Shown here: piece by piece, positions 1 to 54,618 of the stretch
Numbering within the stretch: position 1 is the stretch's first letter
Layout of the letters: every line of letters starts with the position of its first letter
DNA from: Chrysophaeum taylorii
Taxonomy: Eukaryota; Sar; Pelagophyceae; Pelagomonadales; Pelagomonadaceae
Assembly: GCA_029834535.1 (NCBI GenBank)
Contig: JAQMWT010000355.1
Coordinates: forward strand, 1-54,618
Direction of reading: 5' to 3'
DNA length: 54,618 bases
The notes under the pieces: generated by a model
What the model saw: the letters and a program-made list of their open reading frames with translations, nothing else
Databases searched by the model: none
What the model was told of the DNA's origin: nothing
Made by a program: the position numbers and the translations under genes

Positions 1-250
1 CCCGCCGCCCCTGAGATAGGCCGCGAGGAAGGTGAATTAAGAGAGGCCGAGGCAGTCGACGTTGCTGACGTGCCCCTGACGTGCCTCCGGATACTGCCAT
101 TTTTCGCCGTTGAGTCCAACGACCCCGGACCGTGGCGAGCGTGTTACGATTGAGCGCGGATCTGCAGCCCGAAGTCGACTTCGTGAAGACCTCGAGCGGA
201 GACGTCGCGAAAATGAACGATTAGCTGAGCGTTTTGCCAGCAAGATGCGG
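1..250 (+). pseudogene. gag N-terminal fragment (gypsy A)
   Basis: Frame 1 from the first base reads the acidic gag N-terminus (GREEGELREAEAVDVADV), followed after frameshifts by the Arg/Glu-rich start of the gag coiled coil. The same segment is intact at the start of gag in copies B (39975 downward), C (8720 downward) and G (46699 upward), which fixes its identity. The coiled coil and capsid are deleted after about position 240. Gag forms the structural particle of the element. The start codon lies left of the window. Confidence 0.8.
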
Positions 251-1759
251 ATAAACCGTCTGGGAATACGGATCCGCTGATCTTACGAGATCCTTTATTT
301 GTGGGACAAGAAGACGTGCAAACACTGCGGGTTCTTCTGGACCACCCATGATGAAGATGAACACGGAAATCGCGTGGTTTGCAACCGCGATCCGGATCGT
401 TACTACTGTGCGATGTGGAAGCGTATTCGTAAGCAGAAGAAGCAGCCCATATCGCGTTCCGATTGGGCGAAGCGCGATGATGCATCTCATGCGAACGCCA
501 CGCGCGGATCGGAGCCTTCTAATAAACTTCAAACATTCACCGATCTTGGAACCATAATGGCGACCATGGTGAGCGAGGTCAGAGGCATCAAGGATACTAC
601 GTCGTTTTCTACACGACAGCGAGACGGACGATCACCTTCTAGACGATCGTCGCGACGACATCGAAGCCAAAGCCCTGATCAGAAAGCCAATACTCCTCAA
701 ACCAGCCCGAGTCCCCGCCGTCACCGGAGCTCTAGTCGCAATTCGCGCCGGCGCCGACGTCATCGACATTACGATGACGAATATGACGGAGGCAGATATC
801 AGGATAGTTCGGGACATTCGAGCGCAACTTTCGCGTTCCAATCTTTATGCGACGCGCCGCCATCGTCGGGAGTTGTCTTTTACCCGACGGCGCGCCCCGC
901 CCGAGTCTCCGATGATGTTGCCGATGTCGCTGTGACGAGCAGCCATCGTTTGCAACAGGAGCAAAATACCACCAACGCTCGGATCGTTCGGTGGCCTTCT
1001 ACATCGTATGTGGAAGCAATGTCAGATGCTACTTTGGATTCTCCGCACTACTGGGAAGACTCAGATTCGGAGACCGACGAACCCATGCCGCAGGTTCCAG
1101 TGTCCCCCCATTCGTCAATGTGCATGTCTTGCAGGGCAGTTCACGATGATGACGTTAGACCTTTTGAGTTGACGTCGGGGACGACGTCTTCTTTTCCTAC
1201 GGGCCCCCCCGAGACCGTTTTAGCCGAGACCGTTTTAGCCGATGTTTTAGCCGATGTTTTAGCCGATGTTTTAGCCGATGTTTTAGCCGATACAGTTTTG
1301 GTCGCAGCAGAGCAGACCACAGCGGCGCCGATGGAGGAGAAGTTGACGGGAATGTCCGATTTGATGGACGAGAAACGACGATTGCCAGAAGAGATAAAGG
1401 AGGAGATATATGTGCCTCCGATTGAAGAGTGTCAGAATTTGTTGTCAGCGAAACTGGGGAATGAGGAAGCAGCCGAAGCGGCGAGCGCCAATATAGATTC
1501 AGCGGCGAGATGTGGAACGCCAGATATGGCAGCGGTGACGATGCAGATGCCGGGCGATGCGAAACCGGAGATACGATGTCATCACACTGCACTTTCGCCG
1601 AGCGATGGGGAAAAGATCGAGCAAGACCTCATCACCATCGGTTGTTTGGACCCTGGTACACTTACGTTCATAGTTGGTCATGTTCATAGTTGGTCATATT
1701 TACAGACGACGAGACGGGCCGAAGTTCGCAACGACTTTAGGCGTGGATGGAATGGCTGA
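251..1759 (+). pseudogene. gag C-terminus, Cys/His knuckle and start of protease-like region (gypsy A)
   Basis: A 486-residue open frame (299-1759). Near its start is a Cys/His cluster of the form C-x2-C-x6-H followed by further Cys (CKHCGFFWTTH...), probably a divergent nucleocapsid zinc knuckle. Then follows an Arg/Ser-rich basic stretch, an acidic linker, a (G)3(C)7 run at 1201-1210 and a coding tandem repeat with DVLA units. The 3' part (MTGMSDLMDEK-like region and GCLDPGTL) leads into the protease-like domain. The frame is open from a non-ATG codon, so it is a segment of a longer ORF. Copy B covers the same span but changes frame at the C run. Confidence 0.8.
1211..1293 (+). repeat. Coding 12-bp tandem repeat (DVLA units)
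   Basis: Units of GATGTTTTAGCC and the related GAGACCGTTTTAGCC repeat head to tail and are read in frame as ETVLA/DVLAD. Copy B (38310-38358) has fewer units, so the length of this linker between gag and protease varies within the family. Confidence 0.85.
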
Positions 1760-2605
1760 TGTCTCCTATATTTGTCGTGGGATGGTCGAAAACTGGCAAA
1801 GGATAGCATCATCCTTGACCGGGGCGATCTTCCAGTCGAGCGCACACCTTACGGGTCAGGATTGAACAAGACGACTATCCACAAATGGGTCGCATTGCGG
1901 ATTGCGCTTGCGGACGACGTGGCCGTTCCAGTTGTTGCTATTGTGGCCGATACTAATATTTATTTTTGCTGGGAGCGCGCGATATTCGGGTGTTGGAGCC
2001 ATAGTGCCCCGTGGTAGTTCAGGTTTATGGGCAACAGCACCATGCGATGCAAAGAGCCTGAGCACAGCTGAGAACCGAGTCTACGCTCGCTTGTGCAAGA
2101 TTGAAGACCTCCAGCGTCCACCGCCGAAACGAGCGGGAGCTTCGACGACTTGGGAGTCCCTCCAGTTACGCCTTCTCAAAGTTCGAACAGCGATGCCTAT
2201 GAAGTGATAGCCTATGCTGCGCGCACGATGAAGGTCGAGCCTGGGCGCACCTACTGCGTGCCAGTCGCTCTTTCAGAGCCCGTGGAAACTGGGCAAGTTT
2301 TCGTTACGTCTTCTGGGTACGAGCAACTCGGGGTAGTCGATGGAATGTGTTCTTCTCCTGAGGATCATGATAAGTTCGCAGCTCGAGTGGCGATATCCTC
2401 TACCCAGGATGTGCCGACCGTGATTACTCAAGGTGAAGTCCTTGCTTTGGGCGATATTGTTCGTTTTGATGACGAGCTGAATGAGACGGTCGACGATTTA
2501 ACGAAGGATGGTGAAGCCGAATCTAACAAGGCTAACCTATCATTCACTGTTTCGGTCGCAAGCCATCTTACTCAAGGCGATGCGGCTCCCGAACCGGTGC
2601 TTTGA
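1760..2605 (+). pseudogene. Aspartic-protease-like domain and linker (gypsy A)
   Basis: Frameshifted reading of the domain that is continuous in copy B. The retropepsin-type start is seen as VDGMADVSYI, which aligns with the D[ST]GA..fI motif of retroviral proteases but reads DGMA. A second, C-terminal retropepsin signature (LLGARDIRVLGAIVDY in B) is disrupted here around 1970-2010. From 2150 to 2605 a clean ORF encodes the linker that follows the protease (VEPGRTYCVPVALSEP..., ending EPVL). Its TGA stop at 2603-2605 overlaps the methyltransferase-pol frame, which is open in the -1 register. Confidence 0.7.
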
Positions 2606-3222
2606 GCTCGGTGCAGAAGGCGTCTCCTTCTGCCGATAAGAAGAAGAATTCTCGTCAAGAATCGCTCGGTAACGACGATTTCGACCGACGAACTGACGAG
2701 GAGGAAAAGAAATGCCGAGAAGTTACAGAAGGCGAGATTCGCCGAAGGTTTGAAAAGGTCCACTGGGTGCCGATCACGTATCGCAAGGTTGTGATGCTCT
2801 TTAGCGGCGCCGGAGGAAGTACTTTAGGACTGCAACGAGCGAACGAGTTGTGCGGGACGTCGTTTCGAGTCGTCCTTGCTCTTGACTCTTCAACAGCTGC
2901 CAACAAGGTTCATCAGAAGAATTTTCCGAAGATACCTGTGGTTCAGCACACGCTCTGCGGACGATATGACTCGACCCTCCGATTGATCAAGGCTTATTTG
3001 CCTGAAGCGGAATGGTCATCGTCGATGTGTATAGCGTCTCCACCCTGCGTTCATTCAGCACTCTGCAACTTGACATCCAGAGATGTTGGCAGGGGTGTTA
3101 CGGCCACTAACTGGACGATGAAGCTGTGCAAAATGGCTGGCTTCATGATGTGGCTGATTGAACAGGAGGCGTCCATTATTTCTTATATAGCGCGCTTACG
3201 TGTACGTCGACAATTTTCATGA
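2526..3222 (+). pseudogene. C5-cytosine DNA methyltransferase, N-terminal half (gypsy A)
   Basis: DNA (cytosine-5) methyltransferases move a methyl group from S-adenosylmethionine to cytosine through a covalent Cys-cytosine intermediate. This open frame shows motif I (VMLFSGAGGSTLGL, cofactor binding, about 2790-2835), motif II (ALDSS at about 2880 with a following KNFP), the catalytic motif IV (ASPPCVHSA, about 3035-3060) and a motif VI candidate (WLIEQE, about 3150-3170). It is the 5' part of the second ORF of the retrotransposon, ahead of RT. The frame begins after a TAA near 2525 and runs in the -1 register to the protease ORF. A frameshift near 3200 separates it from motifs VII-X. All N-terminal catalytic residues are kept in this copy. 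Confidence 0.88.
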
Positions 3223-3913
3223 TATCACGCCCACTCTGATGAGCTCTCGCGTGCGATTGTTGGTTTCCAGTCACCCACTGCACTTGCAAGAGGCTCCGAA
3301 GACATGTGTGAACATGCAACAAAAATTTGCTGCAGCTTTAGGTTATGCTCATGAACGCCACCTGCTCCAGCTGAATAATCTTGGCTCGTCCCGAGAAGCA
3401 ACAGATACGGCTTACACCGTTGCGCGAGTTCCTCTTCGTTTGGGACCGCATCGCTCGGACACTCAGCCTTTGACTCTCGAGATGACGGCCGAGTTGCTCA
3501 CGATGCCGGTGGACCATGATTGGGCTAGCTTGTCTAAGACAGATTCGTTCAAACATTTAGCGTCTGTCGTCCCTCCAGACACTCTTGCGATTTTAGCAGT
3601 CGATCTGCACAACTCCGTGACCAGAGGTTTCCGCCAAAGTGGCGAAGTCCTGCCGACCGCGTTGAGCCCGACAGATCGATCCTTTGAGCAGTATTTGCGA
3701 ATCTCCGACACCACCTTTCGTCACGTACAGATTCCGCTGTTAAATACGCGTACTCGTGTCGTTAAGTGGGTGTCAAAGATGATCTCCAGGATCCCACTAA
3801 ATGGGAACCGCCAGAAGTCCCCATGCTTCCGCTTCCAACAGATGCGCCGGGGACGGCTCATGCTTTTCTGCTGCCCCCCGACAATCAAAAGTGGACGTTC
3901 CGCCGGATCCTGA
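3200..3913 (+). pseudogene. C5-cytosine DNA methyltransferase, C-terminal half (gypsy A)
   Basis: Continuation of the methyltransferase in another frame. It contains motif VIII (MSSRVRLLVSS; the family pattern is PQxRxR), a short variable stretch of about 65 residues in the place of the target recognition domain, motif IX (PLTLEMTAELLTMPVDHDW, compare R-x-LT-x-x-E-x-A-x-L-x-x-FP) and motif X (HLASVVPPDTLAI, compare QIGNAVPP). The GN of motif X is replaced by AS. Downstream is a linker before RT that shifts frame again at about 3775. Confidence 0.85.
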
Positions 3914-5154
3914 ACCTGAACAGGAGCCGAAAGTAAGGAGCGAGCCGAATGTGCGCGTCAAAGGTGAAAAGATCAATAAGAGCCACCCTGAGGTGAGGTT
4001 CAAATACGAAGAAAAGTTCGATGTGCCATGGAAGGATGCGCCGCGCGATGCGGACGGTGTACCGTTACCGCAGACTCCCGAGCACGTCAAGGACAATGAT
4101 GCGATGAAAGTCGTAATTCCGACGAAGGAAGAAGTCGAAAGGTTGTTCGAGATCTGGGAATTCCCGACAACCCGCATCTGGATGATGATGCGAAGATGAT
4201 GTTGAGCCACTGCGTGCAATACGCGTGGGCTTTCTTTGATCCGATTATGAGACCCGTGGACTCGCCACCGGTTTCTCTACGATTTAAAGACGCAAACCCA
4301 CGACCGATCAAGATGACGCCTTATAGGTTGACGCCAGCAAAGCTCGAGTGTCTCAGAAAGCAGATCACTGAGTGGTGTCGCGATGGAGTCATCCGACCGG
4401 CGAACTCTCCGTGGGGATTCCCTGTACTGATGCTGCCTAAGAAGGGAGCAGAGGCCGGGACGTCGAATGCTTTTCGTGCTGCAGTTGACTTGCGTCAGCT
4501 CAATGATCAGCTGGTCAATGACAGTTGGCCGAATATTCGTCAAGATGATGCTTTGGCTTTTCTTGCCATGCGCCGTTGGCGGACGTGCATTGATATTCGA
4601 TGGGGTTATCATAACACGTTTGGACGCCGCTGCTCAGGTCGCTGTTACGATGGTTAGTCCACTTGGAGCCCATAGTTTCTTGCGCTTGCCTCTAGGGTAA
4701 AAACAGCAGGAGCTCTCTTTTGTAAGCAGATGGCTAGCGATTTGTCCACATGGATGTATAAGGACTTGGTCGCGTTTGTCGACGATATTATGATGGGATC
4801 GGATGAACTCCATCGACATTTACAAGTTTTGATTGAAGTGTTGTGCCATTTAGCACAGCGAGGATATAGTGGACGAACTTCGAAGTTCCACCTCAAGGAT
4901 GAAATCGAGTTTTTGGGACATATTTCGACTCCGGAAGGCTCGAAGCCGAATCCCAAGACGTTAAAAGCGTTGCAGCAGATGCCGATTCCCGGTACGTTGC
5001 CCAATACGTCCCCGAAGACCCAGATTCGATCTTTCATTGGCATGAGCAACTATTGCCGCCGATATGTGAAGAATTATTCGAAGATTGTGGAGCCGCTTAG
5101 GCGATTGTGTCTTGAAGGCGTTAAGTTTGAGTGGACGCCTGAGTGCCAAAGGCA
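3801..5154 (+). pseudogene. Reverse transcriptase (gypsy A)
   Basis: RNA-dependent DNA polymerase of the Ty3/gypsy type, broken into at least three frames. 4196-4657 carries the fingers and palm start (SPWGFPVLMLPKKG, AAVDLRQLNDQ); near 4610 an indel interrupts the palm after RTCIDIRWGYHN. 4730-5150 holds the active-site box as AFVDDIMMGSD (YVDD type, both Asp present), then FLGHISTPEG and the thumb and connection region (IRSFIGMSNYCRRYVKNYSK). The region before 4196 is an acidic linker. Inactive as it stands. Confidence 0.9.
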
Positions 5155-5640
5155 TGGGACACGATCATCGAAGCTTTGGTGGACTCTCGCGGAGTTTATC
5201 ATCCTGACTACGATCTTCCTTTTCAGATCCGCTCGGATGCTTCCAAGGATGGTCTGGGTGCGTATCTTTTTCAGCTCGTGGAAGTCAAGGACGAAACCGG
5301 CAAGGTGACACGAGAGGAACGAGTAATTGAGTATTGGAGCCGAGCTGTGCCGAAAGAGATGCGGAACTATGAGCCTCGCCGGCTATAGCTCTGCAGTTAT
5401 TCTTTCTCTTGCGCATTTCCGCTCTTATATCAAAGATCACGAGACGATCCTTGAAACGGAACATAGCAACTTGTCGTTTTTAACGGCGAAGCACTCGTCT
5501 GGGCAGTTGGCTCGATGGGCGATGCGGCTCGCCAATTTTGATCCTGAATTGGGTTACAAGCCAGGGAAGTCGCCGGGAATGAGCATCCCTGACTGTCTCT
5601 CGCAATCCTATAGATCATGTCATCGAGACGGACGAGTTTG
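5143..5640 (+). pseudogene. RNase H domain (gypsy A)
   Basis: RNase H removes the RNA strand during reverse transcription. Visible are IRSDASKDGLGAYLFQ (first catalytic Asp), YEPRRLELLAV-like sequence with the conserved Glu (damaged here), LETEHSNLSFL (TDH..L in copy B) and the distal ELGYKPGKSPGMSIPDCLS. A frameshift at about 5385 and small changes separate the parts. It lies between RT and integrase as usual for Ty3/gypsy. Confidence 0.85.
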
Positions 5641-5693
5641 GTGAACCCTTGAACCACGCGTACTAGTGTGCCAAGAACTTCCTCGCTCTGTCG

Positions 5694-6892
5694 ATGATGA
5701 AGGTACCTTTACCTGGGTGCCATGTCATTCTGTCGTTTTGTTTGGAGGAAGAGGAAGAAGACCTCGATGATCCGATGCAATTGGTCACGTCTCATGCTAC
5801 GAAACAACGTCAGAAGCAACGTCTGCAGACCCAGCCTAGTATTTTCCGTGATGCCGATGATTACCAAGAGTACATCGACAAGATTCCGGATAATTTGACT
5901 TTGGAAGAGATAGCCAAAGAGCAGATCACTGATGCTACTTGCGAGGACATTCGTTATCGCATGGCTCAGGGCCATTCTCTTCGTCGGTACGGAGCCAATT
6001 ATCGCTATCAAGTGGTGAAAGGAGTTCTCTACCGTGCCGCACCTGACTTGCACCCGATGATAGTCGCACCCCGAACTTTACGGACGCGCATCATCCGATT
6101 GTACCATGACACACCTCTCAATGGTGGTCACATGGGTCGTCAAAGTACAGTGCAGTCGATACTTGAACGTTTTGGTGGCCCCACATGTCTAATGAGGTGG
6201 GTGCTTACATTGCTGGTTGCATAGTGTGCAAGAAAGCTCGTACGCCTGAACCAAAGAGAGCAGGTCTGCTTCAGCAACCGGTGTATGATGGTGATTGCGT
6301 CGTCCTTTGTATGGATTTGTTTGGACCTTTGCCCAGTGCTGGTCCAGAGACATATCTGATCATTTCTTTTGATCCATTTTCTCGTTTCTTGATTCTTGAC
6401 GTACTACACCATAAGACTGCTGAGTCAATCCTCGAGTCTTTTGTCGCGAATATATTACTCAAAGGTTATCTACCTCAGAGGATTCGTACCGACAATGGGA
6501 AAGAGTTCGTCAACAAGTTGATGGAAGAGTTTTGTCATCTTTTCAATGTTCGGTATAGTACCACGATTCCGTATCATGCTCAGGCTAATCCTGCGGAAAG
6601 GGCCAACGGCTTTATCAAGGCTTTCCTCCGTGCGTGCCTTCAAAACCGCAAGATCGCGGAATTCGCGGAGTACATTGCTTTCTGTTACAATCGTAAATTT
6701 ATTCCAGGAACTCAGATTTCACCTTTCATGCTTCGTCTTAACCGGCAGCCTTTATTGCCAACCGATTACACGATCATGGATCTTGATGTCCGCCGCCTGC
6801 CGAAAACTCGCTCCGATGTTGTGGCAGAGACTCGCGAGAGGCTGAAGTTCTATACCGCTACGGTGAACGAAGCTCGCGAAGGCTCTTCGTAA
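5694..6892 (+). pseudogene. Integrase, zinc-binding and catalytic core (gypsy A)
   Basis: Integrase inserts the cDNA into the host genome. The HHCC zinc-binding module is seen as YHDTPLNGGHMGRQ ... CIVCKK. After one frameshift near 6185 an ORF of 235 residues carries the DDE core: CMDLFGPLP (first Asp, about 6310), IRTDNGKEFVNK (second Asp, about 6490) and NPAERANGFIKAF (Glu, about 6595). This is the only copy in the window with a complete core; copy B has lost it by deletion. Confidence 0.92.
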
Positions 6893-7621
6893 ACGTCTCG
6901 CTTACAATGCGGACCATGTCGATGTGGAGTATGAAGAAGGTTCACATGTTCTGCTCTACATCCCTTTCTTCAGAACAAGCTTCGACCGGAATGGCGCGGT
7001 CCATTCGTTATTTTGGAACGCTTGTCCCCGGTCACTTACAGGATTGAGTCTCTTGATTCTCCTCCTGAACGCCGTTGTGTTCATGTTAGTCAGATCACCC
7101 CTGTGATGGTTTCTCCAGTGGTCGATCGAGCTGTGCCCAAGCCCAGGAGACCTTCGGGATGATTACAAGCATGGTAAGTTCGTTATCTTTCGGATTCCGG
7201 ATAACAAACGGTCCGATTGGCGAAAGAAGATTTACGTCGCTGAAGTTTATGACCCTATGATTTTGTGAATGATCGGGTCGCTCTGCATTTTAATTATCTC
7301 GGTCCCCATGACAAGGTTTCTTATTACAAGCCTACCTCACGTCTCTCTACTCGCAAGCTTAAGCCGGAATACAAGGACGTGGGCGGTCGCATTTCCACCG
7401 ACAAGACCAAGGTCAACAACAGTACCACTCTTGTGTCACCGACTTCGCCCGCATGAGATCGATGTGTTGATTCCTAAGTTCACTTTGCGTGGTGGACGCG
7501 TTCCTGACCTGTCGTTGAACGTGCCTACAAGAAGATTCGTTCTCGAGATGCTCATTCAGCCAAGGCTCGTGCTTCTCGCCGGACTCGCTGAGGGCAGCTC
7601 GTGTTCTCACCAGGGGAGTCC
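6893..7621 (+). pseudogene. Integrase C-terminus with GPF module and C-terminal domain (gypsy A)
   Basis: Across two frames the sequence gives YEEGSHVLLYIPF, then RPEWRGPFVILERLSPVTYRI, which is the GPY/F module of gypsy integrases, at about 6975-7060. Beyond it lies an additional domain (KIYVAEVYDPYDFVNDRVALHF, then KLKPEYKD), also present in B (33042-32617). It ends in a basic tail (KIRSRDAHSAKARASRRTR) just before the 3' LTR. I cannot name the last domain; position suggests a chromatin- or DNA-binding role, which is inference. Confidence 0.75.
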
Positions 7622-7940
7622 TGTGGCGGCAACTCCTGACCGCTAAGGCTTACCCTCCCTTTCTCGAGGCTTGATACCCGTTCAACGGGACGCCTTTCCC
7701 TATCTTCCTAGTGACATCATTTCTCTTGTGAGAAGCATTCTTGCAGTATTCTTGTAGCATTCTTGCTATCATATACCATCTCTCCATCTTGTTGAGAGGC
7801 TTGGTGAGCGTGAGCAAGGTGTGTGGCGAGCATATCCGACCCCGAGTCCGTGTTTTCCTCGTTCAGTGAGGTCAAGGACGAGTCGGTGAGTACCCCCTTT
7901 GTCACCCGGGGGTCGGGAGTGGTTTTTCTGTGCCGCCATA
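7622..7940 (+). repeat. 3' LTR of gypsy A
   Basis: About 319 bp, starting TGTGGCGGCAACTCCTGACC and ending TGTGCCGCCATA, so the two ends carry short inverted repeats (TGGCGGCA/TGCCGCCA). Very similar sequences are found at 9148-9451, 32264-32586, 40408-40730 and, shortened, at 46116-46262. The next base on the right is gag of copy C on the opposite strand. Confidence 0.95.
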
Positions 7941-8720
7941 GTCGTCTGCCAAAGTATGCATCACCGCTGCCGAATCTAAATCAAATTGCCGTTGATCCCG
8001 GCCTTCGATGACGAGTTTGAAGTTGTCAGCTTTCAAACTGGAAGTGGGGCGACGAGATCGGCCCAAGTTGGCCTTCTCGGAGGCGTCCGCAAACGTATGC
8101 GATAATCCCCGTAACAATTTCGCACCTTCATCTTCGGTTTCCGCCCTACCCTCAGTCTCCGTATCGACTCGGGGCGGAGGTTCATCCCCCGTTTCAGTGC
8201 TCCTTTCCGGTTCAGGCCGCACCGCGGGTGTTTCCGGTTCGGGCCGACTCACGGGTCGTTCACGGCTGCTCTCACGACGCATACGTTCGGCTGCTAATTC
8301 GTCTCGCTCACGACGAAGTCGATCAACCTCCTCACGTAAGGTCCTCGTTATCTCGAGCTCTTGCTGCAACGCTTCATTCAGCATATTGAGCTCTTGTCGA
8401 GCCGCTTCTTCCTTAGCTTCAGCCCTGTCACGGGCGAATTGCTCGGCTAGTCGCTCGTTTTCGCGTCGTCTCCGCTCGAGGTCTTCACGAAGTCGACGTC
8501 GAGTTACGGGTCCGCGCTCAATCGTAGTGCGCTCGCCACGGTCCGGGGTCGTTGGACTCATCGGCGAAAACATATCTGTTTCTGGAGGCCCTTCAGGGGG
8601 CAATTCGGTCGCGTCGACTGCCTCGGCCTCTCGTAATTCACCTTCCTCGCGGCCGGTCTCAGTGGCGGCGGGAAGCACGGGAGGAGATCCTTCCTCACGC
8701 ACGTCTGCGTCTTCTTCCAT
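7941..8720 (-). pseudogene. gag, N-terminal two thirds (gypsy C)
   Basis: Reads from ATG at 8720 without a stop for about 260 residues: acidic N-terminus (GREEGELREAEAVDATE), a long charged coiled coil (RLREDLERRRRENERLAEQ and following heptads), an Arg/Glu/Pro linker, then the start of the capsid region (FKLVIEGRDQRQFDLDSA). It is cut at MHTLADDY by the LTR of A, so the last 12 or so residues of the open frame are LTR sequence. This is the longest uninterrupted view of the gag coiled coil in the window. Confidence 0.88.
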
Positions 8721-8768
8721 ACTGTATCAAGATGTCGATGAGGAATCTCGAACCAAGTCCGGATTCGA

Positions 8769-9147
8769 TCACTCGAAGCAATGCACGTCGCTATCAATGA
8801 CGCGATCTGTCGCTGTCAAAACAGCACTCACGGAGTTCTTGTCCGCCTGGCAATCCAAATGCCGGTGGGTAGCGATCCCACTCGCCAACAGCTTCCGCCG
8901 TTCAGCTATACCAAAATCAATCCCGGAGAAATGCGCTGCGATTTCCGACTCGCGCGCGTGTTCGTCGTCTATCGGGACGTACGAACGAAACAAAATCCGC
9001 GTATATTCTAAACGCAATTCGGTCCGCTGGAACTCCGCGTGCTTGATCAGGGCACGCGCGCAAATCCGGACCGCGTAATACAGTGCGTATGGGGCACTCG
9101 TTCGTTGGCGACCGATATAGTCGCACAATCTCGTATCCTCCACCACG
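8769..9147 (-). CDS. Conserved leader ORF between LTR and gag (gypsy C)
   Basis: An open frame of about 120 residues starts in or just after the LTR and ends shortly before gag. It contains YAVRICARALIKHAEFQRTE and FGIDFGIAERRKLLASG-like sequence. Related leaders follow the primer site in copies B and G, and the diverged family D keeps LLYTVGISVCVLIKRAE in the same place. No known domain is recognised. It may be a real small protein or a structured leader that happens to be open. Confidence 0.5.
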
Positions 9148-9451
9148 TATGGCGGCACAGAAAAACACTCCCGACCCCCGGGTGACAAAGGGGGTACTCA
9201 CCAACTTGCCCTAGACCTCACTGAACGAGGCAAACACGGACTCGGGGTCGGTTATGCTCGCCACACACCATGCTCACGCTCACCAAGCCTCTCAACTTGA
9301 GGATGGTGGGTTGGTTTATGATAGCAAGATACGCCTCTCTCGAGGGAGAGGTATGACGTCACTAGGAAAGTAAGAAAATGCGGCCCGTTGAACGGGTATC
9401 AAGCCCTGAGAAGGGGGGGGTAAGCCTTAGCGGTCAGGAGTTGCTGCCACA
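9148..9451 (-). repeat. 5' LTR of gypsy C
   Basis: About 304 bp with the family ends (plus-strand TATGGCGGCACAG ... TTGCTGCCACA). The primer-binding site lies just outside on the element side (plus strand about 9128-9146). Confidence 0.93.
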
Positions 9452-9890
9452 AGAACCGGCGCCAATGGAACGCAAGTCGAACAGCATCAAGTTCGGCCTG
9501 TACGAAACGGATTTCCTCTTGCTGGGCTGTGATCTTGTCCTCTTTTTCGTCCAGCGCGCAGTGCAGGCGGCTGAATGTCATGCGTAGCGTCTTCACCAGA
9601 GCTTCATGATCACGGAGCCGCTTTTGCAGCTCCACCAAACTCAACTCCGCGTCCATCTCGTTACCGTCGCGGTATTCGCCGTCATCTTCCTGACCACTCT
9701 CTCGACCCTTCTGGCGAGGCGGCGTGGCGTAGCTTCGGCCATGTTGGACACGTCGCTTGCTCCCGGGCGACGGTGTCGACGACGGGCTTCGTACTCGGCC
9801 GGTGTCGGTGCCCTGCACGAATGGGACTGCCGGGGCGGGCGCCGGGGGGGGCGCCAGAACCGGCAGAATCGCAAGCGCGCGCTGGCTCAC
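9452..9890 (-). pseudogene. Coiled-coil ORF truncated by gypsy C
   Basis: Unrecognised protein. From 9890 downward it has a Pro/Ala-rich start, a basic Ser/Pro stretch and then a strong coiled coil of about 65 residues (LVELQKRLRDHEALVKTLR ... EEIRFVQAELDAVRL). The final 15 residues of the open frame are LTR sequence of copy C, so the original C-terminus is lost. Upstream on the same strand (10308-9891) other frames are open but frameshifted. Part of that upstream sequence (10108-10257) recurs at 22398-22562 within retroposon H3, so this stretch may belong to a repeated element. Confidence 0.45.
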
Positions 9891-10589
9891 GCGAAGGGCT
9901 GCGGGCTCGTTTTCGCATCGTGGTCAAAAAAGTCTCGTTCTTTGGGTGGGAAACGGAATTCGGCCCGTCGGCCGGGGCAGCCTCTCTCCCGGCAGCAAGA
10001 CGACGACGTAGGCACAGCGCCACTCCTTGCTCAGAACGTAGTGTCGCCGGTAGATGCCATTCACGTTGTCGATGTATTCGCCAGATTTCTTGCGCGATCC
10101 AAGCGATGGGGTTCGCTCGGTTGGGCAGAACGCGACGGACAGGTCGATTGTTCGTGGACGAACACGTCCGCGGCCTGCGACTCTTTAGCACGACCTCGGA
10201 CAAGACCGCGCGCAGTGGCGGTCCGCCATCAACAAGTCCTCGTCCCTCGTCGAGGTCAAGGTCCGCCTGCGCGGGCGATGGCGACGCCTTCGGCGTGGCG
10301 GAGCGCAAGCGGACGGCGAGGCGCGGGTTCGGGCCGGCGATGGGCGGCGAGTGGTCTCCCGCCTCGCCGACCGCCGGACGGTTAGTCTCGTCATCCCGGG
10401 CCGCGCGGCGGTCCGCCGTCGCTCTCCACGAAGGCGCGAGCCACGACGCGGTTTACCGCGAGAAAAACCGGAAGACGTCCTAAGCAGTCTTGCGTCCTAT
10501 AGGTAATTTCTCTTTCTAGCAAGTTACTTGCTGCTTCCATTTATTTTTTATCCTCTTTCTTTCGGTTTGAACTAAAAAGAAAATACGAA

Positions 10590-10629
<40 letters not shown>

Positions 10630-10814
10630 GCAGGGGACGCACATTGAACTTCCCGTTTTTGCGATCCGTTTAGTATGCAATATACTGATATACTGAGCTG
10701 GCGACGACGGTTTCGCCAACGCATTAATCACCCGAAGAGCTTTGGTCAAAACAGCCTCTCTTCGAGAGGGCTAGTTTTTCAACCAATGGATATCAATTTA
10801 ATATTGATATCCCG
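9891..10814. other. Spacer with repeated 150-bp segment and GACA microsatellite
   Basis: No intact gene. 10108-10257 is about 90% similar to 22398-22562 (both begin GATGGGGTTCGCTCGG). 10591-10629 is a (GACA)n microsatellite. The GC-rich part 10258-10480 is open in several frames without recognisable domains, and 10500-10800 is AT-richer with nothing I can name. Confidence 0.6.
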
Positions 10815-10989
10815 GCGAGTTGGTTGTCAGTCACATCGCGGTCTCCTCGTCGCATTGCGACAAGCTTGATGGTCACTCTCCGCCGACCGACCTTTCGGCG
10901 CTCCTCGTCTACAGGCCCGTGATTCCGGACTGGCTCCTGTCGGTCCGGCCTGGCTCCCATGCTCGGGAGAGGTCTGAAGTTAGTTAGTT
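10815..10989 (+). mobile_element. Retroposon H1, truncated 3' end with TTAG tail
   Basis: A 175-bp segment ending GAAGTTAGTTAGTT, flanked by direct repeats of ATTGATATCCCG (10803-10814 and 10990-11001). A variable-length TSD, a short tandem tail and 5' truncation are hallmarks of target-primed non-LTR insertions. Copies H2 and H3 share the same 3' end. Confidence 0.75.
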
Positions 10990-11063
10990 ATTGATATCCC
11001 GTTGCTTTTACGCTAAGTTAAGGGCAAAGGGAAAATCCTTTACTCTGAGATGGCAAGGGGCAG
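10990..11063. other. Short flank between H1 and copia I
   Basis: Seventy-four bases ending in GGCAG, the left copy of the copia I TSD. With 16413-16532 it forms the pre-insertion locus. Part of it (AAAATCCTTTACTCTG) resembles the outer flank of the hAT half at about 32055. Confidence 0.55.
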
Positions 11064-11159
11064 TGTGACAACTGGAGTGGGGCGTTACACTGTCGATAAG
11101 GGAGTGACGTAGGGATACTGGATACGAGGTGCAGGGGTAAGTGTCATAGCTTCCTCACA
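11064..11159 (-). repeat. 3' LTR of copia I
   Basis: 96 bp. In element orientation it runs from TGTGAGGAAGC to TTGTCACA, with TGTGA/TCACA inverted ends. Its partner at 16311-16407 differs by a few bases and one indel. Confidence 0.88.
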
Positions 11160-11176
11160 CAGGTGCTGGAAAAGAA

Positions 11177-11583
11177 CTAACTAACTAACTAACTTCAGAC
11201 CTCTCCCGAGCATGGGAGCCAGGCCGGGCCGACAGGAGCCAGTCCGGAATCACGGGCCTGTAGACGAGGAGCGCCGAAAGGCCGGTCGGCGGAGAGTGAC
11301 CATCAATCGCCACGCGACGAGGAGACCGCGATGTGACTGACAACCAACTCGTCGATAACCTTCCGTCTTCGCCCCCCGGCCATACACCGTCCCACTGCGA
11401 ACGTTCCGGCTGCCAACCGGCCCGCCCGGGAGGCGAATAGGTGCCAACCTACGCCGGGAGGGCGGATGCCCTCGCAAGGCACAGGATTCATGAGACGCCG
11501 TCCTCCATCGCAACCATCGCAACCGCAGTCGGCGATCAGGGTAAGTATGAAAAAAGAAAAGGAAAAAGGGGTAAGTGAGGCCG
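11177..11583 (-). mobile_element. Retroposon H2 with 22-bp target duplication
   Basis: On the minus strand it ends GAAGTTAGTTAGTTAG at 11177. A 22-bp direct repeat (11155-11176 and 11584-11605, beginning TCACACAGGTG) flanks it. The terminal 175 bp is the inverted counterpart of H1, producing a palindrome around the copia LTR. The upstream part (GRRLMNPVPCEGIRPPGVGWH in one frame) may be the end of a LINE ORF, which I cannot confirm. Confidence 0.8.
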
Positions 11584-11605
11584 TCACACAGGTGCTGGAA
11601 AAGAA

Positions 11606-11716
11606 AGAAAGGGAAAAAAAGGGTAAGTGAGGCGCTCACAGAGGAGAAGCTTGAAGGTGGAAAAAGACGTCATGAGAGGCATTGTGGCAGAAAGAGACAG
11701 GAGATGTCGGGCGAAG
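11606..11716 (-). other. 3' untranslated part of copia I
   Basis: Between the RNase H stop and H2. It contains an imperfect copy of the purine-rich GTAAGTGAGG(C/G) block that also lies at 11540-11583. No ORF. Confidence 0.5.
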
Positions 11717-12169
11717 TCACGAGGTGAGGTAACGAGCACGAAGCCGGAGGAAGGGAGTAGCTTCCATACTGCGGGTGGAGATATCGCTAAGGTTGTCAAG
11801 GCGGGGAGTGTGTTGGAGATCAATGATGTGATTGCGATGATATTCAGCGGTGCTATAAAAGCGAATGTCAATATGGTGGGTGCGCCGCTTGAGACATTGG
11901 AGACGGACTTGGGTGACGGTGGTGCTGTTATCGACATACACTGGTACCGTGTGACGAGGGAGATCAAAGTCATCAAACAGTTTGAGAAGCCAAGAGAGCT
12001 CAGCAGTAGCGGCGTAAAGAGCGAGCAATTCAGCTTCAAAAGAGGAGCGGGCGAGGAGGTACTGCGAGCGTGAGCAGTAGGATATCATAGAGCCAGCAAG
12101 GAGAAAACAAAAGCCAGTAGTGGAGTGGCGGGCAGCAGGGTCGTCGGCCCAGCTGGAGTCGGAATAACC
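11717..12169 (-). pseudogene. RNase H, copia I
   Basis: From 12088 downward the frame reads SRSQYLLARSSFEAELLAL (the S-S-x-E-A-E motif of copia RNase H), VPVYVDNSTTV (VYcDNqsA), HHIDIRFYSTAEYH and DNLSDISTRSM (aDi.TK). This is the typical end of a copia polyprotein. The stop is near 11717. The first part of RNase H (12169-12089) lies in another frame. Confidence 0.88.
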
Positions 12170-13203
12170 TTAGAGACGAAGGGTAGAATCGCGACCAAGA
12201 ACAAGGGCGAGATCTCGAGTACCATTGAGATAACGGAAGGAATGAGATAAGGCGTACCAGTGGGGTTTACCAGGATTGTTTGGAAAAGGCGCACACTGAT
12301 TGACGGTCCAAGTGATATCAGGGCGAGTCATAACAGAAATAAACAAGACACAACGGACAATACGACGGAAAGGGATGCGTGCCATGAAGACGTGAGCAGG
12401 GGACCCAGGTGCAGGACAATCAGCCGCAGAAAGATGAAGACCTTTGGGAGCGGGAGTCAATTCTGGTTTACTGTTGATGAAGCGATGTTCGGTGAGGATT
12501 TCACGGATAGCATGGGATTGGTCGATAGCGAGCGTGCGACGTGCGCGATCACGCGCAATGCGGAGACCAACGGAAGTGTGAAGGCTTTGAAAAACGCAAA
12601 AAGAAAGCTTGGTAATGGCCAATGCAAGAACGGGGGTGCGCCACAAGAAGATCATCAACGACGAGAACACGGCGCTGAACGACAGTAGACTTAAGCATGA
12701 GTTTGTAGCTGCAAGTGTCACCAGAATCGCGGACAAAGCTACAATCATTGACAAGGAAGCGTTCTAAGTAAAGCCACCAGTGGGGACATGCTTGCGGGCA
12801 ACCGTACCAAGAGCGACAGAGTTTGGAAATGAGTATGGAGGTATCTTTAGGTTGGCTGGGAGCATAGCCTTCGGGTGGCCAGACAGGGGCTTGTGTGAAA
12901 GCAGAGACGACATCCAGCTTATGCAAATCCCAGTCATGAACGGCAACGCCAGCCAGGGTCTTGTATGAAAGCAGAGATGACATACACAGGACTGTACGTG
13001 TCGTGGTAAGCAATGCCGTGAACCTGGGTGTAACCGCGGACAACGAGACGAGCATTGTACGATTTGAAGCGGCCAGATTCATACTTCGTGCGGTGGACCC
13101 ACTTCAAAGGGCAGATGGTGCCAGAAAAAGTAGAAGGAACGCGAACAACATCCGAACAACCGAGCTGACCGAGGGAATGATATTATTTGGCAATGGCTTG
13201 TAA
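12170..13203 (-). pseudogene. Reverse transcriptase, copia I
   Basis: Copia RT motifs occur in at least two frames: LHKLDVVSAFTQAP (compare DVKTAFLNG), CRSWYGCPQA (lyGLkQa), RVLVVDDLLVAH (YVDD box, both Asp kept) in 13082-12549, and MTRPDITWTVNQCA, HWYALSHSFRYLNGT (tRPDI..av, RYLkGT) in 12754-12170. Frameshifts near 12650 and elsewhere make it inactive. Confidence 0.9.
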
Positions 13204-14740
13204 CCGACGTGCAGGATTTGGATGGGCTAGAGCTTCGCGCAAATGAGGGAAAGTGAGAGCGCCGTCATCAATGTGTGGGCGAGACAGAGGGGAAGGAGGA
13301 CATAATGAACTAACAAACGAAAGCTAGAATAATTAACGTACAGGGAAGGACAAGATGACACAGAATCGAAGGGGATGACAAGATGACACAGAATCGACAG
13401 TGCGTGGTAAAACGCCAGTATTGTGGGTTTGAGTTGTTTCTCCATGTGTTGCTGAATAATGTGCGATTTTTGTCGACTTTGCGCGGTCGGCTCCGTTTGG
13501 CTCGACTTTGTTTTGCATGCTTTTTGTTTTGTCGGCTCAGGTTGGCTCGACTTTGTTGTGCACTTTGCTGTGGGGGTTGTTGGTTCTTCGGAGGTCATGG
13601 GCCCGGAGAATGGTCGGTTCACGTGATGGGGTGATCAGTCCAAGTGAAACCGGCGCATTCTCATCAAACACAGGGGACAAGGGGGGGGGCAACCGCGGAA
13701 GAACAGGTGACAATCGGGCAACAGCAGGAACAGGTGACAATGGGACAACAGTAGACGATAGCTTGGAAGCGTGATTCGAGAAAGTCGGAACAACGTTGAA
13801 GTTCCTTCGGTGGTTGACATTGCAGGAAATCTGATAAGCGAAACTGTCAGCAAAAGCGAGGTCTGAAGAACAATAGCGACAAAAGTGCCTGGGATGACGT
13901 GCGTTAGACGATTGGTGCCACTGAGAATCGCAGCGGGGCAAAGATAGCGGGAACACAGGCTGGTATATATGATGGCAGTGTACCAGACGTCTGACGAGAA
14001 CGTGGCCCTTGGGCAGATATGTTGTATGGTGACCAGGCTATGACGATGGTCGGGGGCGACTGAAGCAAAAAAAAACAGGCGTAAAAAAAACAGGCGTAAA
14101 CAGGTTTGATGCGAACGTGGGTGTTTGGTTGTTGTGGCGCGAGCAAGTTGCCATAGGCACGACCGCGTCCTATACGCGAAGATGGAAGACTTCTGACGCG
14201 CCAGCGTTGTAAGGAACGAGCACGGGTAGACCAGGCTGCTGCATGCCAGCCTGCTGTGGCAGATAAGAAAGTGGCCCGTGTTCGCATTCGCAAGAACGAA
14301 GTTGCCATATGGGCCAACGTTGGAGGAGCAAGCGGCGATCGTTGCTCGTCATACTCGAATAGACTGCGGTAGAAGTTGGCGATAGTGGCAAAACAGTGGT
14401 GGCACGTAAGAACGTTGCAGATAGCGTCGCAGTGACACGTAAGAACATTGCAGATAGCGTCGCGGGTGCTGAGCACGGAATTCACTTCGATAGCAAAACC
14501 GGATTTTAAAGGTCAGAAAAGCGGCGAACAGGCGATAGTGCGTGAAGGAGAACCACAACATTGTGTTGATACCGTAGATAAAGAAGCCGAATAACACAGC
14601 AAAGAAGCGTCGGTCCAGGATCCCGAAGATGAGCGATCCAACCACATAGGAAGCACGAAAGTTGCGCACGCGAAAATTGACAGGCGCAGCTTAGTGGTGG
14701 CGGGTGAAATGCGCGATGGAACGTGATACGCTGGTTTTAC
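13204..14740 (-). pseudogene. Degenerate middle of copia I (integrase position)
   Basis: By position this should encode integrase and the link to RT, but I find no convincing HHCC or DDE motif. Long minus frames exist (13622-13227, 13956-13537, 14485-13904) without recognisable domains. A 30-bp direct duplication (CACGTAAGAACxTTGCAGAT unit) lies at 14402-14461. The region is either very decayed or replaced. Confidence 0.45.
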
Positions 14741-14741
14741 C

Positions 14742-15035
14742 AAAACCGACAAGCACAACGAGGAGTGGATCGACGAATAGGGGAAAATGCACAACGGGGA
14801 GTGGATCAACGAATAGGTGAAAACGCACAACGGGGAGTGGATCGACGAATAGGTGAAAATGCACAACAGGGAGTGGATCAACGAATAGGTGAAATACAGA
14901 CCGAGGAGGGGAGCAACGACGAGGTGAAAATACAAAACAAGGAGAGGAGCAACGACTAGATGAAAATACAGAACGAGGAGGGGAGCAACGACGAGGTAAA
15001 AATACAGAACGAGGAGAGGAGCAACGAATAACGGA
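14742..15035 (-). repeat. Minisatellite of about 36 bp, eight to nine units
   Basis: Units such as GGGGAGTGGATCAACGAATA separated by GTGAAAATGCACAAC repeat head to tail. There are two related unit classes (left: GGGGAGTGGATC; right: GAGGGGAGCAACGACGAG). On the minus strand the whole array is open and reads as a hydrophobic repeat (LVVAPLLVLYFH then TYSLIHSPLCIF). It lies inside copia I. Confidence 0.85.
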
Positions 15036-15693
15036 AAATACAGAACGAAGGGCGCCTGTGCAATGGGAGCTAAAAACAAAAACGAGGGGCTTCCTTGGGA
15101 TGGGGTTGTTGATGTGCTTGCGTCAGACAACCGGCGGTACACACGCGGACTTGGAATTATCTTGATTGGCAGAAAGGCGCAATTATGATAAGACAGAGTA
15201 TCGGGAGGTGGATGTGAGACGTTGGGTGTGGCCGTTTAAGGCGGTGAAGGGGGTGGAATAGATGGTGGTATTAAGAAAAGCGGCGGAGTGGAACTAGAAT
15301 CAGTCAAGGTTGGAGTAGGCACAGGAGCAGAAAAGGTAGTGTTACTGGTGTTGGTTTTGGTGGGTTGGTGTTGTTGGGTGTTGTTGGTGTCATTGGAAGT
15401 GTTGCGCTGTTGAGAAGAACGGCGATGGTGGGTAGCGCGTTGTCGTGGAATAGCTAGGAACTTTGAAACTTGCGGCAGTCCCTCTTAAAGTGATCCTTGC
15501 AGCCGCCAAAATGACATTGGGTAGTGCGTCGGAATCGAGTAGAGCCAGGTTGTTGGGAAAGGGGGGCGTCTAGGGTAGGTCAGTTGGAAGAGTATGAAGT
15601 CTTGGCTGACAACGCGGCGGATAGCGCGACGGTAGTGGTTGTGCATGCCATCTAAATTGATTGTTGTTGAACTTCTCAAGGGTACAACCACAT
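15036..15693 (-). pseudogene. gag C-terminal region with degenerate zinc knuckle, copia I
   Basis: In one minus frame near 15500-15460 the sequence reads CHFGGCKDHFKRDC. The length and last half match the retroviral CCHC knuckle (C-x2-C-x4-H-x4-C), but the second Cys is displaced by two residues. Flanking frames are Thr/Pro-rich. Probably the nucleocapsid end of gag. Confidence 0.55.
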
Positions 15694-16280
15694 TCATCGG
15701 TACGAAACGCGAGACGATAAAACAAAGCCAGTAAGTCTTGAAGCACGATGCACGTAGTCAAATGCGAGGGCACACTCGAGGGTACGTCGGATCAGGTACA
15801 ATGCCGAGCAACTTGAACGCCGGTGATAGGTACAATGCCGAGCAACTTGAACTCCGATGATGAACTCGTTGAGGAAGTTCGCTACGCGATCCCCATGGCC
15901 CGTGTAGACATCGGTAATGCGCTTGTAAAGCCACGTGAAAGTCATGTCGCGGTTTTCACGGATATCAACGTTGTTGCTTGACGCGAAATTCTTCTTCAGA
16001 GCAGCGAGATGCTGAGAAATTCTTCTTCAGAGCAGCGAGATGCTGAGATGCTAGTCCAAGTATCGTTGGTCAAGATAATGTGATCGCCGGTGGAGATGAT
16101 CATGTTCTCAAGACGACGTGTCCATTGGGAGGGAAAAAAATGTCGCTCACCGCTGAAGGCATCAAGTTTTTTGCGAAAGCTTGCTAGCTTGAATTTCGAT
16201 CGAGGACATGATAGGCGACAACGAACCGAGCACGTAGCAATGAACTGAAGCCGAGAAGGAGTCGCCACGAAGTCAAGCAC
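15694..16280 (-). pseudogene. gag, copia I
   Basis: Starting about 30 bp inside the 5' LTR, the minus frame reads RKKLDAFSGERHFFPSQWTR and LENMIISTGDHIILTNDTW, the layout of copia gag (F.G..y..W...m...L). A second segment from 15945 continues FTWLYKRITDVYTGH. An imperfect direct duplication of about 38 bp (AGAAATTCTTCTTCAGAGCA) at 15986-16040 disrupts the frame. Confidence 0.65.
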
Positions 16281-16295
16281 AGGTTCGATCGTGAA

Positions 16296-16310
16296 CGAGC
16301 ACCTGTACCA
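16296..16310 (-). other. Primer-binding site of copia I
   Basis: Directly after the 5' LTR on the minus strand: TGGTACAGGTGCTCG. Starting with TGG next to the LTR is as expected for pairing with the CCA end of a tRNA. The tRNA cannot be named from this alone. Confidence 0.65.
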
Positions 16311-16407
16311 TGTGACAACTGGAGTGGGGCGTTACACTAGCGACAAGGGAATGACGTAGGGATACCTGGATACGAGGTGCAGGGGCAAGTGTCATAGCTT
16401 CCTCACA
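16311..16407 (-). repeat. 5' LTR of copia I
   Basis: 97 bp, matching 11064-11159 nearly throughout. The TSD copy GGCAG follows at 16408-16412. Confidence 0.88.
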
Positions 16408-16412
16408 GGCAG

Positions 16413-16532
16413 CGTTCAAATTAAAATCAAGTGGCGACCAGGTTGTCGAGTCGAGGGTAAGTAAAGTAAAATAAGCATGCATTTTTTTTCGTATCCGCTG
16501 AATCCATGGCATTCGCAAGCCGCCGCAAGCCG
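16413..16532. other. Target sequence between copia I and copia J
   Basis: Non-coding remnant. With copia J removed it joins directly to the hAT C-terminal fragment at 21784, so it is probably the 3' flank or tail of that hAT gene. It contains a run of T and a CCGCAAGC duplication. Confidence 0.6.
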
Positions 16533-16537
16533 TCTAC

Positions 16538-16660
16538 ACCAGCCTGTCCCAGTGACACGCCACTGACACACCACGCACGCGCCACGCACGCGCCACGTCG
16601 CCTGTCCTGACATTAGGTCACATGCCACGTTCACTTCATACACACATGACACTCATGCGG
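16538..16660 (+). repeat. 5' LTR of copia J
   Basis: Runs from ACCAGCCTGTCCCAG to CTCATGCGG. It has an 11-bp tandem duplication (ACGCACGCGCC) that the 3' LTR lacks. The ends are not TG..CA, but the flanking TCTAC duplication supports this boundary. Confidence 0.82.
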
Positions 16661-16674
16661 TTATGAGGCCCATG
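16661..16674 (+). other. Candidate primer-binding site of copia J
   Basis: TTATGAGGCCCATG follows the LTR. Its complement contains CTCATAA, the anticodon loop of methionine tRNAs, suggesting priming by an internal (half) tRNA as known for Drosophila copia. One extra base relative to the usual initiator stem makes this tentative. Confidence 0.4.
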
Positions 16675-16718
16675 TTGTTCGTGTTCTAGCACGACGCTAC
16701 CACTTGCGCGCGAGTGTC

Positions 16719-19301
16719 ATGTCGGCCACCGAGCACAAGGACGCACGGAAGCGCCTGCCGGACATCGTCAACCAGCTCTGCACTTTCAACCCCGACGGTG
16801 ATGCGGTGGAGGACGCGACGCACCTGCGACACCTCGAACAGGACGTCGTGGACTACGCCCAGTTCCTGGCTGACGCCACCGGCTCCATCAGGCTCCCGCC
16901 GTTGACGCCCGAAGCCGACCTGTTCCTGCTCTGCCTCCTGCGCCGCGGCACCGCGGCGGAGGCGCAGCGCATTGTCGACCGCTGCCAGACTGGTGCCGAC
17001 GCTTTGGACCGCCTACGCCAGCGCTTCGCCTTCAACAGCAAGGCCGAACTCCGCCAGCATCTGCACGATCTGTCCTTCGTCTCGTTCGGCACGCCCGACC
17101 TTTACCTCGCGGCCTTCGAACGTAACATCACGGCCCTTGAGGCACTGGGCGACACATTCACCGACACGGATCGCATGCTCTACTTCCTCGAGGGCCTCAA
17201 GGGACCCAAAGGGGGGGATGACCTGGCGGAGGCCCACCGTCTTCTCGCGATTGAGTCCGCCCGGACAGGCACCTCGTACGACACCTTCATTAAGGTCTTT
17301 GCCACGTACTGCCGCAACGCCGATATCAGCCGCGGCGGCTCTCGCGCACGCGCCCGCCAGACCGCCGCGCAAACTGCTGCCCCGCCCGGCCGCACCACGC
17401 TCAACTACGACTTCCGTCCGGACTGGACCCCAGTCCCGTTCTGCAGCAAGTGCTACGGGCTCTTTCACACCGCCCGCATATGCCCTGCCGACATCACGAG
17501 CCGTATGCCGTGCGGAATCTGCCGCTTCCCCACCCACACCACCGACAACTGCGCGCTCAAGACCCCCGGCTGGCAGCCCGGTGACGTCCTCTCGATCCGC
17601 GACCTCCGCAAGTTGAGGACTTTCCGCTCCCGGGACGTGCCACCCGCCCGCCCGGCCGCGCCGCCCCATCAGGCGCCCCCGCCGGCCCCGCAGGCACCTG
17701 AGCCTGCGCCGACCGCTGCCGCGGCCGCCCGCCGCACCACCGACGCCTGTCGGACCGGTTACACCATCGGCGCGCGCGCCTTTATGGCGCGCGGCATCGA
17801 GCCACCGTTGGTCTCTCCCGGCGCCCTTCACCTGACGTTGACGTTGCTCTTCGTGGCCGCCGGGGCTATGCTCGGTCTCTGCCTCGACGGCCGTGTTGCG
17901 CTGCCCGCTCTCCTCCTCGTCCCCGGCCTTGCATGCGTCCTCCGCACTGTCTCATTCCCGCTCCTGTGCAGCACCACGGCGCGGGCAGCCCGTGCCCGCG
18001 CGGCGCCACCAGACGACTACGAGGAGTGGCTCGTCGACTCCGCCTGCGACAACCACACGCGGCCCGAGTACAGCACGGTGGTCTCCTACACGAAGACGTG
18101 GCTGTCCTGGCTCCCGGGCGGCTTCTTCGACGGTGGACGCCACAGCCACGCTGTCAGTGGACACGTCATCGAGAACGTCACGCTCCAGACTACGGACGGA
18201 CACATCGACGTCACCATCGCTGCAGCCATTACGCCCTCGCTCCCGCGGCTCTTCTCGGTCGACCAGTTCGACAAGAGCGGGGGGCGCTTCATCAGCGGGT
18301 CGCGCCCTCGCCTCGAGACGAGCGACGGCAAGATCATCCCCCTCATCAAGCGAGGAAAGGACTACGTGCTCATCACCCGGCGCACGGGGACCGAACCGGC
18401 GACGGCCGGCACTGCGGCCGTCACCGCCGCGGCCCCCGCCGCCGAACCGGCGACGGCCGGCACTGCAGCCGTCACCGCCGCGGCCCCCGCCGCCGCCGCC
18501 GTAGCCGCCGCCGCCGCTGCCGGACGCCGGCTCGCGCCGCGCGCTGTCTATGGCTCGGCTTTCGTCTCCTCCCTCGTCGCGACCGCGGTCTTGGCCGGCG
18601 CTATGGCTGCTGTGGCGTCGAGCCATGCCGTTGGGGCGGCAATGCTGCAGCACCCGAGCGCACGGCCGGTCGACCCGGTCCTCATGCCGGGCCTCCGCCT
18701 CGACGACGTCAGCGCCCATCAGATGCTCGGCCACGCCAGCGATGACCGCCGGGACGCCGCCCTGAAGCGGCTCGGCCTTCCCGCTGTCGGGGAAAGCCGG
18801 CACCCCATCTGCTGCACCCTCGGCCGCTTACGCAAGGCGCCCACGCATTCCACGACGACGAGCGCGACCACGGCACCCGACGGGGCCGTCGTTGAGGTCG
18901 ACTTGCAAGGCCCCTTCAACCCGCCGACACTCGGAGGGGCGCGGTATGGCCTCGACTTCGCCTTTCGGCGCCCGGCTCGCCTGGCGAGCTCGCTCATTGC
19001 CAAGAAAAGCGACGCGGCGGGGGAGCTCCCCGTGCTCCTCGCGTCCGCGCGCGCGGCTGGGCTGCACCCAACTACCCTCCGCGCGGACTTGGGGGCGAGC
19101 TCGACAACCCGCACTTCCGTTCTACGGCCGCCGCCTCCGGCCTCGCCGTCGAGTACGTCGTCCCCGAACGCCACGTCAACGCCGCCGAGAACGCCCACAT
19201 CCGGATTCTGGACGTGGCGCGCGCCAACGACGTCTTGGTCCGGAACGTGCTCCATCCCAAATTCTGGGGCTATTCCTACCTCTACGCCGTCCGTCAGGTG
19301 A
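16719..19301 (+). pseudogene. gag-protease-integrase polyprotein, copia J
   Basis: Open from ATG 16719 (the frame is open slightly upstream from a TTG). Order: gag helical region; two CCHC knuckles, CSKCYGLFHTARIC and CGICRFPTHTTDNC, about residues 245-290; a Pro/Ala-rich linker; two hydrophobic segments near residues 370-425; protease motif EEWLVDSACDNHTRP (family: W.lDSGA..H), with GA replaced by AC; LPRLFSVDQF; a duplicated Ala/Thr stretch (18391-18490); a further hydrophobic segment (about 18556-18650); gag-pre-integrase AHQMLGHAS; and the integrase start VVEVDLQGPF. After LRADLG (about 19095) a frameshift moves integrase into the frame of 19214-19669. Confidence 0.9.
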
Positions 19302-19669
19302 ACGTCGTCGGCGGCTACATCGGCGAGCACGAGGACATTAGCGGCATGGCGCCCTACGGCTCGCTCGTTGCCTACCGCGTCGACGCCGCGAAGAACACCG
19401 AACGCGCATTGATCGGGATATACCTAGGATGTCGGCCCGAGGCCGGTCCCGGGGCCGTCTACGTTGTTCCAGCGCCGCGATCGGGCTGCGTCCAGGACGA
19501 CCTTCGCCTCGTGCGCACGACCGCGACCGTCCGCTTCCTCGCCGCACCGGGCACGCCTGTTACGACCGACTTGCTCCGCACCACTCTCGACAGCTTGCGT
19601 GCAGCGGCCACAGCCCCGCTCGCGGACGCCGGCGCCCCGACGCCGCCACCGCCCCCACCCCTACCTTGA
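19095..19669 (+). pseudogene. Integrase C-terminal part, copia J
   Basis: Second frame of integrase: VNAAENAHIRILDVARANDV holds the Glu of the DDE triad (usually ngvaER.n.tl). Then follow HPKFWGYSYLYAV, GSLVAYRVDAAKNT and ERALIGIYLGCRPEAG, which match the copia integrase end (fG..a.v.......k...r...giflGy). Ends in a Pro-rich stretch. Confidence 0.85.
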
Positions 19670-19689
19670 CCCAAGCCTGCAAGATTGCG

Positions 19690-21210
19690 CAGGCGTACGC
19701 GACCGCGACGTCGGCGGGCGAACCCGCCCCCGACCACGCCCCGCTACCGGGCCCGGGCTTGTTCGACGACGATCAGGACCCTGCCCTTTGGCACGAGGCG
19801 CCGCCCTCGACCTTCGTCTTCGACTACGGACCCCCCGACCCGACGGCTCCCCGATCCCTTCGGGAGGCCCGTGGCCGCCCGGACGCGCCTGGCTGGACGG
19901 CGGCCGTCCTCAAGGAACACGGCGCCTTCTTCCAATTCGAGGCCATCCGCGTTGTAGCCGCCCGTGACGTCTCTGATGACGCCGTGGTCGTCGGCTGCAT
20001 TACCGCCCTCGCCGTCAAGCGCGATGGCACGCAGAAGGTTCGCTTCTGCTACGACGGGGCTCAAGCCAAACGGACCGAGACTGCGCATGCGCTCGCCGTC
20101 CCGGAGGACCACGACGATGCGCCTTGTACCGTCACTGCGGTTTCACCCTCGTACGCGTCGCCATGCGCTGACAACAATGCCGTGCTCGTCTTCGTGGCCG
20201 TCTGCAACCGCTACGGCTATGTCGCCTGCGCTGGGGACGCTCGGTGCGCCTACCTCCAATCTCACCCACTCCTGCCTCATGAGCGCCGCTACATGCGCCC
20301 GCCTCGCCACATCGGCGACTACATGGCAGACCTTCCTCCGGACCAACGATACGACCCGGCTCGGTCGCTGTGGCTCACGCTCAAGCCTGTCTACGGCCAG
20401 CCCCATGCGGGCCGCAAGTGGTATGAGACGTTCGTCGAGTACCTCGGCCTTCTTGGCTTCCTCGAATCGCCGTACCACCCCTGCTTCTTCTACCGCTATG
20501 AAGATACTGGGCCGCCGACGGTACTCATCAGCGTTGTCGACAACATTCCGCTCGCGGGCCAACCGGACGCCGTGGCTGAAGTACGCGCTGCGCTCAGCGA
20601 CCGTTTTGTCATGACGTGGGAAGACGTCGCTCACGACATCTGCGGCATCACCCTCGACTACCGTGCCGATGGCTCTGTCTTCGCCCACCAGCGCCCGTAC
20701 ATCGACAAGGTCCTCGGTCACCTCGGCTACGGCTCGATCACGGTCGGGCCTGCCACACCGATGCACCTGGACTTCAACGTCGACCCCCACGTACCCGACA
20801 AGACGGCCGACAGCGGCGACGTCCGTGCCGCGCTCGCCATCAACCCACGCGAGGCCCTTGGTCTGCTCATGTTCACGCGGGCGACGTTGCCCACCTTCGC
20901 GCGCACGGTTCACGTCCTGGCCACCGCCGTAAACGTGTGGTCCGAGCGCCACGCTCGGGCCCTCGACCGTGCCCTGCGCTGGCTCGCGGCTCACCGGGAC
21001 CTTGGCATCCTGTTTTCTGCTGCCTACCGAGGCGCCTTCCACCTCTCTGCTTATGCGGACGAGAGTCTTGGCTGTGAGCTCGCTCGCGGTGCGCACGGCT
21101 CTGCCCTCTCGCGCCTCGGTGGTGCCGTTCTCCTCAAGGGGGCTGCGTCTCCGAGGCCAGGCGGCGCGTCTCTGCGACGTGCCACAGCACGCCTGCAATT
21201 GCCATCTTAG
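19690..21210 (+). pseudogene. Reverse transcriptase and start of RNase H, copia J
   Basis: Long open frame covering copia RT: APGWTAAVLKEHGAFFQF, CAGDARCAYLQSHPL (motif A Asp present), LKPVYGQPHAGRKWYETF, ISVVDNIPLAG where the YVDD box reads VVDN so that the second catalytic Asp is Asn, then YIDKVLGHLGY, LGLLMFTRATLPTFARTVHV (tRPDi replaced) and the RNase H start FHLSAYADESLGCE. The frame is lost at about 21140. The VVDN change alone would be expected to abolish polymerisation. Confidence 0.92.
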
Positions 21211-21535
21211 CGCTGTCTCACACTGTCCGTCGCCTCCTTGGCGTGCGCCACCTCATCCAGACCCCCGAGGGGTCCGGCCGCCTCGCACCACGGTATGGTG
21301 TGATAACCAACCGGCACTGAAGATCGTCCGTCGCCGTCTTCTGTCGCCTAACTTGCGCCATCTGCGTATCGCCCTCAATGCCCTCATTTGCGCAGTTGAT
21401 ACGTACGACTGTGCCTACAAGTACGTCAAGACCAAGCTCAATTACGCCAACGTCTTCGTTTCCAACGAGGACGCTGACCTCTTCGACCGCGATACTGCCT
21501 TCCTCACCGGTCATGTCACCCCTGACCTCTCCTAG
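21140..21535 (+). pseudogene. RNase H C-terminus, copia J
   Basis: Third frame: TTVWCDNQPALKIVRRRL (v.cDNqsai), LRHLRIALNALICAVDT (R.KHId...h..R), KYVKTKLNYANVF and a terminal DLFDRDTAFLTG. Stop at 21533-21535, about 130 bp before the 3' LTR. Confidence 0.85.
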
Positions 21536-21666
21536 ACTCCTGGGGAGGTCCTACCTCGCTCTGCTCTTGTTCTTTCTTTTTCGCGCCCTTCCGCTGCGCT
21601 TCGCTCCTTTCACGTGCCTCCTGCAGCCCTCTCTTCGCACCTGATCGCTTCGCTGGATGGGGAGGC

Positions 21667-21778
21667 ACCAGCCTGTCCCAGTGACACGCCACTGACACAC
21701 CACGCACGCGCCACGTCGCCTGTCCTGACACTAGGTCACATGCCACGTTCACTTCATACACACACGACACTCATGCGG
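21667..21778 (+). repeat. 3' LTR of copia J
   Basis: 112 bp matching 16538-16660 except for the missing 11-bp duplication and a few substitutions. Confidence 0.85.
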
Positions 21779-21783
21779 TCTAC

Positions 21784-22323
21784 TCTTCCGGCGGGTCCGT
21801 GTCGTCCTCTTGGTTTTCTTTGTCGGGGATCGTGGTCTCGTCGGCGACGTTGGCGATCTTGCCGTATTTGCCTCGGGCCCACTCCATGAACTCGCGGTTC
21901 ATGCACAAGAGGACGAGCATGTCGCATTCTTCGTCGCCAAGCAGCGAGTTATCCTCGGTCAGAACGATGTTGCCGGCCGAGATGATTCGTTCGCAGAAGC
22001 TCTCGGCAGGAAGCGTGCCGATGGAGCCGCGTGAAGATCTGGCGAGCTTGGGGGGGAAGCCGTACTTGGTGTCTTTCTCGATCTTCTTGTAGAGCTTGCC
22101 CACATGGAGGGGTAGAAGGTGCTCGACGAGAGCCGGCTCCTTGACGTTCTTCGATTCGTCGAACTCATTTTTCATTTGATCTCAGCCGCGTATCGGATCC
22201 AGTGTGCGAACACTTCATCGTGCTCCGCCGCAAAATCCGGGACCAGATCCTCGTCGGTTGGTGCTTCGGCGTCTGCTTCCTTTGGTATACCCCAGACGCT
22301 GAGTATTGGCTGGCCGTAGTCGT
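21784..22323 (-). pseudogene. hAT transposase, C-terminal dimerisation region
   Basis: hAT transposases are DDE cut-and-paste enzymes with a conserved C-terminal dimerisation segment. The minus frame from 22175 reads SIGTLPAESFCERIISAGN, then LLGDEECDMLVLLCMNREF, the pattern (l.ip.ss..sER.FS.ag....... L.....e.l..l..N) of the hATC domain. Upstream (22323-22175) another frame (DLVPDFAAEHDEVFAHWIRY) joins after a one-base shift near 22178. The gene is cut on the 5' side by the LTR of gypsy D (22324) and at its stop by copia J. It could be the missing end of the hAT half at 30790-32000, which lies on the same strand. Confidence 0.82.
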
Positions 22324-22880
22324 TGTGGCGGTAACTCCCGCTTCTTGGGGCTTACCCTACTTCTTATGGCCGGTTAGCACCCGGAAAGTCCGCGCTGGGA
22401 TGGGGTTCGCTCGGTTGGGCAGAACGCGACGGACAGGTCGATTGTTCGTGGACCAACACGTTTGCGGCCTGCGACGCTTTTGCACGACTTCGCACGAGAC
22501 CGCGCGCAGTGGCGGTCCGTCATCAACGAGTCCTCGTCCCTCGCCTCTGCCCCAACTGCGCGATTTTCCTCTGTGATTCCGGATCGGCTCCTGCCTGTCC
22601 GGCCTGGCTCCCATGCTCGGTAGAGGTCTGAAGTTAGTTAGTTATGGCTTAAAACACCTCCTATTCCTAACCCTTTTCTGTGACGGCCACGCCACAACCT
22701 CATAAGGAGTATCTTTTATCATAAACCAACTCCCAGCCTCAAGTTGAGAGGTTTGGCGGGCGGGTTCTTTGTGGAGACGAACGCCCGACCCCTAGCCTAG
22801 CGCCGGCCTCGAGCGTAGAGGTCTTCGGCGTGTCGGCGAAACACACCTGAGCCCGGTCAGGTGCCATTTCTCCCGCCACA
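22324..22880 (+). repeat. 5' LTR of gypsy D, split by H3
   Basis: Starts TGTGGCGGTAACTCCCGCTT, like the A-family LTR, and ends TCTCCCGCCACA before the primer site. Without the H3 insertion it is about 279 bp. The middle part (CATAAACCAACTCCCAGCCT) is not alignable to the A LTR by eye. Confidence 0.75.
22371..22641 (+). mobile_element. Retroposon H3 inside the gypsy D LTR
   Basis: Ends GAAGTTAGTTAGTTATGG like H1/H2. Its 5' part (22398-22562) matches 10108-10257 and its 3' part (22563-22641) matches 10918-10989, so it is an internally deleted relative. Possible 7-bp TSD TTATGGC (22364-22370 and 22642-22648). Confidence 0.7.
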
Positions 22881-22882
22881 AG

Positions 22883-22900
22883 TGGTGGAGGACACGAGAT
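22883..22900 (+). other. Primer-binding site of gypsy D
   Basis: TGGTGGAGGACACGAGAT follows the LTR. The same sequence (one or two changes) follows the 5' LTRs of copies B (plus 40388-40405 reversed), C and G (46267-46284). Conservation between two otherwise diverged families argues for function as a tRNA primer site. Confidence 0.7.
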
Positions 22901-23287
22901 TCCGGCGATTACATCGGCTGCCGCGAGCGAGCGTCTTGCTCTACACGGTCGGAATCAGCGTGTGCGTCCTGATCAAGCGTGCCGAAGTGTTCCAAAACGA
23001 CCGTTCCTACGCGTGAGTATCTCCGCGTACCTTTTTTCGTTTACGCACGTTATCTTTACGATCGTACAGGCGCGTTTCATTATCGTTTACGACGCGCTTA
23101 TATTCCGTTTTTTTTCGCCGAGAATGTCCGGCAAAGTGGTGTCGCGAACCACAGGCATCTGAAGTGTGCCAAGCGGAAGCGGTTTCCGCACACGTCTCGA
23201 CTTTGTTTTGGTCGACGTGAGTACGCACGATTACCGATTGCGGATCGTGTCGTGGGCATTGTTGAGCCCGAAATTGGTTACGCATGA
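22901..23287 (+). other. Leader of gypsy D
   Basis: Not a clean ORF. One frame begins LLYTVGISVCVLIKRAEVFQ, similar to the leader ORF of copies C and G, and then hits a TGA. A 40-bp segment (ACGATTGCCGATTGCGGATC type) is duplicated at 23228-23310. Confidence 0.5.
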
Positions 23288-24510
23288 TTGCCGATTGCGG
23301 ATCGTGTCGTGGGCGTTATCGTGAGCCCAAGAGCGAGAGAGCGCTCATTAGCCGCCGTTCGAAGATGGCTTGGCAAGAGATTTCTCATGCTCGATCCCGA
23401 AGAGGACGTCGTGTACGGTCCGAGATGGAGGGAGACGAGCGATTTTACTGACGAAGAGCGCAAGCGGAAGGCACCGCGAGTGCGCTTCCTATGATGATGA
23501 TGATGATGATGGTGATGGTGACGGTGATGGTGATGATGTTGATGTTGATGATGATAACGATGATGACGATGTTGCGAGGCGTCCGCCGACCGACGTGCGA
23601 CGCGTGGATAAGACCCGTTCGGCTAGGAGGAGAGCCGCAGAGGCCGCAAGAGAAGAGGAAAGGATGATTGAAGAGGTAAAAGCTGGACTAGCCTATTTCC
23701 TCGTATTCAAGGTCGCGGTAGAAGATGAAGACGAGATCAAGCGCAAGGTTAAGAAAATAGAAATTATGCGAGCCGATCAAAGGAACATTCCGCCAGCACT
23801 GCAAGGAGAACGACAAGGTCGACCGCCGAACGAAGGAGATGGAAGGCGTTAAGGCAATAGAAGCTCTGCGCGCCCAATTATTTGTTTGCAAAGAAGACCT
23901 GTGCCGACGCTGCAAATAGATTGATAAGACCAAGCGCCGCCCAATGAAGGAGACCGAAGACGCGCCGACCGACTACTCGAAGGACGAACGCCGAAGATCC
24001 CGGCAGAAACCCCGATGTATGCAGTGCCGAGGTGACGAAGCGTCTGTGACGACAAAACCCGCGCGAGGTTCCCGCCGCCGCGATAATGATAAGCGGGCCG
24101 CGCCGACCGAATGCGCGGATACCGATTACGACGCCGATAGGGTGGGTCGAATATTATACGGTCGATGTTTTTGTGCCCGCGATGGAAATTCCGGTCATTC
24201 GAGCGCTGCTACCTTCAAAGCGCGAACGTCTTCGGACAAGCCGACGCCGACCAGCACTCACCTCAAGTCGCAGGAGCTCACCCAAACCAACCCGCCCACC
24301 TTGTTTCTGACGACGCTGCGCTTGATGCCATGGGCTTGGCCTTAGATCCTCCTCCAGATGACCAGACTGATGCTGTTGCCACTCCCGAGTTGAGTAATGA
24401 TGCCTCCTTCGTGGAATTGGAACATTCTCCCCCGGTGGACCAGCACGACTCGATGGACGAGGATCGCCCTCCTCGTTTTGACGATGCTATGCTCGATGCT
24501 ATGGCGTTAT
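23288..24510 (+). pseudogene. gag and Cys/His region, gypsy D
   Basis: Decayed over several frames. 23370-23852 encodes a polyaspartate stretch over a GAT-type microsatellite, then a charged helical region (RRRAAEAAREEERMIEEVK). 23870-24345 continues with coiled coil, CMQC and SGHSSAATF, the last matching SGHSSATF in gag of A and B. 24165-24504 contains DDAALDAMGLALDPPPDDQ, a unit repeated after the nested transposon (DDATLGAMGLHLGLPPDTQ at about 26435). Interrupted by the TIR transposon at 24511. Confidence 0.6.
23491..23575 (+). repeat. GAT/GGT microsatellite
   Basis: Imperfect (GAT)n with GGT and GTT variants, encoding mainly Asp in the gag frame of D. Confidence 0.9.
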
Positions 24511-24830
24511 CACGGGGATTTCAATATATGGGGAGGAAACTAGGCGCCTCCCTTTTTGGTGGCTACAAGTTCGCGCGAAATCGATGCGTCCTTCACAAAG
24601 CGCAGGCTGAGGCCGACACTGTGCGTGGGACAGCGACGCTGACCGACGTGGGAGCTTGCCCGACACCCCCCGCAGCTCATCCAAAGGCACGGCGTCGCGC
24701 GACCGCGATTCAGCCGAGCTCGGGCTCGCCGCGTCGGCCGTGTTAGTGAGCCCAACACTTCGTTGGCGCGGGACGGCGGGCGGGAGGTGACTGGCGGTGT
24801 CGATTCGACACGTAGGGTCACAGGCGAGCC

Positions 24831-25157
24831 ATGGCCGACAGTTTCGAGCGTGGCGACGACGGTGGCGCGGCTGCTGGCGCGTGTACCGCCGCACAGATCG
24901 AGAGCCGGGCGACGCCCATCTCTCAGGAGGCGAAGGAGGCACGGAAGGAGTACTTTGCGCGCGCATGCGCAGGCTGGAAGTCGCATAATTTACCTCGGGC
25001 GAATGCCGACCCTGAAGTCGATGCGATCATTGACAAGTTTGGGCCAGGCGTCGAGGCAACTGCAGAACTTCCATTTTGTTTTCCTTTTTCTTTTTTTTTT
25101 TTTAATTCTTATTTTTTGGCGCCGAGAGAAGGATGTCGCCGTCAACTTCACCGCTGA
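24831..25157 (+). CDS. Unrecognised short ORF inside the TIR transposon
   Basis: ATG at 24831, 108 residues: acidic start, then KEARKEYFARACAGWKSHN and EVDAIIDKFGPGVEA, helical and plausible as protein, ending in a stretch forced by a T tract. The tract at 25085-25110 looks like the end of an intron or an insertion, after which VNFTADPETLTSALTGRI is open in another frame. No family recognised. Confidence 0.3.
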   Translation: MADSFERGDDGGAAAGACTAAQIESRATPISQEAKEARKEYFARACAGWKSHNLPRANADPEVDAIIDKFGPGVEATAELPFCFPFSFFFFNSYFLAPREGCRRQLHR

Positions 25158-25173
25158 CCCGGAGACGTTAACG

Positions 25174-25938
25174 TCAGCCCTTACTGGTCGCATTCGTGGT
25201 TTTAAATGCGCCGTCGACCACATCCTCGAAGTTAATTAGGTGAGTAATTACTGCACTGAGTTGCTGCCCGATCGCCGGCACCCAGATGTAGGTGGTATAT
25301 AAGTGCGGTTGAGACCCGGCCGCCGACTTGCACACCATGCTGTGTGGTAAGCGGAGCACGGCCTGGTCCGGCTGGAAGAGTACACCCAGGGTGTCAGTCA
25401 ATATGGACGCCTCGTCATACTCGTCGTCTTCGGTACCGCGTCGCCGCAGCCCGTAGTCCAGATCCAGCAACAAGTATCACCAGTCCCGCGCCGACTCCGG
25501 CAGCGCCAAAACGAGCCGCACGACGATCGATGGCGCCGGCGACACACACGTAATACATGACTGCCCCGCCATAGACGTGGCGAAGGCCCCGATGTGTCAC
25601 AATGCTGACGTAGATGCCCTGTCTGGCGACAGCTGCCACCTTGTTCAACAACTTGTCGTACCACCAGGAGCAAGGGGCCTGCCTGCAAAGTCAAGAGGCT
25701 CATGATGATGTATGGTAACACGAAATTCACGCGCTCTGAGCCAACAAGGCGGGGACTCGAGTAGCACAGGCTTCTGGTCGATTAATCGAAGGAAACAGCA
25801 CAATCGATTCAACGGAGCTTCTCTTGAAGCGAGGTTATGGACCGAAATCGCGTCTGACGCGCGGCATAGTCGCCAAAACATATGAACGACACACAGACAT
25901 CGCCAGACGAGAAAACAATGTCGATCCCGAGCCGGCAC
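25174..25938 (-). other. Stretch without an identifiable gene in the TIR transposon
   Basis: Several minus frames of 60-110 residues overlap here, some hydrophobic (for example the frame 25651-25415). None shows a known motif and none is clearly preferred. Confidence 0.4.
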
Positions 25939-26226
25939 GACGGATTAGGATCAGCGCCGACACGACCTAGGTCGAGAAACAGACTTCGTACGCACCAAGC
26001 ACGTTGCGCCGGGTCCTGAAACAAGTTGCGTTGGTAGGTCGGGACGTCGACGGACGCGTCGTCACTCGCCGCGGCCTCGTGGGTCCGCGGACCCGCCCGG
26101 TCTCGAGGGCCTTCTTTTGGCCTCGTTTCCGTCTTTGGCCTCGTTTCCGTCTTTGGCCTCGTTTCCGTCTTTGGCCTCGTTTTCGTCTTTGGTGCACTCG
26201 AGGGTTTCGAAAGTTGTAGCCGATAG

Positions 26227-26333
<107 letters not shown>

Positions 26334-26372
26334 CCCTAGTTTCCTCCCCATATATCGTATCGATATCCCCTC

Positions 26373-27749
26373 GGGGATATGTTTGGACTCGCCTCCTGAG
26401 CCCTGCGCAGTGGATGACGTCCAAGGTGGTGGATTCGACGATGCTACGCTCGGCGCCATGGGCTTACATTTGGGTTTACCTCCCGACACCCAGGTGGATG
26501 ACGCGTCGATTCCAAAGTCGGTCGATGATGTTTCGGAGAGGAACATTTCGGAAGATAAGAGCGCATCTTTTGGCGCGCCCATCGAAGCTTATGTGACCAC
26601 CGATAATCAGTCGATGACGGATTTTACGTCGGGGACGACGCCTTCTTCTTTTGCAGCCCCCCCCCCCCGACGAGCCGTATGCGGATATTTTAAGCGAGAA
26701 AGCTGATGCGGGACCGAGCGAAGCGACCGAGGAAGAGGATATGGAATCGCAAGAGCTGATGAAAACGATGATGCATGAATCGTCTTTGGTGCTCTACGAA
26801 GGCTCTGATGTGTTACCCATGAATGAGGAGTTCAGAAATTCGCGGCCAGTACGTGATGATGGCTGTGTGATCAGGGAAGGTCCCGAGCGAACGACGGATG
26901 ATGAGAGTAGCTGCCGCCCAGAGAATAAATTGGACTTGCCGATCAGCACTGATATGATGAAGTTGAGCTTACAGAAGAGATGAATACGAGCTTGCAGTTT
27001 CCTAGGGAAGAAACTGCCAGAGCGGAAAGAAGTTCGACTCCGACAGCGAGACGCGGATTTATTTGCCGATGGAGAGTGGATTTGCGTTTGGTCTGACTTT
27101 CGGCAAGAGGATGATGTATGTCCCGACGTTTCGATGGACGAGGCGATTGGGTCAGTTTGGGAAGACTCTAAAGAATCAGTCGATTACAGGGATGAAGCCG
27201 ATCCAGAGATATTGGGTCCCGCCGTACTGACGCCAGAGAGAGACAAGGAACCTCCGGATAAAACTGTCGAGGATGAGTCCGATTTTTGGACGATGACGAA
27301 GTTGTTTGTTTCGAGTATTGCGCACGCATCTATGCCAGATCCGGTCGATGCCGAACCTGAGGCTAGATGTTATCCCACTGAGGTCTCACCGAGAGACGGA
27401 AAGGTGATTGAGCAAGGCTTGGAGACCATAATTTTCTTGGATCCGGGCACTTTTGTTCCGGGCATGTCAAATTGATGTGAAACGAATAGGAAGACAATTC
27501 GCCACGACGAACAGCGTTGATGGGATGGCCGATGCGACATATATTTGCCGAGAGCTCGCCGCTCAGTTCGAAGCCGACAGCATGTTCGTCGATAGAGGAG
27601 AGCTGCCGGTGAAGCGCGCACTTTTTGAATCAGGACGTAGCCAGACTACGATATACCAGTGGATCACGCCATGCGTTGCGTTCGCCGATAAAGCAACGAC
27701 CCTGCTAGGAGCCACTGTCGCCGATACCCAGAGGCTGTTTCTATTGTAG
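26373..27749 (+). pseudogene. gag-pro linker and protease-like domain, gypsy D
   Basis: Three frames: 26383-26706 (acidic linker, TDFTSGTTPSSFAAPP, then a run of 12 C at 26657-26668), 26651-26983, 27134-27475 (ending FLDPGTFVPG) and 27453-27749. The last reads VDGMADATYICRELAAQ, corresponding to VDGMADVSYICRGMV in B, and RSQTTIYQWITPCVAFADKA, corresponding to the protease body. As in B the motif is DGMA, not DTGA, so this substitution predates the split of the two families. Confidence 0.68.
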
Positions 27750-28430
27750 GATGCCGCGACATACGAGTGAGGAGCGCCGTGGTGGATTATCCACGTGCCC
27801 GAATTTCCTTTATCAGACCCAGGTCGCGTATGGGCGACGAGCGATGTGTTGTCGAAGCGAAGCCGTCGATTCCCGTTTATATACGTACATGCTACATTGG
27901 CCCCCAGTTCTCGCCTTCATCTTCAGTGGTCAACACTCATATCTGAAGCAAATTCGCATGGAGGTAGAGACGAGAAATTCTCGAGGGGGTTCCTTCCCGC
28001 AGATCTACGACGTCCGCCGCCCGAGCGTCAATCTGTATTTGCGGCGATTGGATTTCCGCCGGGTCTGCCCGCTCAGATGTCACTAGAATCCGAATCTGGT
28101 GTCGCTTATGCCGCGTGCACCGGAATGGTCGAGCCCAACGGAACCTACAATATTCCTGTGACTCTTTCTCACTTTTTGGAGTGTTCTCGTTGCGATACCT
28201 TCTGGTTACGAACAGCTAGGTCTTTTCGGCGTCAGGTGTTCGGCGTTCGATGTCCTGAATAATCACTCCGCTAGATTGGCCATATCAACCTTGCAAAAGG
28301 TGCCGACCATAGTGATGCAAGGCGACATTCTAGGTCTTGGCGACATTGTTCGGTGTCAGAACGAGTTTAACGTGGTTTCGATCGTCGCTGCTATGGACAA
28401 TATTGCAGCCGCATATGCTCAATGATGTTT
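27750..28430 (+). pseudogene. Protease end and linker, gypsy D
   Basis: Fragmented. Frames at 27795-28262 contain GVAYAACTGMVEPNGTYNIP, matching the VIAYAARTMKVEPGRTYCVP linker of A/B. The next stretch (28260-28420: KVPTIVMQGDILGLGDIV) matches DVPTVITQGEVLALGDIV. No intact ORF. Confidence 0.6.
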
Positions 28431-28536
28431 TTCTTTCGCTGTATCAGTCGTCAGTCGCCTGAGTCAAGTCAACGGGTATCCCTCGCCGATTCTGCTCAGC
28501 ACACCAACAGGCTCTTTCCTTCTGTCGGGTCAGCCC

Positions 28537-29150
28537 ATGTCCTCCTCTAGCGAATACGGTGACGAAGACAACTCTGACGAAGACAACTCTTGTCTTCGTC
28601 GATGCGAAGAGGATGAGCAAAAATGCCAACATGCTATCGATTGCGACATTCGCCAGCGTTATGAGAAAGCAGTCTGGTTATGGCCCACGTATATGAAAGA
28701 GATCATGCTGCTTAATGGACCTAGATGCTGCACTAGGGAGCTGCTGCGTGCGAACAAAATGTGTTGCACGTCTTTTCGTGTCGTCGTATAACTCGATGCT
28801 TCCGAAGACGCATCAGGGCTCCTCGCGCGGACTTTCCGAACACTCCCAGTGTTCAGCATACTCTTTGAGGGCGCTATCACCCGACCTTGCGCTTCCTCCA
28901 CAACTACTCGCCGGAGACGGCTTCGTCGTCCTTTACGTGCGTTGCATCGCCTCATTGCGTGCATTCTGCGAATGGCGACTTGAACTCCCGTGATATCGGC
29001 AAGTGTGTTACTGCGACCCACTGGACCATGAAGCTGCGCCAGAAGACATGTTTCTGCTGTGGCCGGCCGAGCAAGACGCCGTGATTCTCTCTTATGTGGC
29101 CCGATTGCACCCTTTCGGTTACGTCGTTGATTTATAGGGAGAATTCCCTT
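28537..29150 (+). pseudogene. C5-cytosine methyltransferase remnant, gypsy D
   Basis: Aligned with B over the first half of the domain: CTSFRVVV corresponds to CGTSFRVVLALDSS, CVASPHCVHSANGDLNSRDI to CIASPPCVHSALCNLTSRDV, and ATHWTMKL to ATNWTMKL. Motif I (LFSGAGG) is destroyed (LLNGPRCCTREL), the catalytic PPC reads PHC, and stops and frameshifts interrupt it. The sequence ends at YVARLHPFGYVVDL. It proves that the methyltransferase was already present in the common ancestor of both gypsy families. Confidence 0.78.
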
Positions 29151-29210
29151 GGGGGATTTTGATTTACGTACTGGCGTACGCGACACAAATACCCCCGGTC
29201 AGCGCTCAGC

Positions 29211-30502
29211 ATGGCGGAGCGACCGCTGCGACCACTCAAGGATGTATTTGCCGCTGTTTTGAAGAGCTCAATGGGAAAGAGTGCGACGGAACGTCCTGTG
29301 TGCTCAAGATGCCGCGCGAGGCGTGCGACGCATTCGGCTGGATTTCAGCAAGGAGATGAGGAACGTTGGCCTTGTCGGTATTGCGAAGCGGCTGGGAACC
29401 ATCATCGGAGTCGAGGTTCACCGCAAGGAGCGCGCGCGTAAACCATCCAAGCAGACGACTCCAAACCCCGGCCTTAGCAGCGCAGGAGCCTCGGGGAGAC
29501 ACTCGATGCAACAGACTAGAGCGCGGTCGAGATGACGCACTCTGCGCGGCGGCCCCGTTTTGGCGAGGAGGAGGAGGAGGAGGACGACGACGACGAGCTT
29601 ATGGCCATGGGCACCGAGCCCAAGGAAGCAGGTTGGGAGGTCGTGGACGACAACGATGAGGTTGAGGAGGACGAGGTGGACGAGGAGGACGAGGAGATCG
29701 AGCCCCTGTCCGAAACCTCCACCAAGGTCACCCGCAACAAGGACGGCTCGCTCCGCAAGCCGCGAGGCGCAGCAGCAAGCGACAGGTATGAGCTCGCAGT
29801 AGTCACCGCCGCTGGTGATTACAAGATCGGCGCCACCAAGAACCACAACGGTAAGTACGAGACTGGCGAGCGACCGCGCCCATTAAGAACGAACTCGAGG
29901 TGCGTTCTTTGAACCATTCGAGGTGGGGAGTCTCGGGGACCACCGCTCTCAGTGCAGATCATAGCAAGGTGGCGCTATACCTGGGCTGCGAGTTTCGCAA
30001 GAACAAGCCGTGCTGCCGGCAAGGGTGAAGCTCGATTACCACATCGCCACGGGACAGGTTGAGCTCTACTTCAGCAGCGAGCACCAGAACCACGCCAGCG
30101 ACCTCAGCGACGCCCGGCAATGTCGCGGTCTCCCGCGGCTGCTCAAGGGCCCCATCCTGGCGCGCTTCGCCGCCGACCCCAAACCCCGGCGCCGTGCGCA
30201 TCCGCCAGTGGCTCGTGGACACCGGCTTTAATTACAAGGACCAGTTCAAGTTGCACAAGGGCAACAACAATCGGAGGCAGCTGATGCGCTTCGTCCGCCG
30301 TATGCGCACCAAGCTGCTCAGTACCATGTCAGTGGGCGACATGGTCGCGTACACGGACACGATGGTTGATGGTCGTGACCTCGGCGCCCTCGTGAGCATG
30401 CTCGACATGATCGGCGACCATGCATCCTGCATCGCCCCCTGGAGATCGGCGACTCGGATACCCGCGTCGCCGTCGTTGTCGGCACCAAGAACCTCCTTTT
30501 GA
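29211..30502 (+). pseudogene. MULE-like or FLYWCH/WRKY-GCM1-type zinc-finger gene
   Basis: From ATG 29211 several frames continue; 29532-29850 is an acidic ORF (polyGlu/Asp) ending DYKIGATKNHNG at a 49-nt intron (29851-29899, GTAAGT..AG). After it the frame reads FFEPFEVG, then with a shift YLGCEFRKNKPCC and VKLDYHIATGQVELYF, SSEHQNHAS, giving the C..C..23-27 residues..H-x-H pattern of the FLYWCH/WRKY-GCM1 finger at the start of many Mutator-like transposases. 30190-30440 adds RIRQWLVDTGFNYKDQFKLH and a helical segment. No DDE core is visible. Frameshifts at about 29945 and 30180. Confidence 0.55.
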
Positions 30503-30789
30503 ATGCGCAAGCGCGGCCGTGGTCGCGGTGCCAAAGCGCACGGCGGAGAGGCGTTGAGCGCGAAGCTTGCTCGACATCGCGGCCGCGGCCGCAACTAAGC
30601 GCGCTGCCGTTACCCAACGTCGTGAATTCCCACGATTCCAGGCGCGTCTGCCACCCACCCCAACCACCCCGCGTTCCTCGTTTTATAGCGGCTTCAAGCG
30701 AGTCAGGGCAGGGTTGCAGCCACGTAGCACCGTTAAACACTTCGTCCCAACAGGCGACTTCTTTTCGTCCCATACGGTTACCCTAAATC
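30503..30789. other. Spacer between the zinc-finger gene and the hAT half
   Basis: About 290 bp without a convincing ORF. A weak minus-strand continuation of the hAT reading (GRKEVACWDEVFNGATWLQP) may lie at 30785-30700. Confidence 0.4.
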
Positions 30790-32000
30790 TTTAATCCCTG
30801 GGTACGTAAATCATAATCCCAAGAGCGACCCGGTCCACCCTGGCGCGTCCCGTACGAAAAGTACTTAGCCATATTGTGCGCCCGCTGCATGACCCGGATG
30901 CCCTCAGGGAACGGATTGACGGGCTTCGTTTTCTTGATGCGGACGAGGTCGCCCACTGCCAATCTTGAGATTCAGCTGGTCTTGTGCATATCACACAGAT
31001 CACCTACATGGCCAAGCTCGGTGGCAGCGGAGAATGCTGCGGAATCCTGGACAACGTTCGCGACGACTGCTTTAAACGAAGCGCCCATGCGATTGATGGC
31101 GACGTCCTCCAACAGCCGTGCCGTCGTAGCTGCGGTCCCGTCAGCGATGCGCGGCAGGCCGAGGCAAACAACCAGGTTTCGATCCCAGCCGACCGGGATG
31201 AAACTGAAGCCAACTGCTCCCCTCTTGTTGTGATCCTTGGGCGTGCCGCCGTCGCGCAAGAACCATCCGAAGGCGATGCCCTGGGCGGCATCCATCTCGA
31301 TGGCCACGACGTGCTTCATCAAGCGGGTGAAGTTCTCGTACTCTGCTCGCGCCCAGTACAAGAGAGCGTTACGCCCCAGGAATGGACATTTGCCCTTGCC
31401 GCCGCCAAGTTGAAAGTAGGCTTGGAGCACTTTGCGGAAGTGCGGATCGTCGAATGTCCGTTTTGAGATGCGCTGGTTCCCATAGCAATGAAGCGCGCTG
31501 AAAAGGCCAGTGTGACTGCCATCTTGTTGCTGCCAGTCATCACAGTAACGAAGGCATCAAGAGTGCCCTTTCGTTGCTTTGCCCGCACAGACGCGCCGGC
31601 AGCGCCATTCATCGCCCCCGAAAGCTCAACGACTTTACGCTTGGCGGCGTTTTCAGATTTCTGCGCGACGCTTGACTCGGGATGCGCCATCTTGAAGTGC
31701 TGCGACGGCTCAGTCGTGTTCCACGATCCCTTTGCCCCTTCCTGTTGCACTTGATTAACTCGTGAGTCTTCTTGCTTGGATCGGTGTCTTCCTTGACGCA
31801 CTCGGGATGATCGCCCGTCGAGCGCTTGACATGCAACCACACGGCTCGAGGAGTGGGACTGCTTTTTCCGGTGTATTATCGCGGTACCATTGCTCCGGGA
31901 TGGCCACCGGAGATTCCTCGTCGCCTCCTCCTTCTTCCCGCAGCTGGTGGTACGGCATTTTTTTTTTGTTCGCAGCCATTCTCTCCGCTCTCAACGAAAA
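30790..32000 (-). pseudogene. hAT transposase, N-terminal half
   Basis: From about 32000 downward: a BED-type finger remnant (GSWNTTEPSQHFKMAHPES, ending in the H-x(3-5)-H part), then in 31430-30972 a clean stretch with DPHFRKVLQAYFQLGGGKG, GIAFGWFLRDGG and the characteristic C-x-x-H (LCDMHKTS) followed by a stop. The next 150 bp in a neighbouring frame (VGDLVRIKKTKPVNPFPEG, MAKYFSYGTRQ) continue the protein. At least three frame changes. The C-terminal dimerisation region is absent; the fragment at 21784-22323 on the same strand is a candidate. Confidence 0.72.
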
Positions 32001-32117
32001 ACGTCACGCCCAGCCTCTGCGCAGCTCACGTCGCCAGCTCACCACGAGGGTAAAGTAAAAATCCTTGACTCTAGGCACCGCGAGCGAGAGGGGCAGAGTA
32101 AAAGGTAAAATAAAGGA
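32001..32117. other. Outer flank of the hAT half
   Basis: Contains two opposed blocks (GTAAAGTAAAAATCCTTGAC and CAGAGTAAAAGGTAAAATAA) that could be the subterminal region of the hAT element. The first resembles 11022-11040. Confidence 0.4.
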
Positions 32118-32258
32118 TAAAATGTCATTTGGTCGCGAAAAAGTGTCAGTTGGTCACGCCCTTTTTCGGTTTAGTGTACTGTCATCTGGTCACTCAAAAA
32201 AATGTCATTTGGTCATGGCCCGAATCTGGTTACTCAAAAAAATGTCATTTGGTCATGG
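32118..32258 (+). repeat. Left part of TGTCATTTGGTCAC array
   Basis: Five or six imperfect copies separated by CGAAAAAG or CTCAAAAAA spacers. The array is cut by gypsy B and resumes at 40736. Confidence 0.85.
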
Positions 32259-32263
32259 CCTGT

Positions 32264-32586
32264 TATGGCGGCACAGAAAAACCACTCCCGACTCCCGGGT
32301 GACAAAGGGGGTACTCACCGACTCGTCCTAGACCTCACTGAACGAGGAAAACACGGACTCGGGGTCGGATATGCTCGCCACACACCTTGCTCACGCTCAC
32401 CAAGCCTCTCAACAAAATGGAGAGATGGTATATGATAGCAAGAATGCTACAATAATGCTGCAAGAATGCTTCTCACAAGAGAGAGGTATGATGTCAATAG
32501 GAAGGTAGGGAAAGGCGCCCCGTTAAACGGGTATTAAGCCTCGAGAAATGGAGGGTAAGCCTTAGCGGTCAGGAGTTGCCGCCGCA
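32264..32586 (-). repeat. 3' LTR of gypsy B
   Basis: 323 bp. In element orientation it begins TGCGGCGGCAAC (usually TGTGGCGGCAAC) and ends CTGTGCCGCCATA. Confidence 0.95.
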
Positions 32587-32616
32587 GGACACCCCTGGTG
32601 AGAACACGAGCTGCCC

Positions 32617-33042
32617 TCAGCGAGTCCGGCGAGAAGCACGAGCCTTGGCTGAATGAGCGTCTCGGGAACGAATCTTCTTGTAGACACGTTCAACGACAGG
32701 TTCAGGAACGCGTCCACCACGCAAAGTGAACTTAGGAATCAACACATCGATCTCATGTGGGGCGAAGTCGGTGACACAAGGAATGGTACTATTGTTGACC
32801 TTGGTCTTGTCGGTGAAACTGCGACCGTCCACGTCCTTGTATTCCGGCTTAAGCTTGCGAGTATAGAGATGTGAGGTAGGCTTGTAATAAGAGACCTTGT
32901 CATGGGGACCAAGATCAGCATAGAAATGCAGAGCGACTCGATCATTCACAATATTATAGGGCTCATAAACTTCAGCGAAGTAAATCTTCTTTCGCCATAA
33001 TTTTGATGATTGACTCAGCAGTCTTATGGTGTAGTACGTCAA
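32617..33042 (-). pseudogene. C-terminal domain of pol, gypsy B
   Basis: Continuous frame reading KIYFAEVYEPYNIVNDRVAL, DLGPHDKVSYYKPTSHLYTR, KLKPEYKDVDG, PKFTLRGGRVPEPVVERVYK and a basic tail, ending 31 bp before the 3' LTR. Same domain as at 7200-7610 in A but with fewer lesions. Unassigned; it follows the integrase GPF module in A. Confidence 0.7.
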
Positions 33043-33787
33043 GAATCAAGAAATGAGAAAATGGATCAAACAAGATGATCAGATATGTCTCGGGACCAGC
33101 ACTGGGCAAAGGTCCGAACAAATCCATACAAAGGACGGCGCAATCACCATCATACACCGGTTGCTGAAGCAGACCTGCTCTCTTTGGTTCAGGCGTACGA
33201 GCTTTCTTGCACACTATGCAACCAGCAATGTAAGCACCCACCTCATTAGACATGTGGGGCCACCAAAAACGTTCAAGTGTCGACTGCACTGTACTTTGAC
33301 GACCCATGTGACCACCAGTGAGAGGAGTGTCATGGTATAATCGGATGATGCGCGTCCGTAAAGTTCGGGGTGCGACTATCATCGGGTGCAAATCAGGTGC
33401 GGCACGGTAGAGAACTCCTTTCACCACTTGATAGCGATAATTGGCTCCGTACCGACGAAGAGAATGGCCCTGAGCCATGCGATAACGAATGTCCTCGCAT
33501 GTAGCATCAGTGATCTGCTCTTTGGCTATCTCTTCCAAAGTCAAATTATCCGGAATCTTGTCGATGTACTCTTGGTAATCATCGGCATCACGGAAAATAC
33601 TAGGCTGGGTCTGCAGAAGTTGCTTCTGACGTTGTTTCGTAGCATGAGACGTGACCAATTGCATCGGATCATCGAGGTCTTCTTCCTCTTCCTCCACAGG
33701 CAACTCAGTCGTAACAAACGACAGAATGACATGGCACCCAGGTAAAGGTACTCCTTCATCATCGACAGGGTAAGGAGTTCTTGGCAC
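32990..33787 (-). pseudogene. Integrase, core deleted (gypsy B)
   Basis: Zinc-binding module YHDTPLTGGHMGRQ ... AGCIVCKKART and the first core segment CMDLFGPLP are intact. After HHKTAESI the sequence jumps to IMAKEDLL, corresponding to about 7205 in A. About 770 bp are missing, including the second Asp, the Glu and the GPF module. Integration of B must therefore have happened before this deletion. Confidence 0.9.
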
Positions 33788-34377
33788 ACTAGATACGCGT
33801 GGTTCAAGGGTTCACCAAACTCGTCCGTCTCGATGACATGATCTATAGGATTGCGAGAGAGACAGTCAGGGATACTCATTCCCGGCGACTTCCCTGGTTT
33901 GTAACCCAATTCAGGATCAAAGTTGGCGAGCCGCATCGCCCATCGAGCCAACTGCCCAGACGAGTGCTTCGCCTTTCGTAAAAACGTCAAGTTGCGATGA
34001 TCCGTTTCAAGGATCGTCTTGTGACCTTCGATATAAGAGCGGAAATGCTCAAGAGAAAGAATAACTGCCAGTAGCTCTAGCCGGCGAGGCTCATAGTTCC
34101 GCATCTCTTTCGGCACAGCTCGGCTCCAATACTCAATTACTCGTTCCTCTCGTGTCACCTTGCCGGTTTCGTCCTTGACTTCCACGAGCTGAAAAAGATA
34201 CGCGCCCAGACCATCCTTGGAAGCATCCGAGCGGATCTGAAAAGGAAGATCGTAGTCAGGATGATAAACTCCGCGAGAGTCCACCAAAGCTTCGATGATC
34301 GTGTCCCATGCCTTTTGGCACTCAGGCGTCCACTCAAACTTAACGCCTTCAAGACACAATCGCCTAAGCGGCTCCAC
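33541..34377 (-). pseudogene. RNase H and integrase linker, gypsy B
   Basis: A 278-residue open frame: FEWTPECQKAWDTIIEAL, IRSDASKDGLGAYLFQ (first Asp), NYEPRRLELLAVILS (Glu), ILETDHRNLTFL (Asp), ELGYKPGKSPGMSIPDCLS (last His replaced region). This is the cleanest RNase H in the window. After about 33790 the correct frame changes to the integrase frame (33787-32972). Confidence 0.92.
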
Positions 34378-34760
34378 AATCTTCGAATAAATTCTTCACA
34401 TATCGGCGGCAATAGTTGCTCATGCCAATGAAAGATCGAATCTGGGTCTTCGGGGACGTATTGGGCAACGTACCGGGAATCGGCATCTGCTGCAACGCTT
34501 CTAACGTCTTGGGATTCGGCTTCAAGCCTTCCGGAGTCGAAATATGTCCCAAAACTCGATTTCATCCTTGAGGAGGTGGAACTTCGAAGTTCGTCCACTA
34601 TATCCTCGCTGTGCTAAATGGCACAACACTTCAATCAAAACTTGTAAATGTCGATGGAGTTCATCCGATCCCATCATAATATCGTCGACAAACGCGACCA
34701 AGTCCTTATACATCCAGGTGGACAAATCGCTAGCCATCTGCTTACAAAGAGAGCTCCTGC
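34364..34760 (-). pseudogene. Reverse transcriptase palm end and thumb, gypsy B
   Basis: After a one-base deletion in a T run near 34747 the frame continues as MASDLSTWMYKDLVAFVDDI with the intact active-site box FVDDIMMGS (about 34675-34700). A second indel near 34550 splits FHLLKDEIEF from GHISTPEGLKPNPK. The thumb IRSFIGMSNYCRRYVKN follows. Confidence 0.9.
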
Positions 34761-35830
34761 TGTTTTTACTCCTAGAGGCAAGCGCAAGAAACTATGGGCT
34801 CCAAGTGGACTAACCATCGTAACGGCGTCCTGAGCAGCGGCGTCCAAACGTAGGTTATGATAACCCCATCGAATATCAATGCACGTCCGCCAACGGCGCA
34901 TGGCAAGAAAAGCCAAAGCATCATCTTGACGAATATTCGGCCAACTGTCATTGACCAGCTGATCATTGAGCTGACGCAAGTCAACTGCAGCACGAAAAGC
35001 ATTCGACGTCCCGGCCTCTGCTCCCTTCTTAGGCAGCATCAGTACAGGGAATCCCCACGGAGAGTTCGCCGGTCGGATGACTCCATCGCGACACCACTCA
35101 GTGATCTGCTTTCTGAGACACTCGAGCTTTGCTGGCGTCAACCTATAAGGCGTCATCTTGATCGGTCGTGGGCTTGCGTCTTTAAATCGTAGAGAAACCG
35201 GTGGCGAGTCCACGGGCCTCATAATCGGATCAAAGAAAGCCCACGCGTATTGCACGCAGTGGCTCAACATCATCTTCGCATCATCATCCAGATGCGGGTT
35301 GTCGGGAATTCCCAGATCTCGAACAACCTTTTCGACTTCTTCCTTCGTCGGAATTACGACTTTCGTCGCATCGTTGTCCTTGGCGTGCTCGGGAGTCTGC
35401 GGTAACGGTACACCGTCCGCATCGCGCGGCGCATCCTTCCATGGCACATCGAACTTTTCTTCGTATTTGAACCTCACCTCAGGGTGGCTCTTATTGATCT
35501 TTTCACCTTTGACGCGCACATTCGGCTCGCTCCTTACTTTCGGCTCCTGTTCAGGTTCAGGATCCGGCGGAACGTCCACTTTTGATTGTCGGGGGGCAGC
35601 AGAAAAAGCACGAGCCGTCCCCGGCGCATCTGTTGGAAGCGGAAGCATAGGGACTTCTGGCGGTTCCCGTGTAGTGGGATCCTGGAGATCATCTTTTGAC
35701 ACCCACTTGACGACACGAGTACGCGTATTTAACAGCGGAATCTGTACGTGACGAATGGTGGTGTCGGAGATTCGCAAATACTGCTCAAAGGATCGATCTG
35801 TCGGGCTCGACGCGGTCGGCAGGACTTCGC
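34674..35830 (-). CDS. Linker and reverse transcriptase fingers/palm, gypsy B
   Basis: Downstream part of a long open frame (36632-34674) that also holds the methyltransferase. After motif X an acidic linker of about 130 residues follows (PPDPEPEQEPKV), then RT: SPPVSLRFKD, MTPYRLTPAKLECLRKQI, SPWGFPVLMLPKKG, FRAAVDLRQLNDQL, WRTCIDIRWGYHN (motif A Asp) and LGAHSFLRLPLGVKTAGALF (FlRMPFGL equivalent). That methyltransferase and RT share one uninterrupted frame shows a true fusion in pol. Confidence 0.93.
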
Positions 35831-36958
35831 CACTTTGGCGGAAACCTCTGGTCACGGAGTTGTGCAGATCGACTGCTAAAATCGCAAGAGTGTCTGGAGG
35901 GACGACAGACGCTAAATGTTTGAACGAATCTGTCTTAGACAAGCTAGCCCAATCATGGTCCACCGGCATCGTGAGCAACTCGGCCGTCATCTCGAGAGTC
36001 AAAGGCTGAGTGTCCGAGCGATGCGGTCCCAAGCGAAGAGGAGCTCGCGCAACGGTGTAAGCCGTATCTGTTGCTTCTCGGGACGAGCCAAGATTATTCA
36101 GCTGGAGCAGGTGGCGTTCATGAGCATAACCTAAAGCTGCAGCAATTTTTTGTTGCATGTTCACACATGTCTTCGGAGCCTCCTGCAAGTGCAGTGGGTG
36201 ACTGGAAACCAACAATCGCACGCGAGAGCTCATCAGAGTGGGCGTGATATCATGTAAATTGACGACGTACACGTAAGGGTGTAAGCGCGCTATATAAGAA
36301 ATGATGGACGCCTCCTGTTCAATCAGCCACATCATGAAGCCAGCCATTATGCACAGCTTCATCGTCCAGTTAGTGGCCGTAGCACCCCTGCCAACATCTC
36401 TGGATGTCAAGTTGCAGAGTGCTGAATGAACGCAGGGTGGAGACGCTATACACATCGACGATGACCATTCCGCTTCAGGCAAATAAGCCTTGATCAATCG
36501 GAGGGTCGAGTCATATCGTCCGCAGAGCGTGTGCTGAACCACAGGTATCTTCGGAAAATTCTTCTGATGAACCTTGTTGGCAGCTGTTGAAGAGTCAAGA
36601 GCAAGGACGACTCGAAACGACGTCCCGCACAACTCGTTCGCTCGTTGCAGTCCTAAAGTACTTCCTCAGGCGCCGCTAAAGAGCATCACAACCTTGCGAT
36701 ACGTGATCGGCACCCAGTGGACCTTTTCAAACCTTCGGCGAATCTCGCCTTCTGTAACTTCTCGGCATTTCTTTTCCTCCTCGTCAGTTCGTCGGTGGAA
36801 ATCGTCGTTACCGAGCGATTCTTGACGAGAATTCTTCTTATTATCGGCCGAAGGAGACGCCTTCTGCACTGAGCTCAAAGCATCGGTTCGGGAGCCGCAT
36901 CGCCTTGAGTCAGATGGCTTGCGACCGAAACAGTGAATGATAGGTTAGCCTTGTTAGA
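35830..36958 (-). pseudogene. C5-cytosine DNA methyltransferase domain, gypsy B
   Basis: Predicted DNA (cytosine-5) methyltransferase fused to the front of RT. Motifs in order on the minus strand: I, VMLFSGA then a TGA stop where copy A has GGA (Gly), about 36690-36665; II, ALDSS and KNFP; IV with catalytic Cys, ASPPCVHSAL, about 36450-36425; VI candidate WLIEQE, about 36330-36310; VIII, MSSRVRLLVSS, about 36235-36205; IX, PLTLEMTAELLTMPVDHDW, about 36005-35945; X, KHLASVVPPDTLAILAVDL, about 35925-35860. Motif I to X spans about 280 residues, compact for the family. Only the single nonsense change breaks the domain. The upstream acidic region belongs to the same frame and overlaps the protease ORF by about 80 bp. 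Confidence 0.92.
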
Positions 36959-38260
36959 TTCGGCTTCACCATCCTTCGTTAAATCGTCGACCGTCTCAGC
37001 ATTCAGCTCGTCATCAAAACGAACAATATCGCCCAAAGCAAGGACTTCACCTTGAGTAATCACGGTCGGCACATCCTGGGTAGAGGATATCGCCACTCGA
37101 GCTGCGAACTTATCATGATCCTCAGGAGAAGAACACATTCCATCGACTACCCCGAGTTGCTCGTACCCAGAAGACGTAGCAACGAAAACTTGCCCAGTTT
37201 CCATGGGCTCTGAAAGAGCGACTGGCACGCAGTAGGTGCGCCCAGGCTCGACCTTCATCGTGCGCGCAGCATAGGCTATCACTTCATAGGCATCGCTGTT
37301 CGAACTTTGAGAAGGCGTAACTGGAGGGACTCCCCAAGTCGTCGAAGCTCCCGCTCGTTTCGGCGGTGGACGCTGGAGGTCTTCAATCTTGCACAAGCGA
37401 GCGTATACTCGGTGCTCAACTGTGCACAGGCTCTTTTGCATCGCATGGTGCTGTTGCCCATAAACCTGAACTACCACGGGATTGCGCTCGTCATAAGTTG
37501 TTCTGAACGTCAAAATCGGAGAATCGACTCGTCGATCCTGCACCTTTAACTTCTTGCGCCCATAAGCGACTTGTGTGCGGAGAAACGCCATGCGACTTCG
37601 CGGGTAGTCCACTATGGCTCCCAACACCCTAATATCGCGCGCTCCCAGCAAAAATATATGATTAGTATCGGCCACAATAGCAACAACTGGAACGGCCACG
37701 TCGTCCGCAAGCGCAATCCGCAATGCGACCCATTTGTGGATAGTCGTCTTATCCAATCCTGACCCGTACAGGGTGCGCTCGACTGGAAGATCGCCCCGGT
37801 CAAGGATGATGCTATCCTTTGCCAGTTTTTCGACCATCCCACGACAAATATAGGAGACATCAGCCATTCCATCCACGCCTAAAGTCGTTGCGAACTTCGG
37901 CCCGTCTCGTCGTCCATAAATATGACCAACTATAAATGTAAGCGTACCAGGGTCTAGGCAGCCGATGGTGATGAGGCCTTGCTCGATCTTTTCCCCATCG
38001 CTCGGCGAAAGTGCAGTGTGATGACATCGTATCTCCGGTTTCGCATCGCCCGGCATCTGCATCGTCACCGCTGCCACATCTGGCGTTCCACATCTCGCCT
38101 CTGAATCTATATTGGCGCTCGCCGCTTCGGCTGCTTCCTCATTCCCCAGTTTCGCTGACAACAAATTCTGACGCTTCTCAATCGGAGGCACATATACTTC
38201 CTCCTTTATCTCTTCTAGCAATCGTCGTTTCTCGTCCATCAAATCGGACATTCCCGTCAA
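36875..38260 (-). CDS. Protease-like domain and linker, gypsy B
   Basis: A 461-residue uninterrupted frame. Contains VDGMADVSYICRGMV (in the place of D[ST]GA..fI), DRGDLPVERTLYGSG, an internal AVPVVAIVADTN, and HIFLLGARDIRVLGAIVDY, which resembles the second retropepsin signature (ilG.d.l.....iD). Then the linker EPGRTYCVPVALSEPMETGQ and VPTVITQGEVLALGDIV. The fold prediction is retropepsin-like, but Thr/Ser-Gly of the active site is missing, so activity is uncertain. The TGA stop at 36875-36877 overlaps the methyltransferase frame in the -1 register, exactly as in A. Confidence 0.75.
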   Translation of the reverse strand: MTGMSDLMDEKRRLLEEIKEEVYVPPIEKRQNLLSAKLGNEEAAEAASANIDSEARCGTPDVAAVTMQMPGDAKPEIRCHHTALSPSDGEKIEQGLITIGCLDPGTLTFIVGHIYGRRDGPKFATTLGVDGMADVSYICRGMVEKLAKDSIILDRGDLPVERTLYGSGLDKTTIHKWVALRIALADDVAVPVVAIVADTNHIFLLGARDIRVLGAIVDYPRSRMAFLRTQVAYGRKKLKVQDRRVDSPILTFRTTYDERNPVVVQVYGQQHHAMQKSLCTVEHRVYARLCKIEDLQRPPPKRAGASTTWGVPPVTPSQSSNSDAYEVIAYAARTMKVEPGRTYCVPVALSEPMETGQVFVATSSGYEQLGVVDGMCSSPEDHDKFAARVAISSTQDVPTVITQGEVLALGDIVRFDDELNAETVDDLTKDGEAESNKANLSFTVSVASHLTQGDAAPEPML

Positions 38261-38345
38261 AACTCCTCCTCCATCGGCGCCGCTGTGGTCTGCTCTGCTG
38301 CGACCAAAACTGTATCGGCTAAAACATCGGCTAAAACGGTCTCGG

Positions 38346-39695
38346 CTAAAACGGTCTCGGGGGCCCCGTAGGGAAAGAAGACGTCGTCCCCGACGTCAAC
38401 TCAAAAGGTCTAACGTCATCATCGTGAACTGCCCTGCAAGACATGCACATTGACGAATGGGGGGACACTGGAACCTGCGGCATGGGTTCGTCGGTCTCCG
38501 AATCTGAGTCTTCCCAGTAGTGCGGAGAATCCAAAGTAGCATCTGATATTGCTTCCACATACGATGTAGAAGGCCACCGAACGATCCGAGCGTTGGTGGT
38601 ATTTTGCTCCTGTTGCAAACGATGGCTGCTCGTCACAGCGACATCGGCAACATCATCGGAGACTCGGGCGGGGCGCGCCGTCGGGTAAAAGACAACTCCC
38701 GACGATGGCGGCGCGTCGCATAAAGATTGGAACGCGAAAGTTGCGCTCGAATGTCCCGAACTATCCTGATATCGACCTCCGTCATATTCGTCATCGTAAT
38801 GTCGATGACGTCGGCGCCGGCGCGAATTGCGACTAGAGCTCCGGTGACGGCGGGGACTCGGGCTGGTTTGAGGAGTATTGGCCTTTCGATCAGGGCTCTG
38901 GCTTCGATGTCGGCGCGACGATCGTCTAGAAGGTGATCGTCCGTCTCGCTGTCGTGTAGAAAACGACGTAGTATCCTTGATGCCTCTGACCTCGCTCACC
39001 ATGGTCGCCATTGTGGTTCCAATATCGATGAGGGCCGTTTGAATTTCATTAGAAGGCTCCGATCCGCGCGTGGCGTTCGCATGAGATGCATCATCACGCT
39101 TCGCCCAATCGGAACGCGATATGGGTTGCTTCTTCTGCTTACGAATACGCTTCCACATCGCACAGTAATAACGATCCGGATCGCGGTTGCAAACCACGCG
39201 ATTTCCGTGTTCATCTTCATCATGGGTGGTCCAGAAGAATCCGCAGTCCTTGCACGTCCTCTTGCCCCACAAAAAAGGATCTCGTAAGATCAGCGGATCC
39301 GTATTCCCAGACGGTTTATCCGCATCTTGCTTGGCTTGTTGATCGGAGGCCATAGCTCGACCTCCCCGCCCTCGCGGCGGTTTATTCGATTTCGGATTAG
39401 GAGGGCCTTGGTCCTTCTCCTCCTCCATCAACTTTCGCAAGTCGTTCTCGAGCCGCGTGATAAGCGCCACCATCGACTTAAAAGTCAAGTAACTATCAGG
39501 ATGTCCGCTCCTCATAGTCCGCACACGGGTCCTCAACTCCTTGGATGTCAACCCACTGATAAGCTGGTCGAGGATATTGACTTCATCCATCGTGCGGCTG
39601 GACACGGAACAAAACTCCAAAGCCTCCGATTGGAATCTGGTATAATACGCCTGGATGTGCCGCTCCCTCTTTCGCTTCAGCCCTTTCACGAGCAA
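38346..39695 (-). CDS. gag capsid end, Cys/His knuckle and basic linker, gypsy B
   Basis: 449-residue open frame: RHIQAYYTRFQSEALEFC, LDQLISGLTSKELRTRV and YLTFKSMVALITRLEND, the usual C-terminal capsid helices of retrotransposon gag; then a Gly/Arg stretch (RGRGGRAM), the Cys/His cluster CKDCGFFWTTHDEDEHGN..C..C, an Arg/Ser-rich region and an acidic tail ending at the G4C5 run (38359-38367). At this run the frame differs from the protease frame. The N-terminal half of gag is on 39975-39583 in another frame. Confidence 0.85.
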   Translation of the reverse strand: MLVKGLKRKRERHIQAYYTRFQSEALEFCSVSSRTMDEVNILDQLISGLTSKELRTRVRTMRSGHPDSYLTFKSMVALITRLENDLRKLMEEEKDQGPPNPKSNKPPRGRGGRAMASDQQAKQDADKPSGNTDPLILRDPFLWGKRTCKDCGFFWTTHDEDEHGNRVVCNRDPDRYYCAMWKRIRKQKKQPISRSDWAKRDDASHANATRGSEPSNEIQTALIDIGTTMATMVSEVRGIKDTTSFSTRQRDGRSPSRRSSRRHRSQSPDRKANTPQTSPSPRRHRSSSRNSRRRRRHRHYDDEYDGGRYQDSSGHSSATFAFQSLCDAPPSSGVVFYPTARPARVSDDVADVAVTSSHRLQQEQNTTNARIVRWPSTSYVEAISDATLDSPHYWEDSDSETDEPMPQVPVSPHSSMCMSCRAVHDDDVRPFELTSGTTSSFPTGPPRPF

Positions 39696-39975
39696 AACGC
39701 TCAGCTAATCGTTCATTTTCGCGACGTCTCCGCTCGAGGTCTTCACGAAGTCGACTTCGGGCTGCAGATCCGCGCTCAATCGTAACACGCTCGCCACGGT
39801 CCGGGGTCGTTGGACTCAACGGCGGAAAAATGGCAGCATCCAGAGGCACGTCAGGGGGCAAGTCAGCAACGTCGACTGCCTCGGCCTCTCTTAATTCACC
39901 TTCCTCGCGGCCTATCTCAGGGGCGGCGGGAATAACTGGAGGAGATTCTTCCTCGCGCACTGCGTTTATATCCAT
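39583..39975 (-). pseudogene. gag N-terminus, gypsy B
   Basis: ATG at 39975; acidic N-terminus and the first coiled-coil heptads (RLREDLERRRRENERLAER). After AKEGA the frame runs into capsid sequence read out of frame, because the coiled coil and early capsid present in copies C and G are deleted. Confidence 0.88.
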
Positions 39976-40387
39976 ACTGGATCAAAATATCGATCAAGAA
40001 TCTCGAAACACGTCCGGATCCGATCGCTCGAAGTAATGCACGTTGATTCCAACGACGCTATCTGTCGCTGTAAAAACAACACTCGCGGAATTCCAATCCG
40101 TTGGCAATTCAAAAATGCCCGAGGGTAGCGATCCCACTCGCCAAAAAGCTTCCACCGTTCAGCTATACCAATATCAATTCCCGGGAGAATGCGCTGCGAT
40201 TTCCAACTCGCACGCGTGTTCGTCGTCACTCGGAACGCACGAACACAAACAACGTTCGCGTATATTCTCAACGCAAACCGGTCCACTGGAACTCCGTGTG
40301 CTTGATCAGGGCACACGTACAAATCCGGACCACGTAATACAATACGTACGGCAGCACTCGCTCGTCGGCGACCGATGTAGTCGCACG
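39976..40387 (-). other. Leader region of gypsy B
   Basis: Corresponds to the leader ORF of C and G. Here one frame reads DYIGRRRASAAVRIVLRGPD and changes to IDIGIAERWKLFGEWDRYP further on, with stops near the end. Sequence conservation with C, G and partly D exceeds what I would expect of a free leader. Confidence 0.5.
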
Positions 40388-40405
40388 ATCTCGTGTACTC
40401 CACCA
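40388..40405 (-). other. Primer-binding site of gypsy B
   Basis: Minus-strand TGGTGGAGTACACGAGAT two bases after the LTR end. Identical to the site of G at 46267. Confidence 0.75.
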
Positions 40406-40407
40406 CG

Positions 40408-40730
40408 CACGGCGGCACAGAAAAACCACACCCGACCCACGGATGACAAAGGGGGTACTCACCGACTCGTCCTAGACCTCACTGAACGATGAAAACACGG
40501 ACTCGGGGTCGGATATGCTCGCCACACACCTTGCTCACGCTCACCAAGCCTCTCAACAAGATGGAGAGATGGTACATGATAGCAAGAATGCTACAAGAAT
40601 ACTGCAAGAATGCTTCTCACAAGAGAGAGGTATGATGTCACTAGGAAGGTAGGGAAAGGCGCCCCGTTGAACGGGTATCAAGCCTCGAGAAAGGGAGGGC
40701 AAGCCTTGGCGGTCAGGAGTTGCCGCCACA
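40408..40730 (-). repeat. 5' LTR of gypsy B
   Basis: 323 bp; plus-strand ends CACGGCGGCACAG and TTGCCGCCACA. Followed at 40731 by the TSD CCTGT. Confidence 0.95.
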
Positions 40731-40735
40731 CCTGT

Positions 40736-40975
40736 GTCTGGTCACTCAAACAATTGTCATTTAGCAAGGCCTTCAGTGAATCTGGTCACTCAAAAAAATG
40801 TCATTTGGTCATGGCTTGAAGGCCATGAAGGCCATGACCAAATGACTTTTTTTGAGTGACCAGGTGACATTTTCTTTTTGACAGGAACGAAAAATGTCAT
40901 TTGGTCACATAAAAATGTCATTAGGTCACCAAATAAATGTCATCTGGCCACAAAGAAAATGTCATTTGGTCACAC
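40736..40975 (+). repeat. TGTCATTTGGTCAC array with a palindrome
   Basis: Eight or more imperfect copies. GTCATTTGGTCATGGC and its reverse GCCATGACCAAATGAC face each other at about 40800-40845, so the array changes orientation and could fold into a hairpin. Confidence 0.88.
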
Positions 40976-41035
40976 GAGGTTGAGTCTCTGGTTTAACCGT
41001 GGTGGGTATGAGGTGGCGAGAACACAACGGTCGAC

Positions 41036-41858
41036 ATGGAAATCAACGTCGACCTGGACGTCTCGGCGAAGGAGCTTGCGGTCGCGTCCGAAGATGGCGA
41101 CGAGGAGTCGAAATAGGAGGAGGAGGAGGAGGAGAAGGAGGAGATGGCGAACGAGGCGAATGCGACGCAGCTGAAGAAGAACGAGCGCGGAAGGGGAGAT
41201 CTCTCCCAACGCTACGCCGGGCCACCCCCTCGCCGCAGGGACCAGCTTCAAGGCTCCCAAGTAGTTAAAGGCGATCGCCTTCCGAGCAAGGACGTGGCAG
41301 TCCTACGTGTGCTCGATGAGAACGAGGCGGCAAGGCGGTTCGTCAAGACAAGCGGCCCCTGGTTGGGGCCGACCGAGGAAGGCCAGAATGGCAACTTTCT
41401 GCGTGAGTTGCTGTTGCTTTTGATTGGCACGGTCGTGACATCATTGCCCCTCCGCAGGTAACTTGGCTTCAAAGGCCACCCTCAGATGCAAATGCCAAGG
41501 CCGCCCGTATTGGGTTTGTATGCGCGGCACGAAAGATGGTGAATGGTACGTGGAGGAGGTCCTCGAACACACGTGTAAGCGCGGCTCCTATAAGCCCGCC
41601 AAAGGCGAGTCTCGCAGTAATTATGCCAGAAAGCACCTCATGATCTTGGCGAAGGACCTTATCATGCACCAGCTCATGAGCGGCAACGGGAACAACACTC
41701 GTAAGCGGGTGTTTGTCGACCTCCCTCGTTCGGTTCTAAGCGGAGTCATGAAGCAAATCCTGCAGCTGGAAGTGCACGGCAACACGCTCCAGCAGCTCAA
41801 GCAGGTTGCCATAGTAGAGTACCTGGGCTCGCCTGAGGACGACGCGGCTCGTATGTAG
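41036..41858 (+). pseudogene. MULE-like zinc-finger gene, unit 1 (two exons)
   Basis: ATG at 41036. Exon 1 to 41402, intron 41403-41457 (55 nt, GTGAGT..CAG), exon 2 41458-41858. Splicing joins EEGQNGNFLR to NLASKATLRCKCQ in frame. The finger CKC ... YWVCMRGTKDGEWYVEE ... HTC matches the N-terminal WRKY-GCM1/FLYWCH-like zinc finger of Mutator-type transposases. A helical segment follows (RKHLMILAKDLIMHQLMSG, SVLSGVMKQILQLEVHG). A TAG at about 41114 (GAG in unit 2) breaks exon 1. No DDE core, so it may be a truncated or derived transposase. Confidence 0.68.
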
Positions 41859-41917
41859 TGTCGGCTCTCATTTCGGTGACACGACAACATGTATGCCTCC
41901 CTCGATTCTTTTTGGGG

Positions 41918-42165
41918 GGGAATGTCATTTTGTCGCGAAAAAGTGTCATTTGGTCACGACCTTTTTCGATTCTGTGTGGTGTCATCTGGTCACTCAAAGA
42001 AATGTCATTTGGTCAGGCCATGACCAAATGACTTTTTTTTTGTGACCAAATGACACTCTCTTGTTGAAAGGCACGAAAAGTGTCATTTGGTCACAACAAA
42101 AATGTCATTTGGTCACCAAAGAAATGTCGTCTGGTCACAAGAATGTGCCATTTGGTCACACGAGG
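41918..42165 (+). repeat. TGTCATTTGGTCAC array before unit 2
   Basis: Same organisation as 32118-32258 plus 40736-40975, including the opposed pair near 42010-42030. Marks the start of the second tandem unit. Confidence 0.87.
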
Positions 42166-42221
42166 TTAAGTCTCAGTTTTGACGGTGGTGGATATGAGGT
42201 GGCGAGAACATAACGGTCGAC

Positions 42222-42930
42222 ATGAAAATCAACGTCGACCTGGACGTCTTGGCGAAGGAGCTTGCGCCCGCGTCCGAAGATGGCGACGAGGAGTCGAAAG
42301 AGGAGGAGGAGGAGGAGGAGGAGGAGGAGACGGCAAACGAGGCGAAGGCGACGCAGCTGAAGAAGAACAAGCAGGGAAGAGGAGATCTCCCCCAACGCGA
42401 CGCAGGGCCACCCTCTCGCCGCAGGGACCAGGTTCAAGGCTTCAAAGTAGCAAAGGCGACCGCTTTCCTATCAAGGACGTGGCTGTCCTACGTGTGCTCG
42501 AGGAGAACGAGGCGGCAAAGCGGTTCGTCAAGACAAGCGGCCCCTGGTTGGGGCCGACCGAGGAAGGCCCGAATGGCATCTTTCTGCGTGAGTTGCTGTT
42601 GCTCTTGATTGGCGCGGTCGAGATATCATCGCCTCTGCGCAGGTAACTTGGCCACAAAGGCCACCCTCGGTTGCAAATGCCAAGGCTACACGTATTGGGT
42701 TTGTCTGCGCGATACGAACGATGGTGAATGGTCGGTGGAGGAGGTCCTCAACGAAGTTGCTCATGTCGGTGTGCTTTACGACGCACCGATGGGTTCAGCA
42801 ATACGAAGCTGGCGGCCACTTCGAGGTGCCGTCCGATGAAGTCCTTGAGGACACAAGGCAAGTCTATGGCGAGAAGAAGCTCGTTCCCGCCACCGTTGGC
42901 AAGCGCCGACGCGGGGCCCCGAAATAAGAC
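42222..42930 (+). pseudogene. MULE-like zinc-finger gene, unit 2
   Basis: ATG at 42222; exon 1 to 42587, intron 42588-42642 (55 nt, same ends as unit 1), exon 2 from 42643. Polyglutamate stretch in exon 1. A frameshift near 42450 (versus unit 1) and another after VEEVLNEV destroy the finger: the HTC part is replaced. In the shifted frame the protein reads VPSDEVLEDTRQVYGEKKLV and ends GKRRRGAPK, resembling the basic tail of MULE transposases. Confidence 0.6.
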
Positions 42931-44135
42931 GCAAGGCGTGGGAGATAAAGGGCATTTAGAAGAAGAAGTACGTTCCACTGTTGTTGTTCTTTAAGTTTTC
43001 CTTGTCCGTTCTTATGGCACTTCGTCTGATTTATGTCGCGCAGGGTCAAACACAAGACCAAGGGGCGAGTCGCCTCCGCGCTGTCACGAAAGCGTCGCCT
43101 AAGGGTCGAGGCGACGAGGAGGGGGTGGTGGTGGTGGATAGCGACACGACGGACGATGACGACGAGGATTTAGTTTCGGACGACAATGAGCGTGTAGACG
43201 TGGATCTTGAAGAACTCGAAGCCGAGAAGCTTCTTTTCGTCAAGTCCCCTTACCGGAAGAAACGGAAACTCTGGTCGCTCTTTGGTGCTGAGCGCCATGT
43301 TATCGAGAGTTTTTTGGCGAGAAAATTACCCAGAGGCTGCCGACGCGTTTGACGTCTGTCCACAAGCCGAGTTTGGCAAGATGCAAGATGAGCCGGAGGT
43401 TGATGAACTCGACCACAAGGAGGAAGATGAACTCGACCACGAGGCGAAAGACGGTGATAGCCCTGGTGCTTCGCCGGCCGTCGAGCACGCCATCAAGCTG
43501 TCATCGCACTCCGACGATATGAGTCGCCTCTGCGTGCTCCCCATACAACCCCGGAGCCACCCTTGCCGGCCAAGAGCCCGAGGTTCGACCACTTCCATCG
43601 CAAAGCAAAAGTGGTAAAGGTGGTCGAGAAAGACGACAATGACGCGTCGTGGTATCCCTGCGTCACAGACCGCGGTGACTATAAATGCCGAGCTCGAGAT
43701 ACTCGGTTAAAGCTCTCCGACGCCGAGACGACGGCCTTTGCCTCCAGCTCATGGTGACGACCGTCGGAGAGCGCGGGCAATCCACCGCCGACTTCCGGCA
43801 AGCCGCGTGCACCTACGACTCGGGCAAGTCGATGTTCATCGTCACCTACAGGGGCACGAACGAGGTCGAACGCTTCAAGTTCGCCGGCGCCAAAGGGCTG
43901 AACAAGAAGATCAACAACGCTTTAGTGTACCTCCTGGTGCGCTCTTGCCGTCTCCGAATTGATATCACACTTGGCTTTTAGGAGGAGGAGGAGGAGGAGG
44001 AGGAGGACGACAGGAGGAAGGTAGCCAAGACTCGTGAGGCTGCTGGTCGCGGTCGTGGCGACAGCGGCCTTCGTGGTCGCGGCGTTCGTGGTCGCGGCGG
44101 TCGGAGTGGTCGCGGCGGCGGACGTTGCATCTAGA
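42840..44135 (+). pseudogene. Acidic and RGG-box-containing coding region after unit 2
   Basis: A further 76-nt intron (42968-43043, GTACGT..GCAG) joins DKGHLEEE to GQTQDQGASRL. Then comes an acidic frame (DTTDDDDEDLVSDDNERVDV, EKLLFVKSPYRKKRKLWSLF), a second acidic stretch with DELDHKEEDELDHEAKDGD in another frame (43381-43460), VVEKDDNDASWYPCVTDRGD, and MVTTVGERGQSTADFRQA ... YDSGKSMFIVTYRGTNEVER. It ends with polyGlu and an RGG-type tail (RGRGVRGRGGRSGRGGGR) at about 44040-44132. Function unknown; frames change at about 43300, 43560 and 43745, some of which could be unrecognised introns. Confidence 0.45.
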
Positions 44136-44444
44136 TTTGCTTGTTCTACAGCCGCCTTATTCTAAAGCAGCCTTCTCCTGAAGTTCCAAACACTCACGAA
44201 GCAAACGTTCGTGCCTCTGCCCCTTTGTATGCCGATCTCCATCGGTTTGCCGCTGTAGCAACGTGCTCACCGCTGCCTCTTGCGTCATGGGCGGCTGGCT
44301 GCCCCTGTCGCCGATGCGCTAGTTATTTAGAAGCAGAGGTAAACATGACACTGCTGAGCGGCACCAGGGCAGCCTATAGCGTGGAATCTGGGTTTTAGAC
44401 AGCAATCGTCACCAGGCGTGGTTTCGCCGTAGACGAGCAGAAAC
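44136..44444. other. Spacer before the reversed array
   Basis: About 310 bp; one plus frame (44141-44398) is open but has no recognisable feature. Confidence 0.4.
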
Positions 44445-44655
44445 CCATGGTGTGACTGACTAAATGACAATTTTTTCTGACCACATTACACTTTTTTTGT
44501 GACTGGGTGGCATTTTTTTGGTGACTAAATGACATTAATTTCGCGACGAAATGACATTTATTTGTGACTGGATGACATTTTTTGGATGAACTATGACCAG
44601 ATGACATTTGTTAGATAACCAAATTTCAACATGTCATTTGGTCACAAAAAAAAAA
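44445..44655 (-). repeat. Reversed TGTCATTTGGTCAC array, 3' terminus
   Basis: Copies appear mostly as GTGACTAAATGACATT or GTGACTGGATGACATT, so inverted to the arrays at 40736 and 41918. TTTCGCGACGAAATGACAT mirrors TGTCATTTTGTCGCGAAAA at 41926. One forward copy ends the array. Confidence 0.85.
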
Positions 44656-46031
44656 GTCAAAGGAGGTAAGAATGGTGTGGAGGACGGCGTTGGTTTCAAA
44701 GTGGGAGTTGCGGATGTCAGCGTGGGCAGTTTCGAGTGCCTTGAGCTGGGTGTGGGTGAGATGGAGTTCCGCGTGGGCGGAGACCAATTCGTCAGCATGG
44801 ATGGCGAGCTGGGCAGTGGCGAAGGCTAGGGCAGCGTCGGAGATGGCGAGTTTGGCGGCTGTGGAGGACAAAGCGTCGTCATTGAGAGTGAGCGTGGCCT
44901 TGGTTGCGGCTAAGTCAGCGGTTTGGGAGCGGAATGCAGCCTGAGTGGTGGCCAACTCGCGTTGGAGCGCAGACAGTGGTGCATTGGAACTTTGAGAAAG
45001 AAGGTGGAGTGTTGCTTGGGTGGAGACGGGGGAATGGTCGTAGCCGTGGAGTGCGCAATCACGCGGGTGGAGATGAAAATCGGGGGGACAGCGACTTTCG
45101 AAAGGTGATGAAGGTCGGTCAGGAGGGTCCGATGGTTGGGCGGCAGTAGCTCGAGCCGCGGAAGGAGCTGGGTTAGTAGTGGAAGTGCCGGGGCCGTCGT
45201 GGCCGTAGGTGGCATGGTCATCAGGAAGGAAATGAGTGTTGCGGATGAGGGGTTGACGAGGATGTTGGGGACTTGAATAGATGGTGAAGGGGGAGTCGCC
45301 GATAGTGGGGAGTTAGGCTCCAGTGAATGAGGTGGAGGCCCCGGTGGGGTTGGTGGAGTGTAGGGAGGAAAGTTTAGTGGTGGTGGTGGTGGAGTGTTCA
45401 ACATCGCTGGTGGGATATTCGAACAAGGTGGAGTGTCCACGTGAATGTGGGGTGTGCCAGGTTGTGGAGTAACCTTGGCTATGCCTGGGTCCGGAGGGAA
45501 GGCAGTGGGGTCCGAGACTTTGCCGTGGGGTGTTTGACATCCGGTGGGGTGGACGGCAGTAGGTGGGTGGTGTTCATGTTCGATAACGTGTTGAACAGCA
45601 TGAGGGGGGGTGACCATCGAGATGATCGGGTCTTGGGTCGCGACTTCGTGAGAAGTTTGCTCGAGGGGGGTTTCCGTAAGAACAACTGGTGGGGAAGCCA
45701 GCTCAAGTTGCTCGTCCTGGTCGAGTTGCTCGTCTTGATCGAGCTGCTCGTCTTGAGCTTCGATTATTGCGGTGGCAAAGAGTTGAAAGATTTTTGCGGT
45801 GAGCACAGCATGGTCGGCAGCGTGTTTCGCGTTGAGATTAGCGAAATCAGTGGCGATCTGATCAACGAAATCAGCTCTGAGCTGTTGGAGCTGTTGCAAA
45901 TCAGCCTGGGGGATTTGCCAGAGAGCTTGTTGTGTGGCGAGTTGCGTCGCCAATGCCAGACTCGGGACTTGTGGCTCGTGAGTCGCCATTGTTTTGGGGT
46001 TGCGTTTTGCGCGTTGTTGGTTGCCTTTCAC
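44626..46031 (-). pseudogene. Proline-rich, coiled-coil ORF of unknown function
   Basis: From 46031: basic start, a Gln-rich helical region (ATQLATQQALWQIPQADLQQ), a tandem EQLDQDEQLDQDEQLE, then about 130 residues rich in Pro/Thr/His (NTPPPPPLNFPPYTPPTPP), and after a frameshift near 44990 a coiled coil (LATTQAAFRSQTADLAATKA ... ALAFATAQLAIHADELVSAH). The end runs into the TGTCATTTGGTCAC array, so the natural C-terminus is lost. I do not recognise the family; layout recalls a structural or gag-like protein, or a host scaffold protein. Confidence 0.45.
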
Positions 46032-46115
46032 ACATTTTTACACCTTTTTACCAGTAGCAAGCGATGAGACTTGACTATGGTCTTAGAACTTTCAGGAACT
46101 TCAGGAGATTGCTCT

Positions 46116-46262
46116 TGTGGCGGCAACTCCTGACCGCTAAGGCTTACCCCCCCTCGATATCCGACCCCGCGTCCGTGTTTTCCTCGTTCAGTGAGGTCTA
46201 GGACGAGTCGGTGAGTACCCCCTTTATCACGCGGGGGTCGGGAAGGTTTTTCTGTGCCGCCA
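46116..46262 (+). repeat. 5' LTR of gypsy G, internally deleted
   Basis: 147 bp: the first about 33 bp and the last about 114 bp of the 320-bp LTR are joined (CTTACCCCCCC directly to TCGATATCCGACC). The primer site TGGTGGAGTACACGAGAT begins at 46267. Confidence 0.9.
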
Positions 46263-46634
46263 TACGTGGTGGAGTACACGAGATCGTGCGACTACATCGG
46301 TCGCCGACGAGCGAGTGCTGCCGTACGTGTTGTATTACGTGGTCCGGATTTGTACGTGCGCCCTGATCAAGCACACGGAGTTCCATTGGACCGGTTTGCG
46401 TTGAGAATATGCGCGAACGTTGTTTGTGTTCGTACGACCCGAGTGACGATGAACACGCGTGCGAGTTGGAAATCGCAGCGCATCTTCCCGGGAATTGATA
46501 TTGGTATAGCCGAACGGTGGAAGCTGTTTAGCGAGTGGGATCGCTACCCACGGGCATTTTTGAATTGCCAGCGGATTGGAATTCCGCGAGTGCTGTTTTT
46601 ACAGCGACAGATAGCGTTGTTGGAATCAACGTGA
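46254..46634 (+). CDS. Leader ORF of gypsy G
   Basis: 126-residue frame from the LTR end to just before gag: DYIGRRRASAAVRVVLRGPD, then IGIAERWKLFSEWDRYPRAF. A one-base shift relative to C switches frames in the first half. See the C leader for the comparison. Confidence 0.45.
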   Translation: MPPYVVEYTRSCDYIGRRRASAAVRVVLRGPDLYVRPDQAHGVPLDRFALRICANVVCVRTTRVTMNTRASWKSQRIFPGIDIGIAERWKLFSEWDRYPRAFLNCQRIGIPRVLFLQRQIALLEST

Positions 46635-46698
46635 ATTACTTCGAGTGATCGGATCCGGACGTGCTTCGAGATTCTCGATCGATATTTTGATATAGTAT

Positions 46699-47767
46699 GG
46701 AGATAAACGCAGACGTGCGTGAGGAAGAATCTCCTCCAGTTCTTCCCGCCGCCCCTGAGATAGGCCGCGAGGAAGGTGAATTAAGAGAGGCCGAGGCAGT
46801 CGACGTTGCTGACGTGCCCCGTGATGTGCCTCCGGACACTGCCATTTTTCGCCGTTGAGTCCAGCGACTCCGGACCGTGGCGAGCGTGTTACTATTGAGC
46901 GCGGGTCTGCAGCCCGAAGTCGACTTCGTGAAGACCTCGAGCGGAGACGTCGCGAAAATGAACGATTAGCTGAGCTTTTTGCTCGTGAAAGGGCTGAAGC
47001 GAAAGAGGAAGCGGCTCGACGAGAAGTTGATATGCTCAATGATGCATTACAGCAAGAGAATGAGACCTCGAAGACCCTACGTGAAGAGGTTGAACGATTT
47101 TGTCGTGAACGAGATGAATTGTTAGCCGAACGTGCGCGTCGGGAGAGTAGCCGCGAACGGCCCGTGAGTCGACTCGAACCGGAAACGCCCGTGAGGCCGC
47201 CCGAACCGGAAAGGAATACTGAAACGGGAAATGAACCTCCGCCCCGAGTCGATACGGAGACTGAGGGTAGGGCGGACGTTGAGAATGAAGGTACGAAAAT
47301 TTTACGGGAATTATCGCGGGGAATATCGCAGACGGTTGCGAACGCCTTCGAAAAGGGCAACTTGAGCCGATCCCGTCGACCCACTTCCAGTTTGAAGCCT
47401 GATAACTTCAAACTCGTCATCGACGGCCGAGACCAACGGCAATTCAATTTGGATTCGGCGGCGATGATGCATACTTTAGCAGATGACCATTACTCGGTCG
47501 AGAAATTACGTTACCCACTACCTGTGCATCTACGGGACACCGTTGCACCGATTATTGAGGAGCACTTGCAGAAATACGAGGAGCTCTGCGATGAGGTACC
47601 GCACGGTCCGTCGTTTTACTTGAAATTGGATACTGACGATGAAGAGCATGGAGCCTCGGTTCGTCGTATCCGTCGTCTTAACAATACGTATTGTGACAAG
47701 ATTTTGGGTTATTTGCGCCTGTGGCGGTTACTACAGCTTCATGTAGCGATAAGTGTATGGTCCAAAT
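46699..47767 (+). pseudogene. gag N-terminus, coiled coil and early capsid, gypsy G
   Basis: ATG 46699; acidic N-terminus, a stop at about 46858 caused by a frameshift, then a 300-residue frame (46855-47769) with the coiled coil (LREDLERRRRENERLAELFA ... EEVERFCRERDELLAERAR), the linker and the capsid start: FKLVIDGRDQRQFNLDSA, LPVHLRDTVAPIIEEHLQKY, GPSFYLKLDTDDEEHG. It supplies the capsid part missing from A and B. Truncated after ILGYLRLWRLLQ. Confidence 0.9.
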
Positions 47768-48129
47768 AGGCTAATCCGGAGAAGCCGCCCATACACACGT
47801 TTATACCGCTATAGATGGCGGAGGATTCGCGATCGAACTCATGGTCCCTGGTTCAAATCTACCCCTGACTTATATGTCTTCTTACTCTCCCCCCGTGTCC
47901 AGACCGCCAAGCGGTCTTTCCTAGAAGTGTTGCATAATTGTGGGGGTCTGAGGTTGAGGACTTTAGAAGCTCATAAAGGTAGGGCTCGTGGGGGAGCGGC
48001 GGGTCTGTTGCTTGTACATGCAGAGCTTTGAGCTGAAATGTTGCGATAACTTGAAGACCTTGCCTGAATTGCGGGACGACCATAAATGCGAGATATAAAG
48101 CGCAACCGGTTCTGTCTTTTGTCCTTACT
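47768..48129. other. Spacer between gypsy G and the LINE
   Basis: No ORF of note. GGTTCAAATCT at about 47849 resembles a pol III B box, but no tRNA cloverleaf can be drawn. 48080-48129 is AT-richer and may be the 3' flank of the LINE. Confidence 0.45.
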
Positions 48130-48282
48130 ACTAATCGACAGATGTTTGTCTGTCTGTTTGTCTTTAAATGTCGACTGCTAAGAGGGGTGTGTGTGTGGGG
48201 AGCATGAAGGATGTGGGTGGGTTTGTGGGGTAGGAGGGATGTACCTGACGGGCGGAGATAAGTACGCGGGACCTAGTCGAGG

Positions 48283-48990
48283 TCATCGCCGAGTCGTGGG
48301 GCAGGCGAAGAGAGGACGGGCCCCGCCCGTAGGTCGTACGCATGCTGCCGCCGGACGTATGTGCGACGAAGGGTGACGTCCTGCTGGGATCGCGGCCTGG
48401 GGTTCCCGAGGCGGCGACATGGGTGAGGGCGGTGAGGGCACAGCGAGCCCGGCTAATGCGTTGGCGATCCCCCACTCACGGTAGATGCGAGTTTGGGCCG
48501 CCTTTGCCTCTGTGAAGTTGGCGCAGCCGCTTGCCACCCAGGTTCGCGCAGCGATGCGCTCTGCGCATGTTTTGGGGAGAGCGTGGCACGCCGCGCTGGC
48601 CTCACCGAAGGCACCAAAGACGAGGCCGGCGACGGTGCCGTAGCTACGTAGCCGCTGTTCGACAGGGCCCAAGAAGCCAGGCGGTGGTGCTGTACCCGGC
48701 TGGGGGATGATGGCGTCGATGCCGCGGGCGTGAGCGAGGTATTCGGAGTGGACTTGCGCTGCGCGCCGATCGACAGGCGACGGGTGGGAGGGATGGAGGG
48801 CGTGGGCGGTGTAGAACGAACCCCAAGCGAGGGTTTTGATGTCGTAGAGTTGCTCCTTGTTGTCGAGCGTGGTGAGGATGTCTGGGACGAAGAGGCGCGT
48901 GCGAATGGTAGGGGCGACGACGTCTGCAAACATGCCGAAAACTCGGACAGGGCTGGGATGCCGGCCTCTTTGACGCTGCAGAGGACGCAC
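48283..48990 (-). pseudogene. LINE C-terminus with restriction-like endonuclease signature
   Basis: Frame 48990-48283: TRLFVPDILTTLDNKEQLYD followed by IKTL gives PD-x(11-13)-D-x-K, the core of PD-(D/E)XK nucleases, as in R2-type LINEs which nick the target with such a domain. Then AAQVHSEYLAHARGID, LGPVEQRLRSYGTVAGLVFG and AFGEASAACHAL, a conserved end of this LINE group. A possible Cys cluster (ECVLC) lies just upstream in another frame (about 48980). A frameshift near 48945 separates the two. Confidence 0.72.
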
Positions 48991-50224
48991 TCGAGCTGGC
49001 CGTCATGCCAGGTGGTCCGCGCTCCTCCGCGGTTGACAAGGTTGGCCTGCGTGAGAAGCACCTTGCCGTGAGCGTCGAGAACGACGTCAGTGCCCAGAAT
49101 GCGAGTGCCCACGAGGCCCAAACAAGCTGGAGAGGGGTAGCCAAAGTACTGGGCACACATCTCAGCCCAGCAGCGGTTGGGGATTTGAAGGGCAGAGCTG
49201 GGCCACGAGCTGATGAACGTGGTCGAGAAGCGATCCCATGAGGACGCCGCTACTCGAAGTGCTTCGGTGATGGGAAGGGTGGCCGCAAGGCGCTGGAGTG
49301 CAGTGGCCCGAGCTGTCTCGCGCTGGGAGGTTAGAGCACGCTGGAGTTGGGGTATGAGCACGGGTGTCGAGATGGTGGGGTCGACGAGGACGCCCATGGA
49401 GACGAATTCGTGGGAGAGAGGACCGTCGACGAGATGAACGTTGGCGGGGTCGCCGGAACCAGCGCCGCCGTGGGAAGCCAGCGTGGTACGTAGATCAGCC
49501 CGAAGTCCGTCCCACGCAGTCTCGAGTGCTCGCCCCAGGCGGCAACCGGATGCGAGGAGGTGGTGCCAACGGTGCAACTCGTTACCTGTGCGAAAAGAAG
49601 TGGCACCCAGGACCGAGGCGAGGCGGGGGAGGTAGCCAGGGACCTCCACGGCACCCGTAGGATCGCGAAGGTCGACGAGGTGTGGGAGGGCCTGGGCCGC
49701 CGTGCCAACAAAGGCGGCGGGGCTGAGGTCGGCGCAGGAGCGAATACCGCCACCCCACTTCGAGCAGGAAGGCGGAGGCGTTGGAGGACGATGCCGGTGG
49801 AGTCAAAAACCTGACGCGGATCTGCGCCAAGTGCTGTGGCGACGAAGCTGAGGACGGCAACGTCGAAGCGGTGGAGCGCGCTCAAGGCATTGGTGGTAGC
49901 AGTGTTGCGCGATGTAGTCCATGCGCGGGCGATGCAGTAGCGGCCCAACGAGTACATGCAGTGGAGGGAGACGTTCTGGAGCTTGGTGCGAATACGGCTC
50001 ATGTAGCTCACCTGAGCGTCAACCTCGCGTTGCAAGGTAGCTTCGACATAGGCATCTCCGGCGTGGCCGGGGAAGCCGATGGGCACACCGTAGATTACGA
50101 GGCCGTCGGCGACAACGGGGATACCAGCAAGAGCGCGCGTGCCGTCAGGCGCAACTTGACGTGGTCGTGAACATCGGGGTGATCGAGAAGACCCATGCCA
50201 AGTGCCGGACAGAACGCCACGCAC
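48950..50224 (-). pseudogene. LINE reverse transcriptase thumb and linker
   Basis: Frames 50224-49331 and 49649-48453: VIYGVPIGFPGHAGDAYVEA (k.lGvpiG), LHCMYSLGRYCIARAWTTSR (l..lr...ip...yllR), a long helical part (LQRLAATLPITEAL), SSALQIPNRCWAEMCAQYFG, LGTDVVLDAHGKVLL and HDGQLECVLCSVKEAG. One frameshift near 49640. Confidence 0.78.
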
Positions 50225-50556
50225 TTGTCGAGGCGGAGCTCCTCGCCGCTAGCTTGGATGTCGCGGGCGTACTGCAGGAGGGCGTCGACAACCTCACGAG
50301 GGGAACCAGAGATGACGCCGTCGTCCATGCCAAATCGGGCGTAGCCGGCACATGAACGTAAGCGGGTGTCAAGGCCTGTGCGGCGTCATGCGTTGCCAGA
50401 CAGTACGCCGGTGGATAGGTGGGGTCGCCTTGCTGGCCGCCTTCTTGAGAGTCGAAGGGGGCGCGATCGAGGCCGGTGGGGCCGTGGAGGGCCACCCGAC
50501 GAGTTGTCCCTCGATTTAGGGTAAGGATCAGGTAGGCCCGCGAGCCAGGCAGGCAT
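50095..50556 (-). pseudogene. LINE reverse transcriptase core
   Basis: AYLILTLNRGTTRRVALHG and FDSQEGGQQGDPTYPPAYCL, the conserved motif around GxxQGDP in LINE RTs, in frame 50567-50145; then in another frame ARFGMDDGVISGSPREVVD, the ADD active-site box (here MDD), and RLDKCVAFCP. The motif A Asp, which should lie upstream, is missing because of the foreign insertion at 50556-51475. Confidence 0.82.
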
Positions 50557-51110
50557 TGATCCTCCAAGCCGTCTACGGCGACCCGCAGACTGTTTCCAGG
50601 ACCCGCGGCGGCTCTTTCAGCGCGCCATTCTCACGCCCCGTCGAAACGATGTTGTCGATGCAACGCGCGCATGACCGCAGCCTTTTTCCCGGAGACGAGG
50701 CGTCGGAGTTCTTTCGGGCGATAGGTTGGGTCGAAGACGACGCCTCGCTCTCAAGAGTCGAGTTTTGAACTCCTGACAACCAACGGCATGCTGACTTTGA
50801 TCGCGAGCTTAAAGTCTTCGCAACCTCGACCCGTCGCACGGCCACTGCAACGTACCAGATACATGATCGATCGTGTCGTTGTCACCGAGGCTCCTCCAAC
50901 CTGTATCCCTTAAGGCCCGCCGACGCCAAACGATCACCAAGAGCCAGGGCCAGACGCCCCGCGAGGTCGGCGTCCTCTTGGCGAAGCCCGTCTTCTGCCA
51001 CGTCCAGCTCTACGTGGCTCTCTGTCGATCGGCAACCCCGAGGATAACCTCTTCTTGGTCGACGACTCCACCCTACCCCACACGTGCTGCGCAATACCGA
51101 TAAGCTCATG
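50556..51110 (+). pseudogene. Helitron/Pif1 helicase, C-terminal fragment
   Basis: Plus strand, several frames. LRNLDPSHGHCN (Pif1/Helitron: lRNLdp..GLcNGTR) at about 50818-50855, then ITKSQGQTPREVGVLLAKPV with FCHVQLYVALCR (family: aMTINKSQGQT...VGvyLp.PVF.HGQLYVAlSR) at about 50930-51025. Upstream, DEASEFFRAIGWV may belong to the same domain. These are helicase motifs V and VI near the end of the RepHel protein. It disrupts the LINE RT. Confidence 0.8.
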
Positions 51111-51122
51111 CCCACGCGCACT

Positions 51123-51475
51123 ATAGGCTTACTGGGACCAGGGGAACTTACTGGAACCAGGTGAACTTACTGGGTGTAGAGATTGGGACAACGTGAACCT
51201 AGTGACCAGGTGAACTTACTGGGACCAGGTGAACTTACTGGGGCTTTTAGAGTAAACTCAAAGCTTAGCGGCGTGTGCGGATCAAAGCAGCTTAGATTGG
51301 CGGGGGTGAGAGCGACGAGCTCGAAGGAGAGTGGGTGTGGGTTTATGCCGAACTTACTGGGGTTACAGATTGGGTTTACGCCGAATTTGCTGGGGTTAGA
51401 GATTGGGACTAGGTGAACTTAACAGAAAAAGGTGAACTTGCTGGGGTTAGAAATTGGGACTAGTTGAACTTACTG
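51123..51475 (+). repeat. Irregular tandem repeat, GGTGAACTTACTGG type
   Basis: About a dozen imperfect copies of GGTGAACTTACTGGGACCA and relatives (CCGAACTTACTGGGGTTA, GATTGGGACTAGGTGAACTT) with spacers. Between the Helitron fragment and the resumed LINE; may be Helitron-associated. Confidence 0.75.
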
Positions 51476-52246
51476 GCCTGCACTTGTAATACCAGTCAGG
51501 AAGAGCTCCATGAACGAACAAGGTCTCAAGGTTGTCGATTTTGTCCGTCGCCGAGCGTGCCTTGACGTTGCTCGGGAAGGGCTGGGCGAAAACGGAGAGG
51601 AATTCATTGCGGCACTGGTCGGGGCCCACGCCAGCCTTCGGCCGGAGCGTGCGGTAAGTTTCACGCAGGGCGACCGAGAGTGTGGCGAGCCCTTGCGGGT
51701 GGTTGGAGAAAGCGTGAAGGTCCTCCCTGCGAGCAGGATGTTTGGACACGAGTTGGCGCATGACGTCTGGGTGGCATAGGTCGGCGATGCCCAGGCTGGT
51801 GAAAATACGGCATGCCCGAGAGAGGTCGCCAGATTCAGCGAGTCGCAATGCACGAAGTGCACGAAGTGCGTCCGTGTCATCGTCGGGGGCCGCCCGTGAG
51901 CGTACATGGGAGCGCACGCGAGTCACGTCGTGGAGGTAGCCGTCAATGAGGAGGTCGTAACGCCCTGCGGCGAAGGCTGCAAAGCGGTCAGTGAGCACGT
52001 CGGGCCGACGGGCGCCGCCTCGTGGTGCTCGCCGAAGAAGTAGGCTGTGAAGGCTCATGTACCAAAGGAGGGCACGGTCACGAGCGTTATCGGAAGTGGC
52101 GTCTTCAAACCATGAACACACCTCGGCCATTGCGCACGCCCATGCCTCGCGGAATTGGGCGGGAATGGTGCGAATGCAAGAGCACGGCGATATAATGAGG
52201 TCTTTGATGGAGACCTCGTCGATCGCAGAGCGCAAATCGCGCAGGT
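51476..52246 (-). pseudogene. LINE reverse transcriptase N-terminal region
   Basis: 262-residue frame: RALLWYMSLHSLLLRRAPRG, then LRLAESGDLSRACRIF, a helical region, LRETYRTLRPKAGVGPDQCR (p.k..G.Dg) and LETLFVHGALPDWYYKC. This matches the beginning of RTs in LINEs of many algae and protists. The frame runs into the tandem repeat at 51475. Confidence 0.8.
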
Positions 52247-53200
52247 CACGTGGACGGCGTGTCGGGAGGGAGGGGGCTGGCCATGATGACGTAGGGTGGG
52301 CGGGGGCAACAGACGGTGGCGCCGAATGTGACCGTGGCCCAATGGGAGAAATGCCAGGAGACGCGCTCGTGGAGGCTGCAGCCGTGACAGGGGTGTTGCG
52401 GTGGCTGGTGGCAGGGGCAGGGGCGCGGCGGTTGCCGGCGGCAGCGGCGGGGGTGGAGGGGTGCTAGTAGTGGGGTGGTCCGGGTGCCAGCGGCAGGGGT
52501 GTTGCGGTTGTCTGTTGCATTCGCAGTGCGGTTGCCAGACGCAGTGGTGCGGCGGTTGCCAGCGGGAGGGGTGGTAGGGGTGTTGCGGGTGCCAGTGGAT
52601 CGCGTGCGGGAGCCAATGTGGGAGAGGCGGGCGGCACGGGCAGCTTGAGCAGCGTGGGCGGCAGCGCGATGGGCGAGGTAAGCGTCGGCGCTGGCAGCAG
52701 CGGCGGCGGCCCGTCCCGCGTCGAGTTGAGTGCCGCAGCAGCGGCAGCAGCAGCGTGCATAGCGGCGATGGCGTTCCGCAGCAGCAGCGGCTCGAGCGGG
52801 GCGGCGTCGCGCATACGCGCTCGAATGCGATATCGGGCGGTAGTGGCGGCAAGGGCTGCAGCAAGGGAAAATGCGATGGGTGCGGCAGCGCGGACCTGGG
52901 GGAGAGAGTGCACAGACACCCAGCGTTGATGAGGGCGGACCATGCGTATAGGACTGCGGCAGTTGGGGCACGGCGGAAGGCGCGCGCGGTTGGTGGGCGC
53001 CACGTCAGGGTCGCCTTGGTCGCCGGCGAGGTTGCTTAGCGCCCACTGACCAACGCAGGCGTGGTGCAGGACCACGCGACAGCAGCGGACTTGGCAACGG
53101 GTAAAGCAAGGGCTGGAGCATATAGGACAAGCGCGGTCCCGGAGGTAGCTGACATAGCGGCCAGCCGTGTGGCGCAGGAAGCGGCGGATTATTGCCAGGG
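52247..53200 (-). CDS. LINE N-terminal protein: RING finger and linker
   Basis: Open frame (53291-52464) encoding RACPICSSPCFTRCQVRCC, RVVLHHACVGQW and PPCPNCRSPIRMV: C-x2-C ... C ... H-x-x-C ... C-x2-C with an aromatic after the sixth ligand, the RING (E3 ligase) arrangement, at about 53130-52950. Then comes an Ala-rich helix and a Pro/Thr/Leu linker of low complexity. RING domains bind E2 enzymes or act as structural zinc clusters; which of these applies here is unknown. Zinc fingers at the N-terminus of LINEs usually bind nucleic acid. Confidence 0.7.
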
Positions 53201-54618
53201 ATCGACGAGCACGTAATCGCTTCCAGGCTCGAAATTGGTGCTGAAGAAGGGCCGCTGCGTAGTGGAGTGGCGGGCCAGGAGTCTGGCGCAAGGCCGCGAC
53301 GCGGTTCTGCCGGGCAGCACGTGCTTGAGCGTGTTGAGCGCGGGTGCGTATAACGCGGGCGACATCCGGATGTGCAGAGTTGGTGCATGCGCGTGAAGGC
53401 GAGGCAGATAGCGGCGGATGAGGGGTAGGTGACGGGCCCGAGGGTGGCGATCAATTTGGCGTGGATGTGGCAGACGCCGGGGAAGTATTGGTGGCAGTGG
53501 GTGTGACGGACTGTGTGGGCGTAGCAGGTGAGCGACGGGCACGGAGGTGCTGCCGAGCGCGAACAAAGCGCTGAAGACGGAGCGCGGCGGTGTGACGTGG
53601 CTGACCAGGAGCGCGGCGCAGGGTCGCAACGAGGTTCTGTCGGGCAGCACGTGCAAGAGTATGCTGAGCGCGACTTCGGGCAGCACGAGCGGTGGACGAG
53701 AAAGTAGAGTGTAGAGGGTCGGAGGCAGAGCCGGTTGTGGTGGCGGAGGGGGAGTTGACGAGGTCTGGGTCGCGGAGGCGGGCGGCGAGTGAGCCGGTGT
53801 GGCCGCAGCAGACGACGGAGGGCTGTCGGTAGCGAGAGCTCCCTGGGTTGAGTCCGTGCGCGAAACTGGCGCTGGAGAAGAGTTGCAGCGTGGTGGCGAG
53901 ACTGACCAGGATCGTGGCGCCGAGCTGCGACGAGGCTCAGCCGGGCTGCACGCGCCTGGGCGTGTAGATGTTGTGCGTGCAGCGCGGCGACCGCTGGCAA
54001 AGTGGGATGGGTGCAGGCTCGAGCACGATCGGTAGGCAAGGCGTGGAGACGCGGTAGGGGGCGTGCGACGAGCCAGGAGCCTCGACAGAGGGCGAAGGCG
54101 TTGGCGTGGGTGCGGGAGATGGCGGAGAGATGTCAGGGCAGCGTGCGCGGGAACCGGTGGCGAAGGATGGTCGACCTCAAGGTCCATGTCCGTGCCGGTG
54201 GGAAGAGGGTGTGTGCCAGAGGGGAGGTTCTCGGCGGCAATGTGGGTGGACATGAAGGACGGTTCGAGGTCCATAGGCGCAGGCTCGAGTGGTACGGGGT
54301 CATGAACTGTGGCGGAGGACCGCTGGCGGTGTGGGCGGCGGCGACGCGATGCAGGAGAGTTTTCGGCAGAGGGGCCGGGAGGGTGGGTGGCTGGCGCCGT
54401 GGTGGGTATTGGGAGGGGCCCCGCGTTCGGTGGAGGCGCGATGTCCGTAGCAACAGACCCGATGGTGGCGCGCGGCGGCGGGGGCCATGGCGGCGCGGTG
54501 CCGGTGTCGCAGCGGGCGGAGGGGGAGTCGCATTGGTGGGTTCCCGACGGCGAGGGAGGGGGAGTAGCGGACCCTGCCTCCGATGATCCAGGTCCATAGC
54601 CACAGGCCCAGGAGGTGT
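53200..54618 (-). pseudogene. LINE N-terminal region with three IQ-like repeats
   Basis: Three copies of the pattern ARAARxxxVAxLRxxPGxxx HxAAxxLQxxFRAxxxxR at about 53985-53860, 53665-53530 and 53335-53200, spaced roughly 320 bp. The core LQxxFRAxxxxR resembles calmodulin-binding IQ motifs (IQxxxRGxxxR), but with Ala for Gly and the last Arg one position late. Copies 2 and 3 share the frame of the RING finger with a TGA between them; copy 1 is in another frame. The part beyond 54000 is Pro/Arg-rich and without recognisable motif; the start is not in the window. Confidence 0.5.

Follow-up and report, generated by a model that had tools for sequence, protein, structure and literature searches.

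Ty3/gypsy retrotransposons of the pelagophyte alga Chrysophaeum taylorii carry a divergent C5-cytosine methyltransferase homologue ahead of reverse transcriptase

A Ty3/gypsy retrotransposon that appears to encode a C5-cytosine methyltransferase (MTase) ahead of its reverse transcriptase (RT) raises two questions, namely whether the additional domain truly belongs to the C5-MTases, and what such a domain would do for a mobile element. This arrangement was proposed in a preliminary description of a stretch of DNA from Chrysophaeum taylorii (54,618 nucleotides of contig JAQMWT010000355.1, referred to here as the window). The features on which the following discussion draws are collected in Table 1.

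The MTase motif series proposed for positions 35830-36958 is present there and lies on the minus strand, within an element named copy B, whose two LTRs (32267-32583 and 40411-40727) share 95.3% identity over 317 bases. The proposal of a single frame leading from the MTase into RT stands in part. The 663-residue frame of copy B does run from motif I to the first RT blocks, but it starts within motif I, right after an in-frame TGA (FSGA, stop, GST), and it ends short of the FVDD box of RT, which is found in another frame. Copy A was said to have the same layout; all motifs do occur there in order, but those from I to VI fall in ORF 2536-3222, those from VIII to X in ORF 3191-3913, and RT in further frames. 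Both window copies are broken, B by the stop inside motif I and A by a frameshift that falls after motif VI and before motif VIII. Pfam searches of the gag-like and protease-like frames of copy B gave no match. Two further observations concern the surroundings of these copies. A direct repeat of about 740 bases (40829-41568 and 42015-42752, 89% identical) adjoins the 5' LTR of copy B, and positions 16560-21779 are taken up by a GC-rich element (67%) whose two ends bear short repeats. The latter has a weak RVT_2 match (25.9 bits, below the cut-off) and is not among the matches to the copia MTase described below.

Table 1. Positions of the features discussed (window coordinates, unless a locus from elsewhere in the genome is named)
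Feature	Position	Strand	Basis
Copy B, Ty3/gypsy element with two LTRs	32261..40730, ends approximate	-	LTR pair, TG...CA ends by eye
Copy B 5' LTR	40411..40730	-	LTR pair comparison
Copy B gag-like open frame	38346..39704	-	by eye
Copy B open frame, protease-like stretch GVDGMADVSYI at 37847-37879	36875..38395	-	by eye
Copy B MTase domain, motifs I to X, in-frame TGA in motif I	35880..36689	-	motif positions
Copy B motif I	36657-36689	-	
Copy B motif II	36585-36611	-	
Copy B motif IV (ASPPC)	36432-36449	-	
Copy B VI-like motif (IEQE)	36312-36329	-	
Copy B motif VIII (SSRVRL)	36201-36230	-	
Copy B motif IX	35964-36002	-	
Copy B motif X (ASVVPP)	35880-35915	-	
Copy B 663-aa open frame, MTase (from inside motif I) to X, then first RT blocks	34674..36665	-	
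Copy B RT blocks	34962-34991 and 34854-34883	-	
Copy B RNase H part	33541..34395	-	PF17917, PF17919
Copy B integrase part, H2C2 zinc-binding	32972..33811	-	PF17921
Copy B 3' LTR	32261..32583	-	LTR pair comparison; start by eye
Copy A, same family as copy B, cut by contig end at 1	1..7940	+	sequence similarity
Copy A MTase domain, motifs I-VI separated from VIII-X by a frameshift (two frames)	2791..3592	+	
Copy A motif I	2791-2823	+	
Copy A motif II	2869-2895	+	
Copy A motif IV	3031-3048	+	
Copy A motif VI	3151-3168	+	
Copy A motif VIII	3242-3271	+	
Copy A motif IX	3470-3508	+	
Copy A motif X	3557-3592	+	
Copy A LTR-like 3' end	about 7622-7940	+	
Another family copy, 5'-part and LTR fragment	8401..9457	-	83% to copy B
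Further fragment of window gypsy family	46157..47490	+	
DNMT5-like host gene, MTase + SNF2 in one 2086-aa frame	L009 6968-10000, L010 2-4225	+	Pfam domains
Ty1/copia element with C5-MTase ahead of integrase and RT	L012 3597-9452	+	MTase + RVT_2 in one frame
Ty1/copia element with C5-MTase ahead of integrase and RT	L013 704-6307	-	MTase + RVT_2 in one frame

The complete order of the Pol domains is seen in a relative from elsewhere in the genome, the locus L038. Its unbroken frame of 2839 residues contains the MTase from residue 1219, RVT_1 at 1773-1937, RNase H at 2007-2144, H2C2 and rve at 2328-2497, and an integrase C-terminal domain, and its best PDB match is the Ty3 Gag-Pol (E 2.4e-68). 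The host element is a Ty3/gypsy LTR retrotransposon, as indicated by the RT-RNase H-integrase order and Ty3-type RT of L038 together with the LTR pair of copy B. The preliminary assignment to a Ty3/gypsy element with a C5-MTase ahead of RT is supported by this Pol order, by the Ty3 match and by the PF00145 matches presented below. Past the integrase C-terminal domain, the last 160 residues of L038 have no Pfam match and look, by eye only, like a small beta-rich reader domain.

The family is abundant in the genome, which was searched as 70.8 Mb in 697 contigs. A dinoflagellate or Perkinsus host was rejected for this genome, in which a spliced-leader pattern has 0 matches. The pattern C[IV]ASPPCV is encoded at 307 places (control 0) and FSGAGGST at 275 places (control 2), counts which include decayed copies and which come from patterns that do not fit the sequence of the second family introduced below. 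A search with the copy B frame, in which 67 of 1699 candidates were scored, found at least 72 matches, and 37 of those listed have no stops in the matched stretch. Among the 20 best-scoring loci, a selection by score rather than a random sample and with copy B included, motif IV is present in 20, motif I in 16, and all six motifs stand in one open frame in 13.

Between two subfamilies, RT shows a nonsynonymous difference (pN) of 0.040 and the MTase one of 0.122, each over 12 pairs; the linker that follows the MTase reaches 0.123 (also 12 pairs), and the upstream part 0.244 (5 pairs). Since pN in the MTase is 0.122 and the synonymous difference (pS), which is near saturation, is 0.716 (12 pairs), the domain is under purifying selection, though no more than the linker and less than RT. 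Like the MTases of the retrotransposons in PMC5890265, this one is encoded within a retrotransposon, occurs in many copies and is kept by selection. As read from sequence, it sits in Pol between the protease-like region and RT, and the lineage has apparently carried it for enough time to diverge into at least two families.

Relatives lacking the domain were sought through RNase H, which yielded six loci, with the upstream DNA of three being examined. The first of the three (L081/L083) has a broken MTase upstream, and the second (L079/L084) retains motif I, after which its sequence jumps to RT (L079 89-877, L084 2929-3054). In the third (L077/L082), about 270 bases separate the upstream similarity from RT, and no MTase match was found there. 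Since some copies lack the domain wholly or largely, it may not be needed in every element, or may be provided in trans. A separate observation is that L080 (89-877) resembles L079, so that the MTase is cut after motif I and followed by RT at no fewer than two places, which may represent a mobilised deletion form.

The relationship of the domain to C5-MTases was assessed at several levels. The fragment of copy A that spans motifs I-VI reaches 22.1 bits against PF00145 (E 1.2e-4, cut-off 22), and the copy B frame alone gives no match in the Pfam search. For each of the 13 unbroken window-family domains collected across the genome, PF00145 is the sole Pfam family matched (best E 1.8e-6), the matches covering motifs I-II only; at the level of whole long frames, three of six reach the cut-off (L019, L020 and L029), and L028, L036 and L038 remain below it. 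A profile of the 13 domains scores 81.1 against a DNMT2 profile (96 of the 120 proteins found, the rest dropped by length) and 78.7 against a Dcm profile (the protein P0121 and 22 of 23 loci), with the maxima of 60 column shuffles each being 24.2 and 24.1. Motifs I-II alone account for scores of 68.0 (DNMT2) and 65.4 (Dcm), and for this reason the remaining motifs were compared separately. Motifs VIII-X alone score 28.7 against Dcm, in register with Dcm VIII-X, motifs IV-X score 29.0, and motifs IV-VI score 22.6 against DNMT2 (best shuffle 21.1), none of these values being reached in 150 shuffles. Motifs VIII-X do not match the DNMT2 profile (15.0).

Moreover, a second gypsy family with a related domain is present in the genome, its MTase being 35-38% identical to that of the window family. 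A genome search with this MTase gave 151 matches; among the 150 listed, 133 are 49-100% identical and 17 are 41-45% identical, and the two of these 17 that were examined (L087 and L088) belong to the window family. Among the matches listed, open frames reach 2129 residues. The domains of the four loci examined (L085, L086, L089 and L090) all match PF00145 at 37.0-38.3 bits (cut-off 22, E about 1e-9), each in two stretches, of which the better is IX-X in two domains and I-IV in the other two. The positions covered include 257-321 of PF00145, which supports the presence of motifs VIII, IX and X in their usual order. A match in two stretches settles the homology. In the preliminary description, the lack of a significant match to this profile had been named in advance as grounds for giving up the claim; significant matches were found, most clearly in the second family.

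When both families are combined in one profile, the whole domain scores 88.2 against Dcm and 81.5 against DNMT2 (0/100 shuffles each). Motifs VIII-X of this profile score 33.4 against Dcm (0/100) and 18.1 against DNMT2 (10/100 shuffles as good), motifs IV-VI score 25.2 against DNMT2 (0/100) and 19.2 against Dcm (1/100), and motifs IV-X score 33.7 against Dcm (0/100) and 25.4 against DNMT2 (2/100). PDB matches of the MTase profiles are weak (E 0.11 or worse); the best ones of the window-family profile are DNMT2 chains, all five of the two-family profile are MTases, and searches with both profiles (E up to 10) returned no DNMT3 chains. Motif IV of Dnmt3 reads SPCN. The MTase-domain structure predicted from three aligned rows has a mean pLDDT of 30.2, a value too low for a Rossmann-like SAM-binding fold to be read from the model.

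At the level of profile comparison, homology to C5-MTases holds for motifs I-II, IV and VIII-X, and the Pol domain is almost certainly a C5-MTase homologue. The idea that the motif series is a chance likeness in a Pol linker could appeal to the restriction of the window family's Pfam matches to motifs I-II and to the weakness of the PDB matches. It is scarcely credible, as matches occur at both ends of the domain and in order, no shuffle was as good in the sets of 60, 150 and 100, and the two-family PDB matches contain nothing other than MTases; the PF00145 matches of the second family are taken as refuting it.

Across the 12 rows representing both families, GAGG, SPPC, both glutamates of EQE, the RxR of motif VIII and the VPP of motif X are invariant. 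Among these, GAGG, the cysteine of SPPC, the glutamate of motif VI and the RxR are the residues to which catalysis would be ascribed. Several departures from the textbook motifs had been pointed out in the preliminary description, and they are real and common to both gypsy families: the asparagine of motif X is replaced by serine, the NV of motif VI is replaced, giving EQE for ENV (a motif aligned by spacing, not by profile), and the stretch between VIII and IX is short. The second family has LEQE at VI and GS at motif X (GS-VPP, which is nearer to the textbook form), and the window family has IEQ and AS. Because departures of this type are kept across both families, they represent family traits rather than decay.

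The origin of the domain was approached through a tree built on motifs I-IV (31 rows, 156 columns, Dnmt1 and Dnmt3 not included). In it the gypsy MTase groups with neither DNMT2 nor Dcm, and branches are long. Membership of the gypsy MTase in DNMT2 was considered and rejected, as the 12 DNMT2 rows stand on one side of a branch with support 95/93 and the gypsy rows lie outside it. Dcm-type bacterial MTases (HaeIII-like) and DNMT2 are the best profile matches, but the gypsy domain differs from both in EQE for ENV, in S for N in motif X and in the shorter VIII-IX stretch. Outside C. taylorii, the MTase region of one long window-family frame has no homologues at E 1e-3 among 6930 candidates, and a window-family profile search of 8000 candidates gave a single weak Dcm-type match (P0121, E 0.021). 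No window-family MTase was confirmed in viral contigs.

The gypsy elements are not the only carriers of MTases in this genome. A PF00145 search, in which 123 of 474 candidates were scored, found 57 matches, 55 of which overlap a Ty1/copia family. The two others are a DNMT2-like gene, whose protein is 100% identical to C. taylorii CTAYLR_008533, and a gene combining an MTase with SNF2, which is DNMT5-like; DNMT5a is reported from pelagophytes in the accessible text of PMC9998398. DNMT1 and DNMT3 are likely, though not proven, to be absent, given that 123 of 474 candidates were scored and that the published assembly (71 Mbp, 702 contigs) has a BUSCO value of 81.5% in the available text of PMC10366177. 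Like the gypsy MTase, the copia-borne one is a PF00145 domain in a retrotransposon Pol with long open frames. It differs in its element, Ty1/copia (RVT_2), and in its boxes, which are LPCQ and ENV in place of SPPC and EQE, and its profile reaches 52.6 when compared with Dcm and 36.9 with DNMT2 (0/60 shuffles each). A single capture behind the gypsy and copia MTases was rejected, as the two have no detectable profile similarity (score 20.0).

A footprint of methylation was sought in CpG content and in C/T differences between copies. The CpG observed/expected ratio is 1.17 in copy B, 1.18 in copy A and 1.26 in L038, so these three gypsy stretches have no CpG depletion; it is 1.22-1.33 in four host-gene stretches (L009, L011, L039 and L041), and two stretches with the copia MTase have 1.04 and 1.01. 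Synonymous third-position C/T differences in three sets are 0.125, 0.043 and 0.071 at CpG and 0.155, 0.124 and 0.111 at CpT; those at CpG are lower than at CpT in all three sets, and in two of the sets they exceed those at CpA and CpC. Such values give no support to heavy and lasting methylation of CpG in gypsy copies once integrated, and transient methylation, other sequence contexts or good repair are compatible with them. The earlier suggestion that the element methylates its own cDNA or new insertions finds no measured support here, with CpG depletion lacking and synonymous CpG differences below those at CpT. As a side observation, C/T differences between copies are commonest at C before T (L018-L037 and copy A), in both subfamilies and also at synonymous sites; leucine codons may explain part of the all-site result, not the synonymous-site result.

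What the domain would do for the element can be outlined as follows. The MTase would be made as part of Pol, would enter the particle together with RT, and would there methylate cytosines of the element's own reverse-transcribed DNA using host SAM; after integration, host DNMT5 could keep the marks. We assign a probability of roughly 0.4 to this chain as a whole. As regards its parts, unbroken gypsy copies are probably catalytically competent, to judge from their conserved residues, and the main substrate of an active enzyme would probably be the cDNA of the element itself or its new insertion. The available text of PMC5890265 reports that two DIRS-borne MTases methylate CG in yeast, with inconclusive results for the Gypsy and LINE enzymes, and the former result counts in favour of the chain. 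Counted against it are the lack of CpG depletion, synonymous CpG differences below those at CpT, a conservation no better than that of the linker and lower than that of RT, the replaced residues of motifs VI and X, the relatives that lack the domain wholly or largely, the three of six whole frames below the PF00145 cut-off, and the weak PDB matches. The same lack of a CpG footprint and linker-like conservation, together with EQE for ENV, the serine in motif X and the short VIII-IX stretch, would suit a derived and catalytically dead MTase retained for its binding of DNA, RNA or SAM, with roles such as holding the cDNA or steering integration. However, a dead enzyme would not need the SPPC cysteine, the motif VI glutamates and the motif VIII RxR, and these are invariant in 12/12 rows from families only 35-38% identical, which makes loss of catalysis a rather unlikely explanation, if one to be taken seriously.

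An active enzyme might also have another substrate. A retrotransposon particle contains RNA, and the domain could be a DNMT2-like RNA m5C methyltransferase that acts on the element RNA or the tRNA primer; SPPC is the motif IV form of the DNMT2 proteins examined, the top PDB matches of the window-family profile are DNMT2 chains, and motifs IV-VI fit DNMT2 better than Dcm. This is quite unlikely, considering that motifs VIII-X fit Dcm and not DNMT2 and that the gypsy rows fall outside the DNMT2 branch. Action in trans, directed mainly at other DNA such as that of rival elements, viruses or host genes, would be expected to allow the coexistence of domain-less copies, and an antiviral role of retrotransposon MTases is proposed in the accessible text of PMC6338049; nevertheless, the linkage of the MTase to RT in one frame fits better with action inside the particle, and a main target of this kind appears improbable. 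Methylation of the element's own reverse-transcribed DNA is the reading that we prefer.

MTase capture by retrotransposons has been described in dinoflagellates and in a charophyte. According to the available text of PMC5890265, MTases occur in Symbiodinium LINE and DIRS elements and in a Klebsormidium Gypsy, and Symbiodinium copia elements are without them; PMC12344493, as excerpted, mentions members of DNMT3 carried by Copia LTR elements and by DIRS elements. The closest parallel is KnitGypsy-Dnmt3 of Klebsormidium nitens, likewise an LTR Gypsy whose Pol frame includes a C5-MTase, with many copies and purifying selection on the domain (PMC5890265). In contrast to the present domain, it is a Dnmt3 from a charophyte; the stramenopile domain has SPPC and GAGG and matches no DNMT3 PDB chain, features that would set the two apart on the basis of the published description, as far as it is accessible. 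SymbioDIRS-Dnmt3 and SymbioLINE-Dnmt of Symbiodinium are also retrotransposon-borne and of high copy number, and the latter is likewise an orphan lineage, but they belong to other retrotransposon classes; SymbioDIRS enzymes are active in yeast, whereas the gypsy MTase is known from sequence, and SymbioLINE is CpG-poor, unlike the C. taylorii gypsy elements (available text of PMC5890265).

In the open-licence literature, no description of pelagophyte retrotransposons with an MTase was found, and in the main text of the C. taylorii genome paper (PMC10366177) the strings 'retrotranspos' and 'transposable' are absent. The novelty of the pelagophyte elements is limited by the accessible text of PMC6338049, which mentions DAM- and DCM-encoding Ty3/Gypsy and DIRS retrotransposons in stramenopiles, among others, the kind per group being unstated there. 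PMC10366177, in its available text, describes native and amplified nanopore libraries and RNA-seq for the C. taylorii strain NIES-1699, and the question may therefore be partly answerable from existing data. Where that paper lists its data, it gives Illumina, RNA (RNA-seq run SRR22085759) and PacBio runs and no nanopore run.

If a copia family and two gypsy families carry seemingly unrelated MTases in a stramenopile, capture of such enzymes would be a recurrent strategy rather than two oddities. Because a DNMT2-like and a DNMT5-like gene are the only ones besides copia among the 57 PF00145 matches in this assembly, the alga offers a natural test of how methylation begins where a host de novo enzyme may be lacking. 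It is conceivable, though unlikely, that C. taylorii lacks its own DNMT1 and DNMT3 and that the two gypsy families and the copia family, whose enzyme was acquired separately, are the only source of new 5-methylcytosine, which host DNMT5 then maintains. If so, de novo methylation in this organism would be a parasite-supplied function.
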